Assembly: GCA_944381555.1 (NCBI GenBank)
Contig: CALWLL010000022.1
Span: forward strand, 1 to 64,000
Origin: an uncultured Agathobacter sp.
GTDB taxonomy: Bacteria; Bacillota; Clostridia; Lachnospirales; Lachnospiraceae
Direction: 5' to 3'
Length of the DNA stretch: 64,000 nt
Position 1 is the first letter of the stretch, and every line of letters begins with the position of its first letter. The notes beneath the pieces are model-generated. The model saw nothing but the letters and a program-made list of their open reading frames with translations. It was not told the origin of the DNA and made no database searches. A program made the translations under genes and the position numbers. This document shows positions 1-64,000 of this stretch, piece after piece.

Positions 1-1564
1 ACGGACATGCTATATGTTTTTTTATCTCCAACATTTATTAAAGCTCCTGTAGAACTTGAGAAATGTCTTTTATATATTGCCCTCAAAACTGAATAAGCAT
101 CTACTAATCCAGCACCATTCTTTTTAAATTCTTCTGTTCCTGTAACATAATGAGCCTGTGTAACCTGTTTTGCCGTTGTTGCAGCAAGTATTGCTTTAAC
201 TATATGTTGCTTTGTCTTAAGTGACGGGTAATATTCACACATTAATGCAATGGTTGCCGTCACAAGCGGTGCAGAAAAACTCGTACCCCAACATGATGTG
301 TATCTTCCTGGAGCCATCATATCCGGTTTTAATGTCCGATGCTCGCTTAACGATTGCCCCAATGAATTATAGGATGACGCATGTTCAATTATTTTTACTT
401 GTCCACCCTCATTTTTATACTCATAATATTCTATCCTATTATATGGATACTCATTTTCAACGGCACCTACTGTTATAATATTATAACCCATTGCAGGGGA
501 CCCAACTCCATAAGACCCTTCGTTTCCTGCTGAAATAACAAAATGCACATCATGATTATAAGCGATATGATCTATCCATTTATCAAAGGCAAAATATCCA
601 TTAGCGAAACCTCCATAGCCTGCCGACATATTTATTATGTTTACTCCTTGACTTAGTAACCACTCAATCCGAGAAAACGTATTCAAAATACTGCTTTCCG
701 CTCCAGTCGCATAAAACGTTGCATCTGAAGCCAAAGTTCGCATTATATTATATACATTATCTGCATGGGTGTTTGTTAAATTTTGGAATCCATCCTCCTT
801 AGTAATCTCCGTATCATCAGGAACATAATTCTCTATCTGCCCAATTTTTATCCCGTTACCCGATACAGCAAAATAATCTTTTGCATATTCCCCTCTAATA
901 ATATCAATGTTATCTTCTATCTCAGACATCGGAAGTATCCCTGTCATATCTGTTCCCGTATCATATGCGTCTTGTATTTCGTCTTCTCCTACATATTCAG
1001 CCCAAACAACCTCATCCTTCTCAACTAACTCAGCAATTTTCGTTACACTTAAATTTGCGAAAATACAAGGCGAATACTGACTCACATATGCAACAGACAT
1101 ATCTTTTGCCATAAAATTCTCCGCCACAAAATTGCCGTTATTTGCGCTATACATTGCTGTGGCCGCTTCACGTTCTGCCTCAATATACGTCTGTACATAC
1201 TCATCACTTTCATTTTCATCAACTGAAATATCTACATATGTTAATCCATTTTCTTCATAATTGTATATGGATAATCGTACCGCGACCTTACAGAATAATT
1301 TTCCCTTGTCATTTCAGCCGCATCTATGCCAGCTTCTACCGCTTTTTCGATTTCCACATCTTCAACCCAGATAATGCATGAATATTCTTCTCCAGAATCT
1401 ATGAAATCCCCAGAAACAAGTTCTTCATAAGTTACCTTCAATAAATTCAACAACACTGTACCAACTTTATCAGATGCCTCATATTCTTCAACGAAATTTA
1501 AAGGTAACTGTGTTGCCAAAATACAGCCAACTAGTAATACAGCCACTAATCTCCTTTTGTACAT
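1..1564 (-). pseudogene. S8 family (subtilisin-like) secreted serine peptidase, frameshifted and cut by the window edge
   Basis: The gene starts at 1564 with a signal-peptide-like N-terminus (MYKRRLVAVLLVGCILATQL) and reads in one frame to a stop at 1241. The homologous reading continues in another frame from about 1290 down to position 1 without a stop, so one base appears to be lost near 1255-1270. The downstream frame carries the subtilase hallmarks: oxyanion Asn in ISAGNEGS, catalytic Ser in GTSFSAP, and a His in NTHADNV. The usual first catalytic Asp sits in a segment that reads KIGQIEN, with Glu where Asp is expected. The N-terminal part (YSCIIWVEDVEIEKAVEAG) resembles the propeptide region of clostridial subtilases. 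The C-terminus lies outside the window. A sequencing error could mimic the frameshift; the family call is firm, the pseudogene status less so. Confidence 0.75.
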
Positions 1565-1745
1565 GATAACCCCCTCTTAAGTAACTTCATCTTGATAATC
1601 TTTAAAGAAGCAGAATTATCTCTTTAACTATTTATTTGCGCACAATTCTCGCTTTGTCCCCCTCAAATAGCTTGACATTTTCTCGCTTTTCTTCAAGTTT
1701 ACTGTAATTAGTGTACTCTCGCCGTAAATTTCCGTCAATATTTTT
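1565..1745 (-). promoter_or_regulatory. 5' leader of the S8 peptidase gene, copy 1 of a duplicated leader
   Basis: Read on the minus strand, this leader contains TACACTAATTACAGTA about 150 bp before the ATG, then AATTCTGCTTCTTTAAAGAT, and ends in a TTAAGAGGGGG ribosome site. The same blocks in the same order and spacing precede the LRR protein gene (3050-3212). A possible promoter is TTGACG (1733-1738), 17 bp, TACACT (1710-1715), which is only a moderate match to sigma-A. The rest of the gap to 1891 holds one terminator and no gene. Confidence 0.55.
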
Positions 1746-1805
1746 CAAAACTTTATAACAAAAACATTTTATATCTGAAAAATACCTGTCTTTAGAATTT
1801 CGCAC

Positions 1806-1837
1806 AAAAATGACCGCACAAGTGCGCGGTCATTTTT
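1806..1837 (-). terminator. Intrinsic terminator after the LRR surface protein gene
   Basis: AAAAATGACCGC pairs with GCGGTCATTTTT around an 8-base loop, a perfect 12-bp stem. On the minus strand it ends in a run of five T, 55 bp after the stop of the LRR gene at 1892. Confidence 0.85.
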
Positions 1838-1891
1838 AAGTATCTGATTATAAATCTTTATCCTGTTTATTTGACATAAGCATATCGATAT

Positions 1892-3049
1892 TTATATGTT
1901 ATTCTTTTTTCTTCTTCCATACGCTCCTACGCCTGCTAAAACCAGTAATGCACCTGCAAACAGGCTATACACTACAACGGAAGTTGCGTCACCCTTCTGT
2001 GGGACTTTTTCATCATCCGGCTGTTCTGTTGATGGTTCTTCCACAGTTTTATCGGAATACACGATTATGTATGGGCTAAAGCTGTCTGCCTCAATCTTAA
2101 TTCCGTCTTTTGATAATACGGCTGCTACCTCCTCTAGTTTATCTGTTGCAGAATCGTAGTGATATACCTTTACATCATGCTTATCAAGCGACTTTCCTTC
2201 CTCCCATGCAAATGTAATCTCTACTTTTCCGGATTGAAGTTTAACCACCTTATCATTTGCAATAAGAGAAATATCATAATAATTTGCATCTGCATCTTCT
2301 AATTTAATATTGATGGATAACAGCTTTTCTTTCAACGCGTCTGCAATAGCTTTCACAACAGAGTCAGATGCCGGCTTTATGGAAACCTTAACATCTTCCA
2401 CCTTAATGTCATCTTCAAATGCTACATCTTCTGAAACCGTAACATCTTCAATCACATCCTTAACCGTTTCATCCGGCTCTACCGGAAGCGTTTCAGGTTC
2501 AGATGGTTCTGTTGACTCTTCCGAAATTGCAACGAATGGGATATTATGGGCTACGGCATATTTGTGCGCTGCGCTATTCTCTGGGCTGTATATGGTAAGC
2601 TTATCACAGTCAAAAAATACAGGGTCTTCTCCCTCTTCTTCATAGAAATCGGTTACGCTTGATGGGATAGTTATACGCTCCAGATTCTCGCAGTAAGCAA
2701 ATGTTCCACTCTCAATACTTGTGACACCTTTTGGAATTTCTATGTCTGTAAGGCTGGTACACTCACTAAACGCATACCATCCTATACTCGTTACCTTACC
2801 GCCGCCTAACTCAGACGGAATTATCAGTTCCGTATCTGTTCCCGTCCAGCCTGTAATCGTAACATTTCCATTATCATCTATAGTGTAGGAGTATACCCCT
2901 TCACCTACTTCTTCGGTCAGTACCTCATCTGCTCTTGCAGTAATAATATCTTCATCAAAAATGTAAGATACTGCCAGTCCACTGATTACCAGACCTGCCA
3001 CAAGCATTATGCCTGCCAGTCCTTTTTGAATCCATCTTTTCATTTTCAT
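1892..3049 (-). CDS. BspA-like leucine-rich-repeat cell-surface protein with C-terminal wall/membrane anchor
   Basis: A 385-residue secreted protein. Residues 1-41 form a signal peptide with a hydrophobic core (GIMLVAGLVISGLAVSYIF). Residues about 70-135 hold LRR_5/BspA-type repeats (TSIGWYAFSECTSLTDIEIP, then TSIESGTFAYCENLERITIP), followed by the typical AHKYAVAHNIPF tail of such domains. An acidic Thr/Glu/Val-rich middle is followed by a beta-rich domain. The C-terminus has a VPQKGD motif, a hydrophobic segment (VVVYSLFAGALLVLAGVGAY) and GRRKK, the layout of a sortase signal but with Lys where Thr is usual. The ATG is preceded by AAGGAG. It is probably displayed on the cell surface for adhesion; the ligand cannot be told. 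Confidence 0.85.
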   Translation of the reverse strand: MKMKRWIQKGLAGIMLVAGLVISGLAVSYIFDEDIITARADEVLTEEVGEGVYSYTIDDNGNVTITGWTGTDTELIIPSELGGGKVTSIGWYAFSECTSLTDIEIPKGVTSIESGTFAYCENLERITIPSSVTDFYEEEGEDPVFFDCDKLTIYSPENSAAHKYAVAHNIPFVAISEESTEPSEPETLPVEPDETVKDVIEDVTVSEDVAFEDDIKVEDVKVSIKPASDSVVKAIADALKEKLLSINIKLEDADANYYDISLIANDKVVKLQSGKVEITFAWEEGKSLDKHDVKVYHYDSATDKLEEVAAVLSKDGIKIEADSFSPYIIVYSDKTVEEPSTEQPDDEKVPQKGDATSVVVYSLFAGALLVLAGVGAYGRRKKNNI

Positions 3050-3215
3050 TTTTCTCCTTCTTAAACAAAATCATCTTCGTAATCTCTAAAGAAGCAGAAT
3101 TGAATCTTGGACACCTGATTTGCTTCCGTGTTTTATCCAGCTTTAAATTATCTGATAATTCCGCTTTATCTTTACAAGATACTGTAATCAGTGTACCCCC
3201 CGAATTTGTCAACAT
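3050..3215 (-). promoter_or_regulatory. 5' leader of the LRR protein gene, copy 2 of the duplicated leader
   Basis: On the minus strand: TTGACA (3207-3212), then TACACTGATTACAGTA, AATTCTGCTTCTTTAGAGAT and a TTAAGAAGGAG ribosome site. Each block matches the leader of the S8 peptidase gene with few changes, over about 145 bp. The TTGACA is a good -35 candidate, but no strong -10 lies at 17 bp, so the exact promoter is unclear. Confidence 0.55.
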
Positions 3216-3328
3216 CTTTTCCAAATTTTTCCTATTTTTAACCATTTTGATGATTTTAGGAATTCTAATGTAACATTCGGAACCTTGCGGATGCAATTTT
3301 CTTCTAGAAAAATTCACGTTCTATACTA

Positions 3329-3799
3329 TTAGATTTTCTTTCCATTCAACACGCTTTCCACCAGTTTATCCCCTTCATATCGTAGCTTTAAGGAGAAAAA
3401 CTCCGCGCCTTGCTCCAGTAAGCGGAAAAATATCTTATCGCCTTCCCAGATAGGCAAATGATAAACTTTCGACTTCTTTACCCATTCCAGATTTCCTTCA
3501 CTGCACTCTGTCATCTCTCCCGCATAATCGTCTGCCGTATATAAAAACATATACTCCGTCTGCTGCACATCCGTCACAAAGGTAATGATGCCTCTTAGCT
3601 TCCATGCCTTCAGTTCTAGGCCTGTTTCTTCACGGACTTCACGAAGCAGACACTCTTCGGGCGATTCTCCCTCCTCAAAGTGTCCGCCTACGCCAACCCA
3701 TTTATCTTTGTTGATGTCCTTTTCCTTTTTTACGCGGTGCATCATCAGGTAGCTGTCATCCTTTTCTATATAACAAAGCGTTGTTAAGTTGTTTCGCAT
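3329..3799 (-). CDS. NUDIX hydrolase (MutT-like)
   Basis: A 156-residue NUDIX hydrolase. The Nudix box occupies residues 38-60 (GGHFEEGESPEEC followed by LLREVREETGL), with all metal-binding glutamates present. The N-terminus (MRNNLTTLCYIEKDDSYLMM) and HRVKKEKDINKDKWVGVGG are typical of 8-oxo-dGTP diphosphatase-like proteins, which remove damaged nucleotides. The substrate cannot be settled from sequence. It lies 9 bp after uvrA on the same strand, so it is probably the third gene of an uvrB-uvrA-nudix operon, which fits a DNA-damage role. Confidence 0.85.
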   Translation of the reverse strand: MRNNLTTLCYIEKDDSYLMMHRVKKEKDINKDKWVGVGGHFEEGESPEECLLREVREETGLELKAWKLRGIITFVTDVQQTEYMFLYTADDYAGEMTECSEGNLEWVKKSKVYHLPIWEGDKIFFRLLEQGAEFFSLKLRYEGDKLVESVLNGKKI

Positions 3800-3808
3800 A
3801 TGGTTCTC

Positions 3809-6646
3809 CTACTTTTCCAAATATGGCTTTAAGAATTGTCCGGTATAACTTTCCGGCACCCGGCATATCTCTTCCGGTGTGCCCTGTGCAATGACAGTTC
3901 CGCCTCCGTCGCCGCCTTCCGGTCCCATATCGATGATATAGTCTGCGGTTTTAATTACATCCAGATTATGCTCAATTACGACCACCGTATTGCCATCCTC
4001 CGCAAGCCTGTGAAGAATCTCAACCAGCTTGTGAACATCCGCAAAATGAAGTCCCGTTGTAGGCTCGTCCAGAATATAAATCGTCTTTCCGGTACTCTTG
4101 CGGCTAAGCTCCGTAGCAAGTTTAATCCTCTGTGCTTCACCGCCGGACAATTCCGTTGAGGGCTGTCCTAATTTTACATAGCCTAATCCTACATCATAAA
4201 GTGTCTGTATCTTACGGAGTACGGTTGGAACATTCTTAAAAAATTCCACCGCATCTTCCACTGTCATGTCCAGAATGTCATAGATACTCTTGCCTTTATA
4301 TTTTACCTCAAGCGTTTCCCGGTTATAGCGTTTTCCTCCGCAGACTTCACACGGCACATATACATCCGGCAGGAAATGCATCTCTATCTTTAAGATACCG
4401 TCCCCGCTGCACGCCTCACAACGTCCGCCCTTTACGTTAAAGCTGAAACGTCCCTTCTTATAACCTCTCGCTTTTGCATCAGGAGTTGCGGCAAACAAAT
4501 CGCGGATCATATCAAACACACCTGTATAGGTGGCAGGGTTGGAGCGAGGGGTTCTTCCAATCGGCGACTGGTCAATATCTATTACCTTGTCCAACTGCTC
4601 TAAGCCTAGAATATCGTCATGTTTTCCCGGAATGCATCTTGCACGGTTTAAGCTTCTTGCCAGATGTTTATACAGAATCTCATTTGTAAGAGAGCTCTTG
4701 CCGGAACCGGATACCCCCGTAATGCAGACCATGACACCCAGAGGAATATCCACATCGATATTTTTTAAGTTATTTTCCCTTGCACCTTTTATGGTAATAA
4801 ATCCGACAGGTTCTTTCCGCTTATCCGGAACCGGAATCTTCATCCGTCCGCTAAGGTACGCCCCCGTCAGAGAATCCTTACATTTCATAATATCGTTTAC
4901 CGTGCCGGCAGCAACGACTTCCCCGCCATGAATACCCGCCCTTGGGCCAATATCTACAATATAATCTGCTGCACGCATGGTATCTTCATCATGCTCGACA
5001 ACCACAAGTGTGTTGCCTAAGTCCTTTAAGTTCTTTAACGCACCTAACAATTTATCATTATCTCTCTGGTGCAGACCGATACTTGGTTCATCTAAAATAT
5101 AGGCAACGCCAACAAGACCTGAGCCAATCTGCGTAGCCAGACGGATACGCTGTGCTTCTCCGCCGGATAAAGTTGCAGTCGCACGGGTCAGCGTCAGGTA
5201 TTCCAGCCCCACTTCTTTTAGAAATCCCACACGCGCCTTAATCTCTTTTAGAATCTGCGCCCCAATCAGCTCCTGCTGTCTGGTGAGTCTCATTTCCTCT
5301 AAAAATGCACACAATTCCTTTACCGACAGGGATGTCATCTCATAAATATTCTTATCCGCAACCGTAACCGCCAGAGAGGAACGTTTTAAACGCTGTCCTT
5401 TGCAGCACTCACACGGTGAAATACGCATAAACTGCTCATATTCTGCTTTCATGGTTTCCGAGAACGTCTCCCGGTATCGGCGCTGTACATTTTTAATCAG
5501 CCCTTCCCAGTTCAAATCGTATACGCCTTCGCCACGCTGTCCCTTATAGTGAACCTTAAGGATTCGTCCATCTCCGCCGTTGATAAACATATCCTGAATA
5601 TCTGCCGGCAAATCCCGATATGGGGTGTCCAAATCAAATCCATAGCCTTCGGACAAGGCGCGCAAAGTAGCATAGGTATAGCTGGACGGGTCTGTACTTG
5701 ACTGCCAGCCCAATACCTGAACCGCACCCTCGGAAATTGCAAGAGACTTGTCCGGAATCATAAGTTCTTCATCAAATTCCATCTTATACCCCAAACCAAA
5801 ACAGGTCGGGCAGGCTCCGAAAGGATTATTGAATGAAAAGCTTCTCGGCTCTACTTCATCAATACTTACGCCGCAATCCGGACACGCAAAATTCTGGGAG
5901 AATGTCATAGGTTCCCCACCAATTATATCCACAATCGCGTTGCCCTCTGTTAAATCAAACACATTTTCCAAAGAATCCGCAAGCCTCTTTTCGATTCCTT
6001 CTTTTACTACAAGGCGGTCTACGACAATATTTATGTTGTGCTTGATATTCTTGTCCAGTTTAATCTCTTCGGAAAGCTCATATTGGTTCCCGTCCACAAT
6101 CACACGGACATAACCGCTTTTCTTTGCCTTTTCAAACAGCTTTTCATGCTGTCCCTTTCGTCCGCGCACCACCGGAGCAAGAATTTGCAATTTGGTCTTC
6201 TCCGGAAGCTGCATAACAGCATCCACCATCTGGTCAATGGTCTGCTTTGTAATCGCGCGTCCGCATTCCGGACAGTGCGGAATACCGATTCTTGCGTACA
6301 GCAGACGGAAGTAGTCATAGATTTCCGTAACCGTTCCAACTGTAGAGCGGGGATTCCTGTTGGTAGATTTCTGGTCAATGGAAATCGCCGGCGGAAGTCC
6401 TTCAATGCTCTCTACATTCGGCTTTTCCATCTGCCCCAAAAACTGTCTTGCATAAGAAGACAAGGACTCCATATATCTTCTTTGCCCCTCTGCATAAATC
6501 GTATCAAAGGCAAGAGAGGATTTCCCCGAACCGGATAAGCCCGTCAGAACGACAAACTCATCTCTCGGAATATCAATGTCAATTTCTTTCAAATTGTGCT
6601 CACTGGCACCTCGAATCTTAATGTATTTTCTTTCTTTTCTGGCCAT
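3809..6646 (-). CDS. uvrA: Excinuclease ABC subunit A
   Basis: A 945-residue UvrA, full length for the family. It is the damage-sensing ATPase of nucleotide excision repair and hands DNA to UvrB. Two ABC ATPase modules are visible: Walker [13 protein letters not shown] near residue 36 and [13 protein letters not shown] in the second half, with signatures [12 protein letters not shown] and [12 protein letters not shown]. Zinc-binding Cys pairs appear as CPECG, CPDCG and CEACSGDG...CEVCGG. The start ATG overlaps the stop of uvrB by one base (TAATG), indicating translational coupling. The NUDIX gene follows 9 bp downstream. Confidence 0.98.
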
Positions 6647-8628
6647 TATAAGTCCCTCAACATATTCTTAAGCGTTATCATCTTATCTCTATATTCCGCC
6701 GCAGCCTCAAAGTTAAGTTCTGCCGCAGCCTTCTGCATTTTCTTCTGAATATCGGCAATCGTTTTTTCAAGTTCCGCTTTGCTCATGGATTCCGGGTCTT
6801 TTGCATACTTCATCTCGTCCGCAGCAACCTTCTTGGAAATTGCAATCAGTTCACGCACAGACTTTCTGATGGTCTGCGGCGTAATGCCATGTGCTTTGTT
6901 ATACGCCTCCTGCACACCCCTGCGGCGCTCTGTTTCCTCGATTGCCACACACATTGAGTCAGTGATTTTGTCTGCATACATGATGACATGCCCCTCACTG
7001 TTGCGGGCCGCACGCCCAATAGTCTGAATCAGGGAGGTCTCCGAACGCAGGAACCCTTCCTTATCCGCATCTAAGATTGCAACAAGTGTAATCTCGGGTA
7101 TATCCAGCCCCTCACGAAGCAGGTTAATACCAACAAGCACGTCAAATACATCCAGACGAAGATCCCGTATGATTTCCTGACGTTCTAAGGTGTCTATGTC
7201 GGAATGTAAATATTTCACACGGATTCCCACTTCACTCATATAGCGGGTTAAATCCTCTGCCATGCGCTTTGTTAAGGTCGTAATCAGCACCTTATTATGA
7301 TTTGCGACTTCTTTATGAACCTCTCCGATCAAATCATCAATCTGGCCCTCCACCGGACGCACGCTTATCTTCGGATCAAGAAGTCCCGTCGGACGGATAA
7401 TCTGTTCCACACGAAGCATTTCGTGATTTGCCTCATACTCTCCCGGAGTTGCCGATACAAACAGCATCTGGTCTATCTTTCCTTCGAATTCTTCAAAATT
7501 AAGCGGTCTGTTATCCAATGCCGATGGCAGGCGGAATCCATAATCTACCAGCGTCGTCTTGCGCGAACGGTCTCCGGCGTACATCCCCCGAATCTGCGGA
7601 ATAGAGATATGAGACTCGTCTACGATAATCAGAAAATCCTTCGGAAAATAATCGATTAAGGTCTCCGGCATAGCTCCTTTTGGTCTTCCCGCAAGATGTC
7701 GGGAATAGTTTTCGATTCCGCTGCAAAAACCGGTTTCTTTTAACATTTCTATATCAAAATTAGTGCGCTCCGCAATTCGCTGCGCCTCAATCAATTTGTC
7801 TTCGCCTTTAAAAAACTTCACACGTTCTGCCAGTTCTTCTTCAATCCTGTCACAAGCCGCATGAATCTTCTCCATCGGAACTACATAATGAGATGCAGGA
7901 AAAACAGCACAATGGCTTAGCTGCACAAGAATCTCTCCCGTCATTACGTCAATCTCCGTAATCCGTTCAATCTCGTCCCCGAAAAACTCCACACGGACCG
8001 CTTTATCCGTATTGTTGGCAGGAAAAATCTCCAGCACATCCCCGTGTACACGGAAGGTACCGCGTTTGAAATCCATCTCATTTCTGGTATACTGCATATC
8101 AATCAGACTGCGTACCACATCATCCCTGTCAATTTCCATTCCCGGGCGCAGAGATACCATCATATTCATGTAGTCATCAGGACTTCCGATGCCATAAATA
8201 CAGGAAACCGATGCCACAATGATGACATCCTTTCTCTCTGCCATAGCCGCCGTCGCGGACAGACGCAATTTATCAATTTCGTCATTGATAGACGAATCCT
8301 TGGCAATATACGTATCCGATGACGGAACATAAGCTTCCGGCTGGTAATAATCGTAGTAGGACACAAAATATTCTACCGCATTTTCGGGAAAAAATTCCTT
8401 CATCTCGCCGTAGAGCTGCGCTGCTAAAGTCTTGTTATGGGAAATAATCAGCGTAGGCTTATTCAGTTGCGCAATGACGTTTGCCATCGTAAAAGTTTTA
8501 CCGGAACCCGTAACGCCAAGTAATGTCTGAAACTGGTTTCCTTCCTTAAATCCTCGAACCAAATCTTCTATCGCCTTCGGCTGGTCGCCTGTAGGTTTGT
8601 ATTCTGATACTAATTCAAAATGATTCAT
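6646..8628 (-). CDS. uvrB: Excinuclease ABC subunit B
   Basis: A 660-residue UvrB from the ATG at 8628, chosen because AAGGAG lies 10 bases upstream and the protein then begins [16 protein letters not shown] as in the family; an ATG at 8658 would add ten residues. Visible elements are Walker [13 protein letters not shown], the DNA-clamping beta-hairpin ([12 protein letters not shown]), DESH box, motif [11 protein letters not shown], and a C-terminal UVR coiled coil ([17 protein letters not shown]) that contacts UvrC. It verifies damage and loads UvrC. It is the first gene of the operon behind a LexA-type operator. Confidence 0.97.
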
Positions 8629-8768
8629 GATTTCATTTCTCCTTTTCACGTAAGTCAATAATTTTATGTATCAAAATCGCTCTGATATAATCTATCCTGC
8701 TTCACACGATACGCCTCAAATTGCTTTCAAATTATAATGATTTGTATTATAGATTTTCCCATCTGAAT

Positions 8769-8795
8769 CAGTTATTCGAAATTTTCGAATAACTG
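8769..8795. repeat. Perfect 27-bp palindrome in the uvrB leader
   Basis: CAGTTATTCGAAA (8769-8781) and TTTCGAATAACTG (8783-8795) are exact inverted copies around a single central base. It lies about 20-45 bp after the predicted -10 of the uvrB promoter, within the transcribed leader, and has no T-run. It may be a repressor site or an mRNA hairpin. Confidence 0.7.
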
Positions 8796-8816
8796 AGAAC
8801 TATTATAACCTTTATT

Positions 8817-8858
8817 AGTATACCACATACTATTTCAAATGTACAGAACAAACGTTCT
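8817..8858 (-). promoter_or_regulatory. uvrBA promoter with LexA/SOS operator
   Basis: On the minus strand the extended -10 TGGTATACT (TATACT at 8817-8822) is preceded at 17 bp by TGTACA (8840-8845). Directly upstream, AGAACAAACGTTCT (8845-8858) is a perfect palindrome in its GAAC-N4-GTTC core, matching the Gram-positive LexA box. This indicates SOS induction of uvrB-uvrA. Between here and 8628 I see only the palindrome, and to 9012 only a weak terminator. Confidence 0.8.
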
Positions 8859-8872
8859 TCTCTTTAAAGAGT

Positions 8873-8903
8873 AAAGGACTGTTGCAACACAACAGCCCCA
8901 TAA
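8873..8903 (-). terminator. Weak terminator after the amidohydrolase gene
   Basis: On the minus strand GGGCTGTTG pairs with CAACAGTCC around a 5-base loop, followed by TTTACTCTTT. The T-run is broken, so termination may be partial. It lies just upstream of the uvrB promoter and insulates it. Confidence 0.45.
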
Positions 8904-9012
8904 AACCTTATTTATTCAATCTAACAGGATTTCACAATCTTTTTATACTTCTCTGCAGCCTTTCCATATTATAAGGCGCAACATGAAGAGTCTTTGCACT
9001 AACTCTCTAGCG

Positions 9013-9786
9013 TTACCCCAACAACCGCTCTGCATTCTTGTAAAAAATCAAATCTTTTGCTTCTTCCGAAATATGCTCAAATTCTACTGCCTTTACATAC
9101 ATATAAGGATTTGTAATCGGATAGTCCGTTCCAAACAAAAATTTCTCTGCCCCAACCATATCTACGCCATGCTTTAGCATTCCGTACCGGAACAATCCCG
9201 TTCCCGACAAGTCCAGATACGCATTCGGGTATTTTTTCAAACGTTCTAAATGCAGCGGATATTTATCCCTGTCATTCGGATGTGCCGCGACAAAGGTTAC
9301 CTTCGGATGATTTTTGATCATTTTCTCCATCTGCGCGTCATCCATAGAATGATAGCTTACAATCATCCCAAACTCTCCTGCCACATCCAGAATCTCTCCA
9401 AGCTCTCTGCATGAATAGTCAGACCATTCCTGCATATACGGAACCAGTTCTCCGACCAGCTTTACACCTTGTGTCTTTGCAAATTCCAGTTCCTCGCACG
9501 ACTCCTTTACATATGCCGGATGCACATGCACCCCGGGAATATAAAAGTCCCCCCATTTATCCCGCAGCTTAAGTGCATGACGATTAAGGGTCTGAATGGC
9601 TTCAAACCCTTCCGAAATCTTAGTTCCCGCACTGTTTATAACAGAACCGCATACCGTTGTAATTCCCGCGCTTTGCATATCCTTTACAAACAAGTCATTC
9701 TCAAAGGAAAGACTCTGCTTGTAAAAGCACATGTTTTCCTCCTCTTCTACGAATGGATGTACATGAAAATCTATTATTTTTCTCAT
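9013..9786 (-). CDS. Amidohydrolase family 2 metal-dependent hydrolase
   Basis: A 257-residue TIM-barrel amidohydrolase. The metal-binding H-x-H is at residues 8-10 (IDFHVHPF); further ligand candidates are the His of VSYHSMDD, the His of VAAHPNDRD and the Asp of LFGTDYPI, in the usual order for PF04909. Members hydrolyse or decarboxylate small cyclic or carboxylated substrates; nothing here identifies the substrate. It appears to be a single-gene unit, with a weak terminator downstream and 95 bp to the next gene. Confidence 0.85.
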   Translation of the reverse strand: MRKIIDFHVHPFVEEEENMCFYKQSLSFENDLFVKDMQSAGITTVCGSVINSAGTKISEGFEAIQTLNRHALKLRDKWGDFYIPGVHVHPAYVKESCEELEFAKTQGVKLVGELVPYMQEWSDYSCRELGEILDVAGEFGMIVSYHSMDDAQMEKMIKNHPKVTFVAAHPNDRDKYPLHLERLKKYPNAYLDLSGTGLFRYGMLKHGVDMVGAEKFLFGTDYPITNPYMYVKAVEFEHISEEAKDLIFYKNAERLLG

Positions 9787-9881
9787 TTCATTCTCACCTG
9801 CATATTTTTTTAGTATTTTATCATCCTTCTCCTTTGGTGTCTACCCAGAGAATCCTGCCTGTTCAAATCTCAAAATACCTG

Positions 9882-10787
9882 CTAATCTGCGTACATATCC
9901 ATCTGTTCTAAAAGCCGCAGGTAATGATTTGCCTCCCGGAGCACATGGTCTGCTAAAAGCGGCAGAATAACCGAGCGGATATTACAATCTGTAATTCCCT
10001 GCGTTCCTTTTGCCTTGAAATCGCGGTACTCCTGCGTCTTCTCTAAAGTTCTCCGGGTCAATTCGTTGCTTACCCTGAAATCCTGCTGCTTTGCAAGGTC
10101 TAAAAGTTCCCGGAAATCCTCCGCAAAATCGTCTGCCATTTCCATCAGCTCTTCTTCTGTCGGGTCTAAAAGTCCGCGAATAAATTCGGCGTGTTCCATC
10201 ATAATCTGATTCCAGAATATTTCTACATTCCGGTCATCACGAGGCATACGGCCATTTTCAATATCTCTTAATGCCTGTAAATACCATCTTGCTTCTCTGA
10301 TAATATGTTCAATCAAAAGCGGATAATTAGCGGTATAAAGGTTACAGGACAAAACATCTCTTAAGATTCTCTCCTTAAATCCAATCAAACCCGCTACCAG
10401 CCGCATAATCCGCTGATTCAGTCTGCGCACGCGCTGCATGGTTTCTCTTCCCGGACGTTTCATCCCCCCTGCCTGTAATCTCTTTTCTGCCTGTGTAATC
10501 TGAATATCAATTGGAATCCCCGTTAATTTTCTTGTCTGGCGCTCTGCACTTTCTGTGTACGCGGTTACCACTTCTTTAGAGCGTAAAACCTCCTCCCCTA
10601 CATTACCGTTGGCAAGCTGTACAGCCTGTTCCAATGCTTTTTCAAATTGTTCCCTGTACCAGTCCGCCTCTTTCCGGTAATTGTTTTCTCCTGCCGGAAA
10701 CGCCGCCAAAAGAAAAAGAGAATGCTCCTTCATAATTCTCCCAAAAAACAAATGTGTTTCTAAGGAAGCCGCCACATAATTTCTCAT
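9882..10787 (-). CDS. DUF2935 family protein (two ferritin-like helical bundles)
   Basis: A 301-residue protein from the ATG at 10787, which has GGAAGG seven bases upstream; an earlier in-frame start at 10832 lacks a ribosome site. It shows two similar all-helical halves, each with E-H pairs: ASLETHLFFGRIMKEHSLFL near the start and IFWNQIMMEHAEFIRGLLDP in the second half, plus LIEHIIREARWYL and LADHVLREANHYL as the matching partner helices. This pattern is that of DUF2935, a probable metal-binding family of unknown function common in Firmicutes. Confidence 0.85.
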   Translation of the reverse strand: MRNYVAASLETHLFFGRIMKEHSLFLLAAFPAGENNYRKEADWYREQFEKALEQAVQLANGNVGEEVLRSKEVVTAYTESAERQTRKLTGIPIDIQITQAEKRLQAGGMKRPGRETMQRVRRLNQRIMRLVAGLIGFKERILRDVLSCNLYTANYPLLIEHIIREARWYLQALRDIENGRMPRDDRNVEIFWNQIMMEHAEFIRGLLDPTEEELMEMADDFAEDFRELLDLAKQQDFRVSNELTRRTLEKTQEYRDFKAKGTQGITDCNIRSVILPLLADHVLREANHYLRLLEQMDMYAD

Positions 10788-10871
10788 TTTAATACCTTCC
10801 GTCATAACATCATTATATTGTATGACACACAAAGGTTTCGGTTCCTGACACTGTGCATCCTAATCAGAGTG

Positions 10872-10940
10872 TTTTTATATCATAGGAAAGTAAATTTCTT
10901 TCACACGTTAATGTGTCACAGTCTTCCTATGATATAAAAA
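10872..10940. repeat. Long inverted repeat between secA and the DUF2935 gene
   Basis: TTTTTATATCATAGGAA (10872-10888) is the inverse of TTCCTATGATATAAAAA (10924-10940), with an inner CACACGTTAATGTGTCA (10902-10918). The right half resembles sequence at 21638-21686, where CACACGCTAATGTATCA matches at 15 of 17 positions and is likewise followed by TTCCTAT and an A-rich stretch. Both lie just beyond a minus-strand gene's terminator. This suggests a small dispersed extragenic repeat. Confidence 0.6.
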
Positions 10941-10973
10941 AGGCATAGCACCCTATCTGGATACTACACCTTT
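10936..10973 (-). terminator. secA: Intrinsic terminator of secA
   Basis: On the minus strand AAGGTGTAG and CTATGCCTT form a stem (two G-U pairs) followed by six T, ending within 50 bp of the secA stop. It partly overlaps the right arm of the long inverted repeat. Confidence 0.65.
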
Positions 10974-10982
10974 TATTTTTCT

Positions 10983-13550
10983 TTATCTGCGTCCGCAGCA
11001 CTGTTTATATTTCTTGCCGCTTCCACATGGACACGGATCATTTGGATATACCTTTGCATCTGCACGCTTTTTCGGTGCAGCTTTCGCCGTATCATCCTTA
11101 TTTGTTCCGGTTACCTTTGCAACCTGTTCACGTTCTACCTTCTGCTCTACCTTCAGATGGAAAAGAAGGCGGATGGTATCTTCCTGAATTGCAGCCGTCA
11201 TCTCATCAAACATATCAAATCCCGCCATTTTATATTCCACAAGCGGGTCTCTCTGGCCATAAGCCTGAAGTCCGATACCCTGACGAAGCTGAACCATGTC
11301 ATCAATGTGATCCATCCATTTACGGTCAATGACTTTCAGGAGAATGACACGCTCTAATTCGCGGAACTGCTCCGGTTCCGGGAACTCTGTTTCTTTTGCT
11401 TCATAAAGACGAACGGCCTGTTCCTTTAAGTACTGTTTTAAGCCTTTATCATTTTTCACAGAAGCTATGTCTTCTGCCGTAATCTTCTTCATCGGAATAA
11501 TCGGAAGAATCAGTTCATTCAATTCATAAAGGTTCCATTCATCCTTTTCGATTTCGCCTGAGATACAGGTATCAACAGCTTTTTCTACCTGATCCTGAAT
11601 CATCTTAAAGATTACTTCGCGCATACTTTCTCCGTTTAATACACGGAGTCTTTCTGCGTAGATTATTTCTCTCTGGTCATTATTTACCTGATCGTATTCT
11701 AAGAGGCTCTTTCTGATGCCGAAGTTGTTGCTTTCAATCTTCTGCTGCGCTTTTTCAATGGCAGATGTCAGCATAGAGTGCTGAATCTGTTCGTTTTCCG
11801 GCACACCTAATTTCGTAAACACATCCATCAGACGTTCGGAACCAAATAACCGCATAAGGTCATCTTCTAGCGAGATGAAGAACTGGGATTCTCCGGGATC
11901 TCCCTGACGGCCGGAACGTCCGCGAAGCTGGTTGTCGATACGTCTTGATTCATGACGCTCCGTACCGATGATCTTAAGACCGCCTGCTGCCCTTGCTTCA
12001 TCATCTAACTTAATATCCGTACCACGACCTGCCATATTGGTTGCAATCGTTACCGCACCAGCCGCACCTGCCTGCGCTACGATTTCCGCCTCCATTTCAT
12101 GGAACTTTGCATTCAATACGGTATGCGGAATCCCTTCTCTTCTAAGAAGCGCGCTGACATGCTCAGATGTTTCAATCGTGATTGTACCAACCAATACCGG
12201 CTGTTTCTTTGCATAAGCCGCTTTTACTTCCTGAACAACTGCGTAAAATTTCTCTTTTTGTGTCTTATATACGGCGTCTTCATGGTCAATGCGGGCTACC
12301 GGACGGTTCGTTGGAATTTCTACAACGTCCATTCCGTAAATATCACGGAATTCCTTCTCTTCCGTAAGGGCGGTACCTGTCATACCGGCTTCCTTTTCAA
12401 ATTTATTAAAAAAGTTCTGGAAAGTAATCGTTGCAAGTGTTTTGCTCTCACGTTTCACTTTCACATGCTCTTTTGCTTCAATTGCCTGATGAAGTCCGTC
12501 TGAATAACGGCGTCCCGGCATAATACGTCCGGTAAATTCATCAACAATCATAACCTGATCGTCTTTTACAACATAATCCTGATCCTTGAACATCAGGTTA
12601 TGCGCACGAAGCGCCAGAATGATATTGTGCTGAATCTCAAGATTCTCAGGATCCGCAAGGTTATCAATGTGGAAGAACTGTTCCACCTTTGTTACGCCAC
12701 GTTCCGTAAGATTCACTACCTTGTCCTTTTCATTTACGACAAAGTCTCCGGTTTCTTCCTGTTCAATACCCATAATGGCGTCCATCTTTGAATATTCCGG
12801 AACATCTTCGCCACGCTGCAACTGTCTTGCGAGCATATCACAGGCTTCATACAGCTTGGTGGATTTTCCGCTCTGACCCGATATGATAAGCGGAGTTCTT
12901 GCCTCGTCGATTAAAACAGAGTCCACTTCATCGACAATCGCATAGTGGAGCCCGCGAAGAACAAGCTGCTCCTTGTAGATGACCATGTTGTCTCTTAAAT
13001 AGTCAAAGCCTAATTCATTATTTGTAACATAAGTAATGTCGCAATTATATGCTTCGCGGCGTTCATCATTGTTCATGCTGTTTAGTACAACGCCTACTTT
13101 CAGTCCCAAAAACTCATGAACCTGCCCCATCCATTCCGCATCTCGTTTTGCAAGGTAATCGTTAACGGTAACGATATGTACGCCCTTGCCTTCTAATGCA
13201 TTCAGGTATGCAGGAAGTGTTGATACTAAAGTCTTACCCTCACCGGTTTTCATTTCCGCGATACGTCCCTGATGAAGTACGATACCGCCGATAATCTGTA
13301 CTCTGTAGTGCTCCATCCCAAGCACACGGCGTGCAGCTTCACGAACTACCGCATATGCCTCCGGTAAAATATCATCTAATGTCTCGCCGTTTGCGAGTCT
13401 GTCTTTAAAGATTTTGGTTTTTCCTTTTAACTCATCATCCGAAAGAGCCATCATGGAATCTCTGTAGGCTTCTACCTTGTCAACAATTGGATAAATTCTT
13501 TTTAATTCTCTTTCACTGTGAGTTCCAAAGAGTTTTTCAATAATACCCAT
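10983..13550 (-). CDS. secA: Preprotein translocase ATPase SecA
   Basis: An 855-residue SecA, the motor that pushes unfolded preproteins through SecYEG at the membrane. The DEAD motor shows Walker [16 protein letters not shown] in [20 protein letters not shown], and the [15 protein letters not shown] motif of motor domain 2. The C-terminus carries the SEC-C zinc motif [17 protein letters not shown], which binds SecB-like partners or lipids. The promoter at 13602-13630 is back to back with that of the TSCPD gene. Confidence 0.98.
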
Positions 13551-13601
13551 ACTTTGCTCCTTTTAACATAAAATGCCGCTAAATCAGCAAATCGCCATGA
13601 T

Positions 13602-13630
13602 ATTGTAACACTTTGCAAAGTTTTTAACAA
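13602..13630 (-). promoter_or_regulatory. secA: secA promoter
   Basis: On the minus strand TTGTTA (13625-13630), 17 bp, TACAAT (13602-13607), with an extended TG at -14/-15. It lies 50 bp before the secA start. Confidence 0.7.
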
Positions 13631-13683
13631 CCAAAACTAGTAAATGTTTTGTGAATTTTTTATTAACAATCCGCGTCTTTGTG

Positions 13684-13712
13684 TTGAAAAAAATTATTTT
13701 CCCCTGTATAAT
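13684..13712 (+). promoter_or_regulatory. Promoter of the TSCPD protein gene
   Basis: TTGAAA (13684-13689), exactly 17 bp, TATAAT (13707-13712): a near-consensus vegetative promoter, 35 bp before the start codon. Confidence 0.85.
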
Positions 13713-13746
13713 GACACCAATTACAGATTCAGCAAAGGAGACTATT

Positions 13747-14004
13747 ATGACATATGTATATAAAACGAAAGGTACATGCTCAACACAGATTGAGTTAGAA
13801 TTAGAAGGCAACGTTGTTCACAACGTAAAATTTACCGGAGGCTGCAATGGCAATCTTCAGGCTATTCCAAAATTAGTGGAAGGTCTTACCGTAGAAGAGG
13901 TCGAAGCAAGAATCAAAGGAATTAAATGCGGATTTAAGAACACCTCCTGTGGCGACCAGTTAGCAATTGCCTGCCGCGAAGCGTACGAAGCTGCAAACGC
14001 TTAG
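13747..14004 (+). CDS. TSCPD domain protein (TIGR03905 family)
   Basis: An 85-residue protein starting at 13747, where AAAGGAG lies 6 bases upstream; earlier in-frame ATGs lie before or within the promoter. It carries conserved Cys residues in GTCSTQI, TGGCNGNL, IKCGFKNTSCGDQL and AIACREA. This matches the small stand-alone TSCPD family, related to a domain at the end of vitamin-B12-dependent ribonucleotide reductases. The cysteines suggest metal or redox binding, but the role is unknown. It is monocistronic, with a strong terminator. Confidence 0.85.
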   Translation: MTYVYKTKGTCSTQIELELEGNVVHNVKFTGGCNGNLQAIPKLVEGLTVEEVEARIKGIKCGFKNTSCGDQLAIACREAYEAANA

Positions 14005-14029
14005 AGTTTCCGAACCAATGATTACAAAG

Positions 14030-14057
14030 AACACTGTTTTTGCGCAGTGTTTTTTTT
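14030..14057 (+). terminator. Terminator of the TSCPD gene
   Basis: AACACTG pairs with CAGTGTT around TTTTTGCG, followed by a run of T. Confidence 0.85.
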
Positions 14058-14118
14058 ATGCATTCTTTATCATGCACGCTCATATACTGTTAAGAAATAT
14101 TTTTAAGGAGATACACTT

Positions 14119-15972
14119 ATGAGCAGTATTGCAGGTTTTTTTCAACCTAACACAACCTATTCCAAAGAAAATGAATTCTGCATTAAAACCATTCATGATA
14201 TGTCTAAAACGCTTTATCACCGGGGGCCGGACGAACAGTCCTACTATTTTTTCCCGCATGGCGCCTTTACCCAGAACTTTCTGCTAGCAGGCTACATACC
14301 GGGCACTTTCCCTCATGAGATTCAGCCTGTAACCATCAAGTATAAAGACAATTCCTATACCCTTCTTTTTGATGGCTTCATCAGTAACGCGGAGGAAATT
14401 GCAATGGAGCTGGAAACCAGACAACTCTCCACAAGAGAGTTATCTCTGGAAGCTTTATTACTAATGTCCTTTATTATAAATGGGACCGACTTTGTCAAAA
14501 AACTTCGCGGTGCCTTCGCAATTGCAATTTACGACGAAGGATACAAGGTGCTCTATCTCTTCCGGGATGCTTTAGGACTTCGTCCGCTATTCTATTGCAA
14601 AAAAGGACACACCCTTGTTTTCGCCTCTGAAATCAAAGCCTTGTTCTGCTATCCTGAGATTTGCCCTATACTTAATAGTGAAGGACTTACAGAACTCCTG
14701 AGCCTAGGTCCTGCGCGCAGACCGGGAAGCGCAATCTTTACAGGTATTTCCGAAGTAAAACCCGGACACTTTGTTTCCTTTGGCAAGGAATATTTTCAGG
14801 AAGAGGCTTTCCACCGTTTCGAAATCCGTGAGCATAAGGACAGCTACGAAGACACTTTAGAGCGCATTACGCTTCTTCTCAATCAATCCATCGACTCCCT
14901 TAAGGGCTCCGTTATGCCCTCAAGCTGCCTTTTGTCCGGTGGACTCGATTCCTCCGTGGTAACTGCCAGACTTGCTTCCCAAACAAAAGATTCCCTTGCA
15001 ACCTATTCTCTGGAGTTCGAAAACAGCGTCCACCATTTTAAATCCAATGCTTTTCAGCCTGCATTAGACGCACCTTTTGTTCGTGAGATGGTAAATACAC
15101 TGGGAACACGCCACACCATTTATACCTGTGATAACGAGGCACAGTTCCGCTACCTGAAAAAGTCCGTAGAGGCTCACGACCTTCCGACTATGGCTGATGT
15201 AGACTCTTCTTATATATTTTTTTGCGAAAAGGTTGGGGAGAATCATAAAATTGTTTTTACAGGTGAATGTGCAGACGAAATCTTCTGCGGCTATCCTTGG
15301 TATCACAACGTGGATGAAGACCCGAAAACCTTCCCTTGGTCTATGGATCTTTCGCCAAGAAAATGTTTATTAAATGACGATTTAATTTCTACAATTCCAT
15401 TTCAGGACTGCGTACAATCTGCCTATACAGATACGTGCAGGGAAATCGGTATAGACGGCAGAAACACACCTGCTGAATTGTTGCACCGAAAGACCTTCTA
15501 CCTTACCATCCGGTACTTTATGCAGACTTTGGTAAACCGGGGAGACCGCGCGGCTGCAATCAACAGCATGGATGCCCGTGTGCCGTTTGCGCATCAGGAA
15601 CTGACCGAATATCTTTTTAATGTTCCTTATGAAATGAAGACCAGAAATGGAGAACGCAAACATCTTCTTCGTGCGTTTGCAGACGGTCTTTTACCGGAAT
15701 CCATACGCCTTCGCAGGAAAAGTCCTTATCCGAAAACTTATGATCCGGGCTATGAAGCGCTTATCAATGCAGAATTATTAAGCCAGCTTTCCAAACCATC
15801 CTGTCCGCTTCATGAACTGGTGAGCAAAGATAAAGCTGCTATCTTCTGCCGTCAGGCAAAAGACCTTGGCCGCCCTTGGTACGGCCAGCTTATGGCAGGG
15901 CCGCAGCTGGTAGCGTACTATTTGCAGATACTATACTGGCTCGAGCTTTACAAGGTAGACATTCAATTGTAG
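14119..15972 (+). CDS. Asparagine synthase-like protein with degenerate glutaminase domain
   Basis: A 617-residue two-domain protein of the AsnB family. The C-terminal synthetase half is intact: PP-loop SSCLLSGGLDSSVV near residue 275, which activates aspartate with ATP. The N-terminal Ntn-glutaminase half is defective where it matters. The chain begins MSSIAGFF instead of the usual MCGIAGF, so the Cys2 nucleophile is Ser. The glutamine-binding segment reads FDGFISN in place of the family's YNGEIYN, and the SDTE-like segment reads RELSLEALLL. The start is certain (GGAGATACACTTATG). Known family logic then predicts ammonia-dependent amide synthesis or a different reaction. It stands alone between two terminator-like hairpins. 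Confidence 0.85.
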   Translation: MSSIAGFFQPNTTYSKENEFCIKTIHDMSKTLYHRGPDEQSYYFFPHGAFTQNFLLAGYIPGTFPHEIQPVTIKYKDNSYTLLFDGFISNAEEIAMELETRQLSTRELSLEALLLMSFIINGTDFVKKLRGAFAIAIYDEGYKVLYLFRDALGLRPLFYCKKGHTLVFASEIKALFCYPEICPILNSEGLTELLSLGPARRPGSAIFTGISEVKPGHFVSFGKEYFQEEAFHRFEIREHKDSYEDTLERITLLLNQSIDSLKGSVMPSSCLLSGGLDSSVVTARLASQTKDSLATYSLEFENSVHHFKSNAFQPALDAPFVREMVNTLGTRHTIYTCDNEAQFRYLKKSVEAHDLPTMADVDSSYIFFCEKVGENHKIVFTGECADEIFCGYPWYHNVDEDPKTFPWSMDLSPRKCLLNDDLISTIPFQDCVQSAYTDTCREIGIDGRNTPAELLHRKTFYLTIRYFMQTLVNRGDRAAAINSMDARVPFAHQELTEYLFNVPYEMKTRNGERKHLLRAFADGLLPESIRLRRKSPYPKTYDPGYEALINAELLSQLSKPSCPLHELVSKDKAAIFCRQAKDLGRPWYGQLMAGPQLVAYYLQILYWLELYKVDIQL

Positions 15973-15983
15973 CTTATATGTTT

Positions 15984-16008
15984 TCAAGGGACCTTACAGG
16001 TCCCTTGA
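15984..16008. terminator. Hairpin between convergent asnB-like and dpaB genes
   Basis: TCAAGGGACC and GGTCCCTTGA form a perfect 10-bp stem with a 5-base loop. There is no clear T-run on either side, so it may act as an RNA 3'-end stabiliser or a weak bidirectional terminator. Confidence 0.5.
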
Positions 16009-16021
16009 GTTGAGAGATATG

Positions 16022-16600
16022 CTATCGTATCACAGGCTGAATCTGTTTTCCCCGCATTGCAAAGTCAATTGTATCTGCAAGAAGCTCCATATGGGCTATC
16101 ATGGAATTCGGCTTTGCTTTATGGTTATCCTGGCCAAACGGGACAAAATAAATATTCTTCATATTCATCAGTTCCCCGATTGTTTTAAAATTCATACCAA
16201 GCGCATCATTGGTCGCAATAGCAATTACCAGCGGCTTACCGTTCCGCATATGGGCTTTTGCAGCCATAAGCACCGGCGAATCTACAATCCCGTTACAGAG
16301 CTTGGCTGCCGTATTTCCTGTACAGGGTGCAATAACCATGACGTCTAGAAAATTGTTCGGTCCGATAGGTTCCGCCTGCACAATCGTTCGTATTCCTTCT
16401 GATTCTGTTATCCCGCAAATTCCCTCTACAAATTCTTTCGCACTTCCAAATCTTGTATCACAAGTCTGCGCCTGATAAGAAAAAATCGGTGTAACCTGTG
16501 CCCCCATTTCCTTCAGACGAATGACCTCTTTTCTGGTTTGTGCAAAAGTACAAAAGGATCCTGTAATCCCATAACCTATATGATAATTTGAAAAATCCAT
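16022..16600 (-). CDS. dpaB: Dipicolinate synthase subunit B (SpoVFB)
   Basis: A 192-residue flavoprotein-fold subunit of dipicolinate synthase. Signs are IGYGITGSFCTF at the N-terminus, IAPCTGNTAAKLCNGIVDSP with the conserved P-C-T-G-N-T flavoprotein motif, and KPLVIAIATNDALG. With DpaA it converts the lysine-pathway intermediate to dipicolinic acid in the mother cell; dipicolinate with calcium fills the spore core. It overlaps dpaA by 25 bp, so the two are translationally coupled. Its presence is the best evidence in the window for a spore former. Confidence 0.93.
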   Translation of the reverse strand: MDFSNYHIGYGITGSFCTFAQTRKEVIRLKEMGAQVTPIFSYQAQTCDTRFGSAKEFVEGICGITESEGIRTIVQAEPIGPNNFLDVMVIAPCTGNTAAKLCNGIVDSPVLMAAKAHMRNGKPLVIAIATNDALGMNFKTIGELMNMKNIYFVPFGQDNHKAKPNSMIAHMELLADTIDFAMRGKQIQPVIR

Positions 16601-17424
16601 TGTCTATCCTCTTTCACATCTTTTTGCAGGGGCGCATGTTTGGATATTGCATTTTTCAAAAGTTCTGCACTACTCATTGTTGTATATATGCCGGGAAGAC
16701 CTAACGCCGGATATGCCGGAATTTCATGCCTTTTGGCCGCTTCAAAATCAGTACCTCCGGGACTAGAAGCAATATCAACAATCAGTGAATCCTTTCGCAT
16801 GTTCTCTATGATTTCTTCCGTTATTACCACAGCGGGAACTGTATTAATTACGGTGTCAACCCTATTAATAACATTGTTTATTTCCGAAAAATCAATGCTT
16901 TGATATCCGTCTTCCTCCACCTGTATCCTTACCGCCTCTCTTCTTGCCGCAACAATAACCTCTGCTCCTAACGCATGAAATACTTTGGCAATACGGCTGC
17001 CGCAGCATCCATATCCCGTCACCAGAATCGTTTGCTCACAAATAGAGCGGAAACTGCGAAGAAGCACCTCTGCTATGGTCGCTTCTGCTGTAATCCTTGC
17101 ATTGCCTTCTACCACCTCCTGCATTTGCATGAAATCCCAGTAGGCAATCCCGTTTTCTTCCAGAAAATTCTTCCATTCCATGTTGACTGCACCTGCAAAA
17201 ACCATAACCGGACCTTTGCAATTTATTAACTCTTGTTTTAACTTTTCTTTCAGCACTGTATTTTTATCGAGTTTTGACACCGGAGTTGGAAGCACATATA
17301 TTTTTTCACATATGTCTTCTCTTCTGTATGCATCCCAGGAGCACCTTACCTTCTGTCCCGATAGAAGTTGTTCGAGTGCCTCCTGCCTTTTGTCTGTCGC
17401 AAAGATTATGATGTGCCTATCCAT
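16576..17424 (-). CDS. dpaA: Dipicolinate synthase subunit A (SpoVFA)
   Basis: A 282-residue Rossmann-fold dehydrogenase subunit. It has an N-terminal SpoVFA domain (MDRHIIIFATDKRQEALEQL) and a dinucleotide-binding motif TILVTGYGCCGSRIAK near residue 140, followed by VIVAARRE and a late conserved segment DIASSPGGTDFEAA. It oxidises the dihydrodipicolinate-type intermediate with DpaB. Its ribosome site (AAGGGAG) sits inside the 3' arm of a terminator-like hairpin, and the start codon directly follows that hairpin's T-run, so its translation may depend on RNA folding. lysC, supplying the same pathway, lies 86 bp upstream. Confidence 0.93.
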   Translation of the reverse strand: MDRHIIIFATDKRQEALEQLLSGQKVRCSWDAYRREDICEKIYVLPTPVSKLDKNTVLKEKLKQELINCKGPVMVFAGAVNMEWKNFLEENGIAYWDFMQMQEVVEGNARITAEATIAEVLLRSFRSICEQTILVTGYGCCGSRIAKVFHALGAEVIVAARREAVRIQVEEDGYQSIDFSEINNVINRVDTVINTVPAVVITEEIIENMRKDSLIVDIASSPGGTDFEAAKRHEIPAYPALGLPGIYTTMSSAELLKNAISKHAPLQKDVKEDRQWIFQIII

Positions 17425-17467
17425 AAAAAAACGCTCCCTTCCATATTAAAATATGAAAGAAAGCGTC
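17425..17467 (-). terminator. Terminator-like hairpin overlapping the dpaA ribosome site
   Basis: On the minus strand the arms ACGCTTTCTTTCATATT and AATATGGAAGGGAGCGT pair with a few mismatches (5 bp at the base, 5 bp at the top, 3 bp between), followed by seven T and then the ATG of dpaA. The structure can end lysC transcripts and also buries the dpaA Shine-Dalgarno (AAGGGAG). Confidence 0.65.
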
Positions 17468-17509
17468 CTACCGTTCCTATATATGTGCAATTTATAATAT
17501 ATATGCAAT

Positions 17510-18829
17510 TTATAATCTGGTTACCACAAATATATCATAAATTGCCTTAATTGCTTTTTCAAAATCATCATTGCTTACACCAATGATGATATTCAATTCA
17601 GAAGAACCCTGGTCAATCATTCTGACATTTATATTTGCATGCGCGAGTGCAGAGAAGATTCTGCCGGCAGTACCTCTCTGGGATTTCATGCCCCGGCCTA
17701 CTACTGCGATTAGTGCAAGGTCTGCTTCCAATTCCGTGAAATCAGGATTTGCAAGTCTTCTAAGAGAGCTCATTACCTGCTGCTCTTTCCCTTCAAACTC
17801 AGCCTGATGAACGAATACCGTCATAGTATCAATTCCTGAAGGCATATGTTCAATCGAAATGCCGTTTTCTTCAAATGCCTGAAGCGCCTTACGGCAAAAA
17901 CCAACCTCTGAGTTCATCATATCTTTATCAATGCTTACTGCAACGAAACCTTTTTTGCCGGCAATACCTGTTATTGTATAGTCTGCCTTCTGGCATGTGC
18001 TGCCTACAATCATAGTACCCTCTGCTTCCGGGTCATTGGTATTGCGGATATTGATAGGAATTCCCGCCTTGCGCACAGGGAATACCGCATCTTCGTGAAG
18101 TACGGATGCACCCATATAAGATAACTCGCGAAGTTCCCGATAGGTAATCACTTTAATTGGCTTTGGATTCTCAATAATTCTTGGGTCTGCAACCAGACAG
18201 CCTGATACATCTGTCCAGTTCTCATAGATACTGGCTTTGCAAGCCTTTGCAACGATAGAACCTGTAATATCCGAACCTCCTCTTGAGAATGTACAGATTG
18301 TTCCATCCGGCTTAGCACCATAGAAACCCGGAATTACAGCCGTTTCCAATTCTTCTAAACGCTTTGAAAGAACCTTATGCGTTTTCTCTGCATCGAAAAC
18401 ACCCTGCTCATCAAAGAAAATAACCTCTGCCGCATCCACGAACTCATATCCAAGATATTTCGACATGATAATGCCATTCAGGTATTCGCCTCGTGACGCC
18501 GCATAGTCGACACCGGCTTTTTCTTTGAAATTAGCAGCGATTACTTTAAATTCTTCTTCCAGCGACAGATTTAACTGTAAGCCATTGATGATAGAGTCAT
18601 ATCGATCTTTGATTTTCATAAGCTGTACCCGGAAGTCCTTGCCTTCATCAGCCAAAGCATAACACGCATAAAGCATATCCGTTACTTTGGCATCCTTTGA
18701 ATGTCTTTTTCCCGGCGCACTTGGTACCACATATTTTCTTGATTTGTCGGCACGGATAATTTCTCCAACCTTTGCAAACTGCTCCGCATTAGCAAGAGAG
18801 CTTCCGCCAAATTTTACTACTTTTACCAT
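17510..18829 (-). CDS. lysC: Aspartate kinase
   Basis: A 439-residue aspartokinase beginning MVKVVKFGGSSLANAEQF at 18829, with AGGAG seven bases upstream; a start at 18844 would add five residues. The kinase domain has the family signatures KFGGSS and FSRGGSDITGSIVA. Two ACT domains follow (ITGIAGKKGFVAVSIDKDMM; LALIAVVGRGMKSQRGTAGR), the usual sites for feedback by lysine or threonine. It phosphorylates aspartate, the first step to lysine, diaminopimelate and dipicolinate. I see no lysine riboswitch in its 150-bp leader. Its position ahead of dpaA-dpaB suggests a role in supplying dipicolinate. Confidence 0.93.
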   Translation of the reverse strand: MVKVVKFGGSSLANAEQFAKVGEIIRADKSRKYVVPSAPGKRHSKDAKVTDMLYACYALADEGKDFRVQLMKIKDRYDSIINGLQLNLSLEEEFKVIAANFKEKAGVDYAASRGEYLNGIIMSKYLGYEFVDAAEVIFFDEQGVFDAEKTHKVLSKRLEELETAVIPGFYGAKPDGTICTFSRGGSDITGSIVAKACKASIYENWTDVSGCLVADPRIIENPKPIKVITYRELRELSYMGASVLHEDAVFPVRKAGIPINIRNTNDPEAEGTMIVGSTCQKADYTITGIAGKKGFVAVSIDKDMMNSEVGFCRKALQAFEENGISIEHMPSGIDTMTVFVHQAEFEGKEQQVMSSLRRLANPDFTELEADLALIAVVGRGMKSQRGTAGRIFSALAHANINVRMIDQGSSELNIIIGVSNDDFEKAIKAIYDIFVVTRL

Positions 18830-18918
18830 TTTCCTGCTCCTCATTTATGTAAAATACTATCTTTTTCGTCTCATGAGCATTATCATAACAGAAAGTTATA
18901 AAAAAAGAAACAAAAATC

Positions 18919-18965
18919 AAAAAAACTTCTACTCAAAATTCTTATAGAATACATAAGCAGAAGTT
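18919..18965 (-). terminator. Terminator after the small Cys-rich gene
   Basis: On the minus strand AACTTCT pairs with AGAAGTT around a long partly folded loop, followed by seven T and a T-rich tail. Confidence 0.7.
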
Positions 18966-18989
18966 ATTGCCCTTTATTTTATTATTACA

Positions 18990-19166
18990 TTATGCTAAAC
19001 GTTTCCATTGTTTACTACATTTATAATAAGAATAGAACATACAATGTTCCGCCTGTTCACACCGGGCAGGAGCATTCTCAATATTACACTGGCAATTAAC
19101 AATTGCATCTGCCATTCCCTTACAAGCACCCTTGATCATTACATCATCTAACACTTCACCTGACAT
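18990..19166 (-). CDS. Small Cys-rich protein of unknown function
   Basis: A 58-residue protein starting at 19166, where AAGAGGAG lies 7 bases upstream; an in-frame start at 19196 has no such site. It holds six cysteines: GACKG, NCQCN, ARCEQ, EHCMF and YKCSKQWKRL. The C-x-C and spaced single cysteines suggest metal binding or disulfides. I do not recognise a characterised family. It has its own terminator, and a TATAAT-like -10 lies upstream within 60 bp, so it seems to be its own transcription unit. Confidence 0.65.
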   Translation of the reverse strand: MSGEVLDDVMIKGACKGMADAIVNCQCNIENAPARCEQAEHCMFYSYYKCSKQWKRLA

Positions 19167-19281
19167 ACGAAATCTCCTCTTTTCCTGTAATAACAATGTT
19201 TTGTTTCAAACCGATATTCATTATACAATATGTTGTGGTCTAAAGTCATTCGGCAAATCTTACAGAAAAGGAGGTATAAAT

Positions 19282-19341
19282 TTGGACATTTGCACACTTG
19301 ACAACGAAGTTCTACATTTATCACAGATTATAAAAGAATAG
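19282..19341 (+). CDS. Possible 19-codon Spo0E-like remnant or leader peptide
   Basis: A TTG codon preceded by AAAGGAGGTATAAAT, a near-perfect ribosome site, opens a 19-codon frame (LDICTLDNEVLHLSQIIKE). The EVLHLSQ core resembles the start of the SQxLD motif of Spo0E-like phosphatases, but the frame stops before a full helix pair could form. It ends inside the hairpin at 19335-19383. It could be a decayed gene, a leader peptide, or chance. Confidence 0.25.
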   Translation: MDICTLDNEVLHLSQIIKE

Positions 19342-19705
19342 ACGCTATCTAAAATCTCAATCGTTTCAGATAGCGCCTATTCTGTAGTTATTTCAATTTC
19401 CAACGGCTTGTACCTCACAATTCGTTAGTTTCGTATTCCATATCCTTCTCTTTTCGTTTACCTAAATGACTTTTTAGGAATGACTCCGTATTTTAAAAAT
19501 TTTCTTCCAATTGTATTCTTCTAATCTTCCGAAGCTCTATCCAATTTTTCTTTACATTTATATTGCCACTGGTTTCCTGATTCGGTATGGGGTGCTAGGG
19601 TTGCTTCTTACCAAACTTAAGTTTTTGTTGGACCGTACCTCTCTTTCTTAGATTTCATTTAACGGCTTTCTCGTCACCGTTATCTGATTTGTATTCCCTT
19701 TTGTT
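19331..19705 (-). ncRNA. Candidate structured non-coding RNA of about 375 nt
   Basis: No open frame of note exists here, yet the minus strand has a near-consensus promoter at 19712-19740 and ends in a strong terminator at 19331-19383. Internal helices can be drawn: AACGG/CCGTT near the 5' end, GGTACGG with CCATACC enclosing a 40-nt domain, and CCTAAA/TTTAGG. The RNA does not show the marks of tmRNA (no tag frame or CCA-ended tRNA-like part), RNase P RNA, SRP RNA or a T-box. It starts 90 bp beyond the AraC-type regulator gene and is independent of it. Confidence 0.5.
19335..19383 (-). terminator. Terminator of the candidate ncRNA
   Basis: AGAATAG-CGCTATCT pairs with AGATAGCG-CTATTCT (one internal mismatch) around a 17-base loop; on the minus strand TTTTATAAT follows. 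Confidence 0.7.
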
Positions 19706-19711
19706 AAGTCT

Positions 19712-19740
19712 AATATAACATGACATTTGTAATATGTCAA
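19712..19740 (-). promoter_or_regulatory. Promoter of the candidate ncRNA
   Basis: On the minus strand TTGACA (19735-19740), 17 bp, TATATT (19712-19717). The -35 is perfect and the -10 matches at 5 of 6. Confidence 0.8.
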
Positions 19741-19797
19741 CCATTATTTTCAAAAAATTTTAAATTTTTCTTTAATTATTTGTTATCTTTGTGTATA

Positions 19798-21408
19798 TTA
19801 TATATTATTTTCTGACAATTCATTCTCTTTTTGCATCTTCTTACGGAATTCTAACGGATTCATTCCTGTTACTTTGCGGAAAATCCGTCGAAAATGTTTA
19901 TCGTCACAATATCCCACAGCCTCTACAATCTCTGCCACAGGCATATCTGTAATTCCTAGAAGTCTTTGTGCTTCTCTTACCCGGATATCTGTCAGAACGT
20001 CGATATACTTTTCCCCCGTCTGCTCTTTGAATTTCCGGCTGAAATAACTGGTGCTGAGCCCGCATTTTTCAGCCATATACTCCAAATTGATCGGCTCTGC
20101 ATAATGAACCTTCATATAGGCGATTGCCTGCGTTGCCACATCCTGTTCTTCCTGTAAATCCTGCTGCATCATGTGACAGATTTCCAGCAGCAGTATCTCC
20201 AATTCTCTGTTTCGCAGGATTCCATCAAAAATGTGCTGCAATTTAAAGAATTTCCATTCCGGAAATATCACAATATGTCCAGCATTTCTTTCTGCCTGTA
20301 TTTGAGCGCTTGCACGGTATACCTTCCAGCAAAACTCAGCAAATGCTGGCGGATATTCCAGAAACTTCGGTTCGATATTCTGATGAAATTCCAAAAACCA
20401 GCTATTAACATGCCGTACGTCGCCCAGAATAACATACCGCAGCAGCTCTTTCAACTTACGTTCCGGCACATATTCCTCTAATGATTTCGGTTCTGGAAGT
20501 TCATCGGCAAAAAGAGTATACTTTCCTAATGTCATACGGTATTCCTGTGAGAAAGCCGCCTGATACAGGGACTCTGACACCTCTGAAATTCGCTGTACCA
20601 TTTTCCCCACACCTATAGTTACAATAAACTCTCCATAGTACTCCTGAAGATTCATAGTCTTTTCCCACAGGCGCAGGTACTCCGCTTTCCTCTCTTTTGC
20701 AGAAACGTCTTTTCCATAATATACGATACCGATTAAACCATACGGTTCTTTATATCCCAGAATGATTTCTTCTGCCAGCCGAAGCGTATGGATAGCAAGC
20801 AAAGTAACCTCCTTCAAAAAGTGGGAGGTTTTGCTGCATAACTCATACTGGTTCACGCTGATGACAAATGCCTGATAATTGCTTTCTCCAAGCTTTGTTC
20901 TATAGCGCTTATTGATTTCCGGCAGCAGGAAATCTACTTCCTCCGGTTTTTCCAATATATTAAAAAGAAGACGTTCCATGATCCTATGCTGTTTATCAAA
21001 TTCATATTCCTCTAACTGCGCACGGTCCCGAAGCGCCTGTGTCACTTCTGCGATACGCAAAAGACATCTCTTCATCTGCTCTTCCATTTCATTCCGCGAT
21101 GCAGGCTCCATAAGCACCGCAGTAATTCCATTCTGACATGCCCCGTACAACAGTGCAAAATCCTGTCTGGAAATCAGCAGCAAAAATGCTGCATTCATTT
21201 TTCTCGCACGAACGCTCCGGATATACTTCCACAACTCTGTACTGTTGCGTGGATTCCGGAAAATGAAGAGTGCCGGAGCATCAGGCTTTAGATTGCTTTT
21301 ATCTGTCATATTGATTTCCTGCCCAAAAAGAGCATATTCTTTTAAACAGCGGATTTCTTTCAGCTCATCTATTGAAAAGTCCTGTAAATAAACATTTAAA
21401 CGTTCCAT
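19798..21408 (-). CDS. AraC-type transcriptional regulator (YesN-like architecture)
   Basis: A 536-residue regulator. The C-terminal 100 residues form an AraC/XylS double helix-turn-helix: INLEYMAEKCGLSTSYFSRK and then MPVAEIVEAVGYCDDKHFRR with the closing GMNPLEFRK. The N-terminal 130 residues have a receiver-like rhythm (ALFIFRNPRN, AAFLLLISRQ, GITAVLMEPA) but lack an obvious phosphoacceptor Asp pocket, so this is a degenerate receiver at best. The middle resembles the long helical linker of YesN-type response regulators. It probably controls carbohydrate or stress genes; the target is not visible. Confidence 0.8.
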   Translation of the reverse strand: MERLNVYLQDFSIDELKEIRCLKEYALFGQEINMTDKSNLKPDAPALFIFRNPRNSTELWKYIRSVRARKMNAAFLLLISRQDFALLYGACQNGITAVLMEPASRNEMEEQMKRCLLRIAEVTQALRDRAQLEEYEFDKQHRIMERLLFNILEKPEEVDFLLPEINKRYRTKLGESNYQAFVISVNQYELCSKTSHFLKEVTLLAIHTLRLAEEIILGYKEPYGLIGIVYYGKDVSAKERKAEYLRLWEKTMNLQEYYGEFIVTIGVGKMVQRISEVSESLYQAAFSQEYRMTLGKYTLFADELPEPKSLEEYVPERKLKELLRYVILGDVRHVNSWFLEFHQNIEPKFLEYPPAFAEFCWKVYRASAQIQAERNAGHIVIFPEWKFFKLQHIFDGILRNRELEILLLEICHMMQQDLQEEQDVATQAIAYMKVHYAEPINLEYMAEKCGLSTSYFSRKFKEQTGEKYIDVLTDIRVREAQRLLGITDMPVAEIVEAVGYCDDKHFRRIFRKVTGMNPLEFRKKMQKENELSENNI

Positions 21409-21465
21409 CTTCTCTCACCTTTTCCTCAAAAAACGTGGTCTTTTTTGTTTTGCAAATATTGCCAG

Positions 21466-21505
21466 TTGATTCTTTAAAAATACCATGTTATTATCCATTT
21501 GTAAA
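21466..21505. promoter_or_regulatory. Overlapping divergent promoters
   Basis: Plus strand: TTGATT (21466-21471), 17 bp, TATTAT (21489-21494). Minus strand, for the AraC-type gene: TTTACA (21500-21505), 17 bp, extended-10 TGGTATTTT (TATTTT at 21477-21482). The two polymerase sites occupy the same DNA and would exclude each other. Confidence 0.5.
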
Positions 21506-21619
21506 TAAGTGAAGAACACTTTTTTATATAACCCTTTCCTTTATTCCCCTTATATAAATAGAGCTTCCTTTGGAAGCGCACCCCCACGCCGAGTGCAACG
21601 CACGAGGCGTTTTTTTGTA
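21501..21619 (+). ncRNA. Candidate small RNA of about 115 nt
   Basis: Delimited by the plus-strand promoter at 21466-21494 and a terminator whose stem ACGCC-GTGC/GCAC-GGCGT (21589-21612) ends in seven T. An internal hairpin GCTTCC-TTT-GGAAGC is present, and TTATATAA occurs twice. No gene on the plus strand precedes this terminator, so it must serve a transcript starting here. There is no coding frame. The remaining bases to 21714 hold repeat copy 2 and the hisK terminator. Confidence 0.4.
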
Positions 21620-21637
21620 CAATTTGTGCGTTTGACG

Positions 21638-21686
21638 CACACGCTAATGTATCAGGCGCTTTCCTATTATATGAGAAAAAGAGGCA
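21638..21686. repeat. Second, diverged copy of the extragenic repeat at 10902-10945
   Basis: CACACGCTAATGTATCA, then TTCCTATTATATGA and an A-rich run before AGAGGCA. The same order occurs at 10902-10945. A GTGCGT-TTG-ACGCAC hairpin precedes it. Confidence 0.45.
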
Positions 21687-21712
21687 CCGCATCAAAACGA
21701 CCGCCTCTTTTT
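21676..21712 (-). terminator. Terminator of the helicase-PHP operon
   Basis: AAAAAGAGGC pairs with GCCTCTTTTT around a 17-base loop, immediately after the stop of the PHP gene at 21715. Confidence 0.85.
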
Positions 21713-21714
21713 CA

Positions 21715-22494
21715 TTATCTGTGAATCATTCCCATGCCATCAATGAGATGCAGATTGTATTTTTCCACCAGCGCTATCCCCTTTCGGTAATAGTCCATCT
21801 TGCCAATCTGGTCAGGACTGTGCGCGTCAATTCCAATGATTACTTCGTTTCCGGCTTCTCCGGCAATCTCCCAGAACAATTCTCTCGGATAATGCCTTCC
21901 TTCTAAAATACCTAACAAATTGATTTCAAGGGGAATCGCCATATCCTTTAATGCCACGCATAATCGTGTTATCTCTCGTCTGTACACAGTCTCTTCTCCT
22001 TCATAACGAACTAAATCAGGATGTGCCAGATAAAGAAAACTTCCTGTCTTCATTCCCTCTATCACACGGTCTACATAAGCAATCAGAAATTCCTCCGTTC
22101 TGTTTGGCATACCGGCATACACCCTCTCCTGCTCGCTGCCGAGAAAATGCTGCCCCATAATCATATAGTCGATTCCAAGTTCTTCAAACAGCGCCATCTG
22201 CTTTTCATAATACCAAGGTATATATTCCGCCTCAAAACCAACACATATCTGAATCTGATCTTCGTATTTCTTCTGTAATGCGCGAATATCCCTTACATAA
22301 TCTGCCGCCTCTTCCATTCCCATACGGATTCCCGATACAAAACCATCCTCCGGCGGACACGGAACATGATCCGCAAAGCCTAACACCTTAATTCCTGCCC
22401 TGACTGCCGCTTTTACATATTCCTCCTCTGTGCCGCTGGCATGTTTACAGCGGGGAGTATGGGTATGATAATTTGCCACTAAATATTTTTGCAT
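21715..22494 (-). CDS. PHP-family histidinol-phosphatase-like phosphoesterase
   Basis: A 259-residue PHP-domain protein. Metal ligands appear in family order: NYHTHTPRCKHASG at the N-terminus, GFADHVPCP, the Glu of GFEAEYIPWY, MGQHFLG, LAHPDLVRY and GIDAHSPDQIG. This matches HisK-type histidinol phosphatases, which remove phosphate from L-histidinol phosphate, but PHP enzymes vary in substrate and no his gene is nearby. It starts 10 bp after the SF2 helicase gene on the same strand, so the two are co-transcribed, which leaves room for a nucleic-acid-related or signalling role. Confidence 0.8.
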   Translation of the reverse strand: MQKYLVANYHTHTPRCKHASGTEEEYVKAAVRAGIKVLGFADHVPCPPEDGFVSGIRMGMEEAADYVRDIRALQKKYEDQIQICVGFEAEYIPWYYEKQMALFEELGIDYMIMGQHFLGSEQERVYAGMPNRTEEFLIAYVDRVIEGMKTGSFLYLAHPDLVRYEGEETVYRREITRLCVALKDMAIPLEINLLGILEGRHYPRELFWEIAGEAGNEVIIGIDAHSPDQIGKMDYYRKGIALVEKYNLHLIDGMGMIHR

Positions 22495-22504
22495 GATAGC
22501 ACTC

Positions 22505-25195
22505 CTAAAAGTTCTTGACCTTCTTATAAGATTTCGTTCTGGCTTTTCTGTTTGCCAGCGCTTTCATTCGTCCCTCTAAGAGCAGTTGTCTGCCCTCTTC
22601 ATTTCTAGTATAAACCAAATCATATTTTCCTATATATGGTTTTATGCATTCATAAAATCCCAAAGCATCCTCTTTTCGTTTTGCAAAGCAGTCCGGCACA
22701 GCATAGAAAGCGTCCTCGCCTCTTAGTTTTCCCGGTTTTACCAGAATATAACGCTGATTGTCAATAACACCAAATAATTCATTTACACACTTTGTAAAAA
22801 GCGCCTTATCACGTCCCGTTCCGCCGGACATATATACCGCTTGCATTCCTAATCCATTACTTTCCACTTCTACCTTGCTTCTTGTATCCTCCAGAAGTCC
22901 CTGTACCAAAAGAGCCTTTCGGATACCATTCCCAAATGCCCGCAGACGTTTTTCTGCATTCATAAGCATTAACACTTTAGGAAGTCTTGTCAGACCATAA
23001 ATAATATCTGCTAGAATAGCAAGTGTACATAGAATTTCCCATCCTGTGCCTGCAACTACAATACGGGCGGCAACCAGAACCAGTAAACCAATGCCTGCGG
23101 CAATCAGACCATTTAAGTTCTCCCTGAAAACAGTGGCAGGGATTGTTTCCTGCGCCACCTCTGTTTCTTCCACAATGTCCATCTTCTTATATACAGAAAG
23201 CGAATGATTCCAGCGTTCCTTTAACTCGGCGCGTTTTCCTGACAGCTCCAGCATCTGCTGATTCATTTCTGCCACATGCGCCTCATTAAATGGAGGCGTA
23301 ATAATAGAAAGACGTCCAATTCCGCTTTCAATAATGTCTTCCGTATAATGTAATCCAAGAAAATGCTCCATCCTGCGCTGAAGCAAAGCATAATCCTCGC
23401 TGATGCTGGTATAGGATTTATCCTTCAAAGCCTTTTCCTCCGGAAGACACACCAGATGCCAGATGTTGCTTGTTTTGTCAGGATTCGGCTTAAATACACG
23501 AATCGCACGTCCCCGCATTTGGTTGCTTAACATAAACGAGCCTACAAAACTCGCCAGAATCAAAGAGTTGATACATGGAGAATCCCATCCCTCGCCCAGC
23601 AGAGACTTCGTTCCGATTAACACCTGCATATATCCCTGTGTAAACACCTCTGTTACTGCACCTGTAAGAAAATGAGCGTCACCGACAGCATTTACCTTCA
23701 AATAATCTGTCTCGGGCAGAGTTCCAACAGAGGAAAATGTCACCTTGCCGCTATCTCCAACTGCGGCGCAGAGAGCCTCTTTTGCTTCGGCAGGAATCAC
23801 AACAATTGTACCGCACAGCACACCAAGACGAATATCTGTAGATGTTCCGGCACTTCTGCGAAGCTGTTCAAAAAACGGTAATACACCCAACGCACTTACG
23901 TCATCTTCTGTTCCAACTGCCTTTTCATATTCTTTACGGATATAGTCGGTAAGAATTAACAGGCGCAAATCTTTTCCGGTTGCACTGTATTCATGAGATA
24001 CGATTTCTCTTATACTTTCACATTTGCCTCTGGATGTGGTAAGCATCTTCTCCACAGAAGGATTCGATACCAGAGTAACCTTCTTCTTCTCTATCAGACC
24101 ATCCGCTTTTAATTCCGAAATCAGTTCCTTCACATAGCTCTCATCACAGGAATATCCCACTGTATCCTCGTATAATAATCCCTGCAGCAATTCCTCCATC
24201 CACTCCGGCGACATCTTGGGAAGGCGTTTTGCACCCAGAAGACGCCTTAAGCGGTCAGGAAAACCGATGCCCTTTTCCTGAAGGAAAATCAAAATAGAAG
24301 CCAGATAATTTGGGTTATCGAGCAATTCGTCATCTGAAATCAGTCCGCACAGACCTTTGTGGCTCTGTATCACGCCTGCAAATGTCTGGTCTGTCATAAG
24401 GCGATGGTACATCGCCATACTGCGCTCGTTGAATTTATGCACTTCCGCCTTTTCTTCCTCTGTCGGATAGTTAAAGTAGACAAAATCCTGATGCGGGCAG
24501 AGACTTCCCTCCTTTACCAACTCTGGAATTGCAATCTCTTCGTCAATTTCTCCGCACATATTCATGTACCGGTTCCACATAGCCGGCGTAGAATCATATG
24601 GCGGTGTTGCCGTAAGAGCGATAACCTTTAATCCTCCCATCTCCTTTTTTAATTCCTCAAGCGCCTTCCACCATTCACTGCGAAGATGATGGCATTCATC
24701 TAAACACAGTAATCCGACATGGTTCTCACGCAGGGTCTGTATGATGTCAAAATCCGAATAATCTACTTCTTCCACATTTTCTGCCGGTACTGCGACTGCA
24801 TCATCCGAATCCCCGTCATCCTCCTGCCCGGATTCATCCATTTTCCCCTTATAGCGGTTCATCGCACTGTGAAGCGCCTGATAGGTACACACCGTAATTG
24901 CGCGCGGCTCCTTTAAGTCCTGCGATATGTAATCCTCCGGGCGTATTCCTTCGCATAGAAAGCCGTCCACAATCCTCTGCACCCACTGCTCACGAATGGT
25001 AATAGAAGGCGCTAAGACCAGCGCCGCCTCCCCCATTCTTGCAATCAGCTCAATTCCCAATGTGGTTTTCCCTGAGCCCGGCGCTGCTACAATATGCACC
25101 TTCCCATCCATTACATACCTTTTGGTATTTTCCAATACACGAGCCTGATATTTACGCCATGTATATTTGAATTTCAGAATATTACTATAGTTCAT
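22505..25195 (-). CDS. Membrane-associated SF2 (DEAD/DEAH-type) helicase with C-terminal domain
   Basis: An 896-residue protein from the ATG at 25195, where AAGGAG lies 11 bases upstream; 25219 has no ribosome site. The helicase core holds Walker A AAPGSGKTTL near residue 40, CLDECHHLRS (DECH), ALTATPP (motif III), LIGTKSLLGEGWDSP and QMRGRAIRV (motif VI). Unusually, two hydrophobic segments follow at about residues 695-740 (AAGIGLLVLVAARIVV and ILCTLAILADIIYGLT), then a 160-residue basic-ended domain of unknown type (ending RTKSYKKVKNF). So both the motor and the tail would face the cytoplasm at the membrane. It is the first gene of an operon with the PHP phosphatase. The role is unknown; DNA uptake, repair or defence are all open. 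Confidence 0.8.
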   Translation of the reverse strand: MNYSNILKFKYTWRKYQARVLENTKRYVMDGKVHIVAAPGSGKTTLGIELIARMGEAALVLAPSITIREQWVQRIVDGFLCEGIRPEDYISQDLKEPRAITVCTYQALHSAMNRYKGKMDESGQEDDGDSDDAVAVPAENVEEVDYSDFDIIQTLRENHVGLLCLDECHHLRSEWWKALEELKKEMGGLKVIALTATPPYDSTPAMWNRYMNMCGEIDEEIAIPELVKEGSLCPHQDFVYFNYPTEEEKAEVHKFNERSMAMYHRLMTDQTFAGVIQSHKGLCGLISDDELLDNPNYLASILIFLQEKGIGFPDRLRRLLGAKRLPKMSPEWMEELLQGLLYEDTVGYSCDESYVKELISELKADGLIEKKKVTLVSNPSVEKMLTTSRGKCESIREIVSHEYSATGKDLRLLILTDYIRKEYEKAVGTEDDVSALGVLPFFEQLRRSAGTSTDIRLGVLCGTIVVIPAEAKEALCAAVGDSGKVTFSSVGTLPETDYLKVNAVGDAHFLTGAVTEVFTQGYMQVLIGTKSLLGEGWDSPCINSLILASFVGSFMLSNQMRGRAIRVFKPNPDKTSNIWHLVCLPEEKALKDKSYTSISEDYALLQRRMEHFLGLHYTEDIIESGIGRLSIITPPFNEAHVAEMNQQMLELSGKRAELKERWNHSLSVYKKMDIVEETEVAQETIPATVFRENLNGLIAAGIGLLVLVAARIVVAGTGWEILCTLAILADIIYGLTRLPKVLMLMNAEKRLRAFGNGIRKALLVQGLLEDTRSKVEVESNGLGMQAVYMSGGTGRDKALFTKCVNELFGVIDNQRYILVKPGKLRGEDAFYAVPDCFAKRKEDALGFYECIKPYIGKYDLVYTRNEEGRQLLLEGRMKALANRKARTKSYKKVKNF

Positions 25196-25308
25196 GCCCT
25201 TTCCCTCTCCTTTTTTCATAACTATAGGAATACTGCATAGCGTTTCCTAAAAATTGAGTATATCACATCCTTTGCCAAAACTGTACTTTTAATTAAAGTA
25301 ATTTGTGA

Positions 25309-25314
25309 TATAAT
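25309..25314 (+). promoter_or_regulatory. Extended -10 of the trkA-trkH operon
   Basis: TGATATAAT (TATAAT at 25309-25314), an extended -10; the -35 at 17 bp is poor. It lies 38 bp before trkA. Confidence 0.6.
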
Positions 25315-25351
25315 CTACATATCTTTATTTAGAGTAAGCGGAGGACATCAT

Positions 25352-26740
25352 ATGTTCAAAATAAAACCGCCTGCAAAGCAGGGGCTTCGCATCCTGATTG
25401 TAGGCTGTGGAAAAGTAGGAAATACTTTGGTTGCCCAATTAACCAAAGAAGGGCATGACATTACAATAATTGACAAAAACCCACAAAAAATTCAGGATAT
25501 ATCCAATCTCTATGATGTAATGGGCGTATGCGGAAACGGCGCATCCTTTAGCGTACAGCAGGAAGCAGGCATTGAAGAAACCGACCTGATTATTGCGGTA
25601 ACGGAATCCGATGAGTTAAACCTTTTATGCTGTACGGTTGCCAAAAAAGTAACCAACTGTGCTGCGATTGCCAGGGTTCGTACCCCTGACTATAACAAAG
25701 ACATCAACTTTATCCGTGAACAGTTAGGACTGGCACTTATTATCAACCCGGAATTAGAAGCCGCCAAGGAGATTGCACGCATTCTCTATCTGCCGGGCGC
25801 CTTAGAGGTAAACTCCTTTACCCACTCTCATGCAGAAATTGTTAAGTTTAAGATTCCCCAAGGCAACATCCTTGACCAGATGAAAATCTGGAATATCGGC
25901 AAACACATCAAGCATAATATCTTAATCTGCGCCGTTGAGCGCGGCGGAGAAGTATATATCCCATCGGGTAATTTCCAGCTTGCAAGCGGCGATATCGTAT
26001 CCTTCGTAGGCACGCAGAAGGCCTGCGAAAAATTCTTCTGCAATATAGGTTTTGATACGCACCGCGTCAATAACACTATGATTATCGGCGGCAGCAAAGC
26101 GGGCTATTATCTGGCCGAACAACTGATTCAGGCCGGTATCCGTGTAAAAATCATTGAAAACGATATGAAGCTCTGTGAAATCTTAAGCAAACTGCTTCCC
26201 GAAGCAACTATCATTAACGGTGACGGGACAGATGAGGACCTGCTTCTTGAAGAAGGTATTAAGGACGCAGAATCCTTTGTTCCTTTAACCGGTATTGACG
26301 AGGAAAATATTATTCTCACGCTCTATGCAAAACAAATATCCAATGCGAAAGTTGTTACCAAGATCAACCGCATTACTTTTGACTCCGTAATTGATAAGCT
26401 AGACTTAGGCAGCGTGATTTACCCGAAATTTATTACATCAGAAGCTATTATTGCCTATGTTCGTGCAAAGCAGGCATCTCAAAACAGCAATGTGGAAACT
26501 TTATATCATATGTTTGATTCACGCGTAGAGGCAATTGAGTTCTTAATCGACCGTGAATCTGCTGCCACAGGAACTACACTTATGGAGCTGCCATTAAAAG
26601 ACAATCTGTTGATATGCTTTATCCGCCGCAGGGGACGCACCTTTATTCCTACCGGTCAGGACTGCCTTCAGGTTGGCGACCGCGTTATGATTGTTACCAA
26701 ACACACCGGCTTTAATGAGCTTACTGATATATTGGCATAG
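25352..26740 (+). CDS. trkA: Trk potassium uptake system regulator TrkA
   Basis: A 462-residue cytoplasmic protein with two tandem RCK units. The first NAD-binding motif is LIVGCGKVGNTLVAQL near residue 15 with ITIIDKNP; the second is NTMIIGGSKAGYYLAEQL near residue 240 with VKIIENDM. Each is followed by a TrkA_C domain (for example SGDIVSFVGTQ and VGDRVMIVTKH). It gates the TrkH channel according to nucleotide binding. trkH starts 11 bp downstream with its own AGGAGG-like site, so this is a complete two-gene uptake operon. Confidence 0.95.
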   Translation: MFKIKPPAKQGLRILIVGCGKVGNTLVAQLTKEGHDITIIDKNPQKIQDISNLYDVMGVCGNGASFSVQQEAGIEETDLIIAVTESDELNLLCCTVAKKVTNCAAIARVRTPDYNKDINFIREQLGLALIINPELEAAKEIARILYLPGALEVNSFTHSHAEIVKFKIPQGNILDQMKIWNIGKHIKHNILICAVERGGEVYIPSGNFQLASGDIVSFVGTQKACEKFFCNIGFDTHRVNNTMIIGGSKAGYYLAEQLIQAGIRVKIIENDMKLCEILSKLLPEATIINGDGTDEDLLLEEGIKDAESFVPLTGIDEENIILTLYAKQISNAKVVTKINRITFDSVIDKLDLGSVIYPKFITSEAIIAYVRAKQASQNSNVETLYHMFDSRVEAIEFLIDRESAATGTTLMELPLKDNLLICFIRRRGRTFIPTGQDCLQVGDRVMIVTKHTGFNELTDILA

Positions 26741-26751
26741 GAGGATATTTC

Positions 26752-28224
26752 ATGAATAATTCTATGGTTCGTTATATCCTGGGAAATGTCATTAAACTGG
26801 AAGGTTTATTCTTACTCCTTCCCTGTTCGATTGCCATTATCTATCAGGAACAGGCGGGCTTAGTCTACATGGGCATGGCTGCGGCCTGCATCCTCCTTGG
26901 AATGCTGCTTGCATGGAAAAAACCGGAAAATACGGTTTTCTATTTAAAGGAGGGCTGTATCGCCACCTCCTTTAGCTGGATTATACTCAGCCTCCTTGGC
27001 AGTCTGCCATTTATGATAACCGGCGAAATTCCAGATTTCACGGACGCCATGTTTGAAACTGTGTCCGGTTTTACGACAACCGGTTCAAGTATTTTAAGTG
27101 ATGTAGAAATCCTGTGTCACTGCTCTTTATTCTGGAGAAGCTTTACACACTGGATTGGAGGCATGGGAGTGTTGGTATTTCTTCTTGCAGTGGTTCCAAT
27201 GGGCGGAGGCTCAAACATGAACCTGATGCGTGCCGAAAGCCCCGGCCCGTCTGTGGGAAAGCTGGTTCCAAAAATGCGGCATACCGCCCGTATTCTCTAT
27301 CTGATATACTTAGGCATGACAATAATAGAATTTATACTTTTATTGCTGGTAAAGATGCCCTGGTTCGATGCTTTATGCATCACAATAGGTACCGCAGGAA
27401 CCGGTGGATTCGGCGTTTTAAACAGCAGTGTCGCAGATTATTCCGTAGCTGTTCAGTGGATTGTTACTATATTTATGATTTTATTCGGAATCAACTTTAA
27501 CGCCTACTATCTGATACTATTCGGGCACATCAAAAAAGCCGTCAAAATGGAAGAAATCCGCGCATTTCTCCTAATTATTCTGGCAGCGGTTATATTTATT
27601 TCGATAGACATTTTCAATATGTGTTCCGGTTTATTTGATGCTGTAACCAAAGCGGCTTTTCAGGTAGCTTCCATAATATCGTCCACCGGTTATGCTACGA
27701 CAGACTTTAATTTGTGGCCGGTTACAAGCAAGGCGGTTTTAGTGCTTCTGATGTTTATTGGAGCCTGCGCAGGAAGCACCGGCGGCGGAATAAAGGTGTC
27801 CCGCATTATCATTCAGGGAAAAGCCATTAAAAACGAACTGCATTCCTACATTCATCCACGTTCCGTCAAGCAGATTACGATGGATGAAAAAGAAGTGGAG
27901 CCAGCGGTTTTTCGCTCTGTGAATGTATATATAGCTGCATATTTTGCGATATTTTTAGCTTCCGTACTATTGATTTCTCTTGAAGGCAAAGATCTTGTAA
28001 CCAACTTTACAGCAGTTGCAACAACTTTTAACAACATCGGTCCCGGTCTTGAGCTTGTCGGACCAACACAAAATTTCGGCCACTTCAGCAATCTTTCAAA
28101 ATGGGTATTCATTTTTGATATGCTTGCAGGGCGGTTAGAGCTGTTCCCACTGCTTATTATTTTTTATCCAAGCATCTGGCGGGAATTCCTCTTCTGCAAA
28201 TTCAGACGCATAAGAAAGGCCTAG
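26752..28224 (+). CDS. trkH: Trk/Ktr potassium uptake channel subunit TrkH
   Basis: A 490-residue polytopic membrane protein. The four pore loops with their filter glycines are all present: SGFTTTGSSI, IGTAGTGGFGV, SSTGYATTDF and TTFNNIGPGL. About ten hydrophobic helices surround them, and the HWIGGMG motif after the first loop is typical of TrkH. It forms the potassium path and works with TrkA from the preceding gene. Sodium coupling cannot be decided. Confidence 0.95.
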   Translation: MNNSMVRYILGNVIKLEGLFLLLPCSIAIIYQEQAGLVYMGMAAACILLGMLLAWKKPENTVFYLKEGCIATSFSWIILSLLGSLPFMITGEIPDFTDAMFETVSGFTTTGSSILSDVEILCHCSLFWRSFTHWIGGMGVLVFLLAVVPMGGGSNMNLMRAESPGPSVGKLVPKMRHTARILYLIYLGMTIIEFILLLLVKMPWFDALCITIGTAGTGGFGVLNSSVADYSVAVQWIVTIFMILFGINFNAYYLILFGHIKKAVKMEEIRAFLLIILAAVIFISIDIFNMCSGLFDAVTKAAFQVASIISSTGYATTDFNLWPVTSKAVLVLLMFIGACAGSTGGGIKVSRIIIQGKAIKNELHSYIHPRSVKQITMDEKEVEPAVFRSVNVYIAAYFAIFLASVLLISLEGKDLVTNFTAVATTFNNIGPGLELVGPTQNFGHFSNLSKWVFIFDMLAGRLELFPLLIIFYPSIWREFLFCKFRRIRKA

Positions 28225-28308
28225 GAAATTTTACAGAGCTTTTCCTATTTACCTTTTCATAAAAAAGTATTAACATGAATATATATGCTTAAGATAAGGA
28301 GGTTTCCC

Positions 28309-29634
28309 ATGTTTGTATGTCCAAACTGTGGCGGTAATTTAAAGTTTGATATTCCGTCCCAACAGCTTTCCTGCGAATATTGCCAGACTCAGGCAGACCC
28401 ATATGCCTTTGATGATAAAGCAGAGGGCAGCTTCGAGAAGTTAGACTACGAGGTTACTGTTTTTAGCTGTCCGCAATGCGGCGGTGAAATCGTAAGTACT
28501 GACACTTCCGCAGCCGAATTTTGTACATTCTGCGGCGCATCAACCATTCTGCACAGCAGATTGCGCAATGAAAAGCGCCCAAAATACATCATTCCTTTTA
28601 AACAGACTAAAGAAGATTGCAAAAAGGCTTATTCTGCTATGATGAAAAAAGCCATATTTGCACCGGATGTCTTAAAAAATCCAAAATACATCGATAGTTT
28701 CCGGGGCATTTATATGCCATACTGGGCATTCCATGTCACGCAGCAAAGCCCTTTCTCTTTGAATGCCACCCGTTCTAAACGACGGGGCGACTATATTATT
28801 ACGGACCACTTTGATTTGAAGGGTAATATTGACGCATATTACAAAGGATTATCCTATGATGCCTCCTCTTCTTTTGATGACAGCATCAGCCAAAAAATCG
28901 CCCCGTATGACGTAAAAGGTATGAAGGCATTTACACCCGCCTTCTTAAGCGGTTTCTATGCAGATACCGCAGATGTTCCTGCCGAAGAATATCAAAATCA
29001 GGCAGAGAACACCGCTGCTGAGAACTCCATCCAAAAAATCTACGGAACGCCTGCGTTTTCCGGTATGGAAATCAGCGGTTCTTTGGGGCCGGACGCGTTG
29101 AACACGCAGACAAAAGAGGTGGACAGCACCATGTTCCCGGTCTGGTTTATGTCTTACCGGAACGGCGGACGTGTAGCTTACGCGACGGTCAACGGACAGA
29201 CCGGAAAGGTTGTGACCGACCTTCCCGTAGATGTTCGCAAATATGTGACCGGTTCCCTGCTTCTGGCTGTGCCGGTTTTTATACTTTTAAATCTTCTGTT
29301 TACATTAATGCCATCTACCCTGCTGATTATTACAACGATCCTTGCAGCAATCAGTATGATTATTTATTTCTGCGAATTAGGCACGGTTAAGAAAAAGGAG
29401 AAGTTAGAAAACAAAAAGACAGACCTTGGGCTTATTACGGCAATTACCGCCTTAGTTCTCGGTATTGGAATCACCATACTCCAGCCTGTCAGCGACGTAT
29501 TCTATTATGGAGGAGCTATTATATCTTTATGCGCCGTATTCTGCACAATCAGGGATATTATTCATTACTATAATATTCTGTCAACCCGCAGACTTCCGCA
29601 GTTCGACAGAACAGGAGGTGACGATAATGCGTAA
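28309..29634 (+). CDS. Zinc-ribbon membrane protein
   Basis: A 441-residue protein starting at 28309 behind AAGGAGG; an ATG at 28285 lies upstream of that site. The N-terminus has two zinc ribbons: CPNCGG with CEYCQT, and CPQCGG with CTFCGA (residues about 3-80). A beta-rich middle contains FRGIYMPYWAF, seen in this family of TFIIB-type zinc-ribbon membrane proteins. Four hydrophobic segments occupy the last 130 residues (for example LLLAVPVFILLNLLF, LIITTILAAISMIIYF, ITALVLGIGITIL). Function is not established. It overlaps the next gene by 8 bp, so the two proteins are probably partners. Confidence 0.75.
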   Translation: MFVCPNCGGNLKFDIPSQQLSCEYCQTQADPYAFDDKAEGSFEKLDYEVTVFSCPQCGGEIVSTDTSAAEFCTFCGASTILHSRLRNEKRPKYIIPFKQTKEDCKKAYSAMMKKAIFAPDVLKNPKYIDSFRGIYMPYWAFHVTQQSPFSLNATRSKRRGDYIITDHFDLKGNIDAYYKGLSYDASSSFDDSISQKIAPYDVKGMKAFTPAFLSGFYADTADVPAEEYQNQAENTAAENSIQKIYGTPAFSGMEISGSLGPDALNTQTKEVDSTMFPVWFMSYRNGGRVAYATVNGQTGKVVTDLPVDVRKYVTGSLLLAVPVFILLNLLFTLMPSTLLIITTILAAISMIIYFCELGTVKKKEKLENKKTDLGLITAITALVLGIGITILQPVSDVFYYGGAIISLCAVFCTIRDIIHYYNILSTRRLPQFDRTGGDDNA

Positions 29635-30379
29635 AGGATGTTTCGTACTAATTCTTGTTATTACCGGACTTATTGTGCCGGCTAATTTCTTTGCAAATTC
29701 TTATGAAAACAAAGATACCGGCTATACCGCTTACATCATAGATGATGCAGATGTGCTTTCCCAATCGGAAGAAGCAGATTTATTAGAAGAAATGAAATTC
29801 ATTACAGAGCATGGCAATGCTGCATTTGTATCTGTGAATGATAATCCAGCCTACAGCACCAAGGAATATGCCAGAAGCCTGTGCGAAGATTATTTCGGTT
29901 ATGAGAGCGCTACTGTTTTTATGGTAGATATGGAAAACCGTTATTTATGGATTTATAGTCAGGGCAGTATCTATAACACGATTACGAATGATTACGCCCA
30001 GACCATTACAGATAATGTATATACATATGCTTCTGATGAAGATTACTACAAATGTGCAAGTATCGCTTTTGAACAAATTACCCGTCTCTTAGATGGAAAA
30101 TGGATTGCACAGCCAATGAAATACATCAGCAACGCATTCCTCGCAGTTGCAATTGCATTGCTGATTAACTACTTTGTGGTGATGATGTTGTCCCGTTCCA
30201 AAAAGGCAACAGCAAGCCAGCTTATCAACGGCATCTACTCTAAAGTAGATATTAACAATGCCCGTGCCGACTTTACGCACCAGACAAAACGCTACAGTCC
30301 ACAGAGCTCCGGTTCCGGCGGAAGCGGACGCAGCGGTGGCGGACGCAGTGGTGGCGGCGGTGGCGGCCATAAGTTTTAA
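29627..30379 (+). CDS. TPM-domain secreted/membrane protein with Gly-rich tail
   Basis: A 250-residue protein starting at 29627 behind AGGAGGTGA, overlapping the preceding stop by 8 bp. Residues 1-23 form a signal peptide or anchor (FVLILVITGLIVPANFF). A TPM (TLP18.3/Psb32/MOLO-1) domain follows, with IIDDADVLSQSEEADLLEEM at its start and ATVFMVDMENRYLWIYSQG in the core. A transmembrane helix (NAFLAVAIALLINYFVVMML) precedes a tail that becomes almost pure Gly/Ser/Arg (GRSGGGRSGGGGGGHKF). The TPM domain would sit outside the cell. The preceding zinc-ribbon protein is its likely partner. Confidence 0.8.
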   Translation: MRKGCFVLILVITGLIVPANFFANSYENKDTGYTAYIIDDADVLSQSEEADLLEEMKFITEHGNAAFVSVNDNPAYSTKEYARSLCEDYFGYESATVFMVDMENRYLWIYSQGSIYNTITNDYAQTITDNVYTYASDEDYYKCASIAFEQITRLLDGKWIAQPMKYISNAFLAVAIALLINYFVVMMLSRSKKATASQLINGIYSKVDINNARADFTHQTKRYSPQSSGSGGSGRSGGGRSGGGGGGHKF

Positions 30380-30412
30380 GAACTTACAAAAATAACATTT
30401 CCTCTTTCAAGC

Positions 30413-30455
30413 AAAAAACGAACGATTGCACTTCTTTCTGCTATCGTTCGTTTTT
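30413..30455. terminator. Bidirectional terminator between convergent genes
   Basis: AAAAAACGAACGAT pairs with ATCGTTCGTTTTT around a 16-base loop; it serves the TPM gene and the DUF2974 gene. Confidence 0.85.
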
Positions 30456-30516
30456 CATCTTATACAAAACGGTGTCCGCCGCTTCAAACAAGTCTTTCTA
30501 CTACATCTTTTCTCTT

Positions 30517-31587
30517 CTACTTTTGGGTACGCTCTTCAACAAATAGTTTAATCAGCTTCACAACCAGGTCCCTCTCTTTTTTCGGCACAGAAGCCGCTGC
30601 TTTCAGCAGCGCAGCAGCCGTTTTTGCATCCAGCTGCTCGGTAAAATCATTCATTCCCGCCTTTTCAAAAAGTGTAAAAAACGTATCCACTACCGCTTTC
30701 CTCTCCTCCGTTGTTACCTTAGCCAGCCACGCCTTAACAGAATCACTCATCTCCTTGCTCCTTGGATTTAGCTGTTCTGCAAACTGAAAACTGTCGCGGT
30801 ACACCTTCCAGAAAAAGCCCTCATGCTGTAAGAATGATTTTTGGTCGCTCTTTACCACCTTATAATCCTCCTCGTGTTCCATCAGCATTCCGATAATGGA
30901 CTCCTCCGGTACATAAGCTGATATTTTGTTCTTTACAGCCAGATACGCTTCATCATTTACCATTCTGCGGTTAAATCCCGGGCCGTCAAAGCTGTATATC
31001 TGCACAATCTTCTTCTGTATTTTCGGATTGCAGAATACGCCGGAATATATTGCCAGATTCCCCCCTTTGGAATGTCCTCCCAGATAATATTTTTTCATCA
31101 GTCCCCTCGCCGTCAGATTTACATAATCCACCGCAGACTGCTGGGCAGGAACCGGCATCATATAAACCATATTGAAATCTTCTCTCCAGCCAACAACCGT
31201 TCCATCTGTTCCGCGAAATACGATAAATGTCAGATTCGGCGTAAGATTCACATGCATTGCCGCAAACTGTTCCTGTTCTACCAAATCAATTGTACTGATA
31301 TAATTGCACAGTGTCATATCCGCATACCTTGGACACTGCGCCAAAAGATCAAACATTTCTTCTTTATCTGCATAATACAACATTTTTTGATATCTTTTAA
31401 CATATCTGCGGTTTGCTTCCCGAATTGTAACTGAATCTTCCTCCCCAACCTCTGGGACTACCCCATCCAGACGAAGGTATGAAAGCTGGCTGAATATCAG
31501 CGCATCCACTTCGTTTAACGGTTGTTCGCTAATCGGCAAATCTCCCCGCCATTTTAAGTATGTAAACAGATTATCATTATGTTCCAT
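30517..31587 (-). CDS. DUF2974 (Mbeg1-like) alpha/beta-hydrolase family protein
   Basis: A 356-residue protein with lipase-like alpha/beta fold. The nucleophile elbow is GGHSKGGNLAIY near residue 165; upstream TFIVFRGTDGTVVGWREDFN is the lipase strand and oxyanion region, and YSFDGPGFN follows the nucleophile as in DUF2974. The N-terminal VDALIFSQLSYLRLDG is also typical. There is no signal peptide, so it acts in the cytoplasm. Natural substrates of this family are not known to me. It is divergent from the epimerase gene. Confidence 0.85.
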   Translation of the reverse strand: MEHNDNLFTYLKWRGDLPISEQPLNEVDALIFSQLSYLRLDGVVPEVGEEDSVTIREANRRYVKRYQKMLYYADKEEMFDLLAQCPRYADMTLCNYISTIDLVEQEQFAAMHVNLTPNLTFIVFRGTDGTVVGWREDFNMVYMMPVPAQQSAVDYVNLTARGLMKKYYLGGHSKGGNLAIYSGVFCNPKIQKKIVQIYSFDGPGFNRRMVNDEAYLAVKNKISAYVPEESIIGMLMEHEEDYKVVKSDQKSFLQHEGFFWKVYRDSFQFAEQLNPRSKEMSDSVKAWLAKVTTEERKAVVDTFFTLFEKAGMNDFTEQLDAKTAAALLKAAASVPKKERDLVVKLIKLFVEERTQK

Positions 31588-31660
31588 AAATTCACTCCAC
31601 CTTTCTTATAATAATTATACGGTTTTCAGAAAAAAAATACAGTATTTTTGAAGAATGTGT

Positions 31661-31666
31661 TATAAT
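31661..31666 (+). promoter_or_regulatory. Extended -10 of the aldose epimerase gene
   Basis: TGTTATAAT (TATAAT at 31661-31666), an extended -10 sited 35 bp before the start; no good -35 is visible. Confidence 0.55.
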
Positions 31667-31701
31667 AATTCAAAATATGTTTTCAAATAAGGAGGAATGT
31701 T

Positions 31702-32586
31702 ATGAGATATACTTTGGAAAACGATATCTTGCGCGTAGAAATCGATTCATTCGGAGCGGAGATTAAATCTGTCCAGTCCAAAGCCACCGGACAGGAATAT
31801 ATGTGGCAGGCAGACCCAAAATACTGGGGACGTACCTCGCCGGTCCTTTTTCCATTTGTCGGAAAACTAAAAAATGACTCCTTCCTTCATGGCGGCAAGA
31901 CCTACTCTATGCCGCAGCATGGCTTTGCGCGCAACATGGAGCACTGCCTTGTATCTAAAACAGATTCTGCCATCTGGTTCAAGCTCGTTACCAGCAACGA
32001 AACCTTAGAGCAGTTTCCATTTTCTTTTATTTTGCGTATCGGCTATGAATTGATAGAAAATGAATTAAAGGTAATGTGGGAAGTAAGCAACAACTCGGTG
32101 GATAAACATATGCATTTTGGCATTGGTGCGCATCCTGCTTTTAACTGTCCTGTTCACGGAGAGGAATCAAAGGATGGGTATAAACTCTATTTTGCGGGAC
32201 TTGATGAACTTCATTATTATAGAAATGATATGCAGACAGGTCTTGCGCTTAAAGACGGCCATGTTCTTGCTCTTGATAATCACAGAGCCGTTATTACACC
32301 GGACTTTTTTGACAAGGGTACATACATCGCAGAAAACAGACAGACCGGAGAAGTCGGCTTAGAAGACCCGCAGGGAAACCGTATCCTGACAGTTCTCTTC
32401 AATGCACCGCTGTTTGGCATCTGGTCGCCTGAGGGCAAACAGGCACCGTTTGTTTGTATCGAACCCTGGTACGGCCGCTGTGACAGCATAGATTTCGAGG
32501 GTACTTTAAAGGCCCGTGACTATGACAACGTCTTAGAAGCAGGCAATCGTTTTAATACCTCCTATGTTATAAGATTTGGTGCATAA
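31702..32586 (+). CDS. Aldose 1-epimerase family protein (LacX-like)
   Basis: A 294-residue galactose-mutarotase-like beta-sandwich. Features are an early AEIKSVQSKATGQEYMWQAD, the HGGKTYSMPQHGFARN segment with conserved His, the second His in GIGAHPAFNCP, and the catalytic-type Glu in CIEPWYGRCD near the end. It interconverts anomers of a sugar or sugar phosphate; LacX-type members are of uncertain substrate. It has its own promoter and precedes carB by 81 bp. Confidence 0.88.
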   Translation: MRYTLENDILRVEIDSFGAEIKSVQSKATGQEYMWQADPKYWGRTSPVLFPFVGKLKNDSFLHGGKTYSMPQHGFARNMEHCLVSKTDSAIWFKLVTSNETLEQFPFSFILRIGYELIENELKVMWEVSNNSVDKHMHFGIGAHPAFNCPVHGEESKDGYKLYFAGLDELHYYRNDMQTGLALKDGHVLALDNHRAVITPDFFDKGTYIAENRQTGEVGLEDPQGNRILTVLFNAPLFGIWSPEGKQAPFVCIEPWYGRCDSIDFEGTLKARDYDNVLEAGNRFNTSYVIRFGA

Positions 32587-32667
32587 TTTTATAAGTTTTT
32601 TTCGCTTGTAATTTTTTGTATCTTATATAATAATAGACGAAGAGTAAATAAGGAGGATCGTTTTTCT

Positions 32668-35600
32668 ATGCCAAAAAGAAATGACATTAACAAAATACTA
32701 ATCATCGGTTCCGGTCCAATCATTATCGGACAGGCCTGTGAGTTTGACTACTCCGGTACACAGGCTTGTAAAGCCCTTCGCAGCTTGGGTTACGAAATCG
32801 TACTGGTAAACTCAAATCCTGCAACCATTATGACTGACCCGGAAACCGCTGATGTAACATACATCGAACCTCTTAACGTTGAACGTTTAGAGCAGATTAT
32901 CGCAAAAGAACGTCCTGACGCACTCCTTCCAAACCTTGGCGGACAGTCAGCACTGAACCTTTGCTCTGAGTTAAATCAGACAGGCATCCTTGAAAAATAC
33001 AATGTTCAGGTAATCGGCGTTCAGGTGGATGCCATAGAACGCGGCGAGGACCGTATCGAATTTAAGAAAGCTATGAACAAGCTGGGAATCGAAATGGCGC
33101 GGAGCGAAGTTGCTTATTCTGTTGAAGAAGCGCTTGCTATCGCAGACAGGTTAGGCTATCCGGTAGTTCTTCGTCCGGCATACACTATGGGCGGCGCAGG
33201 CGGCGGACTTGTCTATAACAAAGAAGAATTAAAGGTTGTTTGCGCACGCGGCATTCAGACCAGCTTAGTAGGACAGGTTCTTGTAGAAGAATCGATTCTC
33301 GGATGGGAAGAATTGGAGGTAGAAGTCGTACGGGATGCTGACAACAACATGATTACCGTATGCTTCATTGAAAACATCGACCCTCTTGGCATTCATACAG
33401 GTGATTCCTTCTGTTCTGCCCCTATGCTTACTATCTCGCAGGATGTGCAGGACAGACTAAAAGAGCAGGCATTTAAGATTGTAGAGTCCGTAGAGGTCAT
33501 CGGCGGAACGAATGTGCAGTTCGCTCATGACCCGGTATCTGACCGAATCATCGTTATTGAAATCAACCCTCGTACTTCCCGCTCTTCCGCCCTTGCTTCA
33601 AAAGCAACCGGTTTTCCAATTGCTTTGGTATCCGCAATGCTTGCCTGCGGACTTACACTTGCAGACATTCCCTGCGGTAAATACGGTACATTAGATAAAT
33701 ATGTTCCGGACGGCGATTATGTCGTAATCAAATTTGCCCGCTGGGCATTTGAAAAATTTAAAGGCGTGGAAGACAAATTAGGAACCCAGATGCGCGCGGT
33801 CGGCGAGGTAATGAGTATTGGAAAAACCTATAAAGAGGCCTTCCAGAAAGCCATCCGAAGTCTGGAAACAGGCCGTTACGGTCTTGGACACGCCAAGAAC
33901 TTCGATACATTGACCAAAGAACAGCTTCTTAAGATGTTGATTACCCCATCTAGTGAGCGCTATTTCATCATGTACGAAGCATTAAGAGCTGGTGCAACAG
34001 TGGATGAAATCTATGACATCACAAAAGTAAAACACTATTTCATCGAACAGATGAAAGAATTAGTAGAGGAAGAAGAAGCCCTCATAGCAAATAAAGGCTC
34101 TCTTCCTTCTGACGAAGCACTTATCTCTGCTAAGAAGAATGGTTTTTCAGATAAATACTTAAGCCAGATTCTCTCTGTTTCGGAAGATGAAATCCGGAAT
34201 AAGCGGATTTCTCTTGGCGTAGAAGAAGCCTGGGAGGGTGTTCATGTAAGCGGCACAAAAGATAGGGCTTATTACTACAGCACTTACAATGCCGAAGATA
34301 AATCCACAGTATCGGATAATAAAAAGATTATGATTCTTGGCGGCGGACCAAACCGTATCGGTCAGGGTATCGAATTTGACTACTGCTGTGTACATGCTGC
34401 ACTTGCACTTAAAAAACTAGGCTTTGAAACTATTATTGTAAACTGTAACCCGGAAACCGTATCTACAGACTACGATACCTCCGATAAGTTATACTTCGAG
34501 CCGCTTACCCTTGAAGATGTATTAAGCATCTACAAGAAAGAAAAACCGCTTGGTCTTATTGCCCAGTTTGGCGGACAGACTCCGCTTAACCTTGCGGCTG
34601 ATCTTGAGAAAAACGGCGTTAAGATCCTAGGAACTTCTCCTGCTGTCATCGACCTTGCAGAAGACCGCGACCTGTTCCGCGCCATGATGGACAAACTTGA
34701 AATTCCAATGCCGGAATCCGGAATGGCTGTCAATGTCGAAGAGGCAATTGCAATCGCAGACCGTATCGGCTATCCGGTAATGGTGCGTCCTTCTTATGTA
34801 TTGGGCGGACGCGGCATGGAAGTGGTATATGACGAGGAAAGTCTTGAGAATTATATGAATGCGGCTGTCGGTGTAACACCAGACAGACCAATCCTCATCG
34901 ACAGATTTTTAAATCATGCATTAGAATGTGAAGCAGATGCTATCAGCGACGGCACACACGCATTTGTACCTGCTGTTATGGAACATATTGAACTTGCAGG
35001 GGTTCACTCCGGTGACTCCGCCTGCATCCTTCCTTCTGTTCACATCTCAGAGAAAAATGTCAAAACCATCAAAGAATATACCCGTAAGATTGCGGAAGAA
35101 ATGGGTGTTAAAGGCTTGATGAATATGCAGTACGCAATCGAAAACGGCAAAGTGTATGTATTGGAAGCCAACCCAAGAGCTTCCCGTACCGTACCGCTGG
35201 TATCTAAGGTATGCAACATTCGCATGGTACCGCTTGCAACAGAAATCATTACATCCGAACTGACGGGAAATCCATCTCCTGTTCCGGCATTAAAAGAACA
35301 GGACATTCCATTCTATGGTGTAAAAGAAGCTGTATTCCCATTTAATATGTTCCAGGAGGTTGACCCTATCCTCGGACCTGAAATGCGTTCTACCGGCGAA
35401 GTGCTTGGACTCTCTCCTTCTTATGGCGAAGCCTTCTTCAAGGCTCAGGAAGCAACACAGTCCAGACTTCCGTTAGAAGGAACTGTTCTTATCTCTGTAA
35501 ACAACAAAGATAAAGCAGAGGTTGTTGATATCGCAAAAGCCTTCCACGAGAATGGATTTAAAATTATTTCAACAGGCTCTACGCACAAACTGATAACCGA

Positions 35601-35889
35601 GTCCGGCATTCCCGCAGAAAAGATTAAAAAGCTCTATGAAGGCCGTCCAAACATCTTAGATGCGATTACAAACGGAGATTTCCAGTTAATCGTAAACTCT
35701 CCTGCCGGAAAAGAGAGCGTGCATGACGACAGTTATCTGCGCAAAGCTGCAATTAAAAACAAAATTCCTTATATAACAACTATGGCTGCTGCCAAGGCAA
35801 CTGCCGAAGGAATCCGTTATATCAAAACACATGGTAATTCAAGTGTAAAATCTTTACAGGAATTGCATAGTCAGATTCACGACAAATAA
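32668..35889 (+). CDS. carB: Carbamoyl-phosphate synthase large subunit
   Basis: A 1073-residue CarB, full length. Two homologous ATP-grasp halves are visible: IIIGQACEFDYSGTQACKAL opening the first and RIGQGIEFDYCCVHAALAL the second, each with PVVLRPAYTMGG or PVMVRPSYVLGG loops and EINPRTSRSSAL or EANPRASRTVPL metal-site motifs. The last 130 residues form the MGS-like regulatory domain (IISTGSTHKLITESGI), the usual site for UMP or ornithine. It makes carbamoyl phosphate for pyrimidines and arginine. carA is not adjacent, which is unusual for the pair. A strong terminator follows. Confidence 0.97.
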   Translation: MPKRNDINKILIIGSGPIIIGQACEFDYSGTQACKALRSLGYEIVLVNSNPATIMTDPETADVTYIEPLNVERLEQIIAKERPDALLPNLGGQSALNLCSELNQTGILEKYNVQVIGVQVDAIERGEDRIEFKKAMNKLGIEMARSEVAYSVEEALAIADRLGYPVVLRPAYTMGGAGGGLVYNKEELKVVCARGIQTSLVGQVLVEESILGWEELEVEVVRDADNNMITVCFIENIDPLGIHTGDSFCSAPMLTISQDVQDRLKEQAFKIVESVEVIGGTNVQFAHDPVSDRIIVIEINPRTSRSSALASKATGFPIALVSAMLACGLTLADIPCGKYGTLDKYVPDGDYVVIKFARWAFEKFKGVEDKLGTQMRAVGEVMSIGKTYKEAFQKAIRSLETGRYGLGHAKNFDTLTKEQLLKMLITPSSERYFIMYEALRAGATVDEIYDITKVKHYFIEQMKELVEEEEALIANKGSLPSDEALISAKKNGFSDKYLSQILSVSEDEIRNKRISLGVEEAWEGVHVSGTKDRAYYYSTYNAEDKSTVSDNKKIMILGGGPNRIGQGIEFDYCCVHAALALKKLGFETIIVNCNPETVSTDYDTSDKLYFEPLTLEDVLSIYKKEKPLGLIAQFGGQTPLNLAADLEKNGVKILGTSPAVIDLAEDRDLFRAMMDKLEIPMPESGMAVNVEEAIAIADRIGYPVMVRPSYVLGGRGMEVVYDEESLENYMNAAVGVTPDRPILIDRFLNHALECEADAISDGTHAFVPAVMEHIELAGVHSGDSACILPSVHISEKNVKTIKEYTRKIAEEMGVKGLMNMQYAIENGKVYVLEANPRASRTVPLVSKVCNIRMVPLATEIITSELTGNPSPVPALKEQDIPFYGVKEAVFPFNMFQEVDPILGPEMRSTGEVLGLSPSYGEAFFKAQEATQSRLPLEGTVLISVNNKDKAEVVDIAKAFHENGFKIISTGSTHKLITESGIPAEKIKKLYEGRPNILDAITNGDFQLIVNSPAGKESVHDDSYLRKAAIKNKIPYITTMAAAKATAEGIRYIKTHGNSSVKSLQELHSQIHDK

Positions 35890-35902
35890 ATATTGTTAAA
35901 AC

Positions 35903-37252
35903 ATGAACTCCGGTGCCTTCACCGGAGTTCACGTTTTGTATACATGTGGACAAATTACCCGTGACTATATCGTTTCTAACGAATACGGCGACCTGATTTC
36001 TTCCTATGTGCCGATTTATGACTCGGAAGGTAAAGTTGTTGCAGTGTTAGGCTGTGATTATGACGCCAGCGATATAAAAGCAAAGCTTGGAATCATCACA
36101 GCAATCTGCGTAGGCTGCGCTGCCGGGTTTTTAGTTATTGCCGCAGCCATTGTTTATTTATTTATCTCAAAAATCACAAAGAATATTGTTCTTATCAATG
36201 ATAAAATCTTTGACTTAGTAAACAATGAAGGAGACTTAACACAGAAGCTGGATATTCATTCCGGAGACGAATTAGAATTAATCGGAAATAATGTAAATTC
36301 CCTGTTAGAGTATATCCGCCGCATTATGTTAAATATCTCCAGCAATTCCTTAGAACTAAAGGGTTCTTCCGAAGTTGTATCTGATAATCTCAGAAATGCA
36401 GAAATGAACATTACGGAAGTCTCCGCTACAATGGAAGAGATGTCTGCCGGTATGGAAGAAACCTCTGCAAGCATTATTGAGATTACCAATTCTGTCCACG
36501 AAGTATACAATGCGATTAACGAAATCAATGAAAAGGCTTCCGTAAGCGCAGAACAGGCATATACCGCAATGGAGAAAGCTGTCAGAATTTACGAAGACTC
36601 TATTTCTGCACAGAATGCCGCAAAAGAAAAAACAACTGCCATATCATCTGAGGTTACTGAAAAGGTAGAGAAATCCAAGTCAGTGAAAGAAATTGAAGAA
36701 TTGACAGACAGCATTTTAAACATTGCTGACCAGACAAATCTTCTTGCACTGAATGCTTCCATAGAAGCAGCAAGAGCCGGCGAGGCAGGTCGCGGTTTTG
36801 CCGTAGTTGCTGATGAAATTGGTAAACTCGCACAGGATTCTGCTAATTCTGCCACACGCATCCGTCAGGTCAGCGCGGAAGTTATTGAAGCTGTTGAACA
36901 GCTTGCAGACGCTTCAAAGGATATGATCTCCTTTATTGATGAAACTACAATGGGAGGTTTTTCTTCTCTTCAGGATACCTCTTACAGCTACAAAGAAGAT
37001 ATTCATCAGATGTCTGTGACCATGCAGGATTTTACCGCTTCCTGTGAAGAGTTAAAGAGCAACATGGATAATATCAAAGAAAGTATTGAAGCAGCTAATA
37101 TTGCAGTAGAGGAAAGCGCAAAAGGCATTAGTAACGTATCTGAAATATCCGTAAGCCTTACCTCCAGCGTAAGTGATATTCAGGAAAAAGCAAATGGCAA
37201 CATGAATATCGCAGGTATGCTGAATAACGAGGTCAACCGCTTTAAATTATAA
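35903..37252 (+). pseudogene. Methyl-accepting chemotaxis protein, 5'-truncated
   Basis: The frame begins inside the carB terminator hairpin with no ribosome site. Its first recognisable residues ([20 protein letters not shown]) are the end of a dCache sensor domain, so the first membrane helix and most of the sensor are missing. The rest is a normal receptor: transmembrane helix ([18 protein letters not shown]), HAMP-like linker, and a signalling domain with the conserved hairpin tip ([20 protein letters not shown]). Intact relatives are roughly 200 residues longer. A deletion seems to have joined carB's terminator to the receptor's middle. The signalling part shows no further stop, so the loss may be recent. 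Confidence 0.75.
35904..35935 (+). terminator. carB: Terminator of carB
   Basis: TGAACTCCGGTG pairs perfectly with CACCGGAGTTCA around CCTT, followed by CGTTTTG. The stem starts 14 bp after the carB stop and lies within the apparent 5' end of the chemoreceptor frame. Confidence 0.85.
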
Positions 37253-37303
37253 TGAATAACCATAAGAAATCTAAAAGAGGCTGAAAAAGAGCAGTCCTCT
37301 AAT

Positions 37304-37357
37304 AAAGGGGAGAGGTTTTACATAGAAATCATCTATGGTAAAGTCTCTCCTTTTTTG
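37304..37357 (+). terminator. Terminator after the chemoreceptor remnant
   Basis: GGGGAGAGGTTTTACATAGA pairs with TCTATGGTAAAGTCTCTCC with few interruptions, followed by six T. Confidence 0.85.
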
Positions 37358-37468
37358 GGCTTTCAGCTCAATATCTCACTTTTTTTAGATAAATATATTG
37401 ACTAATATTCCGATAACATGATAGCATATATTCGGTTTTGAAAATAATAAGAAAAAAGGAGATCCCAA

Positions 37469-38305
37469 ATGCTAAGAATTTTAGTAGATACCTCTGCTGA
37501 TTACACCATAGAAGAATTAGAGGAGCGCAATATAGAGCTTGTATCGCTCAACATTGTAGTTGATAACGCCAGCTATCGTGATATTAAGGATATTACACGA
37601 GGCGAAGTATATGATATTTTGATTAATCAAGGCAAATTTCCGAAAACATCACAGGCATCGCCGCAGGATTTTTTAGAAATATTTGAAGATGTAAAAGAAA
37701 AGGGAGATTCTATGGTAGTTCTGACACTTTCTTCTGCCTTAAGCGGAACCTATCAGAGTGCCACTCTAGCCAAAAGTATGGCAGAATATGATGACATTTA
37801 CATTGTTGACTCACTGTCTGCCACCTATGGAATCCGTCACCTTGGAGAATATGCGTGTGCATTGCGAAAGGAGGACTTGGATGCTTCTGCTATCGCAGAA
37901 CGCTTAGAAGAGATTAAATCCCGTATCGTTATTCTTGCTGCCGTTGATACATTAGAATATCTCTGCAAAGGCGGTCGTGTGAGCAAAACTGCTGCTACAG
38001 TAGGAGAATTGGCAAACATCAAACCGCTGATAACCGTAACTGAGGAAGGCAAGGTGCAGGTAATCGGCAAATGTCTTGGCCGCAACAAAGCGCTTGCAAC
38101 CCTTATCAAGAATATCAGCACTTATGAGATAGATGAACACTTTCCGGTATATTCCATCTATGCTTATGGTGAAGAAAATACCATCAAACTGGAAGAAAAG
38201 CTTTCTGCGTTAGATATTCACTGCTCAGAACGTCTTCAGATTGGTGCGACGATTGGAGTTCATGTTGGTCCCGGCGCTTACGGTGTAATCTTTATCCGTA
38301 AATAA
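37469..38305 (+). CDS. DegV family fatty-acid-binding protein
   Basis: A 278-residue DegV/FakB-type protein. The N-terminus MLRILVDTSADYTIEEL, the central KTSQASPQDFLEIFE with the T-S-x-x-S/P lipid-head motif, the SSALSGTYQSA loop and VHVGPGAYGVIFI at the end are family hallmarks. Such proteins bind one fatty acid and present it to a FakA-type kinase for phosphorylation before phospholipid synthesis. No kinase gene is nearby. It is preceded by AAAAGGAG and is monocistronic. Confidence 0.92.
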   Translation: MLRILVDTSADYTIEELEERNIELVSLNIVVDNASYRDIKDITRGEVYDILINQGKFPKTSQASPQDFLEIFEDVKEKGDSMVVLTLSSALSGTYQSATLAKSMAEYDDIYIVDSLSATYGIRHLGEYACALRKEDLDASAIAERLEEIKSRIVILAAVDTLEYLCKGGRVSKTAATVGELANIKPLITVTEEGKVQVIGKCLGRNKALATLIKNISTYEIDEHFPVYSIYAYGEENTIKLEEKLSALDIHCSERLQIGATIGVHVGPGAYGVIFIRK

Positions 38306-38363
38306 CAGCGGCTTACGATACATGGTATATAATAATGAATTGAATAAAACAACTCGTATAACA

Positions 38364-38393
38364 AAAGCCCCCAGCATTACGCTGAGGGCTTTC
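38364..38393. terminator. Bidirectional terminator between degV and the Big_2 protein gene
   Basis: AAAGCCCCCAGC pairs with GCTGAGGGCTTT around ATTAC (one mismatch); usable by both convergent genes. Confidence 0.8.
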
Positions 38394-38420
38394 TTATATT
38401 CTTGATATTATCGCATTTAA

Positions 38421-40448
38421 TTAAGCAAATCTCTTCTTAGCCGCAACGATTACAACTGCACCGCCAAGTAATACCAATACTACAGGCACTACAGGAAGCA
38501 TATCGCCTTTTCCGGAAATTGTAGTAACATATTCATCAGAAACCTCAATGTCCGTTAAAGCTACTTTTTCACCTGTTAATCCAAGGTAAAGCTTTGAGCC
38601 TGAAGGAACTGTTGCTGGGAATGATGCAACTGTGCTTGCATCTCCTATCGTATATGTTGCAGTTACAGTTGTTCCGTCATACTTCACAACGATCTTACAA
38701 TCTGCACCGGCTTTCATTGCTGCTGTCCAAGCATCCCAATCTTCCGGGAATGTACGCGTAAATGTAGCGCCATCCGGTAAAGCCTCCGGAGTCTGTGTGA
38801 CATCAGCATTGAACCAGCCCCATACATCTCCACGAGTGAAAATCAATTCTTTGTAATCTGCTGTGTTGAACTTATTTTCTGAATTCGTATAGATGAAATA
38901 GCATGGTGCTTCGTAAAGGTTTGTAGAAGCTGCATCTGTTCCTTTCGCATTAAATGTAAATGTATAGGTATGACCTTTCTTTAACTCAACACCATCTGAC
39001 TGTACAGATAAGAAAGCATCTACTGTAAAGTCGGCAATTGTTGACTTCTTCACTACTGTTTCCTGAGCGGTTACTTTGAATGTAACTTTTGCTTTTACAT
39101 CACCGATTGCGGCTGTAATTGTAGCATTTCCGCCGCCAACTGCTGTTACAGTTCCGTTCGCATCAACTGTTGCTACTTCTTCATTCGAAGATGTCCATGT
39201 GATGGTTGTATCTTCTGTTGTATCTGCCGGATTTACTGTAGGTACAATGTTTACAATATCGCCTTTTTCAAGTTCTGTCTTATCTACTGCTAATTTGATT
39301 TCTGTAACAGGTACTGCAGGTACGGTAATCTCTACTGTATCTTTCATAGCTCCATCAAGTACAGAAGCTGTAATTGTTACTTTACCAGGCTTAAGGGCTG
39401 TTACTTTACCTGTTGCATCTACTGTTGCAACTGTTTCATCAGAAGATGTGTAGGTAACGGTAGTATTATCTGTAGAGGCCTTATCTGGATTTGTCAGTGT
39501 GAGTTCTGTTGAAAGCAAAGCAGTCTGACCTACTTTGATTTCCGTCTTGTCCGTTGTCACATCAACTGCTGTAATTGGATTAAGGTCTTCTAAAACTTCA
39601 AATGTACATGAATCAGAAATATCTCCACATGTAGCGGTAATTGTAACATTACCCGCAGCTACAGGTGTTACCTTACCAGTTTCATCTACTGTTGCAACTG
39701 TTTCATCAGAAGATGTCCATGTAACTTTCTCTGCAACATTGTCCGTTGTTCCTTTGAATGTATTAATTACAGTTTGGAAATCTGCTGTTTTACCCAATGT
39801 AAGCGCTTCAATCGGATTCATAATTTCAATTGAAGATGGAGCTTCCCACGAAATATCTGTTAATTTACAGCATTGTCCGGTTAAAGAAACATAGATAACA
39901 TCTTCATTTGCAACCGTTTCCGGAAGTGTAATTGTACAAACTGTTTCTACATTTGCAATTGTAGATACAGCCGTTACAGTACTGCCATCACGAGTTACAA
40001 CAAGCTTACAATCTGTTCCTGCAACCAACCCCGCTAAGTATGGTGTCCAGCCATTTGTCCAATCGCAATTAAGACCTCCCTCCTGAGAGCCTGTTGCACC
40101 AGAAACGCCTGCCCATCCATATATATCCGCACGGCAAACATAATGTTCACTATATCCGTCACCATTAACCTTAGCCTCATTACCACTGTAGAAAACATAA
40201 ACCGGGGCATCCCAATTATCCTGTGGTAGTGTCGAATCCCAATCGGCCTGATACTGCGCCTTGAAATCAACTACATATGTTCCTCCATCGTTAATCTCAA
40301 TGCCTGCTGTATGCGCTGTCCACCATCCGGTACAGTCGAGGTTATCCATTGACTGCGCATCTGCTTTTGTCGTTACCGGTGCTACCAGTAAGCTGCCGGC
40401 TACCATAACTAAGGCCATAGCGCCAGCTAAAACTTTTCTTAATTTCAT
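38421..40448 (-). CDS. Secreted surface protein: two homologous beta-domains flanking three Big_2 Ig-like domains
   Basis: A 675-residue exported protein. Signal peptide residues 1-30 (LAGAMALVMVAGSLLVAPVT). Residues about 35-200 and 470-640 are two copies of one domain: compare DAPVYVFYSGNEAKVN, CRADIYGWAG and VIYVSLTGQCCKLTDI with EAPCYFIYTNSENKFN, TRGDVWGWFN and KLYLGLTGEKVALTDI. Between them lie three Big_2 domains, each ending in the VTWTSSDETVATVD / GKVTPVAAGNVTITAT pattern. The C-terminus has SGKGD, a hydrophobic stretch and KKRFA, an anchor like that of the LRR protein. The flanking domains look like ligand- or carbohydrate-binding beta-sandwiches; the ligand is unknown. Confidence 0.85.
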   Translation of the reverse strand: MKLRKVLAGAMALVMVAGSLLVAPVTTKADAQSMDNLDCTGWWTAHTAGIEINDGGTYVVDFKAQYQADWDSTLPQDNWDAPVYVFYSGNEAKVNGDGYSEHYVCRADIYGWAGVSGATGSQEGGLNCDWTNGWTPYLAGLVAGTDCKLVVTRDGSTVTAVSTIANVETVCTITLPETVANEDVIYVSLTGQCCKLTDISWEAPSSIEIMNPIEALTLGKTADFQTVINTFKGTTDNVAEKVTWTSSDETVATVDETGKVTPVAAGNVTITATCGDISDSCTFEVLEDLNPITAVDVTTDKTEIKVGQTALLSTELTLTNPDKASTDNTTVTYTSSDETVATVDATGKVTALKPGKVTITASVLDGAMKDTVEITVPAVPVTEIKLAVDKTELEKGDIVNIVPTVNPADTTEDTTITWTSSNEEVATVDANGTVTAVGGGNATITAAIGDVKAKVTFKVTAQETVVKKSTIADFTVDAFLSVQSDGVELKKGHTYTFTFNAKGTDAASTNLYEAPCYFIYTNSENKFNTADYKELIFTRGDVWGWFNADVTQTPEALPDGATFTRTFPEDWDAWTAAMKAGADCKIVVKYDGTTVTATYTIGDASTVASFPATVPSGSKLYLGLTGEKVALTDIEVSDEYVTTISGKGDMLPVVPVVLVLLGGAVVIVAAKKRFA

Positions 40449-40593
40449 TTTCCTTATTCCTCCTTATAAAAATAGTCTACCTTTTTCCCTTAAGTATATT
40501 TTATTGTAACACTTTTTAAAAAAATCGTAAATATTTTTCTATAATATTTTAGCTTTTTGTGAACTATTTTAGCAAACTCCCTAAAAAACAAAT

Positions 40594-40622
40594 AAAAGAC
40601 CCAGCAGAAAGCTGGGTCTTTT
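40594..40622 (-). terminator. Terminator of the sortase gene
   Basis: AAAAGACCCAGC pairs perfectly with GCTGGGTCTTTT around AGAAA, 57 bp after the sortase stop. Confidence 0.88.
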
Positions 40623-40678
40623 GGTTATTTTTTACAAATTTACAAAAAAGCACTAAAATAATTTGTATGACTTAAGTA

Positions 40679-42574
40679 CTATTCACTTAATTCTTCCGTT
40701 GTTTCATCCGGAGCTTCCGTTGGCTCGCCTGACTCCTCCGTCGATTCGGTTGGCTCCTCTGTCGGCTCACTTGGCTCCTCCGTCGGTTCGCTTGGTTCCT
40801 CTGTCGGCTCGCTTGGCTCCTCTGTCGGCTCACTTGGCTCCTCTGTCGGCTCACTTGGCTCCTCTGTCGGCTCGCTTGGCTCCTCTGTCGGCTCGCTTGG
40901 CTCCTCTGTCGGCTCGCTTGGCTCCTCTGTCGGCTCGCTTGGCTCCTCTGTTGGCTCACTTGGCTCCTCTGTTTTTGGCGGAATCTCACTTGTGTAGCTA
41001 TAACCACATGAACAAGTATGCTTCATAACGCCGGCTGTCGCAGCAGTTGCCTCTGTAACCACTTCATCTACAAATACATGCTCCGTAGAAAGAACCGCTC
41101 CGCAGCTTTCACACTTACTATGTGCATCCGCAGTTCCACCAGGTACTTCCGTATGCACATGCGGGTTCACATCTGTCAGATAATTTCCGTTGACATAACC
41201 AACACCTTTTCTTAACTGCACACGATACCAGCCATTTTCATTACATCTTGCAAGAACCTGTACTTCCTGGCCTTTTGCCAGATAACCCATACGAACGGAA
41301 TCTGCGCTCGGCTGGTTTCGGATTTTAACCCCTGTGGTCGCCCACATGGTCTGATTTATCTCCGTATATGTATATTCCTGTTCAAATCTGTCATCCGGTT
41401 CCGTATCCGGTTCTTCGGTTTCTGGTTCTTCGGTTTCCGTATCTGTGTCTGGTTCCTCCGTTTCCGGTTCCGTATCGGGATACGTTCCATCTTCATTTGG
41501 CATTACATGCTCATCTACCAGCACGGCATTTACCAGAAAGCGCTTTGTCTTATCATCCGCACAGGTTAAAAGCGTCACTGTCTTATCCTCTGCCGTTACC
41601 TCTACACCAGTCTCATGCATTGCATTGCTCTGCAATTTCCCCAGCATGGCTTCATAGGTATTGTTCTCGTCGTAATCAACCCTGATGTAGCTAACCTCCG
41701 TTTCCTCCACGTCAAAATAGGAGAAAATCTGATAACGATATATCATGCCGTCATATATGAGCTGAAAGTATTGATGATCCTGATAGTATCCTTCATTTTT
41801 ATAGTATTTCAATTTGCCGAACATCGAAAGGTCACGCATATTATGTCCGTAAATAATATTTCTAATATCTGAAAAATCCCATTTGTTGGTAGCCTCTAAT
41901 GTAATGCTTCCACACATGGCATATACAAGGTCATAGCGTACACGGTCGTACTCATTATTATCTGTGGAATATAAAATCGGATAACTGATGTCTTCATTTT
42001 CAAAATATATCCATCCCACAATATCTTCGTTTACCTGTGTCTGTAGTCCCTCCAAATCAACCCATATCTGCTCATACCACTCTTTGGGCTGTTCCTGTCC
42101 GGCCGTTCCTATATCGTCTCCGGTCGGAATCTCAAGTTTATCATCCGGAACTTTTACATACTCATTCTTTATTTTTTCATAGCTTTCCTGCGATTCCTTG
42201 CTTTCGGTATAGTCCTTATAGATAGAATAGGCGCTAAACAGCAATAATCCAACACCTACGACAATCAAAAAATCATATATGAGATTATAGATGCGCTTCT
42301 TCCATCTGCGCTTTTCTTCCTCTGATGAATCCGGCACATCCTCTGGCTGTTCGATTTCCTCCGGCTCTTTTGGTCCGGCATCTTCTAAAGCCTCCTGCAC
42401 AACCTGTTCTTTCGTACATTCTTCCTGTTTTTGTTCTTCCCGTTTTTGTTCTTCCTGTTTTTCCTTTTCTATCTCTTCCTGCTCTCTTTGCATTTTCAGC
42501 TTCGCCTTCAGCTCTTCTTTTAACTTTTCCGCTTCCGCCTGAAACTCAGCGTTTCTAACTTTGTTCTCTTCCAT
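40679..42574 (-). CDS. Class B sortase with coiled cytoplasmic head, SH3 domain and Glu/Pro repeat tail
   Basis: A 631-residue protein from 42574, where GGAGG lies close upstream; 42601 would add nine residues. Order: a 90-residue Glu/Lys/Gln coiled coil; membrane helix (FLIVVGVGLLLFSAYSIY, about 95-119); sortase B domain with catalytic His in IIYGHNM, Cys in TLLTCADD and Arg in TKRFLVNA; an acidic Thr/Glu/Pro linker; an SH3b domain (GVKIRNQPSADSVRMGYLAK to RKGVGYVNGNYL); a Cys-containing segment with CESCGA and CSCGYSY; and about eleven EEPSEPT repeats. Classical SrtB has none of these additions. It joins surface proteins to peptidoglycan; SH3b may hold it at the wall. Confidence 0.9.
   Translation of the reverse strand: MEENKVRNAEFQAEAEKLKEELKAKLKMQREQEEIEKEKQEEQKREEQKQEECTKEQVVQEALEDAGPKEPEEIEQPEDVPDSSEEEKRRWKKRIYNLIYDFLIVVGVGLLLFSAYSIYKDYTESKESQESYEKIKNEYVKVPDDKLEIPTGDDIGTAGQEQPKEWYEQIWVDLEGLQTQVNEDIVGWIYFENEDISYPILYSTDNNEYDRVRYDLVYAMCGSITLEATNKWDFSDIRNIIYGHNMRDLSMFGKLKYYKNEGYYQDHQYFQLIYDGMIYRYQIFSYFDVEETEVSYIRVDYDENNTYEAMLGKLQSNAMHETGVEVTAEDKTVTLLTCADDKTKRFLVNAVLVDEHVMPNEDGTYPDTEPETEEPDTDTETEEPETEEPDTEPDDRFEQEYTYTEINQTMWATTGVKIRNQPSADSVRMGYLAKGQEVQVLARCNENGWYRVQLRKGVGYVNGNYLTDVNPHVHTEVPGGTADAHSKCESCGAVLSTEHVFVDEVVTEATAATAGVMKHTCSCGYSYTSEIPPKTEEPSEPTEEPSEPTEEPSEPTEEPSEPTEEPSEPTEEPSEPTEEPSEPTEEPSEPTEEPSEPTEEPSEPTEEPTESTEESGEPTEAPDETTEELSE
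40740..40975. repeat. 21-bp tandem repeat coding for EEPSEPT units
   Basis: About eleven near-identical 21-bp units (plus strand GGCTCCTCTGTCGGCTCGCTT) encode the sortase's C-terminal repeats. Third-base changes are few, so the array is homogenised and may vary in number between strains. The neighbouring units at the very end (EEPTEST, EESGEPT) are degenerate. Confidence 0.9.
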
Positions 42575-42729
42575 ACTCCCTCCGAACAAAAGATATCTCA
42601 TTGCAAAACTTCTTTCGATTCTCTGATTTGTTAATTATATACCACCTTACAGTTCTTTGCAAACACCCACTTGCAATATCAAAGAAAATGGTTGATAATT
42701 TCTATAAGCAAATACACATGGAGGTCCTC

Positions 42730-44370
42730 ATGGAAGATACCTTTCCAAAGAAAAATATACGAAAAATCGTACTTCTTGTCCTAAGTACAGTGATTGCTCT
42801 GGCATTAGGTGCAGGTTTATTTATGATATCCCCTTTATTTGCTGTGGAAACAGCACAAAAGAACATTACCATGGAGGCAGGAGAACGAGTTAAATTTGCT
42901 CCTTCCGAATTTTTGGATGGCGCGGATTGGTGCGTAAACATGTCCTTTATAGATGATTCTGCGGTAAACTATAAAGAAGTGGGCGAGTACCCAATCTATA
43001 TCTATCATGGCTTTCAAAAGTATACCGCTTATGTCAGGGTGGAAGATACTACCGCCCCTTCTTTAACATGCAATATTCGGAATATCACTATCCAAAAGGG
43101 GGATTCTATTACCGTTAATACCATTGGCATGAAAGCAGATGACAATACCGGCATTGACCGTCTTCTTTTCTTTCATATTTCTGCTGAGAAAATCCATGTG
43201 GAAGGTGAAAAGGAAGAAGATTCTGCATATACGGAAAGCCTTTACTTAAAGGGAAGAGACATCTGGACAGAAGACTACACCTTTGAACATGGCGGTCTTT
43301 ATACCATTACCGTATGTGCAATGGATGCCTACAACAACACCTCTTACTTATCCGTAAATGTTACGGTAGAAGAACCGCCCGTACTTGAAGCCGAGGAAAA
43401 AATCTACCTTGCAACCGGTCAGACTATTGATTTTGCAGATTATATAGAGGTATGGGATTTTATGGAACCGAAATATAGCGCAGAAGATGTCGTGATTGAC
43501 TCCTCAGCGGTAGATATGTCTAAAACGGGAGAGTATCAGGTCACCTATACCGCAACTGACAGTTACGGATTAAGCACACAGGCCTCTACCACCGTGTGCG
43601 TTCATACTGCGGCAGAATTGCAGGAACTGATAAACACACATGAGATTAACAAAGATGACAATATTATAATCGGTGCATACAACCTTTATGACAGCGGCTA
43701 TTACGAAGAAAATAACCCTGCCCTTATCCAGCAGGCCATGCTCCCTGCGATTGTTCATATTGAGAATGATGATAATTACACCTTCGGCAGTGGATATATT
43801 CTGAAGATTGACGAAGATTATGTCACAATTGCCACAAACGACCATGTAATTATGGGTGATTATGCACCTAGTGTTACATTTTATGATGGAACCGTCTGTC
43901 AAGCTGTCGTTATTGCAAAGGATGCCCGGGAGGATATTGCTTTTCTGCAAATTCCACTCGCACAAAACAGCGATGAGTACTTTCTTAGCCGCGAATACGC
44001 AGAGTCCCTTCGTACCGTACATATCAATGAAGGATATTGGAATGCATTGGAAAATGAAAGCAGAATAGATATCTGCTATAACTGTATTGATGAAAACGGG
44101 GAAGTCTGGCAGAGTGCAGTCGGATATATGGTTTATAAAGAAGCCACACGCACATGGAATGAATATGAAAATATCAACGAATGTATCATTTCTATGTCCC
44201 CTGTAGGCGGCACCTCCGGCTCGGCCATCTTTGATGGTCACGGAAGACTTATTGCTATGGTTCGCGGATATACGGAATATGACACATATACCGAGACCGT
44301 TGCGGTGCCACTGGGTGAAATCTTAGATTACTATGAGATGGTTTTTCATGAGAAGCTGCAATATCAGTAA
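42730..44370 (+). CDS. Membrane-anchored trypsin-like serine protease with Ig-like extracellular domains
   Basis: A 546-residue protein from 42730, where GGAGG lies 5 bases upstream. An N-terminal membrane helix (IVLLVLSTVIALALGAGLFM) anchors it with the bulk outside. Two or three Ig-like/DUF5011-type domains follow (EVGEYPIYIYHGFQKYTAYV; KTGEYQVTYTATDSYGLST). The last 220 residues form a trypsin-like fold with His in TNDHVIMG, Asp in AREDIAFLQI and Ser in GGTSGSAIFD, a full triad although the Ser motif reads GTSGSA in place of GNSGGP. It is divergent from the sortase gene across a 155-bp gap and may act on the same surface substrates. Confidence 0.85.
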   Translation: MEDTFPKKNIRKIVLLVLSTVIALALGAGLFMISPLFAVETAQKNITMEAGERVKFAPSEFLDGADWCVNMSFIDDSAVNYKEVGEYPIYIYHGFQKYTAYVRVEDTTAPSLTCNIRNITIQKGDSITVNTIGMKADDNTGIDRLLFFHISAEKIHVEGEKEEDSAYTESLYLKGRDIWTEDYTFEHGGLYTITVCAMDAYNNTSYLSVNVTVEEPPVLEAEEKIYLATGQTIDFADYIEVWDFMEPKYSAEDVVIDSSAVDMSKTGEYQVTYTATDSYGLSTQASTTVCVHTAAELQELINTHEINKDDNIIIGAYNLYDSGYYEENNPALIQQAMLPAIVHIENDDNYTFGSGYILKIDEDYVTIATNDHVIMGDYAPSVTFYDGTVCQAVVIAKDAREDIAFLQIPLAQNSDEYFLSREYAESLRTVHINEGYWNALENESRIDICYNCIDENGEVWQSAVGYMVYKEATRTWNEYENINECIISMSPVGGTSGSAIFDGHGRLIAMVRGYTEYDTYTETVAVPLGEILDYYEMVFHEKLQYQ

Positions 44371-44388
44371 AAGAAGACCCGGATACTG

Positions 44389-44637
44389 CTACTTCTCCTT
44401 CATTATCGCTTTAAACGGACTAATCTGCTTCGCCAATTCACGGATAGTATCCTGCTCCCGTTTCATATACTGCTCTAACATCTTTATCTCTTCTTCCCGA
44501 AAACCGCTTTGGGATGTGATAACGCAATCCGGAACACATCCCTCTGCTTTTCTGTTTCCATCTTCAAATACAACGTAAATGCTTTGTCTTCCATCCTTTG
44601 GAACAATCCCGGATACCGTCATTTTTAATTCATCCAT
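44389..44637 (-). CDS. Small conserved-looking hypothetical protein
   Basis: An 82-residue cytoplasmic protein with GGGAG 6 bases before the ATG. The first half is beta-rich (MTVSGIVPKDGRQSIYVVFE, then GNRKAEGCVPDCVIT); the second is a charged helix (REEEIKMLEQYMKREQDTIR). I do not recognise a named family. It is 36 bp after the CmpB-family gene on the same strand and may share its transcript. Confidence 0.7.
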   Translation of the reverse strand: MDELKMTVSGIVPKDGRQSIYVVFEDGNRKAEGCVPDCVITSQSGFREEEIKMLEQYMKREQDTIRELAKQISPFKAIMKEK

Positions 44638-44672
44638 ACGAATCTCCCATCCCTAAGCGTGCTCTATACTTA

Positions 44673-45968
44673 CTACTCGGTAATAACCATATTTGGCCAT
44701 ACCTTTTCAATTAACGCATCCTTATAATTTGCGTCTAAATATTCTTCGATTACATTGTCTGCCTCAATTCCCGCCTGACGTTCTGTATACCGGATCATTG
44801 CCATTGCTGAAATAAGTGCATTGCATACCATAAACGCAACCAGAATCCATGTGATGATTTTTCCTTTCAGAGGAGGAATTTTCTCAATGGCCTTGCTCAT
44901 ATTCGGATATATCAACTTAATCCAAATGACAGATAAAATCCCCCAGAATCCCATATAAAGCAGATTCGTTCTTCCGCCAATATTAAACGGCATTTCGCTG
45001 TAATCCCAGAATACAGTGCCAAGGACTATTTCTGTAAAAACGCTGCAGGCATATTCATATACGCCGCCCAGCAAAGCTCCAATCAGAAAAACATATCGGT
45101 CCGCTTCATTTGCAAACCGGTATAACACTAGCGTGAGGACTACGGCGCCAAGTCCCCACACGATACTGAACGGACCGTACAATACACTCGAACGGCTCAT
45201 CCATACACCGCCTACAGCCCGGCAATAAACCGTTTCGATTAAATCCCCTAACAGTGCCGATACCAGAAATATCCAGATAATTTTGTCTAAACAGATGCCT
45301 TTTGCAAATACATACTTATTTCCTGCATTCGGGTCATCTTCCATATTTGGATATGCCTTTTCGATACGGCTCCAGATTCTCTCATAAATCCTGCTGTTTA
45401 TGCCGCTTTGGTATTCCTGCTGCTTCTGCTGATATTCGTTTATTTTCTGATTTCCTCTATCCTTAAACATGGTATAAAGTATAAGCAAAAAATCAACAAA
45501 TAATACACTGCCCACAACACCACAGAATATCTGCACTACAATATCCGGCAAAATATGTATCAGCACAAATATGATCGGATGCAATAATTCCGCCGCGCAC
45601 CACAATGCTGCCGCAAATCCTCCGGCCACCAGAAGATTTTGCCACTGTCCATTGTATGGCGTAATGTCTTCGTATTTCCAAAGCATCCTCCGGCAGATTC
45701 GCCTGCTCACAAAATCAGCAACCGACTGCACCGCCAAAAATACGACAAACGCGGCCGCAAACTTAAACAGCATATAATCCGTCAGCCTCGGCCATAAAAC
45801 GATCAGTATATCCATCATAATTCCATACATAAGACAAAACGGAAGATTTGATAATCCCCTGTTTCTGAAACGTCTGTCTTTAATTGCTACTACGCACACC
45901 TCAAGAACCCATCCCAAAAATGAATATATAATAAGATATGCTGTTAAATCCAAAATAGTATTATTCAT
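44673..45968 (-). CDS. CmpB-family (putative ABC-transporter type IV) membrane protein
   Basis: A 431-residue polytopic protein, started at the ATG at 45968 (AGGAG 8 bases upstream) and not at the GTG at 45977. It has two homologous halves, each with the PF06541-type signature: YLIIYSFLGWVLEVCVVAIK with NRGLSNLPFCLMYGI early, and FLVSALLGDLIETVYCRAVG with LYGPFSIVWGLGAVV later. About ten hydrophobic helices are visible. No ATPase partner is nearby and no transport function has been shown to my knowledge. Confidence 0.8.
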   Translation of the reverse strand: MNNTILDLTAYLIIYSFLGWVLEVCVVAIKDRRFRNRGLSNLPFCLMYGIMMDILIVLWPRLTDYMLFKFAAAFVVFLAVQSVADFVSRRICRRMLWKYEDITPYNGQWQNLLVAGGFAAALWCAAELLHPIIFVLIHILPDIVVQIFCGVVGSVLFVDFLLILYTMFKDRGNQKINEYQQKQQEYQSGINSRIYERIWSRIEKAYPNMEDDPNAGNKYVFAKGICLDKIIWIFLVSALLGDLIETVYCRAVGGVWMSRSSVLYGPFSIVWGLGAVVLTLVLYRFANEADRYVFLIGALLGGVYEYACSVFTEIVLGTVFWDYSEMPFNIGGRTNLLYMGFWGILSVIWIKLIYPNMSKAIEKIPPLKGKIITWILVAFMVCNALISAMAMIRYTERQAGIEADNVIEEYLDANYKDALIEKVWPNMVITE

Positions 45969-46146
45969 CTCTAACACTCCTCTTTATGTGCCATCCTGTT
46001 TTTCCCTCAGCATCAGACATCCGCTTGCAGGATTCTATATCCATAGTATATTTTTTGCTGGTAAGATGGTCAACATTTTTTGTCAGTTCTTCTGATATTT
46101 TATCATTAACAGCACTCTTTCGCAATTCAGTTTCATCTTCCGTCAA

Positions 46147-47137
46147 CTATTCCTGTTCAAATGCGCCTGTGTAAAGCTGATAATACTGCCCCCTTTCTGC
46201 AATCAGTTTTTCATGATTGCCCCGCTCAATGATATGTCCATGCTCAAGAACCATGATTACATCCGCATTTTTTATTGTGGAAAGACGATGGGCAATTACA
46301 AATACGGTTCTGCCCTTCATCAGCTTATCCATACCATCTTGTACTAATTTTTCCGTACGGGTATCGATAGATGATGTTGCCTCATCCAAAATCATTACAG
46401 GCGGATCAGATACCGCAGCACGAGCAATCGAGATAAGCTGTCTTTGCCCCTGTGAAAGTCCGCTTCCATCGCCTTTTAAGACGGTTTCGTAGCCTTTAGG
46501 AAGCATACGGATAAATCCGTCTGCATTGGCAAGTTTTGCGGCCGCAATACAATCCTCATCAGTGGCTTTGGGATTTCCGTACCGGATGTTTTCCATTACG
46601 GTTCCCGTGAACAGATTAACATCCTGCAAAACGACGCCAAGTGAACGGCGCAAATCCGCCTTTTTAATCTTGTTGATATTGATTCCGTCATAACGTATTT
46701 TGCCGTCTGCTATATCATAGAAGCGGTTTAAAAGATTTGTAATTGTTGTTTTGCCCGCAATCACTTTTACAATCTGCAATATCAGAAGCATTACAAGGAC
46801 AGCAACAACGGTCAGCCATACGCTGGTATAAATCATGCATACCAATACTGCCGCAATTGTGAACAGCGAAGAAATAAGCTGCGCCATAGACTGCGCAATC
46901 ATTTGCCGGAGCGTATCGGTATCATTGGTATAAAGGCTCATAATATCACCATGCGTCCGGGTATCAAATGTGCGGATCGGCAGCCGCTGCATTTTATCAA
47001 ACATTTCATCACGGATTTTTTTAAGCGTTCCCTGAGCGATCGTAACCATAACCCGGTTGTAAAGCAGACTGGACTTTGTGCGTTTCTCTGCCGGAGCGTG
47101 CATTTACAGACGGTTCTCTATTTTTATCATTACTCAT
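46147..47137 (-). pseudogene. ABC exporter ATP-binding/permease half-transporter, broken by two deletions
   Basis: The original start (MSNDKNREPS, 47137) overlaps the upstream stop but soon leaves the main frame. The main frame holds the first half of a membrane domain (MVTIAQGTLKKIRDEMFDKM to LTVVAVLVMLLILQIV) and then jumps near 46760 straight into KVIAGKTTITNLLNRFYDI, the second half of Walker A. So the last membrane helices and the first part of the nucleotide-binding domain are gone, and the P-loop lacks its leading glycines. Downstream, signature LSQGQRQLISIARA, Walker B PVMILDEATSS and AHRLST are intact. It cannot be a working transporter half. Confidence 0.85.
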
Positions 47138-48145
47138 TTTCATCATCTCCTTTCCTCTGTGATTCATATATCTCACGATAAATACTGCAATTCTCCAAAA
47201 GCTCTGCTATACGGCGGGCTGAAGCAAAAGAAATCGTAAGCATCACAAATACCATTGAGAGCATCATAAGACTTGTAAGAATCTGGGTCGCATAGGAAAG
47301 CAGGGCTGTCAAATCGCCGGTTGTCATTCCCAGAGCCGCGTTGTTTCCGCTTGCAACAATTGCCTTTGCTCCAATCCATGAAATCAGTATCATGCAGGCA
47401 TACATAAAAAACTGCATAATCGGCGAATTGAAAGCAATCAGTTTCTCTCCCTTAGAGAAATCACGGTATATCTTACCGGAGATTTCCTTGAATTTGCCGA
47501 CTTCATAATCCTCACGGTTAAAGGACTTGACGACACGGATTCCGCGAACATTTTCCTGTACAATGTTGTTCAGTTCGTCGTAGGTATGAAAGACCCCGCT
47601 CAGAATCGGGTTTACCTTACAGATAATCAGATAAAGCAAAAATGCCATAACCGGAATAACTGCAAGAAAAATCAAAGAGATTGCTGCATTGATCCGAAAG
47701 GAAACAATCATTGAAAAAATGAGCATAACCGGTCCCCGGATTGCCATCCTAATCAACATCTGATAAGCATTTTGGATGTTTGTAATATCCGTTGTCAGAC
47801 GCGTCACGATGGAAGCCATCGAAAACCTGTCGATGTTTGAAAAAGCAAGCGTCTGCACATTATCATACATATCCTGTCTCAGATTAGCAGAAAAGCCTGC
47901 TGACGTCCGGGCAGCAAAATGTGCCGATAAAACGCCTGTGCAAAGCTGGAACCCGGCAAAGGCGAGCAGAATAAGACCATACTCCACACAGCGCTCATAT
48001 CTCCGACATCTATACCTTTATCAATAACCTCCGCCATACAAAGCGGTATGGCAATTTCAAAAGCTGCTTCTAATACAGACAGCATAATGGTAATGATTGA
48101 GCCTTTCTTATATTCACGAAGACTCTTCATTAGTGTTCTTATCAT
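47130..48145 (-). pseudogene. ABC exporter half-transporter, frameshifted and lacking its ATPase domain
   Basis: It starts at 48145 behind AAGGAGG (MIRTLMKSLREYKKGSIITI). After GDMSAVW the frame breaks near 47988; the homologous reading resumes as YGLILLAFAGFQLCTGV in the frame that ends at 47130, consistent with loss of one base. The membrane domain then runs to RRIAELLEN, which is joined directly to CSIYREIYESQRKGDDENE. The latter is the normal extreme C-terminus of such proteins, so the whole nucleotide-binding domain of about 230 residues has been removed in frame near 47190. The partner gene downstream is also damaged. Confidence 0.85.
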
Positions 48146-48160
48146 ATTTTCCCTCCTTAA

Positions 48161-48174
48161 TGTAGCGCGCTACA
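48161..48174. promoter_or_regulatory. MarR-type operator before the ABC genes
   Basis: TGTAGCGCGCTACA, a perfect 14-bp palindrome, lies 16 bp before the ABC start. It shares half-sites TGTAG and CTACA with the operator in the marR promoter. Confidence 0.75.
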
Positions 48175-48212
48175 CTTTATATTTAAGTAAAAGCCGAACT
48201 AATCCGGCTTCC

Positions 48213-48638
48213 CTATTCCAAATTATTATACATTTTCAAAAGCATCTGCATTAGCTTTTGAATATCCTCCTGAGAGAAGGAGGCAAGAAGTTTGCGCTCA
48301 TTAGCAAGAACCCTCTGCTCCATCTCAGCCCCGATGACTTTTGCCTGTTCTGTCAGCTCAATAATTTTGTTTCGTTTATCATTCATATCCATGTGGCAGC
48401 GCAGATGTCCATTCTGCTCCATTCGTCTGACGATGCCGACCACCGTTGGATGAGATACCTCCAGATAGATTTCCAGCTCCTTCTGGGTTGCACTGCCTCC
48501 CTGCTTATCCAAAAATGCCAGCACACGGCTTTGTGCAAGCGTCAGATTGTAATGCTTTAAATCGGCATCTGCATTTATCTTTAACTTATCGTTAATATTC
48601 TTTATTAAATAACCTATATCTTTATGTTTCATATTCAT
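48213..48638 (-). CDS. MarR family transcriptional regulator
   Basis: A winged-helix repressor of about 141 residues. The HTH reads ATQKELEIYLEVSHPTVVGI and the wing RRMEQNGHLRCHMDMNDKRN, both typical of MarR. The in-frame ATG at 48668 overlaps the -10 box and the operator, so translation must begin at 48638 or 48632; GGGA precedes both. Operator palindromes in its own promoter and before the ABC genes indicate autoregulation and control of the exporter. The regulator is intact although the exporter genes are ruined. Confidence 0.88.
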   Translation of the reverse strand: MNMKHKDIGYLIKNINDKLKINADADLKHYNLTLAQSRVLAFLDKQGGSATQKELEIYLEVSHPTVVGIVRRMEQNGHLRCHMDMNDKRNKIIELTEQAKVIGAEMEQRVLANERKLLASFSQEDIQKLMQMLLKMYNNLE

Positions 48639-48651
48639 TCCCATCCCATTC

Positions 48652-48695
48652 TGTAGCACACTACACATTATGGCAGAAACATTCTATTCTGTCAA
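48652..48695 (-). promoter_or_regulatory. marR promoter with operator at the transcription start
   Basis: On the minus strand TTGACA (48690-48695), 17 bp, CATAAT (48667-48672), followed at once by TGTAGTGTGCTACA (48652-48665). The operator would cover the start of transcription, the expected layout for autorepression. Confidence 0.8.
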
Positions 48696-48729
48696 GTGTT
48701 TTACAGATTATGCTGCGGGATACCGGCTT

Positions 48730-49794
48730 TTATAAGGACAGCAAACCGATTGTTTTTTGAAGCCCCTCCCTAATGTGTACTTTGGCTTTCCAGCCAAGTT
48801 CTTCCAACGCACTGCTATCAAGCAGAGCTTTTGTCGCTTTTGAATATCCGGCAGCTTCAATATCATCCGGCAGGTCAAAAATCACTTTTTTGTTTGAAAT
48901 TTCGGCCAAAATCTCTGCCAAATCTCTTAGCATAATATCGGAATGGCTGTCTGCTATATTATATGCACATTTACTCTTTCCCAGCAACAATATTGTCAAT
49001 ATTCCCATAACGGCGTCTGTTACATAAGTATATGAGTACAACTGACTTCCATCACTCTTTAAGACAATATCTTCTTTTTGGACAGCTTTATGGATAAACT
49101 GTGAGATTGCCTTTGTATCTGATTCCATTACGGTAGGGCCGTATACTCTTGATAATCTTGGAATGACAAAATCAATGCCATATTTCTTCCCGTAAGCATG
49201 GCAAAGCGTTTCACCAAGCCTTTTACTTTCCGGGTATCCTGCACGCAGTGTATTGCAATCTAAATATCCCAGATACTTCTCGTCAAACTTATCCACGTCT
49301 CCCCGGTTTTCTCCGTAAATTTCTACGGATGAGAGAAAAACAAAACGCCTGCAGCCACACTTTACAGATAAATCCAGTAAATATCTGGTACCATCTACAT
49401 TTGCCGTAATCGTTCCGATTGGGTCTGTTGCATACGCAACCGGATGCGTATTGCTTGCAGCATGAATCACATAGTCTGCCTGCTGCGTTATATCTAACGG
49501 TTCTGTAATATCATGTGATATATGGCAAAAATGTGCCTTATCAACCATATACTCCCCGAACCTGCGCTCAGCCCTCTGGGCGCTGCGGCTGACTGCAATG
49601 ATTTTGATATTATCCCAACAGTGCTTATTTCTGTACATCAAAATATCAATCAGCACAGATGCAATCATTCCCGTTGCCCCGCTTATGAGAACCGTCTTAT
49701 TTCTTAAAAGGTTCCAAGGAATACGGTTGTTTAATGCACATTGCCGTATATCCTCTTTATATTCTTCACTCTGTAAAAATCTATTATGCTTCAT
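48730..49794 (-). CDS. NAD-dependent epimerase/dehydratase (extended SDR)
   Basis: A 354-residue nucleotide-sugar-type SDR. NAD-binding motif VLISGATGMIASVL near residue 35; DYVIHAASNTHP, VFLSSVEIYGE and active-site YPESK (Tyr and Lys) follow, then RLSRVYGP and YTYVTDAVMGI, typical of extended SDRs. It would modify a nucleotide-activated sugar or polyol. Its start overlaps the end of the cytidylyltransferase gene by 11 bp, so it may act on that enzyme's CDP-linked product. It is the last gene of the polysaccharide locus. Confidence 0.85.
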   Translation of the reverse strand: MKHNRFLQSEEYKEDIRQCALNNRIPWNLLRNKTVLISGATGMIASVLIDILMYRNKHCWDNIKIIAVSRSAQRAERRFGEYMVDKAHFCHISHDITEPLDITQQADYVIHAASNTHPVAYATDPIGTITANVDGTRYLLDLSVKCGCRRFVFLSSVEIYGENRGDVDKFDEKYLGYLDCNTLRAGYPESKRLGETLCHAYGKKYGIDFVIPRLSRVYGPTVMESDTKAISQFIHKAVQKEDIVLKSDGSQLYSYTYVTDAVMGILTILLLGKSKCAYNIADSHSDIMLRDLAEILAEISNKKVIFDLPDDIEAAGYSKATKALLDSSALEELGWKAKVHIREGLQKTIGLLSL

Positions 49795-50521
49795 TCTTTT
49801 TTCCGTCTCCAGTCTTTAACCAGAAATCCCTTTGCGTTGTGTATAAGGCTTTAAAAATATCAATATCTTCCAGCGTTGTAATTTTTATATTCTTATTAGA
49901 GCCTAATGAAAAGTACAGTTCATCTCCTAAATCGAGCAGCAGCGTATTCGTATATACTGCATTGGTAATTCCACGGCGGACTGCTTCTTTATGCGCCTCA
50001 AGCGCTTTTTTGAATTGATATGCCTGCGGCGTCTGCACCCTCATAATGTCTTTTCTGTCAATTCCATCACTGCCACGTTCTCCATCCTCCGTGCGCATAA
50101 TCGTTTCCTGACATCTGACTGCCGACAGACCGGAGCCATATTCTTTTGCCTTTAAAATGCAGTCTGTAATGATATCTTCACTTATCATAGGTCTGACTGC
50201 ATCATGAATCACTACAATATCATCGTCCTGACAATACTTCTCCAGTTCGAGCAAAGCCTTGCGTGCAGACGCCTGTCCATTCTCGCCGCCTTCTATTACC
50301 CATTTTAGTTTTGTGATACCATATGCCCCTGCATATCCCATTAAAACGTCCGTCCATCCTTCAATGCACGATACGATGACAGCATCAATATCCCTGTGCC
50401 GCTGAAATGCCTCCAGCGTATAAATAATAATCGGTTTTTCATATATTGGAATGAACTGCTTAGGCACAGACTGCTCCGTCCTGCTTCCGCTTCCCCCTGC
50501 CAAAATCAACGCCACATTCAT
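49784..50521 (-). CDS. IspD/TarI-type cytidylyltransferase, paralogue 1
   Basis: A 245-residue CTP-dependent nucleotidyltransferase. The N-terminal loop ALILAGGSGSRTEQSVPKQF contains the catalytic G-G-x-G-x-R and P-K-Q; DDIVVIHDAVRPM and MRVQTPQAYQF are the other family blocks. The family makes CDP-methylerythritol or CDP-ribitol/glycerol. In a polymer locus, formation of a CDP-polyol or CDP-sugar precursor is likelier than isoprenoid synthesis. A second paralogue lies directly upstream. Confidence 0.85.
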   Translation of the reverse strand: MNVALILAGGSGSRTEQSVPKQFIPIYEKPIIIYTLEAFQRHRDIDAVIVSCIEGWTDVLMGYAGAYGITKLKWVIEGGENGQASARKALLELEKYCQDDDIVVIHDAVRPMISEDIITDCILKAKEYGSGLSAVRCQETIMRTEDGERGSDGIDRKDIMRVQTPQAYQFKKALEAHKEAVRRGITNAVYTNTLLLDLGDELYFSLGSNKNIKITTLEDIDIFKALYTTQRDFWLKTGDGKKNEA

Positions 50522-50571
50522 ACGTTCTTCCCTTCATTTTCTTTATTGTACCCTTAAAAGTCTTTTGTCTC

Positions 50572-51282
50572 TTAGCAATAATTACTACCGCTTGTCATGT
50601 CAAACAGTGCCTTAAACATCTCCACATCTTCAACTGTGTTGATTTTAATATTCAGATCCGACCCCTTTGAAAAAGCAATCTCTTTTCCAAGCCGAGACAC
50701 CATATTGTTTGTATCGACCTCATTTAGAATGGATTTTTCCAATGCTTCTTTATGATATTCACATAGATCTCCTAAACGGTATGTTTGAGGCGTCTGTATT
50801 CTTCGGAAAGAATATCTCGATATGGAACTTAATCCTGTTTTTCCGTCTTTTGTCAACATGACATTATCCATTGATGCTACTGCTGAAATTCCCATACCTC
50901 TTTCCTTGCAGGTGACAATACTATCCGAAATAATCTCATTGGTAACTAACGGACGTATGGCATCATGAATAACCACTATGTCATCCTCCTGACACGCTTC
51001 CCTAAGTTTATCTGCCGCCAGCTTTGAGGTTTCCTGGCCATTTATTCCACCTGTAATAATCCACTTTAATTTGGTGATTCCAAACTGCTTTGCATATGCT
51101 TCCACCATCTTCTCCCAGCCGCTTAGGCATGCAACCATGATGGCGTCAATCTCCGGGTGTTTTTGGAATCTTTCCATTGTATACACAATGACCGGTCTGT
51201 TATATACATTTACAAACTGCTTCGGAATGTCCATCTTAAAGGATGGGTCTGTTCCTCCGGCTAAAAGTACTGCTATGTTCAT
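50572..51282 (-). CDS. IspD/TarI-type cytidylyltransferase, paralogue 2
   Basis: A 236-residue homologue of the next gene with the same layout: AVLLAGGTDPSFKMDIPKQF, DDIVVIHDAIRPLV, RRIQTPQTYRL and TVEDVEMFKALF. It differs in the catalytic loop, where G-G-S-G-S-R is replaced by G-G-T-D-P-S, losing the arginine that normally contacts the CTP phosphates. It may therefore be specialised or inactive. The two genes are 50 bp apart and look like an old duplication. Confidence 0.82.
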   Translation of the reverse strand: MNIAVLLAGGTDPSFKMDIPKQFVNVYNRPVIVYTMERFQKHPEIDAIMVACLSGWEKMVEAYAKQFGITKLKWIITGGINGQETSKLAADKLREACQEDDIVVIHDAIRPLVTNEIISDSIVTCKERGMGISAVASMDNVMLTKDGKTGLSSISRYSFRRIQTPQTYRLGDLCEYHKEALEKSILNEVDTNNMVSRLGKEIAFSKGSDLNIKINTVEDVEMFKALFDMTSGSNYC

Positions 51283-51329
51283 GATAATTCACACTCTTTC
51301 CTGTCTTTTGTCCAAAACCAATCATAAGA

Positions 51330-52343
51330 TTAACACCACGAGCCCTCAAAATGATGGACTGCGACTGTGGCATTCGTCTTCATACATTCATTCGTTTCCT
51401 TGATCATTGGTGCTAAAACCTGATACGGATAAATAGTTATTCCGTCTATAACCTGATACTTTCCATTATTCACATATCCGTGCTTATGAAACGTCTCAAT
51501 TTCTTTTCCCAGACTCGTCGTGTAATAGAGAAGATTGCTGCTGTCTAATTGCTCATACACACTCATAAGCTCCTTAACAAACGGATGGCCTTTTACTGCG
51601 CCAAAGCCAGAACCTTCATTGATACCTCCCGAAACCTCTGTTCCAAAAAAAGCTTCATTTTGTCGCAATATGTCTAAGGACTGTAACAATTCCACATCCG
51701 TGTCCATATAAATACCACCATGCTGATATACAACATCAAGCCTTACATAATCCGGCAAATGCGCCCATCTTCTGTTTGCATACGCTTCTCTTGTATATGG
51801 TATCTTATCAACGTCATAATTCTTTTCATTCCAGCAAATAAATTCATAGTCCGGACATAATTTATGCCAATTATCAACTTCACGCCTCAAATGTGCGGGC
51901 ATTTCTTTTCCGCCAAACCAGCAATAATGTATTCTTTTGGGAATAACAGCTTCCGATAGACTTGTATGTAATACTTCATATGTATCGGTGCTATTTTTCT
52001 TTAAATCATGATAGGAATATATCTCTACACGGTTAAAATAGTCTATATTCTGAATCTGCTTTAAAACATCCTGATAAAATGCCGTTGTAATCAGCAGCAC
52101 AATCTCCTCCGGTTTGTATTGCTCCATTATTGCGCCAATAGATAATACCGGAATGTACTCTTCCCCAACGGCTATACATTTTCCGTTTTTTCCAGAATCG
52201 TTATCAATAACTCCCCATACCTTAAAGTCTTTATTTCTGTATGTAAAATCATGATACATAATATGAAAATAACTGCCCGCACCAAAACAGATAATTTTTT
52301 TACTTTTTCTCCAAATAAATTCGTCCAATTCCTTTTTACCCAT
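51330..52343 (-). CDS. GT32-type glycosyltransferase with N-terminal Rossmann module
   Basis: A 337-residue fusion. Residues about 10-115 form a small nucleotide-binding-like module: KKIICFGAGSYFHIMYHDF, then WGVIDNDSGKNGKCI and PEEIVLLITTAFYQDVLKQI. Residues 130-337 form a glycosyltransferase of the capsular/OCH1 (GT32) type: IPKRIHYCWFGGKEMPAHL, CPDYEFICWNEKNYDV, LPDYVRLDVVYQHGGIYMDTD, where D-T-D is the metal-binding DxD. It would transfer a sugar from a nucleotide donor to the growing polymer in the cytoplasm. The module is shared with eight neighbours. Confidence 0.88.
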   Translation of the reverse strand: MGKKELDEFIWRKSKKIICFGAGSYFHIMYHDFTYRNKDFKVWGVIDNDSGKNGKCIAVGEEYIPVLSIGAIMEQYKPEEIVLLITTAFYQDVLKQIQNIDYFNRVEIYSYHDLKKNSTDTYEVLHTSLSEAVIPKRIHYCWFGGKEMPAHLRREVDNWHKLCPDYEFICWNEKNYDVDKIPYTREAYANRRWAHLPDYVRLDVVYQHGGIYMDTDVELLQSLDILRQNEAFFGTEVSGGINEGSGFGAVKGHPFVKELMSVYEQLDSSNLLYYTTSLGKEIETFHKHGYVNNGKYQVIDGITIYPYQVLAPMIKETNECMKTNATVAVHHFEGSWC

Positions 52344-52356
52344 CTTATCACTCTTC

Positions 52357-53283
52357 TCAATTTACTTTTTCCAATAAAGTTATACAATCTAAATCCTTGT
52401 AGCCCCAGTCGATAACCTGCTGTTCAACAACAGTAAATCCTGCCCGGTATGCCAGATGGGCAAATATTTTTTTACTCATAAAATTACGTCCTTTTTTCGA
52501 GTATTCAAAAGAAGCCTTATAATCCTCATCATTATTGGAATGATGTATCAGCGCTTTTCCGCCCGGGACTAATACGCGATAGATGTCAACTAAGTATTCA
52601 TAGATGTCTATCAATTCAAAATGAACCATTGCATCATAAGAAAACAGCGCTGTATATTCGCCGCTTTTGAGTTCTTTCAGGTTATATCCGTCATTGCAGT
52701 AATAACTAATATTTGAGACATCTGAAAATCTGCTCCGGCAGAAATCTATATTTTTCTGCAAAATGTCAACCAAAGTAATTCTTCCTGCTTTATCTATATA
52801 TTGTTTTACATGCCTTCCCCTTCCGCAGGCGAGTTCTATAACATTAGTCAGATCTAACTGTGAAAATAAACGATAAAACTCTGTTTCCGCATTCCAGAAG
52901 CCATCCAACTCTGTTTCCGCATCTTCAAAATAAGCATCCATATTATCAATATGAAAAAATGCACAGTACTCTCTGTTAAACTCAACCTTATTTTTGTTTA
53001 CCAAATGAGCAAGTTCATCCAATGCGCAATATTCCCTGCCATCTGCATCCAGCATATCGCATATCTCTTCTGCCCCAACAGCTACAGCAATAATAAACTT
53101 TGCCCCCAGCTCTTTGGCTTCCTGATAACTGTATACTTTTTTATCATATACGCTCTGAATTTCTTTATGACGTTTATCACAAAATCCGATGATATAAGCG
53201 CTTAATCCCTGATTTTTTAAGAACTCATAACACCCCTTTCCCTGTCTGCCTGCACCATAAATAATATATCTATCCTCTGTCAT
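52357..53283 (-). CDS. SAM-dependent methyltransferase with N-terminal Rossmann module
   Basis: A 308-residue fusion. Residues 1-80 carry the module: RYIIYGAGRQGKGCYEFLKN, IIGFCDKRHKEIQS, AKFIIAVAVGAEEI. After a linker, a class I methyltransferase begins at about residue 135: VIELACGRGRHVKQYI (motif I), ITLVDILQKNIDFC, YTALFSYDAMVHFE and VLVPGGKALIHHSNND. It probably methylates a sugar or polyol of the polymer, perhaps capping it. It ends 13 bp before the GT32 gene. Confidence 0.85.
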   Translation of the reverse strand: MTEDRYIIYGAGRQGKGCYEFLKNQGLSAYIIGFCDKRHKEIQSVYDKKVYSYQEAKELGAKFIIAVAVGAEEICDMLDADGREYCALDELAHLVNKNKVEFNREYCAFFHIDNMDAYFEDAETELDGFWNAETEFYRLFSQLDLTNVIELACGRGRHVKQYIDKAGRITLVDILQKNIDFCRSRFSDVSNISYYCNDGYNLKELKSGEYTALFSYDAMVHFELIDIYEYLVDIYRVLVPGGKALIHHSNNDEDYKASFEYSKKGRNFMSKKIFAHLAYRAGFTVVEQQVIDWGYKDLDCITLLEKVN

Positions 53284-53309
53284 TTTCTAATCCTTCTCAC
53301 ATTTGTTTT

Positions 53310-54509
53310 TTAATCCTGATTTTCTATCCATTGCGGCAATTTTGTATTTGTTAATGCTTTTTCTTTAATCCAATCAATCTTTTCTTCACTGATTCCTTTT
53401 GAAACCATTTCATCTTTGATCTTTACCGCCAATTCTTCATTTAAGATTGCAATCAGCATAATATCAAATTCCTGTTCTGCCGCCTCATCAATACTGATTA
53501 CATCTATTCCCTGCTTTCGTAGGGATTCATAATGCAAATCTGACAATACGGCAACCTCTATATGCTCTTTCTGCTCACAATACAATCTAAGAGTGTTTCC
53601 AAAGCCTCCAAGTCCGTAAATGGCAATCTTCATTCCGGCCTTTACTTTCTCATAAGGAAACAACACGCTGCCACTTTGTATTTTCTCATATCCCTTTACC
53701 AGCAACAGAAACCACATATAAAGCTTCAATTGTGCATTGAGCATCGCTTCGGACTTTCTATCCAGCTTTTTAAATTTCTTTTTTAAAAGATGATAAATTT
53801 TGATAAAATTATCATTTGCTGCCGGTTTATTTGTTCTGACAATTGACCCGTTCCTCTGCCGGTAATGATAGCACAGAAGATTGGATACAAAAATGGATTC
53901 TGCATCAATGATACACGGAAATATACATGCTGCATCCTCCCCATAAACAACTGCATCCTCCACCTTCTTCTGATTTTCTATCAGCACTTCCCGTTTAATC
54001 AGTTTATTGCACAAAGAGGGAGAAATCCCAAACTCAAAAAAATTATCACACATAAGCATTTTTGAATACAGCTTTGACAGCTCTTTGGGCGCCGAATAAT
54101 ATCCCTCCGGTATTTTATTCGGTTTCGGTACACGATACCCTTCATACTCCTCATAATACCCATATGCAATAATATCTGCATATCTTCCGATTGAGATTAG
54201 CTGTTCATATGTGTTTTCGTCTATCCAATCATCCCCGTCCACATAGGTAACATATTCCCCGTCTGCATATTCTAACCCTTTTTTTCTTGCGCTGACAAGT
54301 CCTCCGTTTTTTTTATGAATAACTTTAATCCTGCTGTCCAAAGCTGCGTATCTGTCACAAATTACACCGCTTAAATCCGTAGAACCATCATCAACGAGGA
54401 TAATCTCAAGATTGGTGTAAGTCTGATTTAAAACACTGTTCACACACGCAGTAAGATAATCCTGCACATTGTAGATTGGAATAATTACACTAATTAAGAT
54501 ACTCTTCAT
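53310..54509 (-). CDS. GT2 glycosyltransferase with C-terminal Rossmann module
   Basis: A 399-residue fusion. The N-terminal GT-A domain has SVIIPIYNVQDYLTACVNSV, ILVDDGSTDLSG and the D-x-D in YVTYVDGDDWID. Residues about 295-390 form the module: MKIAIYGLGGFGNTLRLYCE, EVAVLSDLHYESL, FDIMLIAILNEELAVKIKDE. There is no membrane helix, so it acts in the cytoplasm on an inverting mechanism usual for GT2. It is 12 bp from its neighbour, within one transcript. Confidence 0.88.
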   Translation of the reverse strand: MKSILISVIIPIYNVQDYLTACVNSVLNQTYTNLEIILVDDGSTDLSGVICDRYAALDSRIKVIHKKNGGLVSARKKGLEYADGEYVTYVDGDDWIDENTYEQLISIGRYADIIAYGYYEEYEGYRVPKPNKIPEGYYSAPKELSKLYSKMLMCDNFFEFGISPSLCNKLIKREVLIENQKKVEDAVVYGEDAACIFPCIIDAESIFVSNLLCYHYRQRNGSIVRTNKPAANDNFIKIYHLLKKKFKKLDRKSEAMLNAQLKLYMWFLLLVKGYEKIQSGSVLFPYEKVKAGMKIAIYGLGGFGNTLRLYCEQKEHIEVAVLSDLHYESLRKQGIDVISIDEAAEQEFDIMLIAILNEELAVKIKDEMVSKGISEEKIDWIKEKALTNTKLPQWIENQD

Positions 54510-54521
54510 CCTTCTTTATCC

Positions 54522-55796
54522 TTATTTAAACTGCTGGCGGTATTCTTTCTGCATCATATAATATAATTCTATCCTATCATAATCTATACAGAAATCCTTA
54601 CCATACCCCAATGCTTCCACATATTTGTATATCTGTGACTTATACTTACAACTGACAGCTATCAGTATCCCTGTACTGCCCTCTGCTAATTCTTTTTCAT
54701 AATTTTCTATTGTTTTTATGGGATAATCTCCCATTTTCTTTGGAGTGTCCGCTGTAATATCTGTGACTGCAAATCCAAGCACTCTCTGATTCATATTTTC
54801 TTCAAGCAGTTCCAAGGCTTTTTTCCCATAATGACCGGCTCCGTAAATCACGATATTTCTAAATCGCCGCAATCCGGTTCCTTCCTTTTGCGCCTCAAAA
54901 TAGTATTTCTGTATCTCTTCTTTTGTAGTTAATGGACCACTATCTTTTGCCTTACAATCAGTCCGTAGTTGATTTATTTCCTTCAGGGCAGCGATTATTG
55001 CTCTGTCATTACGCAGAACATAATATGAAACAACATTTCTCATCTCACCATATGTCAACTGCTCTGTCTGACTCCGATACAAATCCCATAAATGATTATC
55101 CGCAGCAAGGCGCATTACATCTTTATATCCGCGCAATACATCCAGTACCACTTCTCTAGTATATTTTACTTTTTTATGCATGATACGATATGTATAAACT
55201 GTTTCCGCAACAGCATGGAAACGCTTTGCTGTTGTCATGGCTTTTACAAAGAAAACAGGATCCTCATATCTTTTATACTGTGGGAAAAATATTTTATTTG
55301 TTACTAAAAATTCTCTGGAATAAATATATTTATGAAACCAATAGGATTCCTGTAGCTTTTCATAATCTAAATCTTCCTCCCCGCTAAATTGAATATTCTC
55401 TGCCTTCTTATAACTGCCTTCTGCCTTCATTAGCAGATTCCCGCCGCAAATATTCTTTTGGCTGCTTTCTGCGGAGGTATACAATTTGCGTAAGGTATCC
55501 TGATGCGGATAGCAGTCATCCGCATCCATAAAAGCGATATATTTCCCGGATGCATATTCTATTCCTCTGTTTCTGGCCGCACCCGCACCTTGATTCTCCT
55601 GCCTTAAAAGTTTTATGTAAGGAAATGCTTTCCGGTATGCCTCAATAATCGAAACCGAGCCATCTGTAGAACCATCATCGATACATATAATTTCAATATC
55701 CTGTAACGATTGCTGTACGACACTGCCAAGACACTCTTTTAGATAGGTTTCTGCATTATAAACCGGTATGATTACTGATATTGTACTATCTTTCAT
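54522..55796 (-). CDS. GT2 glycosyltransferase with C-terminal Rossmann module
   Basis: A 424-residue fusion starting at 55796 behind GGAGGG; the longer frame from 55847 lacks a ribosome site. GT-A blocks: SVIIPVYNAETYLKECLGSV, CIDDGSTDGSV, KYIAFMDADDCYP. The module occupies about the last 110 residues: RNIVIYGAGHYGKKALELLE, VLGFAVTDITADTPKKMG, TGILIAVSCKYKSQIYKYVE. Its start overlaps the end of the WcbI-type gene by 11 bp. Confidence 0.88.
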   Translation of the reverse strand: MKDSTISVIIPVYNAETYLKECLGSVVQQSLQDIEIICIDDGSTDGSVSIIEAYRKAFPYIKLLRQENQGAGAARNRGIEYASGKYIAFMDADDCYPHQDTLRKLYTSAESSQKNICGGNLLMKAEGSYKKAENIQFSGEEDLDYEKLQESYWFHKYIYSREFLVTNKIFFPQYKRYEDPVFFVKAMTTAKRFHAVAETVYTYRIMHKKVKYTREVVLDVLRGYKDVMRLAADNHLWDLYRSQTEQLTYGEMRNVVSYYVLRNDRAIIAALKEINQLRTDCKAKDSGPLTTKEEIQKYYFEAQKEGTGLRRFRNIVIYGAGHYGKKALELLEENMNQRVLGFAVTDITADTPKKMGDYPIKTIENYEKELAEGSTGILIAVSCKYKSQIYKYVEALGYGKDFCIDYDRIELYYMMQKEYRQQFK

Positions 55797-56940
55797 ACGA
55801 ATCCCTCCAACACCACCAGATGTATTCCCGTACATATTCTTCCACATCCATAGACGCTGCTGCTCTTTTTTCTGATTTTACCCGGATTTCGTCTTCTTCC
55901 CATGCTAAACCAAGAACTTTCTTGACCCATGAATACACCGGAATCTCATGCGAATCCAGACATTTTTCCGTATAAACCTCTTCCGTAATTCCCAATATTT
56001 CTAATATTCCTTTGGAAATCATCTTCAAAACTGCGTTTGCTGGATGTCCGGCATCATAAAAAAGTTTTTCCTGCTTATAATTATCAAGAATAAAATCTAC
56101 CACTTTAATATCCCATGCTTTTTCACGCTCACGCATTTTCAATATATATTCATGAAAGTTATCTTCTATCTCTTTGCGGGGTATAATGTTATCCTGTTCT
56201 ACATATTGACAAATCTGGTTCACGCTCATTTTACGCCGGAGACAATTTTCAATCACATAATCTCTATAAGGAAACATTCCGTTTTTGTCCTTTCCGTTCA
56301 GCAAAGCGCAATTATTTGGATTCTCCTGCTTTGCATACGGAAAGAATGCTGCGCCATATCCAAATAAATTAGGAACCACAATTTCTATAACGTTATGAAC
56401 GTTATGCTTCATATATTCATCCGAATATTGATAACCATACCCGTTATCTGGCCGAATATCCTGATGAACCCATATATCCATATACTGCATTATCTCTTTA
56501 TCAATAACAGGCTTTTCAAAAATCCTCGGCACAAAATAGACGATATAATCCTCTTGAAACTGTCTGGATGATTGCAGATAGGATTCCACAATATCCATGT
56601 GGCAGTTTCCGAAAATAAATACTAGCTTTTTGTCCAGATAATTAAAATATATAAAATCCTCAAACTCTGCTTTTTCCATTTGAACCAGACGTTCCCTGAT
56701 TTTTGGGTATATCCGGGGAGGGCAGGCAGCTATTATGTATTTTCCCTGTAATAATTCCCGCTTTGGAGCATATACTTTATAATTAGCAAAATCTCCGTAA
56801 TCTCCATCGTCATCAATCATAAACTCAACGGATACTCCATTTTGTTCCAGATAATAAATACATTTGGCAGCAAATGAGCCTGTACCATATACTACTATTT
56901 CTTTGTCTCTGATTTTTTCCAATAAAATCACGGTTTTCAT
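55786..56940 (-). CDS. WcbI-type polysaccharide biosynthesis protein with N-terminal Rossmann module
   Basis: A 384-residue fusion. Module at residues 8-105: KEIVVYGTGSFAAKCIYYLE, VEFMIDDDGDYGDF, YIIAACPPRIYPKIRERLVQ. From residue 108 the chain resembles WcbI, a capsule protein of SGNH-like fold thought to acylate sugars: LVFIFGNCHMDIVESYL holds the G-N-C-H motif and FYDAGHPANAVLKMI the late H-P. Other relatives carry WcbI alone or beside glycosyltransferases. Acyl transfer is an inference from the family. Confidence 0.75.
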   Translation of the reverse strand: MKTVILLEKIRDKEIVVYGTGSFAAKCIYYLEQNGVSVEFMIDDDGDYGDFANYKVYAPKRELLQGKYIIAACPPRIYPKIRERLVQMEKAEFEDFIYFNYLDKKLVFIFGNCHMDIVESYLQSSRQFQEDYIVYFVPRIFEKPVIDKEIMQYMDIWVHQDIRPDNGYGYQYSDEYMKHNVHNVIEIVVPNLFGYGAAFFPYAKQENPNNCALLNGKDKNGMFPYRDYVIENCLRRKMSVNQICQYVEQDNIIPRKEIEDNFHEYILKMREREKAWDIKVVDFILDNYKQEKLFYDAGHPANAVLKMISKGILEILGITEEVYTEKCLDSHEIPVYSWVKKVLGLAWEEDEIRVKSEKRAAASMDVEEYVREYIWWCWRDSYER

Positions 56941-56966
56941 CCATCCCTTCTGCCTGCCATATGGAA

Positions 56967-58406
56967 TTAGCCATTTAATAAACTCTCACTTACTGCTGTG
57001 ATGTCATATATATCCCTTTCATCATATAACAAACAAATATGTTCCTCACAAATTCCCTGCTGAAGCAACGCTGCCTTCATCTCCTCCTGATACACCTTGC
57101 TTGAAATGACAAATTGAGTACTATCCTGCGGTAAGTGATTATACAAAAACACCTGCCTGTCCATAAAAGTTTTTTTCGTATCACCTGATGTAATGATAAA
57201 ATATAACTCACATTCTATGCTTCCTATAAAATGCCGGTATAGCTTCAACAAGGCATCCGTATGTTTTCCGATTCCATATATCCCTATTTTTTCCGTTTTT
57301 TTACCTAAAGGAATCTTAATCAGCATATTCACAATGTATTGCCTGTTTTCTGCAAATAAACTATCATAATATTCTATAAAGCATGATTTATCCAGCCAGT
57401 ATTTATGAATCAGATTATCATACTCTCCAGATTCCATTTCTTTTCTGATTTGATATAGGATTACCAGCAAGCCAGTGCTGTCAAAGCTGTCTGCATCGAT
57501 GTTCTTATTTATCACATCCCATTTTTCAAAGAATTTCTCTATTAACTTCTTTTTTTGTTCCCGCACGAAATTATCATTGTTACACATGCCTAATCGGTTT
57601 ATCATCATGGCTGTCTGATATATTGCAAACTTCCGGGCAAGCAGTACATTCTCATTTAGAAAATCTTTTTCATAAATATATGAAACCATTAATTCCTGGG
57701 TTTTAACCAAATCCCGGTACTTTATTTCACTCATCGCGCCCGTCATAATGGAATTTTCTCTATACCGCCTGATGTAAAGCGAATCCGGCAATACTGTTGT
57801 TTTATCCGCATTTAGTATTACTTGCAGACTAAAAAAGTTGTCCTCAAAATACATTCCATGCGGAAATACAATTTTATGCGTATTCAGAAATTCTCTCTTA
57901 TAAGCCGCCATACATGCAGAAACAATATAATAATTGGGAAAGACCTGTTCAAAATACTCTATTCCCGACATTATACCTTCATTTTGAAGCGCTTTTCTAT
58001 GATATTCATTCTGATTCATATTGACTTTAAAATCGAATACTACATCTGCACTATAGTACAAGACATCCACCCGGCAAGTCTTCAGCTTTTCTTTTACAGC
58101 AGAAACCAAGCGCAGGCTAACGTAATCATCTGAATCAATAAATACAATATAGTCGGCGCGTGAATGTCTCAGCCCCGTATTTCTTGCTGCTGCCAATCCC
58201 TGATTTTCTTGATTTACCAGTACAAAATTAGAAAATCTCTCCTTATATGACTGACATATCTGCAAGCTGTTGTCTGTAGAACCGTCATTTATTAAAATAA
58301 TCTCATCAAACGGAGTTTCCTGCATAGCTAAACTATCCAGACATTGCTCTAAATATTCTTCTACATTATATACCGGTACAATTGCGCAAACTGAAGATTT
58401 TTCCAT
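56967..58406 (-). CDS. GT2 glycosyltransferase with C-terminal Rossmann module
   Basis: A 479-residue fusion. GT-A blocks: CAIVPVYNVEEYLEQCLDSL, ILINDGSTDNSLQ, YIVFIDSDDYVS (D-x-D), GMYFEDNFFSLQVI. The module lies at about residues 370-465: EKIGIYGIGKHTDALLKLYR, CELYFIITSGDTKKTF, TQFVISSKVYQEEMKAALL. It is the longest of the four GT2 proteins because of a helical insert between the two domains. Confidence 0.87.
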   Translation of the reverse strand: MEKSSVCAIVPVYNVEEYLEQCLDSLAMQETPFDEIILINDGSTDNSLQICQSYKERFSNFVLVNQENQGLAAARNTGLRHSRADYIVFIDSDDYVSLRLVSAVKEKLKTCRVDVLYYSADVVFDFKVNMNQNEYHRKALQNEGIMSGIEYFEQVFPNYYIVSACMAAYKREFLNTHKIVFPHGMYFEDNFFSLQVILNADKTTVLPDSLYIRRYRENSIMTGAMSEIKYRDLVKTQELMVSYIYEKDFLNENVLLARKFAIYQTAMMINRLGMCNNDNFVREQKKKLIEKFFEKWDVINKNIDADSFDSTGLLVILYQIRKEMESGEYDNLIHKYWLDKSCFIEYYDSLFAENRQYIVNMLIKIPLGKKTEKIGIYGIGKHTDALLKLYRHFIGSIECELYFIITSGDTKKTFMDRQVFLYNHLPQDSTQFVISSKVYQEEMKAALLQQGICEEHICLLYDERDIYDITAVSESLLNG

Positions 58407-58458
58407 ACATCTCCCCTTCCAAAATAGTAATAGGCCGAACCAGTGGCTTATTTCCTCT

Positions 58459-59604
58459 TTACATGTATATATTTTTGTAATACAGATACGTCTGCCATGT
58501 GCAATAATGATTGATTTTCTGCTCCGATAACTGCTGCATGATTTCGGGAATATATCTGCGGCCTACCGCAATGATTATGGTGTACTTATCAACGTCCTTT
58601 TTGAGCGTCTCGACAGACTTCACATCTAATCCCAATATTTGCGTTCCGATCTTTGTTGGATCGTTGTCAATAAAACCGGCCGTACGCTCACCTAAAATAT
58701 CTGCTGCTTTTTTTCCAGATTCTCCCGCACCGAAAATCAGAACTGTTTTTTTACGTTTTGCTTCATCTGTAAAAAGCGATCTGGCCACATCCGCATCCTG
58801 CTTGATAAATGGAGAACATTCCTCTATTTCCTTTAAATGCTCCTGTTCTCCATACATTCTTTCTATTGCATCATAGTAAATCTGGCTTAATACAAAAAAA
58901 GAAGCCTGTGCAGATTTCATGATATACTTCCAATGCTTTTTTCTAAGCGCTGCAAGGTTTCTGTTTATCATTTCCTTTTTCGTTGCAGTAAGGCTTCCCT
59001 GATGTATTCTGTATTCATACAATACTTCGGGGATATATCCGGCACTTCCGAAGTTTTCCTCTATGCGGAGCCAATAATCATAATCCTCTACGCCATACAG
59101 GCTGGTATCATACTGTCCCACTTTCCGATATACTTCTTTTCTGTATAAAAAACAGGCTCCGATATTATTTGTTATAACCAGAGGTTCCTCCATTTCCACA
59201 TGATACCCGCTTACCAAACGACCTTCCGCATCTATCCCTCTCATTGCAGACTTTACCATGTACTTTTGGGGATGCTTATCTAAGTACCCGGTCATTACAG
59301 CTAGTGCGTTCGGTAAATACCGGTTATCATCTGAAGTCCATGTAAGATATTCTCCTTTTGCATACTCAAATCCAATATTCAAAGAAGCCGGAAGTTTTTT
59401 ATTTGCTTTATTATGAATCACCCGAATACGCGCATCCTTCTTTGAAAATTCTTCTGCAATCTTTGGGGTATTATCTGTTGATGCATCATTTACAATAATA
59501 AGCTCCCAATCCTGAAATGTCTGGGCTGCTATGCTTTCAATTGATTGCCTGATATATTGTTCGCCATTGTATGTTGGAAGAACAATTGAAACCTTTGTTT
59601 CCAT
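58459..59604 (-). CDS. GT2 glycosyltransferase with C-terminal Rossmann module
   Basis: A 381-residue fusion and the clearest example of the module. GT-A blocks: SIVLPTYNGEQYIRQSIESI, IIVNDASTDNTPKI, YLTWTSDDNRYLP. The module, from about residue 285, reads KTVLIFGAGESGKKAADILG, TAGFIDNDPTKIGTQILGLD and YTIIIAVGRRYIPEIMQQLS, close to PglD N-terminal domains including the G-F-x-D-N-D-P-x-K-x-G strand. It precedes its neighbour by about 50 bp and follows wecB by 5 bp. Confidence 0.9.
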   Translation of the reverse strand: METKVSIVLPTYNGEQYIRQSIESIAAQTFQDWELIIVNDASTDNTPKIAEEFSKKDARIRVIHNKANKKLPASLNIGFEYAKGEYLTWTSDDNRYLPNALAVMTGYLDKHPQKYMVKSAMRGIDAEGRLVSGYHVEMEEPLVITNNIGACFLYRKEVYRKVGQYDTSLYGVEDYDYWLRIEENFGSAGYIPEVLYEYRIHQGSLTATKKEMINRNLAALRKKHWKYIMKSAQASFFVLSQIYYDAIERMYGEQEHLKEIEECSPFIKQDADVARSLFTDEAKRKKTVLIFGAGESGKKAADILGERTAGFIDNDPTKIGTQILGLDVKSVETLKKDVDKYTIIIAVGRRYIPEIMQQLSEQKINHYCTWQTYLYYKNIYM

Positions 59605-59609
59605 ACATT

Positions 59610-60719
59610 CTATTCCTTTTCTGCAAAATATCTTAAAATTATCCCGGCTATTCTCTCTGACGCCTGTCCATCTCCATACGGATTTGATGATAAACTCATT
59701 CTTTGATACTCTTCTTTGTCCGTTAAAAGCCTTACGGTTTCGTCATAAATGCGCGTTTCGTCCGTCCCCACAAGTTTTAGTGTTCCCGCCGCAATCCCTT
59801 CCGGTCTTTCTGTTGTATCTCTCATTACCAAAACAGGCTTCCCCAGCGAAGGAGCTTCTTCCTGTATCCCTCCGCTGTCTGTTAAGATAAGAAAACTTCT
59901 TGCCATATAATTATGAAAATCCATAACATCAAGGGGGTCTATCAGACGGATTCTGTCATGATTTCCTAATTCTGTATCTGCTATTTCACGCACAACCGGA
60001 TTTAGATGTACCGGATAGATAACTTTAACATCCGAAAATTCATCCACTACCCTCTTGATCGCGCGAAACATATGATGCATTGGTTCTCCAATGTTTTCAC
60101 GTCTATGTGCAGTCACAAGCAACAGTCTTGAATTCCCCAGCCACTTAAAATCTTCATTTTCGTAATCCTCAATAACCGTTGTTTTCATTGCATCTATTAC
60201 CGTATTGCCTGTAACATAAATCTTTTCTTTTGCTTTTCCCTCTTTCAGCAGATTTTCCTTTGCTGTTTGAGTTGGAGCAAAGTACAAATCCGCAATTAAA
60301 TCCACTGCCTGCCGGTTAAATTCTTCCGGATACGGCGATTTCATATTATAGGTACGCAAGCCCGCTTCTACATGTCCAACTGCAATTCCTGCATAAAACC
60401 CGGTCAAAGCCGCGGCAAAGGAAGTCGTGGTATCTCCATGCACTAAGATAATGTCTGGTTTTTCTTCCTGAACAATATGTCCTAACGTATTTAGCACACT
60501 TGTTGTAATAGAGCCTAATGTTTGCTTCTGCTTCATAATATGCAGATTATAATCTTCACGCACGCCAAATACCTTCATTACCTGCATGAGCATTTCCTCA
60601 TGCTGTCCAGTAAGGCATACGCAGCATTCTATATTTTTATGTTTTGCCAATTCCAAGATAACCGGACACATTTTAATTCCTTCCGGCCGTGTACCAAATA
60701 CTGCAAGAACTTTTATCAT
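59610..60719 (-). CDS. wecB: UDP-N-acetylglucosamine 2-epimerase (non-hydrolysing)
   Basis: A 369-residue enzyme beginning MIKVLAVFGTRPEGIKM at 60719. It starts inside the end of the upstream gene and has only a weak ribosome site, so it is probably translationally coupled. Conserved blocks: LTGQHEEMLMQVM, DIILVHGDTTTSFAAAL, HVEAGLRTYN, PYPEEFNRQAVDLIADLYF, VTAHRRENIGEPM, DSGGIQEEAPSLGKPVLVMR. It converts UDP-GlcNAc to UDP-ManNAc, a building block of linkage units and secondary wall polymers. It lacks the extra module. Confidence 0.95.
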   Translation of the reverse strand: MIKVLAVFGTRPEGIKMCPVILELAKHKNIECCVCLTGQHEEMLMQVMKVFGVREDYNLHIMKQKQTLGSITTSVLNTLGHIVQEEKPDIILVHGDTTTSFAAALTGFYAGIAVGHVEAGLRTYNMKSPYPEEFNRQAVDLIADLYFAPTQTAKENLLKEGKAKEKIYVTGNTVIDAMKTTVIEDYENEDFKWLGNSRLLLVTAHRRENIGEPMHHMFRAIKRVVDEFSDVKVIYPVHLNPVVREIADTELGNHDRIRLIDPLDVMDFHNYMARSFLILTDSGGIQEEAPSLGKPVLVMRDTTERPEGIAAGTLKLVGTDETRIYDETVRLLTDKEEYQRMSLSSNPYGDGQASERIAGIILRYFAEKE

Positions 60720-60727
60720 CGTATCAC

Positions 60728-62539
60728 TTACTTTCTGTCTTTTGTGCCTATCCATGCTAGAAATAGACCTTCTATCTGCTCATTTTCATAATGGATACTG
60801 CGTTTTACTTCCACCCTGACTCCATTATCAGACATCATTTCTGCCAATTTATCCGCATCAAACCACTGTTCCCACTCTTCTATCAGAATACTTCCGAGTT
60901 TTTCTATATTCTTATCAATCACAACTATTTTACCGCCTGGTTTTGTAACCCGAACCAACTCTTTTATTGCACTTCCGATATCTATAGCATGTTCCAATGC
61001 TTCGCAGGTATAAACAACATCAAATGTTTCATCACTGTATGGAATATTCGTTAATGCACCTTGCTTTTTTTCCATTACCTGTTCCGACACATTCCGCAAA
61101 ACATTTTGTGATATATCAACGGAAAAATAATTATTGTCCGGATATTGCTCAATTAAATTCTTTAAATATCTTCCTTTTCCACATCCCACATCACAGATGT
61201 CAATATTGGTTCCTGCTCCTGCAACAATTTCTTGTACAATTTGATATCTTCCATCCCCTTTGCCTATATCTTCGCAAAAGGATTCTGCCAAGTTCTCAAA
61301 CTCAGCCAGATTTTTATAATAAAGCGCATCAAGGAAAAACTTGACTGCCCAGCTTATTTCCTCCGATGGAAAATAATCGTTTACCTCATCTCTGCTGTTC
61401 TGGCTTAAATAGCTTCCATACCAGCCGCCCGTATCGTTCTGTAATTTACACGCATATTCAAACGCTGCCTGTCCGTGCTTTATATCTCCTAACCGGAACC
61501 AGATCATTGCCAGTTGAAATAAGCCGGTTGAACAAACCCAGTCTGCATCCGCATAACCGGGAACTGCTCCGTTTTCTTTCTGATATCCGGCCATATTGTT
61601 CATTGCCTTAACGGCAATATCCACTTCTCCTAAATCGATCATTGCCTCTATGACGTAAGCATGAAAATGTGACAGTAATGTAAAATTGATTATATCGTCA
61701 TAATAATGCTCTTTATAATAGTTCAGGATTTTCTTTGCCTTTATCTTATATTCTTCACATTGAAAAACTTCTCCTGCCTGTATAAGAGGAGAAATGCAAT
61801 ATATATGTATGATTTCCGAACACGTTCTTTTCTCCCCCCATGCATCTGTTGCCGGAGTTATCAGTCTTCCGTCCGGTGACATTTTACTTAATATCCAGTT
61901 ACATCCCCGCCTGATATGTTCATCTGCTTCCGGCAGCAACTCCCTGATTGCAAGCAATCCTTTTAGAACCTGCGCGGAATCAAAAATATACGGAGCCTTA
62001 TTATCCGTGTCATACCATGCACCGTCTTCTTTTTGAATCTCACATAGCCATTTCGCATAAATTATAGCCAAATCACGGTATCCCCATTGCAGCAGCGTTG
62101 GAATATAGTAACCAGTAACCTCAGGATATGGAAGCCGCTTGCACGAATGGCATATGATTCCCTTATCCTGTATGCTGTTTGCAAGTATCCAGTTTATTGC
62201 TTTCCTGTAAATGCCTAAATAGTCTGGACGCTGAGTCATTTTTTGTCTTATCGTTTCAGCATGAAAATCATTTACCGTAATGTAATTGCTGATACCTTTG
62301 CTGTCTAACTGCTCCATAATCTGCTTTTGAAAACGCACTGATACTGTGATAACAATGAAATATCTTTGCAGCTCTTTCTCTACGTCGGATACTGCAAAAA
62401 CAGGAATCCCCTGTATTGTCTTTCCCCGCTTTGCCAAGTCGTTATCCAGAAAAAAGGCTATTTTTTCTTTTCCGATAAGCTCTGCTGTTTTTTCTCCTAT
62501 ATCCCCCGCTCCAAAAAGGATCATCTTCTGATCGTTCAT
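60728..62539 (-). CDS. Three-domain fusion: Rossmann module, alpha/alpha toroid and SAM methyltransferase
   Basis: A 603-residue protein from the ATG at 62539 (MNDQKMILFGAGDIGEKTAE); the frame reaches a TTG at 62560. Module at residues 1-100, with IAFFLDNDLAKRGKTIQGIP and RYFIVITVSVRFQKQIMEQL. Residues about 110-430 are helical repeats like an (alpha/alpha)6 toroid: TGYYIPTLLQWGYRDLAIIY, KWLCEIQKEDGAWYDTDNK, QLAMIWFRLGDIKHGQAAFE, LQNDTGGWYGSYL. The final 170 residues are a class I methyltransferase: IDICDVGCGKGRYLKNLIEQ, VVYTCEALEHAIDI, VTKPGGKIVVIDKN. The toroid may bind glycan or a polyprenyl group. I know no characterised protein with this order. Confidence 0.8.
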   Translation of the reverse strand: MNDQKMILFGAGDIGEKTAELIGKEKIAFFLDNDLAKRGKTIQGIPVFAVSDVEKELQRYFIVITVSVRFQKQIMEQLDSKGISNYITVNDFHAETIRQKMTQRPDYLGIYRKAINWILANSIQDKGIICHSCKRLPYPEVTGYYIPTLLQWGYRDLAIIYAKWLCEIQKEDGAWYDTDNKAPYIFDSAQVLKGLLAIRELLPEADEHIRRGCNWILSKMSPDGRLITPATDAWGEKRTCSEIIHIYCISPLIQAGEVFQCEEYKIKAKKILNYYKEHYYDDIINFTLLSHFHAYVIEAMIDLGEVDIAVKAMNNMAGYQKENGAVPGYADADWVCSTGLFQLAMIWFRLGDIKHGQAAFEYACKLQNDTGGWYGSYLSQNSRDEVNDYFPSEEISWAVKFFLDALYYKNLAEFENLAESFCEDIGKGDGRYQIVQEIVAGAGTNIDICDVGCGKGRYLKNLIEQYPDNNYFSVDISQNVLRNVSEQVMEKKQGALTNIPYSDETFDVVYTCEALEHAIDIGSAIKELVRVTKPGGKIVVIDKNIEKLGSILIEEWEQWFDADKLAEMMSDNGVRVEVKRSIHYENEQIEGLFLAWIGTKDRK

Positions 62540-62569
62540 TTCCCAATTCCCGTCTTTCAATAAATATAT

Positions 62570-63046
62570 TTAGCTTATTTCATAAATTACATCTTCCAGC
62601 GAAATAACAGGGCAGTCAGCATATTGAGACATCTCTCTCTCTATCTCACCAAAATAATGTATTGCCGTTACTACTATTACATCAACAGGCTCCATCTGTT
62701 CATCCGGCGAATATATATCAATATCTGCCAGCAATTTCTCTTTATCTTTGTCAATCGCATACTTTACTTCTATTTCGGAATCCTTAAGTTCCGCATAAAG
62801 CCTTTCTCCCAATTCCTTCATTCCGTAAATTGCAACCGTTTTATAATTATTCCTTTTAAAATACTGCTCCAAGGATTTCCCCTGTTGTTTTACTTCTAAC
62901 CATGTTACCAGAATATTATAAAACTCGGACATCTTTATAAGACTCTCCTGTTTCGCCTTTAACTCTTTCTGGTTAATATAATTAACTGCGGCTCCGCCTG
63001 CCAGCGCGCCGGTTATGGTAGTTAATACCGGAATTATTTTCTTCAT
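62570..63046 (-). CDS. Membrane-tethered stand-alone Rossmann module
   Basis: A 158-residue protein from 63046, with GGAG 6 bases upstream. A short N-terminal hydrophobic segment (IIPVLTTITGALAGGAAV) is followed by a charged helix and then the same module seen fused to enzymes around it: KTVAIYGMKELGERLYAELK, VKYAIDKDKEKLLADIDIYS, VDVIVVTAIHYFGEIEREMS. There is no catalytic domain. The third Gly of the motif is conserved while the second is replaced by Lys or Glu. A scaffold or anchor role is plausible. Confidence 0.75.
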   Translation of the reverse strand: MKKIIPVLTTITGALAGGAAVNYINQKELKAKQESLIKMSEFYNILVTWLEVKQQGKSLEQYFKRNNYKTVAIYGMKELGERLYAELKDSEIEVKYAIDKDKEKLLADIDIYSPDEQMEPVDVIVVTAIHYFGEIEREMSQYADCPVISLEDVIYEIS

Positions 63047-63083
63047 CTTAATCTCCATTTCTGCGCCGCATTCTGCATATGAA

Positions 63084-63142
63084 GCTTTGAGCCAGACAGC
63101 GCACAGACTCAAAGCGCCGTGTGAAAGATTTATTTTTCACAC
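63084..63142 (-). other. Two hairpins between the pyruvyltransferase-like gene and the tethered module gene
   Basis: GCTTTGAG/CTCAAAGC (63084-63115) and GTGTGAAA/TTTCACAC (63119-63142) each make an 8-bp perfect stem. Neither has a T-run. They may slow or process the operon transcript. Confidence 0.5.
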
Positions 63143-64000
63143 TACATCCTCTCGATCATACTTTTTGTTTTGCTTACTATGTTCTTCTTTTGTTTTTCTA
63201 ATATTTCTTCATTGCATTTCCAGAATGAACCGGATTCGTAAACAGCCTCAACTGCATCAAACACTTGCGCTCTGCCATCTACCCCTTTGAATTGAACCGG
63301 AACTGCGTATTGCAAGGCAGGAATTGTTGCGTGAACCAAGTCTGTGTATACACAATCCGCATTCGCATAAAGAGTAAGATAATCATATGGAGAGTCTGAC
63401 AGGAAAAAATTTTGTTTCATATTTTTCATGTTTTCTCTGAAGCTATATGGGAAATGAAATGGTCTTACAATCTTTTTCGGCCAATCCCCATTTCCAAAGA
63501 TATCCGGTTCTTTTGAACGGTTATATGCCACAATATCATATTCACCTGCCGTATCTAATTTGGGATAATATGTATCTTTAATCCAAAATGCGCAGTCAAT
63601 TGCCTGCATACAATTACATACCGACTCATAGTTTTTATATGTTGCCGCATCTCTGGTTGTTATCAACACAGGATTTAGCTTATCTAACACCTTTTTAACT
63701 TTTTCGCACTCTGTATCGTCATACTTCTCTCCGCCTAAACCCAGAAAAATCAATTTTGCTCCCCGCTTAACAAATTTATGCAGCATTTTATAGGTAATCC
63801 AGTCCGTATCGGCAAATCCTTCTGTTGCGAGCATTCCCGCCAGCACCACATAATCTCCTGTAAAGTCTTCACTCATATCATAACAGTTTAAAAGAACTTC
63901 TTCTGCTGCGTTATTGAATTTAGAATACATAAAATTCATATGACTGAAATTAACTACTTTTTTATCCGGGAAGATTTGCTTTAATAGCTCCATTGCCCCA
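63142..64000 (-). CDS. Polysaccharide pyruvyl transferase-like protein (5' end outside window)
   Basis: At least 283 residues are visible (from an ATG at 63993), and the frame is open to the window edge, so the true start is probably beyond it. Blocks match the PS_pyruv_trans family: DYVVLAGMLATEGFADTDWI, KLIFLGLGGEKYDD, LITTRDAATYKNYES, and the late ANADCVYTDLVHATIPALQY, where the family's D-R-x-H/S-x-I-x-A pattern reads DLVHATIPA. It would add a ketal pyruvate to a sugar, or act as a related glycosyltransferase. No extra module is seen. Confidence 0.7.
   Translation of the reverse strand, partial: GAMELLKQIFPDKKVVNFSHMNFMYSKFNNAAEEVLLNCYDMSEDFTGDYVVLAGMLATEGFADTDWITYKMLHKFVKRGAKLIFLGLGGEKYDDTECEKVKKVLDKLNPVLITTRDAATYKNYESVCNCMQAIDCAFWIKDTYYPKLDTAGEYDIVAYNRSKEPDIFGNGDWPKKIVRPFHFPYSFRENMKNMKQNFFLSDSPYDYLTLYANADCVYTDLVHATIPALQYAVPVQFKGVDGRAQVFDAVEAVYESGSFWKCNEEILEKQKKNIVSKTKSMIERM

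What the first reader, a model, noticed from the sequence alone, without database searches (positions are those of the whole stretch)
51330..63046. One Rossmann module fused to nine otherwise unrelated enzymes of a single polysaccharide locus
Nine proteins (starting at 52343, 53283, 54509, 55796, 56940, 58406, 59604, 62539 and 63046) contain a roughly 90-residue module with IxxYGAGxxGxxxxxxL at its start, a central strand ending in D(N/D)D, and a strand of the form xIIIAVxxxYxxxIxxxL. It is N-terminal in the GT32, methyltransferase, WcbI and toroid proteins, C-terminal in four GT2 proteins, and stand-alone behind a membrane segment in one. The catalytic partners belong to at least four folds. 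Repeated independent fusion within one locus implies the module does something for the whole pathway: docking the enzymes to each other or to the tethered copy, or sensing a common nucleotide or sugar ligand. The module resembles the PglD N-terminal domain, which binds a UDP-sugar, but here no acetyltransferase follows. I regard this as the strongest candidate for an undescribed system.
Basis: partly seen in the sequence, partly recalled or inferred. Interest (0 to 1): 0.85.

Follow-up and report, generated by a model that had tools for sequence, protein, structure and literature searches.

The report
Common docking module of glycosylation islands
Nine neighbouring genes, most of them predicted glycan-building enzymes, carry one and the same small protein module; the pattern recurs in many related bacteria, in several of them near flagellin genes, and the module likely docks the enzymes into a single assembly line.

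Summary
All nine proteins carry one homologous ~80-90-residue Rossmann-like module; a profile trained without window sequence ranks these nine first. The genome's four GT2 enzymes in the locus have it, its 12 other GT2 domains do not. In seven other genomes, 0 of 137 listed GT2 domains outside the islands have it. In 80 loci around relatives of the stand-alone copy, 586 of 1,389 ORFs carry it: 335 of 530 chain-acting transferases, 0 of 129 sugar-precursor enzymes in eight families, 3 of 15 in a mixed PEP-mutase family. 78 of 80 loci hold no polytopic membrane protein. In 12 of 16 chosen module-rich genomes a flagellin-type gene lies 2-40 kb away, so these are probably flagellin glycosylation islands; in this window's genome flagellin is elsewhere. 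Corrections: the fusions are old and inherited with each enzyme, not made in this locus; the tethered type, in any form, is missing from 12 of 20 module-rich genomes. Best reading: a common docking module (0.45). Main rival: a nucleotide sensor like the WbaP accessory domain. Ten searches of one open-access library, five aimed at this, found no description.

The parts
51330..52343 (-). p1: GT32-type glycosyltransferase (PF04488, PF05704) with N-terminal module at 52020-52307
52357..53283 (-). p2: SAM methyltransferase with N-terminal module at 53020-53280
53310..54509 (-). p3: GT2 glycosyltransferase with C-terminal module at 53370-53639
54522..55796 (-). p4: GT2 glycosyltransferase with C-terminal module at 54582-54866 (acid of the second strand lost)
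55786..56940 (-). p5: WcbI-family protein (PF18588) with N-terminal module at 56653-56910
56967..58406 (-). p6: GT2 glycosyltransferase with C-terminal module at 57030-57299; the most divergent of the nine
58459..59604 (-). p7: GT2 glycosyltransferase with C-terminal module at 58492-58755 (over the Pfam cut-offs of PglD_N and CoA_binding)
60728..62539 (-). p8: N-terminal module at 62270-62536, then a toroid-like region (SQHop_cyclase_C match), then a C-terminal methyltransferase domain
62570..63046 (-). p9: stand-alone copy (T type): weak N-terminal hydrophobic segment, long helix, module at 62594-62848 with K at the second glycine
59610..60755 (-). UDP-GlcNAc 2-epimerase family gene (PF02350), no module: precursor supply inside the island
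48730..51282 (-). SDR epimerase (48730-49794) and two IspD-like cytidylyltransferases (49784-50521, 50572-51282), no module: precursor supply
63142..63999 (-). polysaccharide pyruvyl transferase family gene, runs off the window end, no module; the run of genes continues to about 68.9 kb of the contig (FrhB-type protein, second pyruvyl transferase, 823-aa protein)

Best explanation
Nine proteins of this locus share one Rossmann-like module that recurs on the chain-acting enzymes of comparable islands in many genomes, and it likely works as a docking module that holds those enzymes together as a cytoplasmic assembly line acting on one acceptor, probably flagellin before export. Shown by calls: homology, clustering, preference for chain-acting enzymes, near-absence of polytopic membrane proteins, flagellin proximity in most of the module-rich genomes tested. 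Inferred: that modules bind each other or a common partner; that the stand-alone copy anchors the assembly where it occurs; that flagellin is the acceptor, above all for this window, whose own flagellins lie on other contigs.
For: (1) Restricted to the island: the nine strong modules of the genome are all here (its profile includes them, so the point is the lack of others); 4 of 4 island GT2 against 0 of 12 others; in seven genomes 11 of 13 against 0 of 137 listed GT2 domains. (2) Clustering: 63 of 76 hits in 27 genomes of the phylum lie within 15 kb of another; random placement gives 2.7 on average, at most 12 in 500 draws. (3) In the 80 loci, chain-acting families 335 of 530 with module, eight precursor families 0 of 129. 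(4) The partners do not all share a reaction or cofactor: GT2, GT4, GT32, GT-D, RgpF, WbsX, FkbM, other methyltransferases, WcbI, CDP-glycerol-type transferases, radical SAM, so a common place or acceptor explains more than a common substrate. (5) Tandem copies in some proteins. (6) No ORF with six or more predicted spans in 78 of 80 loci, none inside 23 further module spans; flagellin-type gene near in 12 of 16 chosen genomes, combined p 2e-4 over nine genera. (7) The 823-aa protein of this island recurs in flagellin-adjacent islands G093, G109, G140. (8) The WbaP accessory domain, of similar fold, is reported as a dimer interface (passages).
Against: The most conserved positions are the glycine loop and the acid after strand 2 (first G 97%, acid 82%, second G 76% of 635), i.e. 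a ligand pocket rather than another surface. Modules of one locus are hardly more alike than expected (21.1% against 20.5%, reached by 5 of 500 permutations). The tethered type is missing in 12 of 20 module-rich genomes. Some chain-acting families mostly lack the module: GT11 2 of 18, one methyltransferase family 0 of 12, CDP-glycerol-type 2 of 11, GT4 34 of 109. Some precursor-like proteins have it: 3 of 15 PEP-mutase/NTP proteins and a cytidylyltransferase-like protein of G016. No complex was predicted or measured. No flagellin lies in the 80 named loci (up to 10 kb each side) or on this contig, and the flagellin cluster of this genome has no module; in the other 23 module places read, 11 show no flagellin in the stretch read.
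Confidence: 0.45

Rival explanations
1. The module is a nucleotide sensor: it would bind UMP, UDP or a dinucleotide in the glycine-loop pocket and tune each enzyme, as proposed for the accessory domain of the large phosphoglycosyl transferase WbaP.
Against: All four signature positions are kept in only 46% (N-terminal) and 56% (C-terminal) of fused modules outside the T type; DUF4422 partners lost the acid in 21 of 21 and the stand-alone T type lost the second glycine in 93% of 101. Many partners are methyltransferases or radical SAM proteins, which release no nucleotide. Nucleotide-using precursor enzymes have none in eight families.
Confidence: 0.27
2. The module is an acceptor-binding part: each enzyme would use it to hold flagellin (or its chaperone) itself, the role that TPR domains play in known flagellin glycosyltransferases, without enzyme-enzyme contact.
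For: Preference for chain-acting enzymes; flagellin-type gene nearby in 12 of 16 chosen genomes; [quoted passage not shown] 2024, passage seen).
Against: No strongly conserved positions apart from the ligand loop, strand core and one helix at about 20% mean identity; flagellin is not near this window's island; enzymes that extend or methylate distal sugars would not need a protein contact.
Confidence: 0.15
3. No joint role: the module is an ordinary subdomain of these particular enzyme lineages, and they cluster because glycosylation islands exchange genes mostly among themselves.
For: Nearest relatives of modules are on the same enzyme class in 229 of 273 scored cases, and same-locus likeness is almost nil.
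Against: The module is attached at either end, to many unrelated folds, sometimes in tandem or alone; within the islands the same families occur with and without it (GT2 130 of 188, GT4 34 of 109, WbsX 8 of 13); 0 of 137 GT2 domains outside islands.
Confidence: 0.13

Closest known systems
C2185-like N-terminal domain (Pfam PF22674; PDB 2G6T, Clostridium acetobutylicum)
   Different: Listed only as an uncharacterised structure; sharing among the enzymes of a locus is not part of that description. No window copy reaches the PF22674 cut-off (p3 E 0.025).
PglD N-terminal domain (PF17836) of PglD/NeuD/VioB sugar acyltransferases
   Same: Four of nine window modules match at E<0.005, p7 over the cut-off, three over it in the genome search; VioB 7txp matches the profile. 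In the 80 loci 7 of 23 hexapeptide-family proteins carry the module.
   Different: No hexapeptide acyltransferase domain in any of the nine.
Accessory domain (PF13727) of large phosphoglycosyl transferases such as WbaP (8t53)
   Different: No sequence match to PF13727 at E<=1; embedded in one membrane enzyme, not spread over a locus.
Rex redox sensor, NAD-binding domain
   Same: Rossmann module of the same type, sequence and structure matches.
   Different: Partners here are glycan enzymes.
Flagellin glycosylation islands of Geobacillus and Clostridium
   Same: Variable gene sets with transferases, methyltransferases incl. FkbM and sugar-precursor genes in flagellar loci (PMC5109656, PMC13317340, passages).
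   Different: The words Rossmann and fused do not occur in either main text; the recruiting parts named there are a TPR domain or GlfM. This window's island is not next to flagellin.

Membership tests
PglD/NeuD sugar acyltransferases | N-terminal PglD_N domain | tested here: inconclusive
   4 of 9 at E<0.005, 1 of 9 over cut-off; 6 places in the genome search at E<=10, 3 over cut-off, all in this locus
PglD/NeuD sugar acyltransferases | C-terminal hexapeptide (left-handed beta-helix) acyltransferase domain | tested here: not met
   no hexapeptide family among the matches of the nine proteins
Rex redox sensors | N-terminal winged-helix DNA-binding domain | tested here: not met
   the nine proteins have GT, methyltransferase, WcbI, toroid or no Pfam partner
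C2185-like N-terminal domain (PF22674) | fold and sequence profile of the domain | tested here: inconclusive
Large phosphoglycosyl transferase accessory domain (PF13727) | sequence membership | tested here: not met
   no PF13727 match at E<=1
Large phosphoglycosyl transferase accessory domain (PF13727) | dimerisation and uridine nucleotide binding | not testable with these tools
   needs protein
Wzx/Wzy capsule locus | phosphoglycosyl transferase, flippase and polymerase in the locus | tested here: not met
   the only PF02397 match of the genome at E<=1e-5 is on C7; no ORF with 6 or more predicted spans between 48.2 and 68.9 kb; the C7 locus has polytopic ORFs and no module
Flagellin glycosylation island | flagellin gene in or beside the island | tested here: not met
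   not on this contig; met in 12 of 16 chosen module-rich genomes at 2-40 kb (with 28, 80, 90)
Flagellin glycosylation island | transferases, modifying enzymes and sugar-precursor genes without export genes | tested here: met
Flagellin glycosylation island | glycan on flagellin depends on the island | not testable with these tools
   needs mutants and mass spectrometry

The most novel reading that the evidence does not exclude
A bacterial 'glycosylosome': a cytoplasmic multi-enzyme glycan assembly line in which enzymes of unrelated folds are plugged together by one common Rossmann docking module, anchored in some lineages by a small tethered copy, and used to build complex glycans on flagellin. 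New enzymes join the line when their genes carry the module, which would explain how these islands swap enzymes freely.
Probability: 0.35. Interest if true: 0.92.

Novelty: new variant of a known kind. Interest (0 to 1): 0.75.

Why it matters
How the many enzymes of a variable glycan island find one another and one acceptor is open. A single module, present on nearly every member of families such as FkbM (48 of 49), RgpF (26 of 28) or GT-D (15 of 16) in the 80 loci and on none of 137 GT2 domains listed outside islands in seven genomes, gives a direct handle: it can be deleted, swapped or used as bait. If it docks, it is a natural plug for building glycan pathways. It also serves as a sequence marker for finding such glycosylation islands in Lachnospiraceae and other Firmicutes-type genomes.

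Tried and rejected

'Any Rossmann protein scores' was tested: precursor families that are Rossmann enzymes themselves (SDR, zinc dehydrogenase, GFO/IDH) gave 0 hits. But the profile is not perfect: the ORF at 25352-26740 scores 9e-8 and 3e-5 over half the profile, and weak hits outside islands have frames of about 205-245 aa (presumably Rex) or 628-651 aa (presumably WbpM/CapD-type dehydratases); none of these was checked.

The chain-acting/precursor classes were set after seeing the annotations, each family annotated from one representative. Families of six or more ORFs left out of that comparison: hexapeptide 7 of 23, radical SAM 7 of 15 and 3 of 12, PEP mutase/NTP 3 of 15, Asn synthase 0 of 13, six families without Pfam match (0 of 21, 0 of 13, 0 of 12, 0 of 9, 11 of 12, 5 of 6); also 389 ORFs in small clusters (97 with module). 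Searches are samples: 115 of 468 module-bearing and 125 of 729 other ORFs. One search listed 150 of 175 GT2 rows; one search looked for a module within 1 kb on the 3' side only, and island limits were set from the module hits. One search scored at most 17 candidates per genome. In one search, 194 of 467 fused modules were dropped because they or their nearest relative had no class; four modules occur twice in that set (L094 and L095 are near-identical, and two G004 stretches overlap), so the 229 is high by a few. The 16 genomes were chosen from the module-rich ones, not drawn at random. Loci L151 and L156 were fetched but not analysed. Coevolution analysis of module surfaces was considered and not done.
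Full report
WHAT IS THERE. The window is G000:C22:1-64000 of an 82,134-base contig in a 2.31-Mb genome assembly. Between 48.7 and about 68.9 kb lies a run of minus-strand genes. Nine of them (p1-p9, see parts) share a module of about 80-90 residues. Pfam sees it only faintly: PglD_N in four of nine at E<0.005, CoA_binding over its cut-off in p7 and p8. With the nine alone, leave-one-out recovers seven clearly, p1 weakly and p6 poorly, and an ORF outside the locus outscores those two. A profile of 594 modules from 80 named loci, without any window row, ranks the nine first among 158 ORFs, p6 last at E 6.3e-7. Its rows were collected by a search first seeded with the nine.

WHERE IT IS NOT. A whole-genome search with a profile that includes the nine gives them as nine strong hits (E<=1.2e-14); next is a 235-aa frame at E 9e-8, then nothing under 1e-3. 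The genome has 16 GT2 domains: four in the locus, all with the module, and 12 elsewhere without it. The genome's only phosphoglycosyl transferase match lies on contig C7, in a locus with polytopic ORFs and no module. In seven other genomes with islands, 11 of 13 listed GT2 domains inside the islands and 0 of 137 outside have a module on their 3' side (150 of 175 rows were listed and island limits came from the module hits). The module marks the island, not the enzyme family.

HOW WIDESPREAD. Four genomes of the same genus have comparable islands; in G004, 20 ORFs between 63 and 98 kb of one contig carry it (one search prints 21 because one lies in two stretches). In the order, 72 of 117 genomes have a hit at E<=1e-6, many of them single Rex-like frames, others dense clusters. 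In the phylum, 28 of 299 genomes have a hit at E<=1e-11; leaving out G000, 63 of 76 hits lie within 15 kb of another, against 2.7 on average for random placement. The stand-alone p9 belongs to a conserved family (745 proteins at E<=1e-5 among 901 candidates). Of 80 named loci around its relatives (117 found, 80 kept), 56 are titled Lachnospiraceae. There, 586 of 1,389 ORFs carry a module and 78 of 80 loci hold at least two. 582 of 586 lie on the strand of the tethered copy, but so do 1,346 of all 1,389 ORFs; placement is N-terminal 234, C-terminal 205, short 118, internal 23, multiple 6. These loci were picked through p9, so their density is not an unbiased figure; searches are less biased.

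WHAT IT IS FUSED TO. Partners by Pfam: GT2, GT4, GT32, GT-D, RgpF, WbsX, DUF4422, WcbI, FkbM and other methyltransferases, CDP-glycerol-type transferases, LicD, DUF268, DUF1919, NKWYS, GDSL, radical SAM, a cytidylyltransferase-like domain. Clustering the ORFs of the 80 loci by their non-module parts gives an almost two-valued picture: FkbM 48 of 49, RgpF 26 of 28, GT-D 15 of 16, WcbI 10 of 12, GT2 130 of 188; SDR epimerases 0 of 50, DegT aminotransferases 0 of 26, ribulose-phosphate epimerases 0 of 15, CTP_transf_3 proteins 0 of 12. Summed, chain-acting transferases 335 of 530, eight precursor families 0 of 129; the family-level test, which does not count relatives repeatedly, gives p 8e-5. 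Exceptions: GT11 2 of 18, one methyltransferase family 0 of 12, CDP-glycerol-type 2 of 11; and on the other side a mixed PEP-mutase/NTP family with 3 of 15, left out of the sums. The classes were defined after annotation, from one representative per family. That SDR and zinc dehydrogenases, Rossmann enzymes themselves, never score speaks for the profile's specificity.

HOW IT EVOLVED. Of 467 fused modules outside the T type, 273 could be scored with their nearest relative: same enzyme class in 229 (227 in another locus), same locus in only 3 (four modules occur twice). Modules of one locus and different class are 21.1% identical against 20.5% when locus labels are permuted (5 of 500 reach it). 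So the fusions are old; islands are assembled from genes that already carry the module. A distinct type (T), with an extra helix and, in its stand-alone form, usually without the second glycine, includes p9 and also occurs as the C-terminal domain of WbsX, GT2, GT4 and FkbM proteins.

WHAT THE ISLANDS MAKE. Only 2 of 80 loci hold any ORF with six or more predicted membrane spans, and in 23 further places none lies inside the module span; the same scan finds such ORFs in the C7 locus. All 16 module-rich genomes that I chose have flagellin, and in 12 a flagellin-type gene lies on the same contig 2-40 kb from the modules, in nine with an FlgL-type gene (label recalled). In G016 and G022 the nearest one is a short flagellin-like gene; typical flagellins of G016 lie 8-10 kb away. 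One genome per genus, nine genera, two of them without linkage counted as p = 1: combined p 2e-4. G432, outside the order, has two flagellin-type genes about 1 kb from the first module gene. Against this: in G000, G004, G014, G130 and G082 flagellin is on other contigs, none of the 80 named loci shows flagellin, and 11 of 23 module places show none in the stretch read. The 823-aa protein at 66.5-68.9 kb of this contig recurs in flagellin-adjacent islands G093, G109 and G140, a link between this island and those.

MECHANISM. The partners do not share substrate or cofactor but would share the growing glycan. That, tandem copies, and the absence from most precursor enzymes favour docking. The conserved pocket favours a ligand; the WbaP domain is reported both as dimer interface and as uridine-nucleotide binder, with UMP inhibition of the enzyme (PMC10942596, passages), so the two readings may combine. 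In known flagellin glycosylation, Maf-1 uses a TPR domain and Maf-2 the partner GlfM to engage flagellin (PMC13317340, passages), so recruiting parts are expected there. I commit to docking at 0.45.

NOVELTY. Fold and single examples are known (2g6t; 2py6, an FkbM methyltransferase whose residues 52-122 match the profile weakly, E 0.41). A module shared across a whole glycosylation island was not found in ten searches of one open-access library, five of them aimed at it (the others 51, 68, 69, 72, 92), nor in the passages seen of five papers (with 98, 96); most subscription papers are not held.

Noticed in passing
L007:3463-5934 (contig C22 66463-68934): 823-aa protein with no Pfam match; its family has a member in 21 of 80 loci (20 of 21 match its profile), also in flagellin-adjacent islands; never carries the module; a candidate initiating transferase, untested.
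   Followed up: partly
window 60728-62539: Three-part protein: module, squalene-cyclase-like toroid, methyltransferase; the pairing of toroid and methyltransferase was not pursued.
   Followed up: no
L026:17528-19510: Protein with 13 predicted membrane spans and a C-terminal module: perhaps another way of tethering the module to the membrane.
   Followed up: no
G000:C39 23-36 kb (L154, L155): This genome's own flagellin cluster with an FlgL-type gene and two large GT2 proteins, none with a module.
   Followed up: partly
window 49784-51282: Two adjacent paralogous IspD-like cytidylyltransferases; in relatives an IspD-like part is fused to an SDR epimerase.
   Followed up: no
clusters represented by L047:3662-4102, L038:10463-11452, L075:102-701: Three recurrent island families without Pfam match and without module (0 of 13, 0 of 12, 0 of 9).
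   Followed up: no
L074, L094: Contigs titled Muribaculaceae and Bacteroides carry such islands; L094 shares identical modules with L095, titled Lachnospiraceae, so the titles are probably binning errors.
   Followed up: partly
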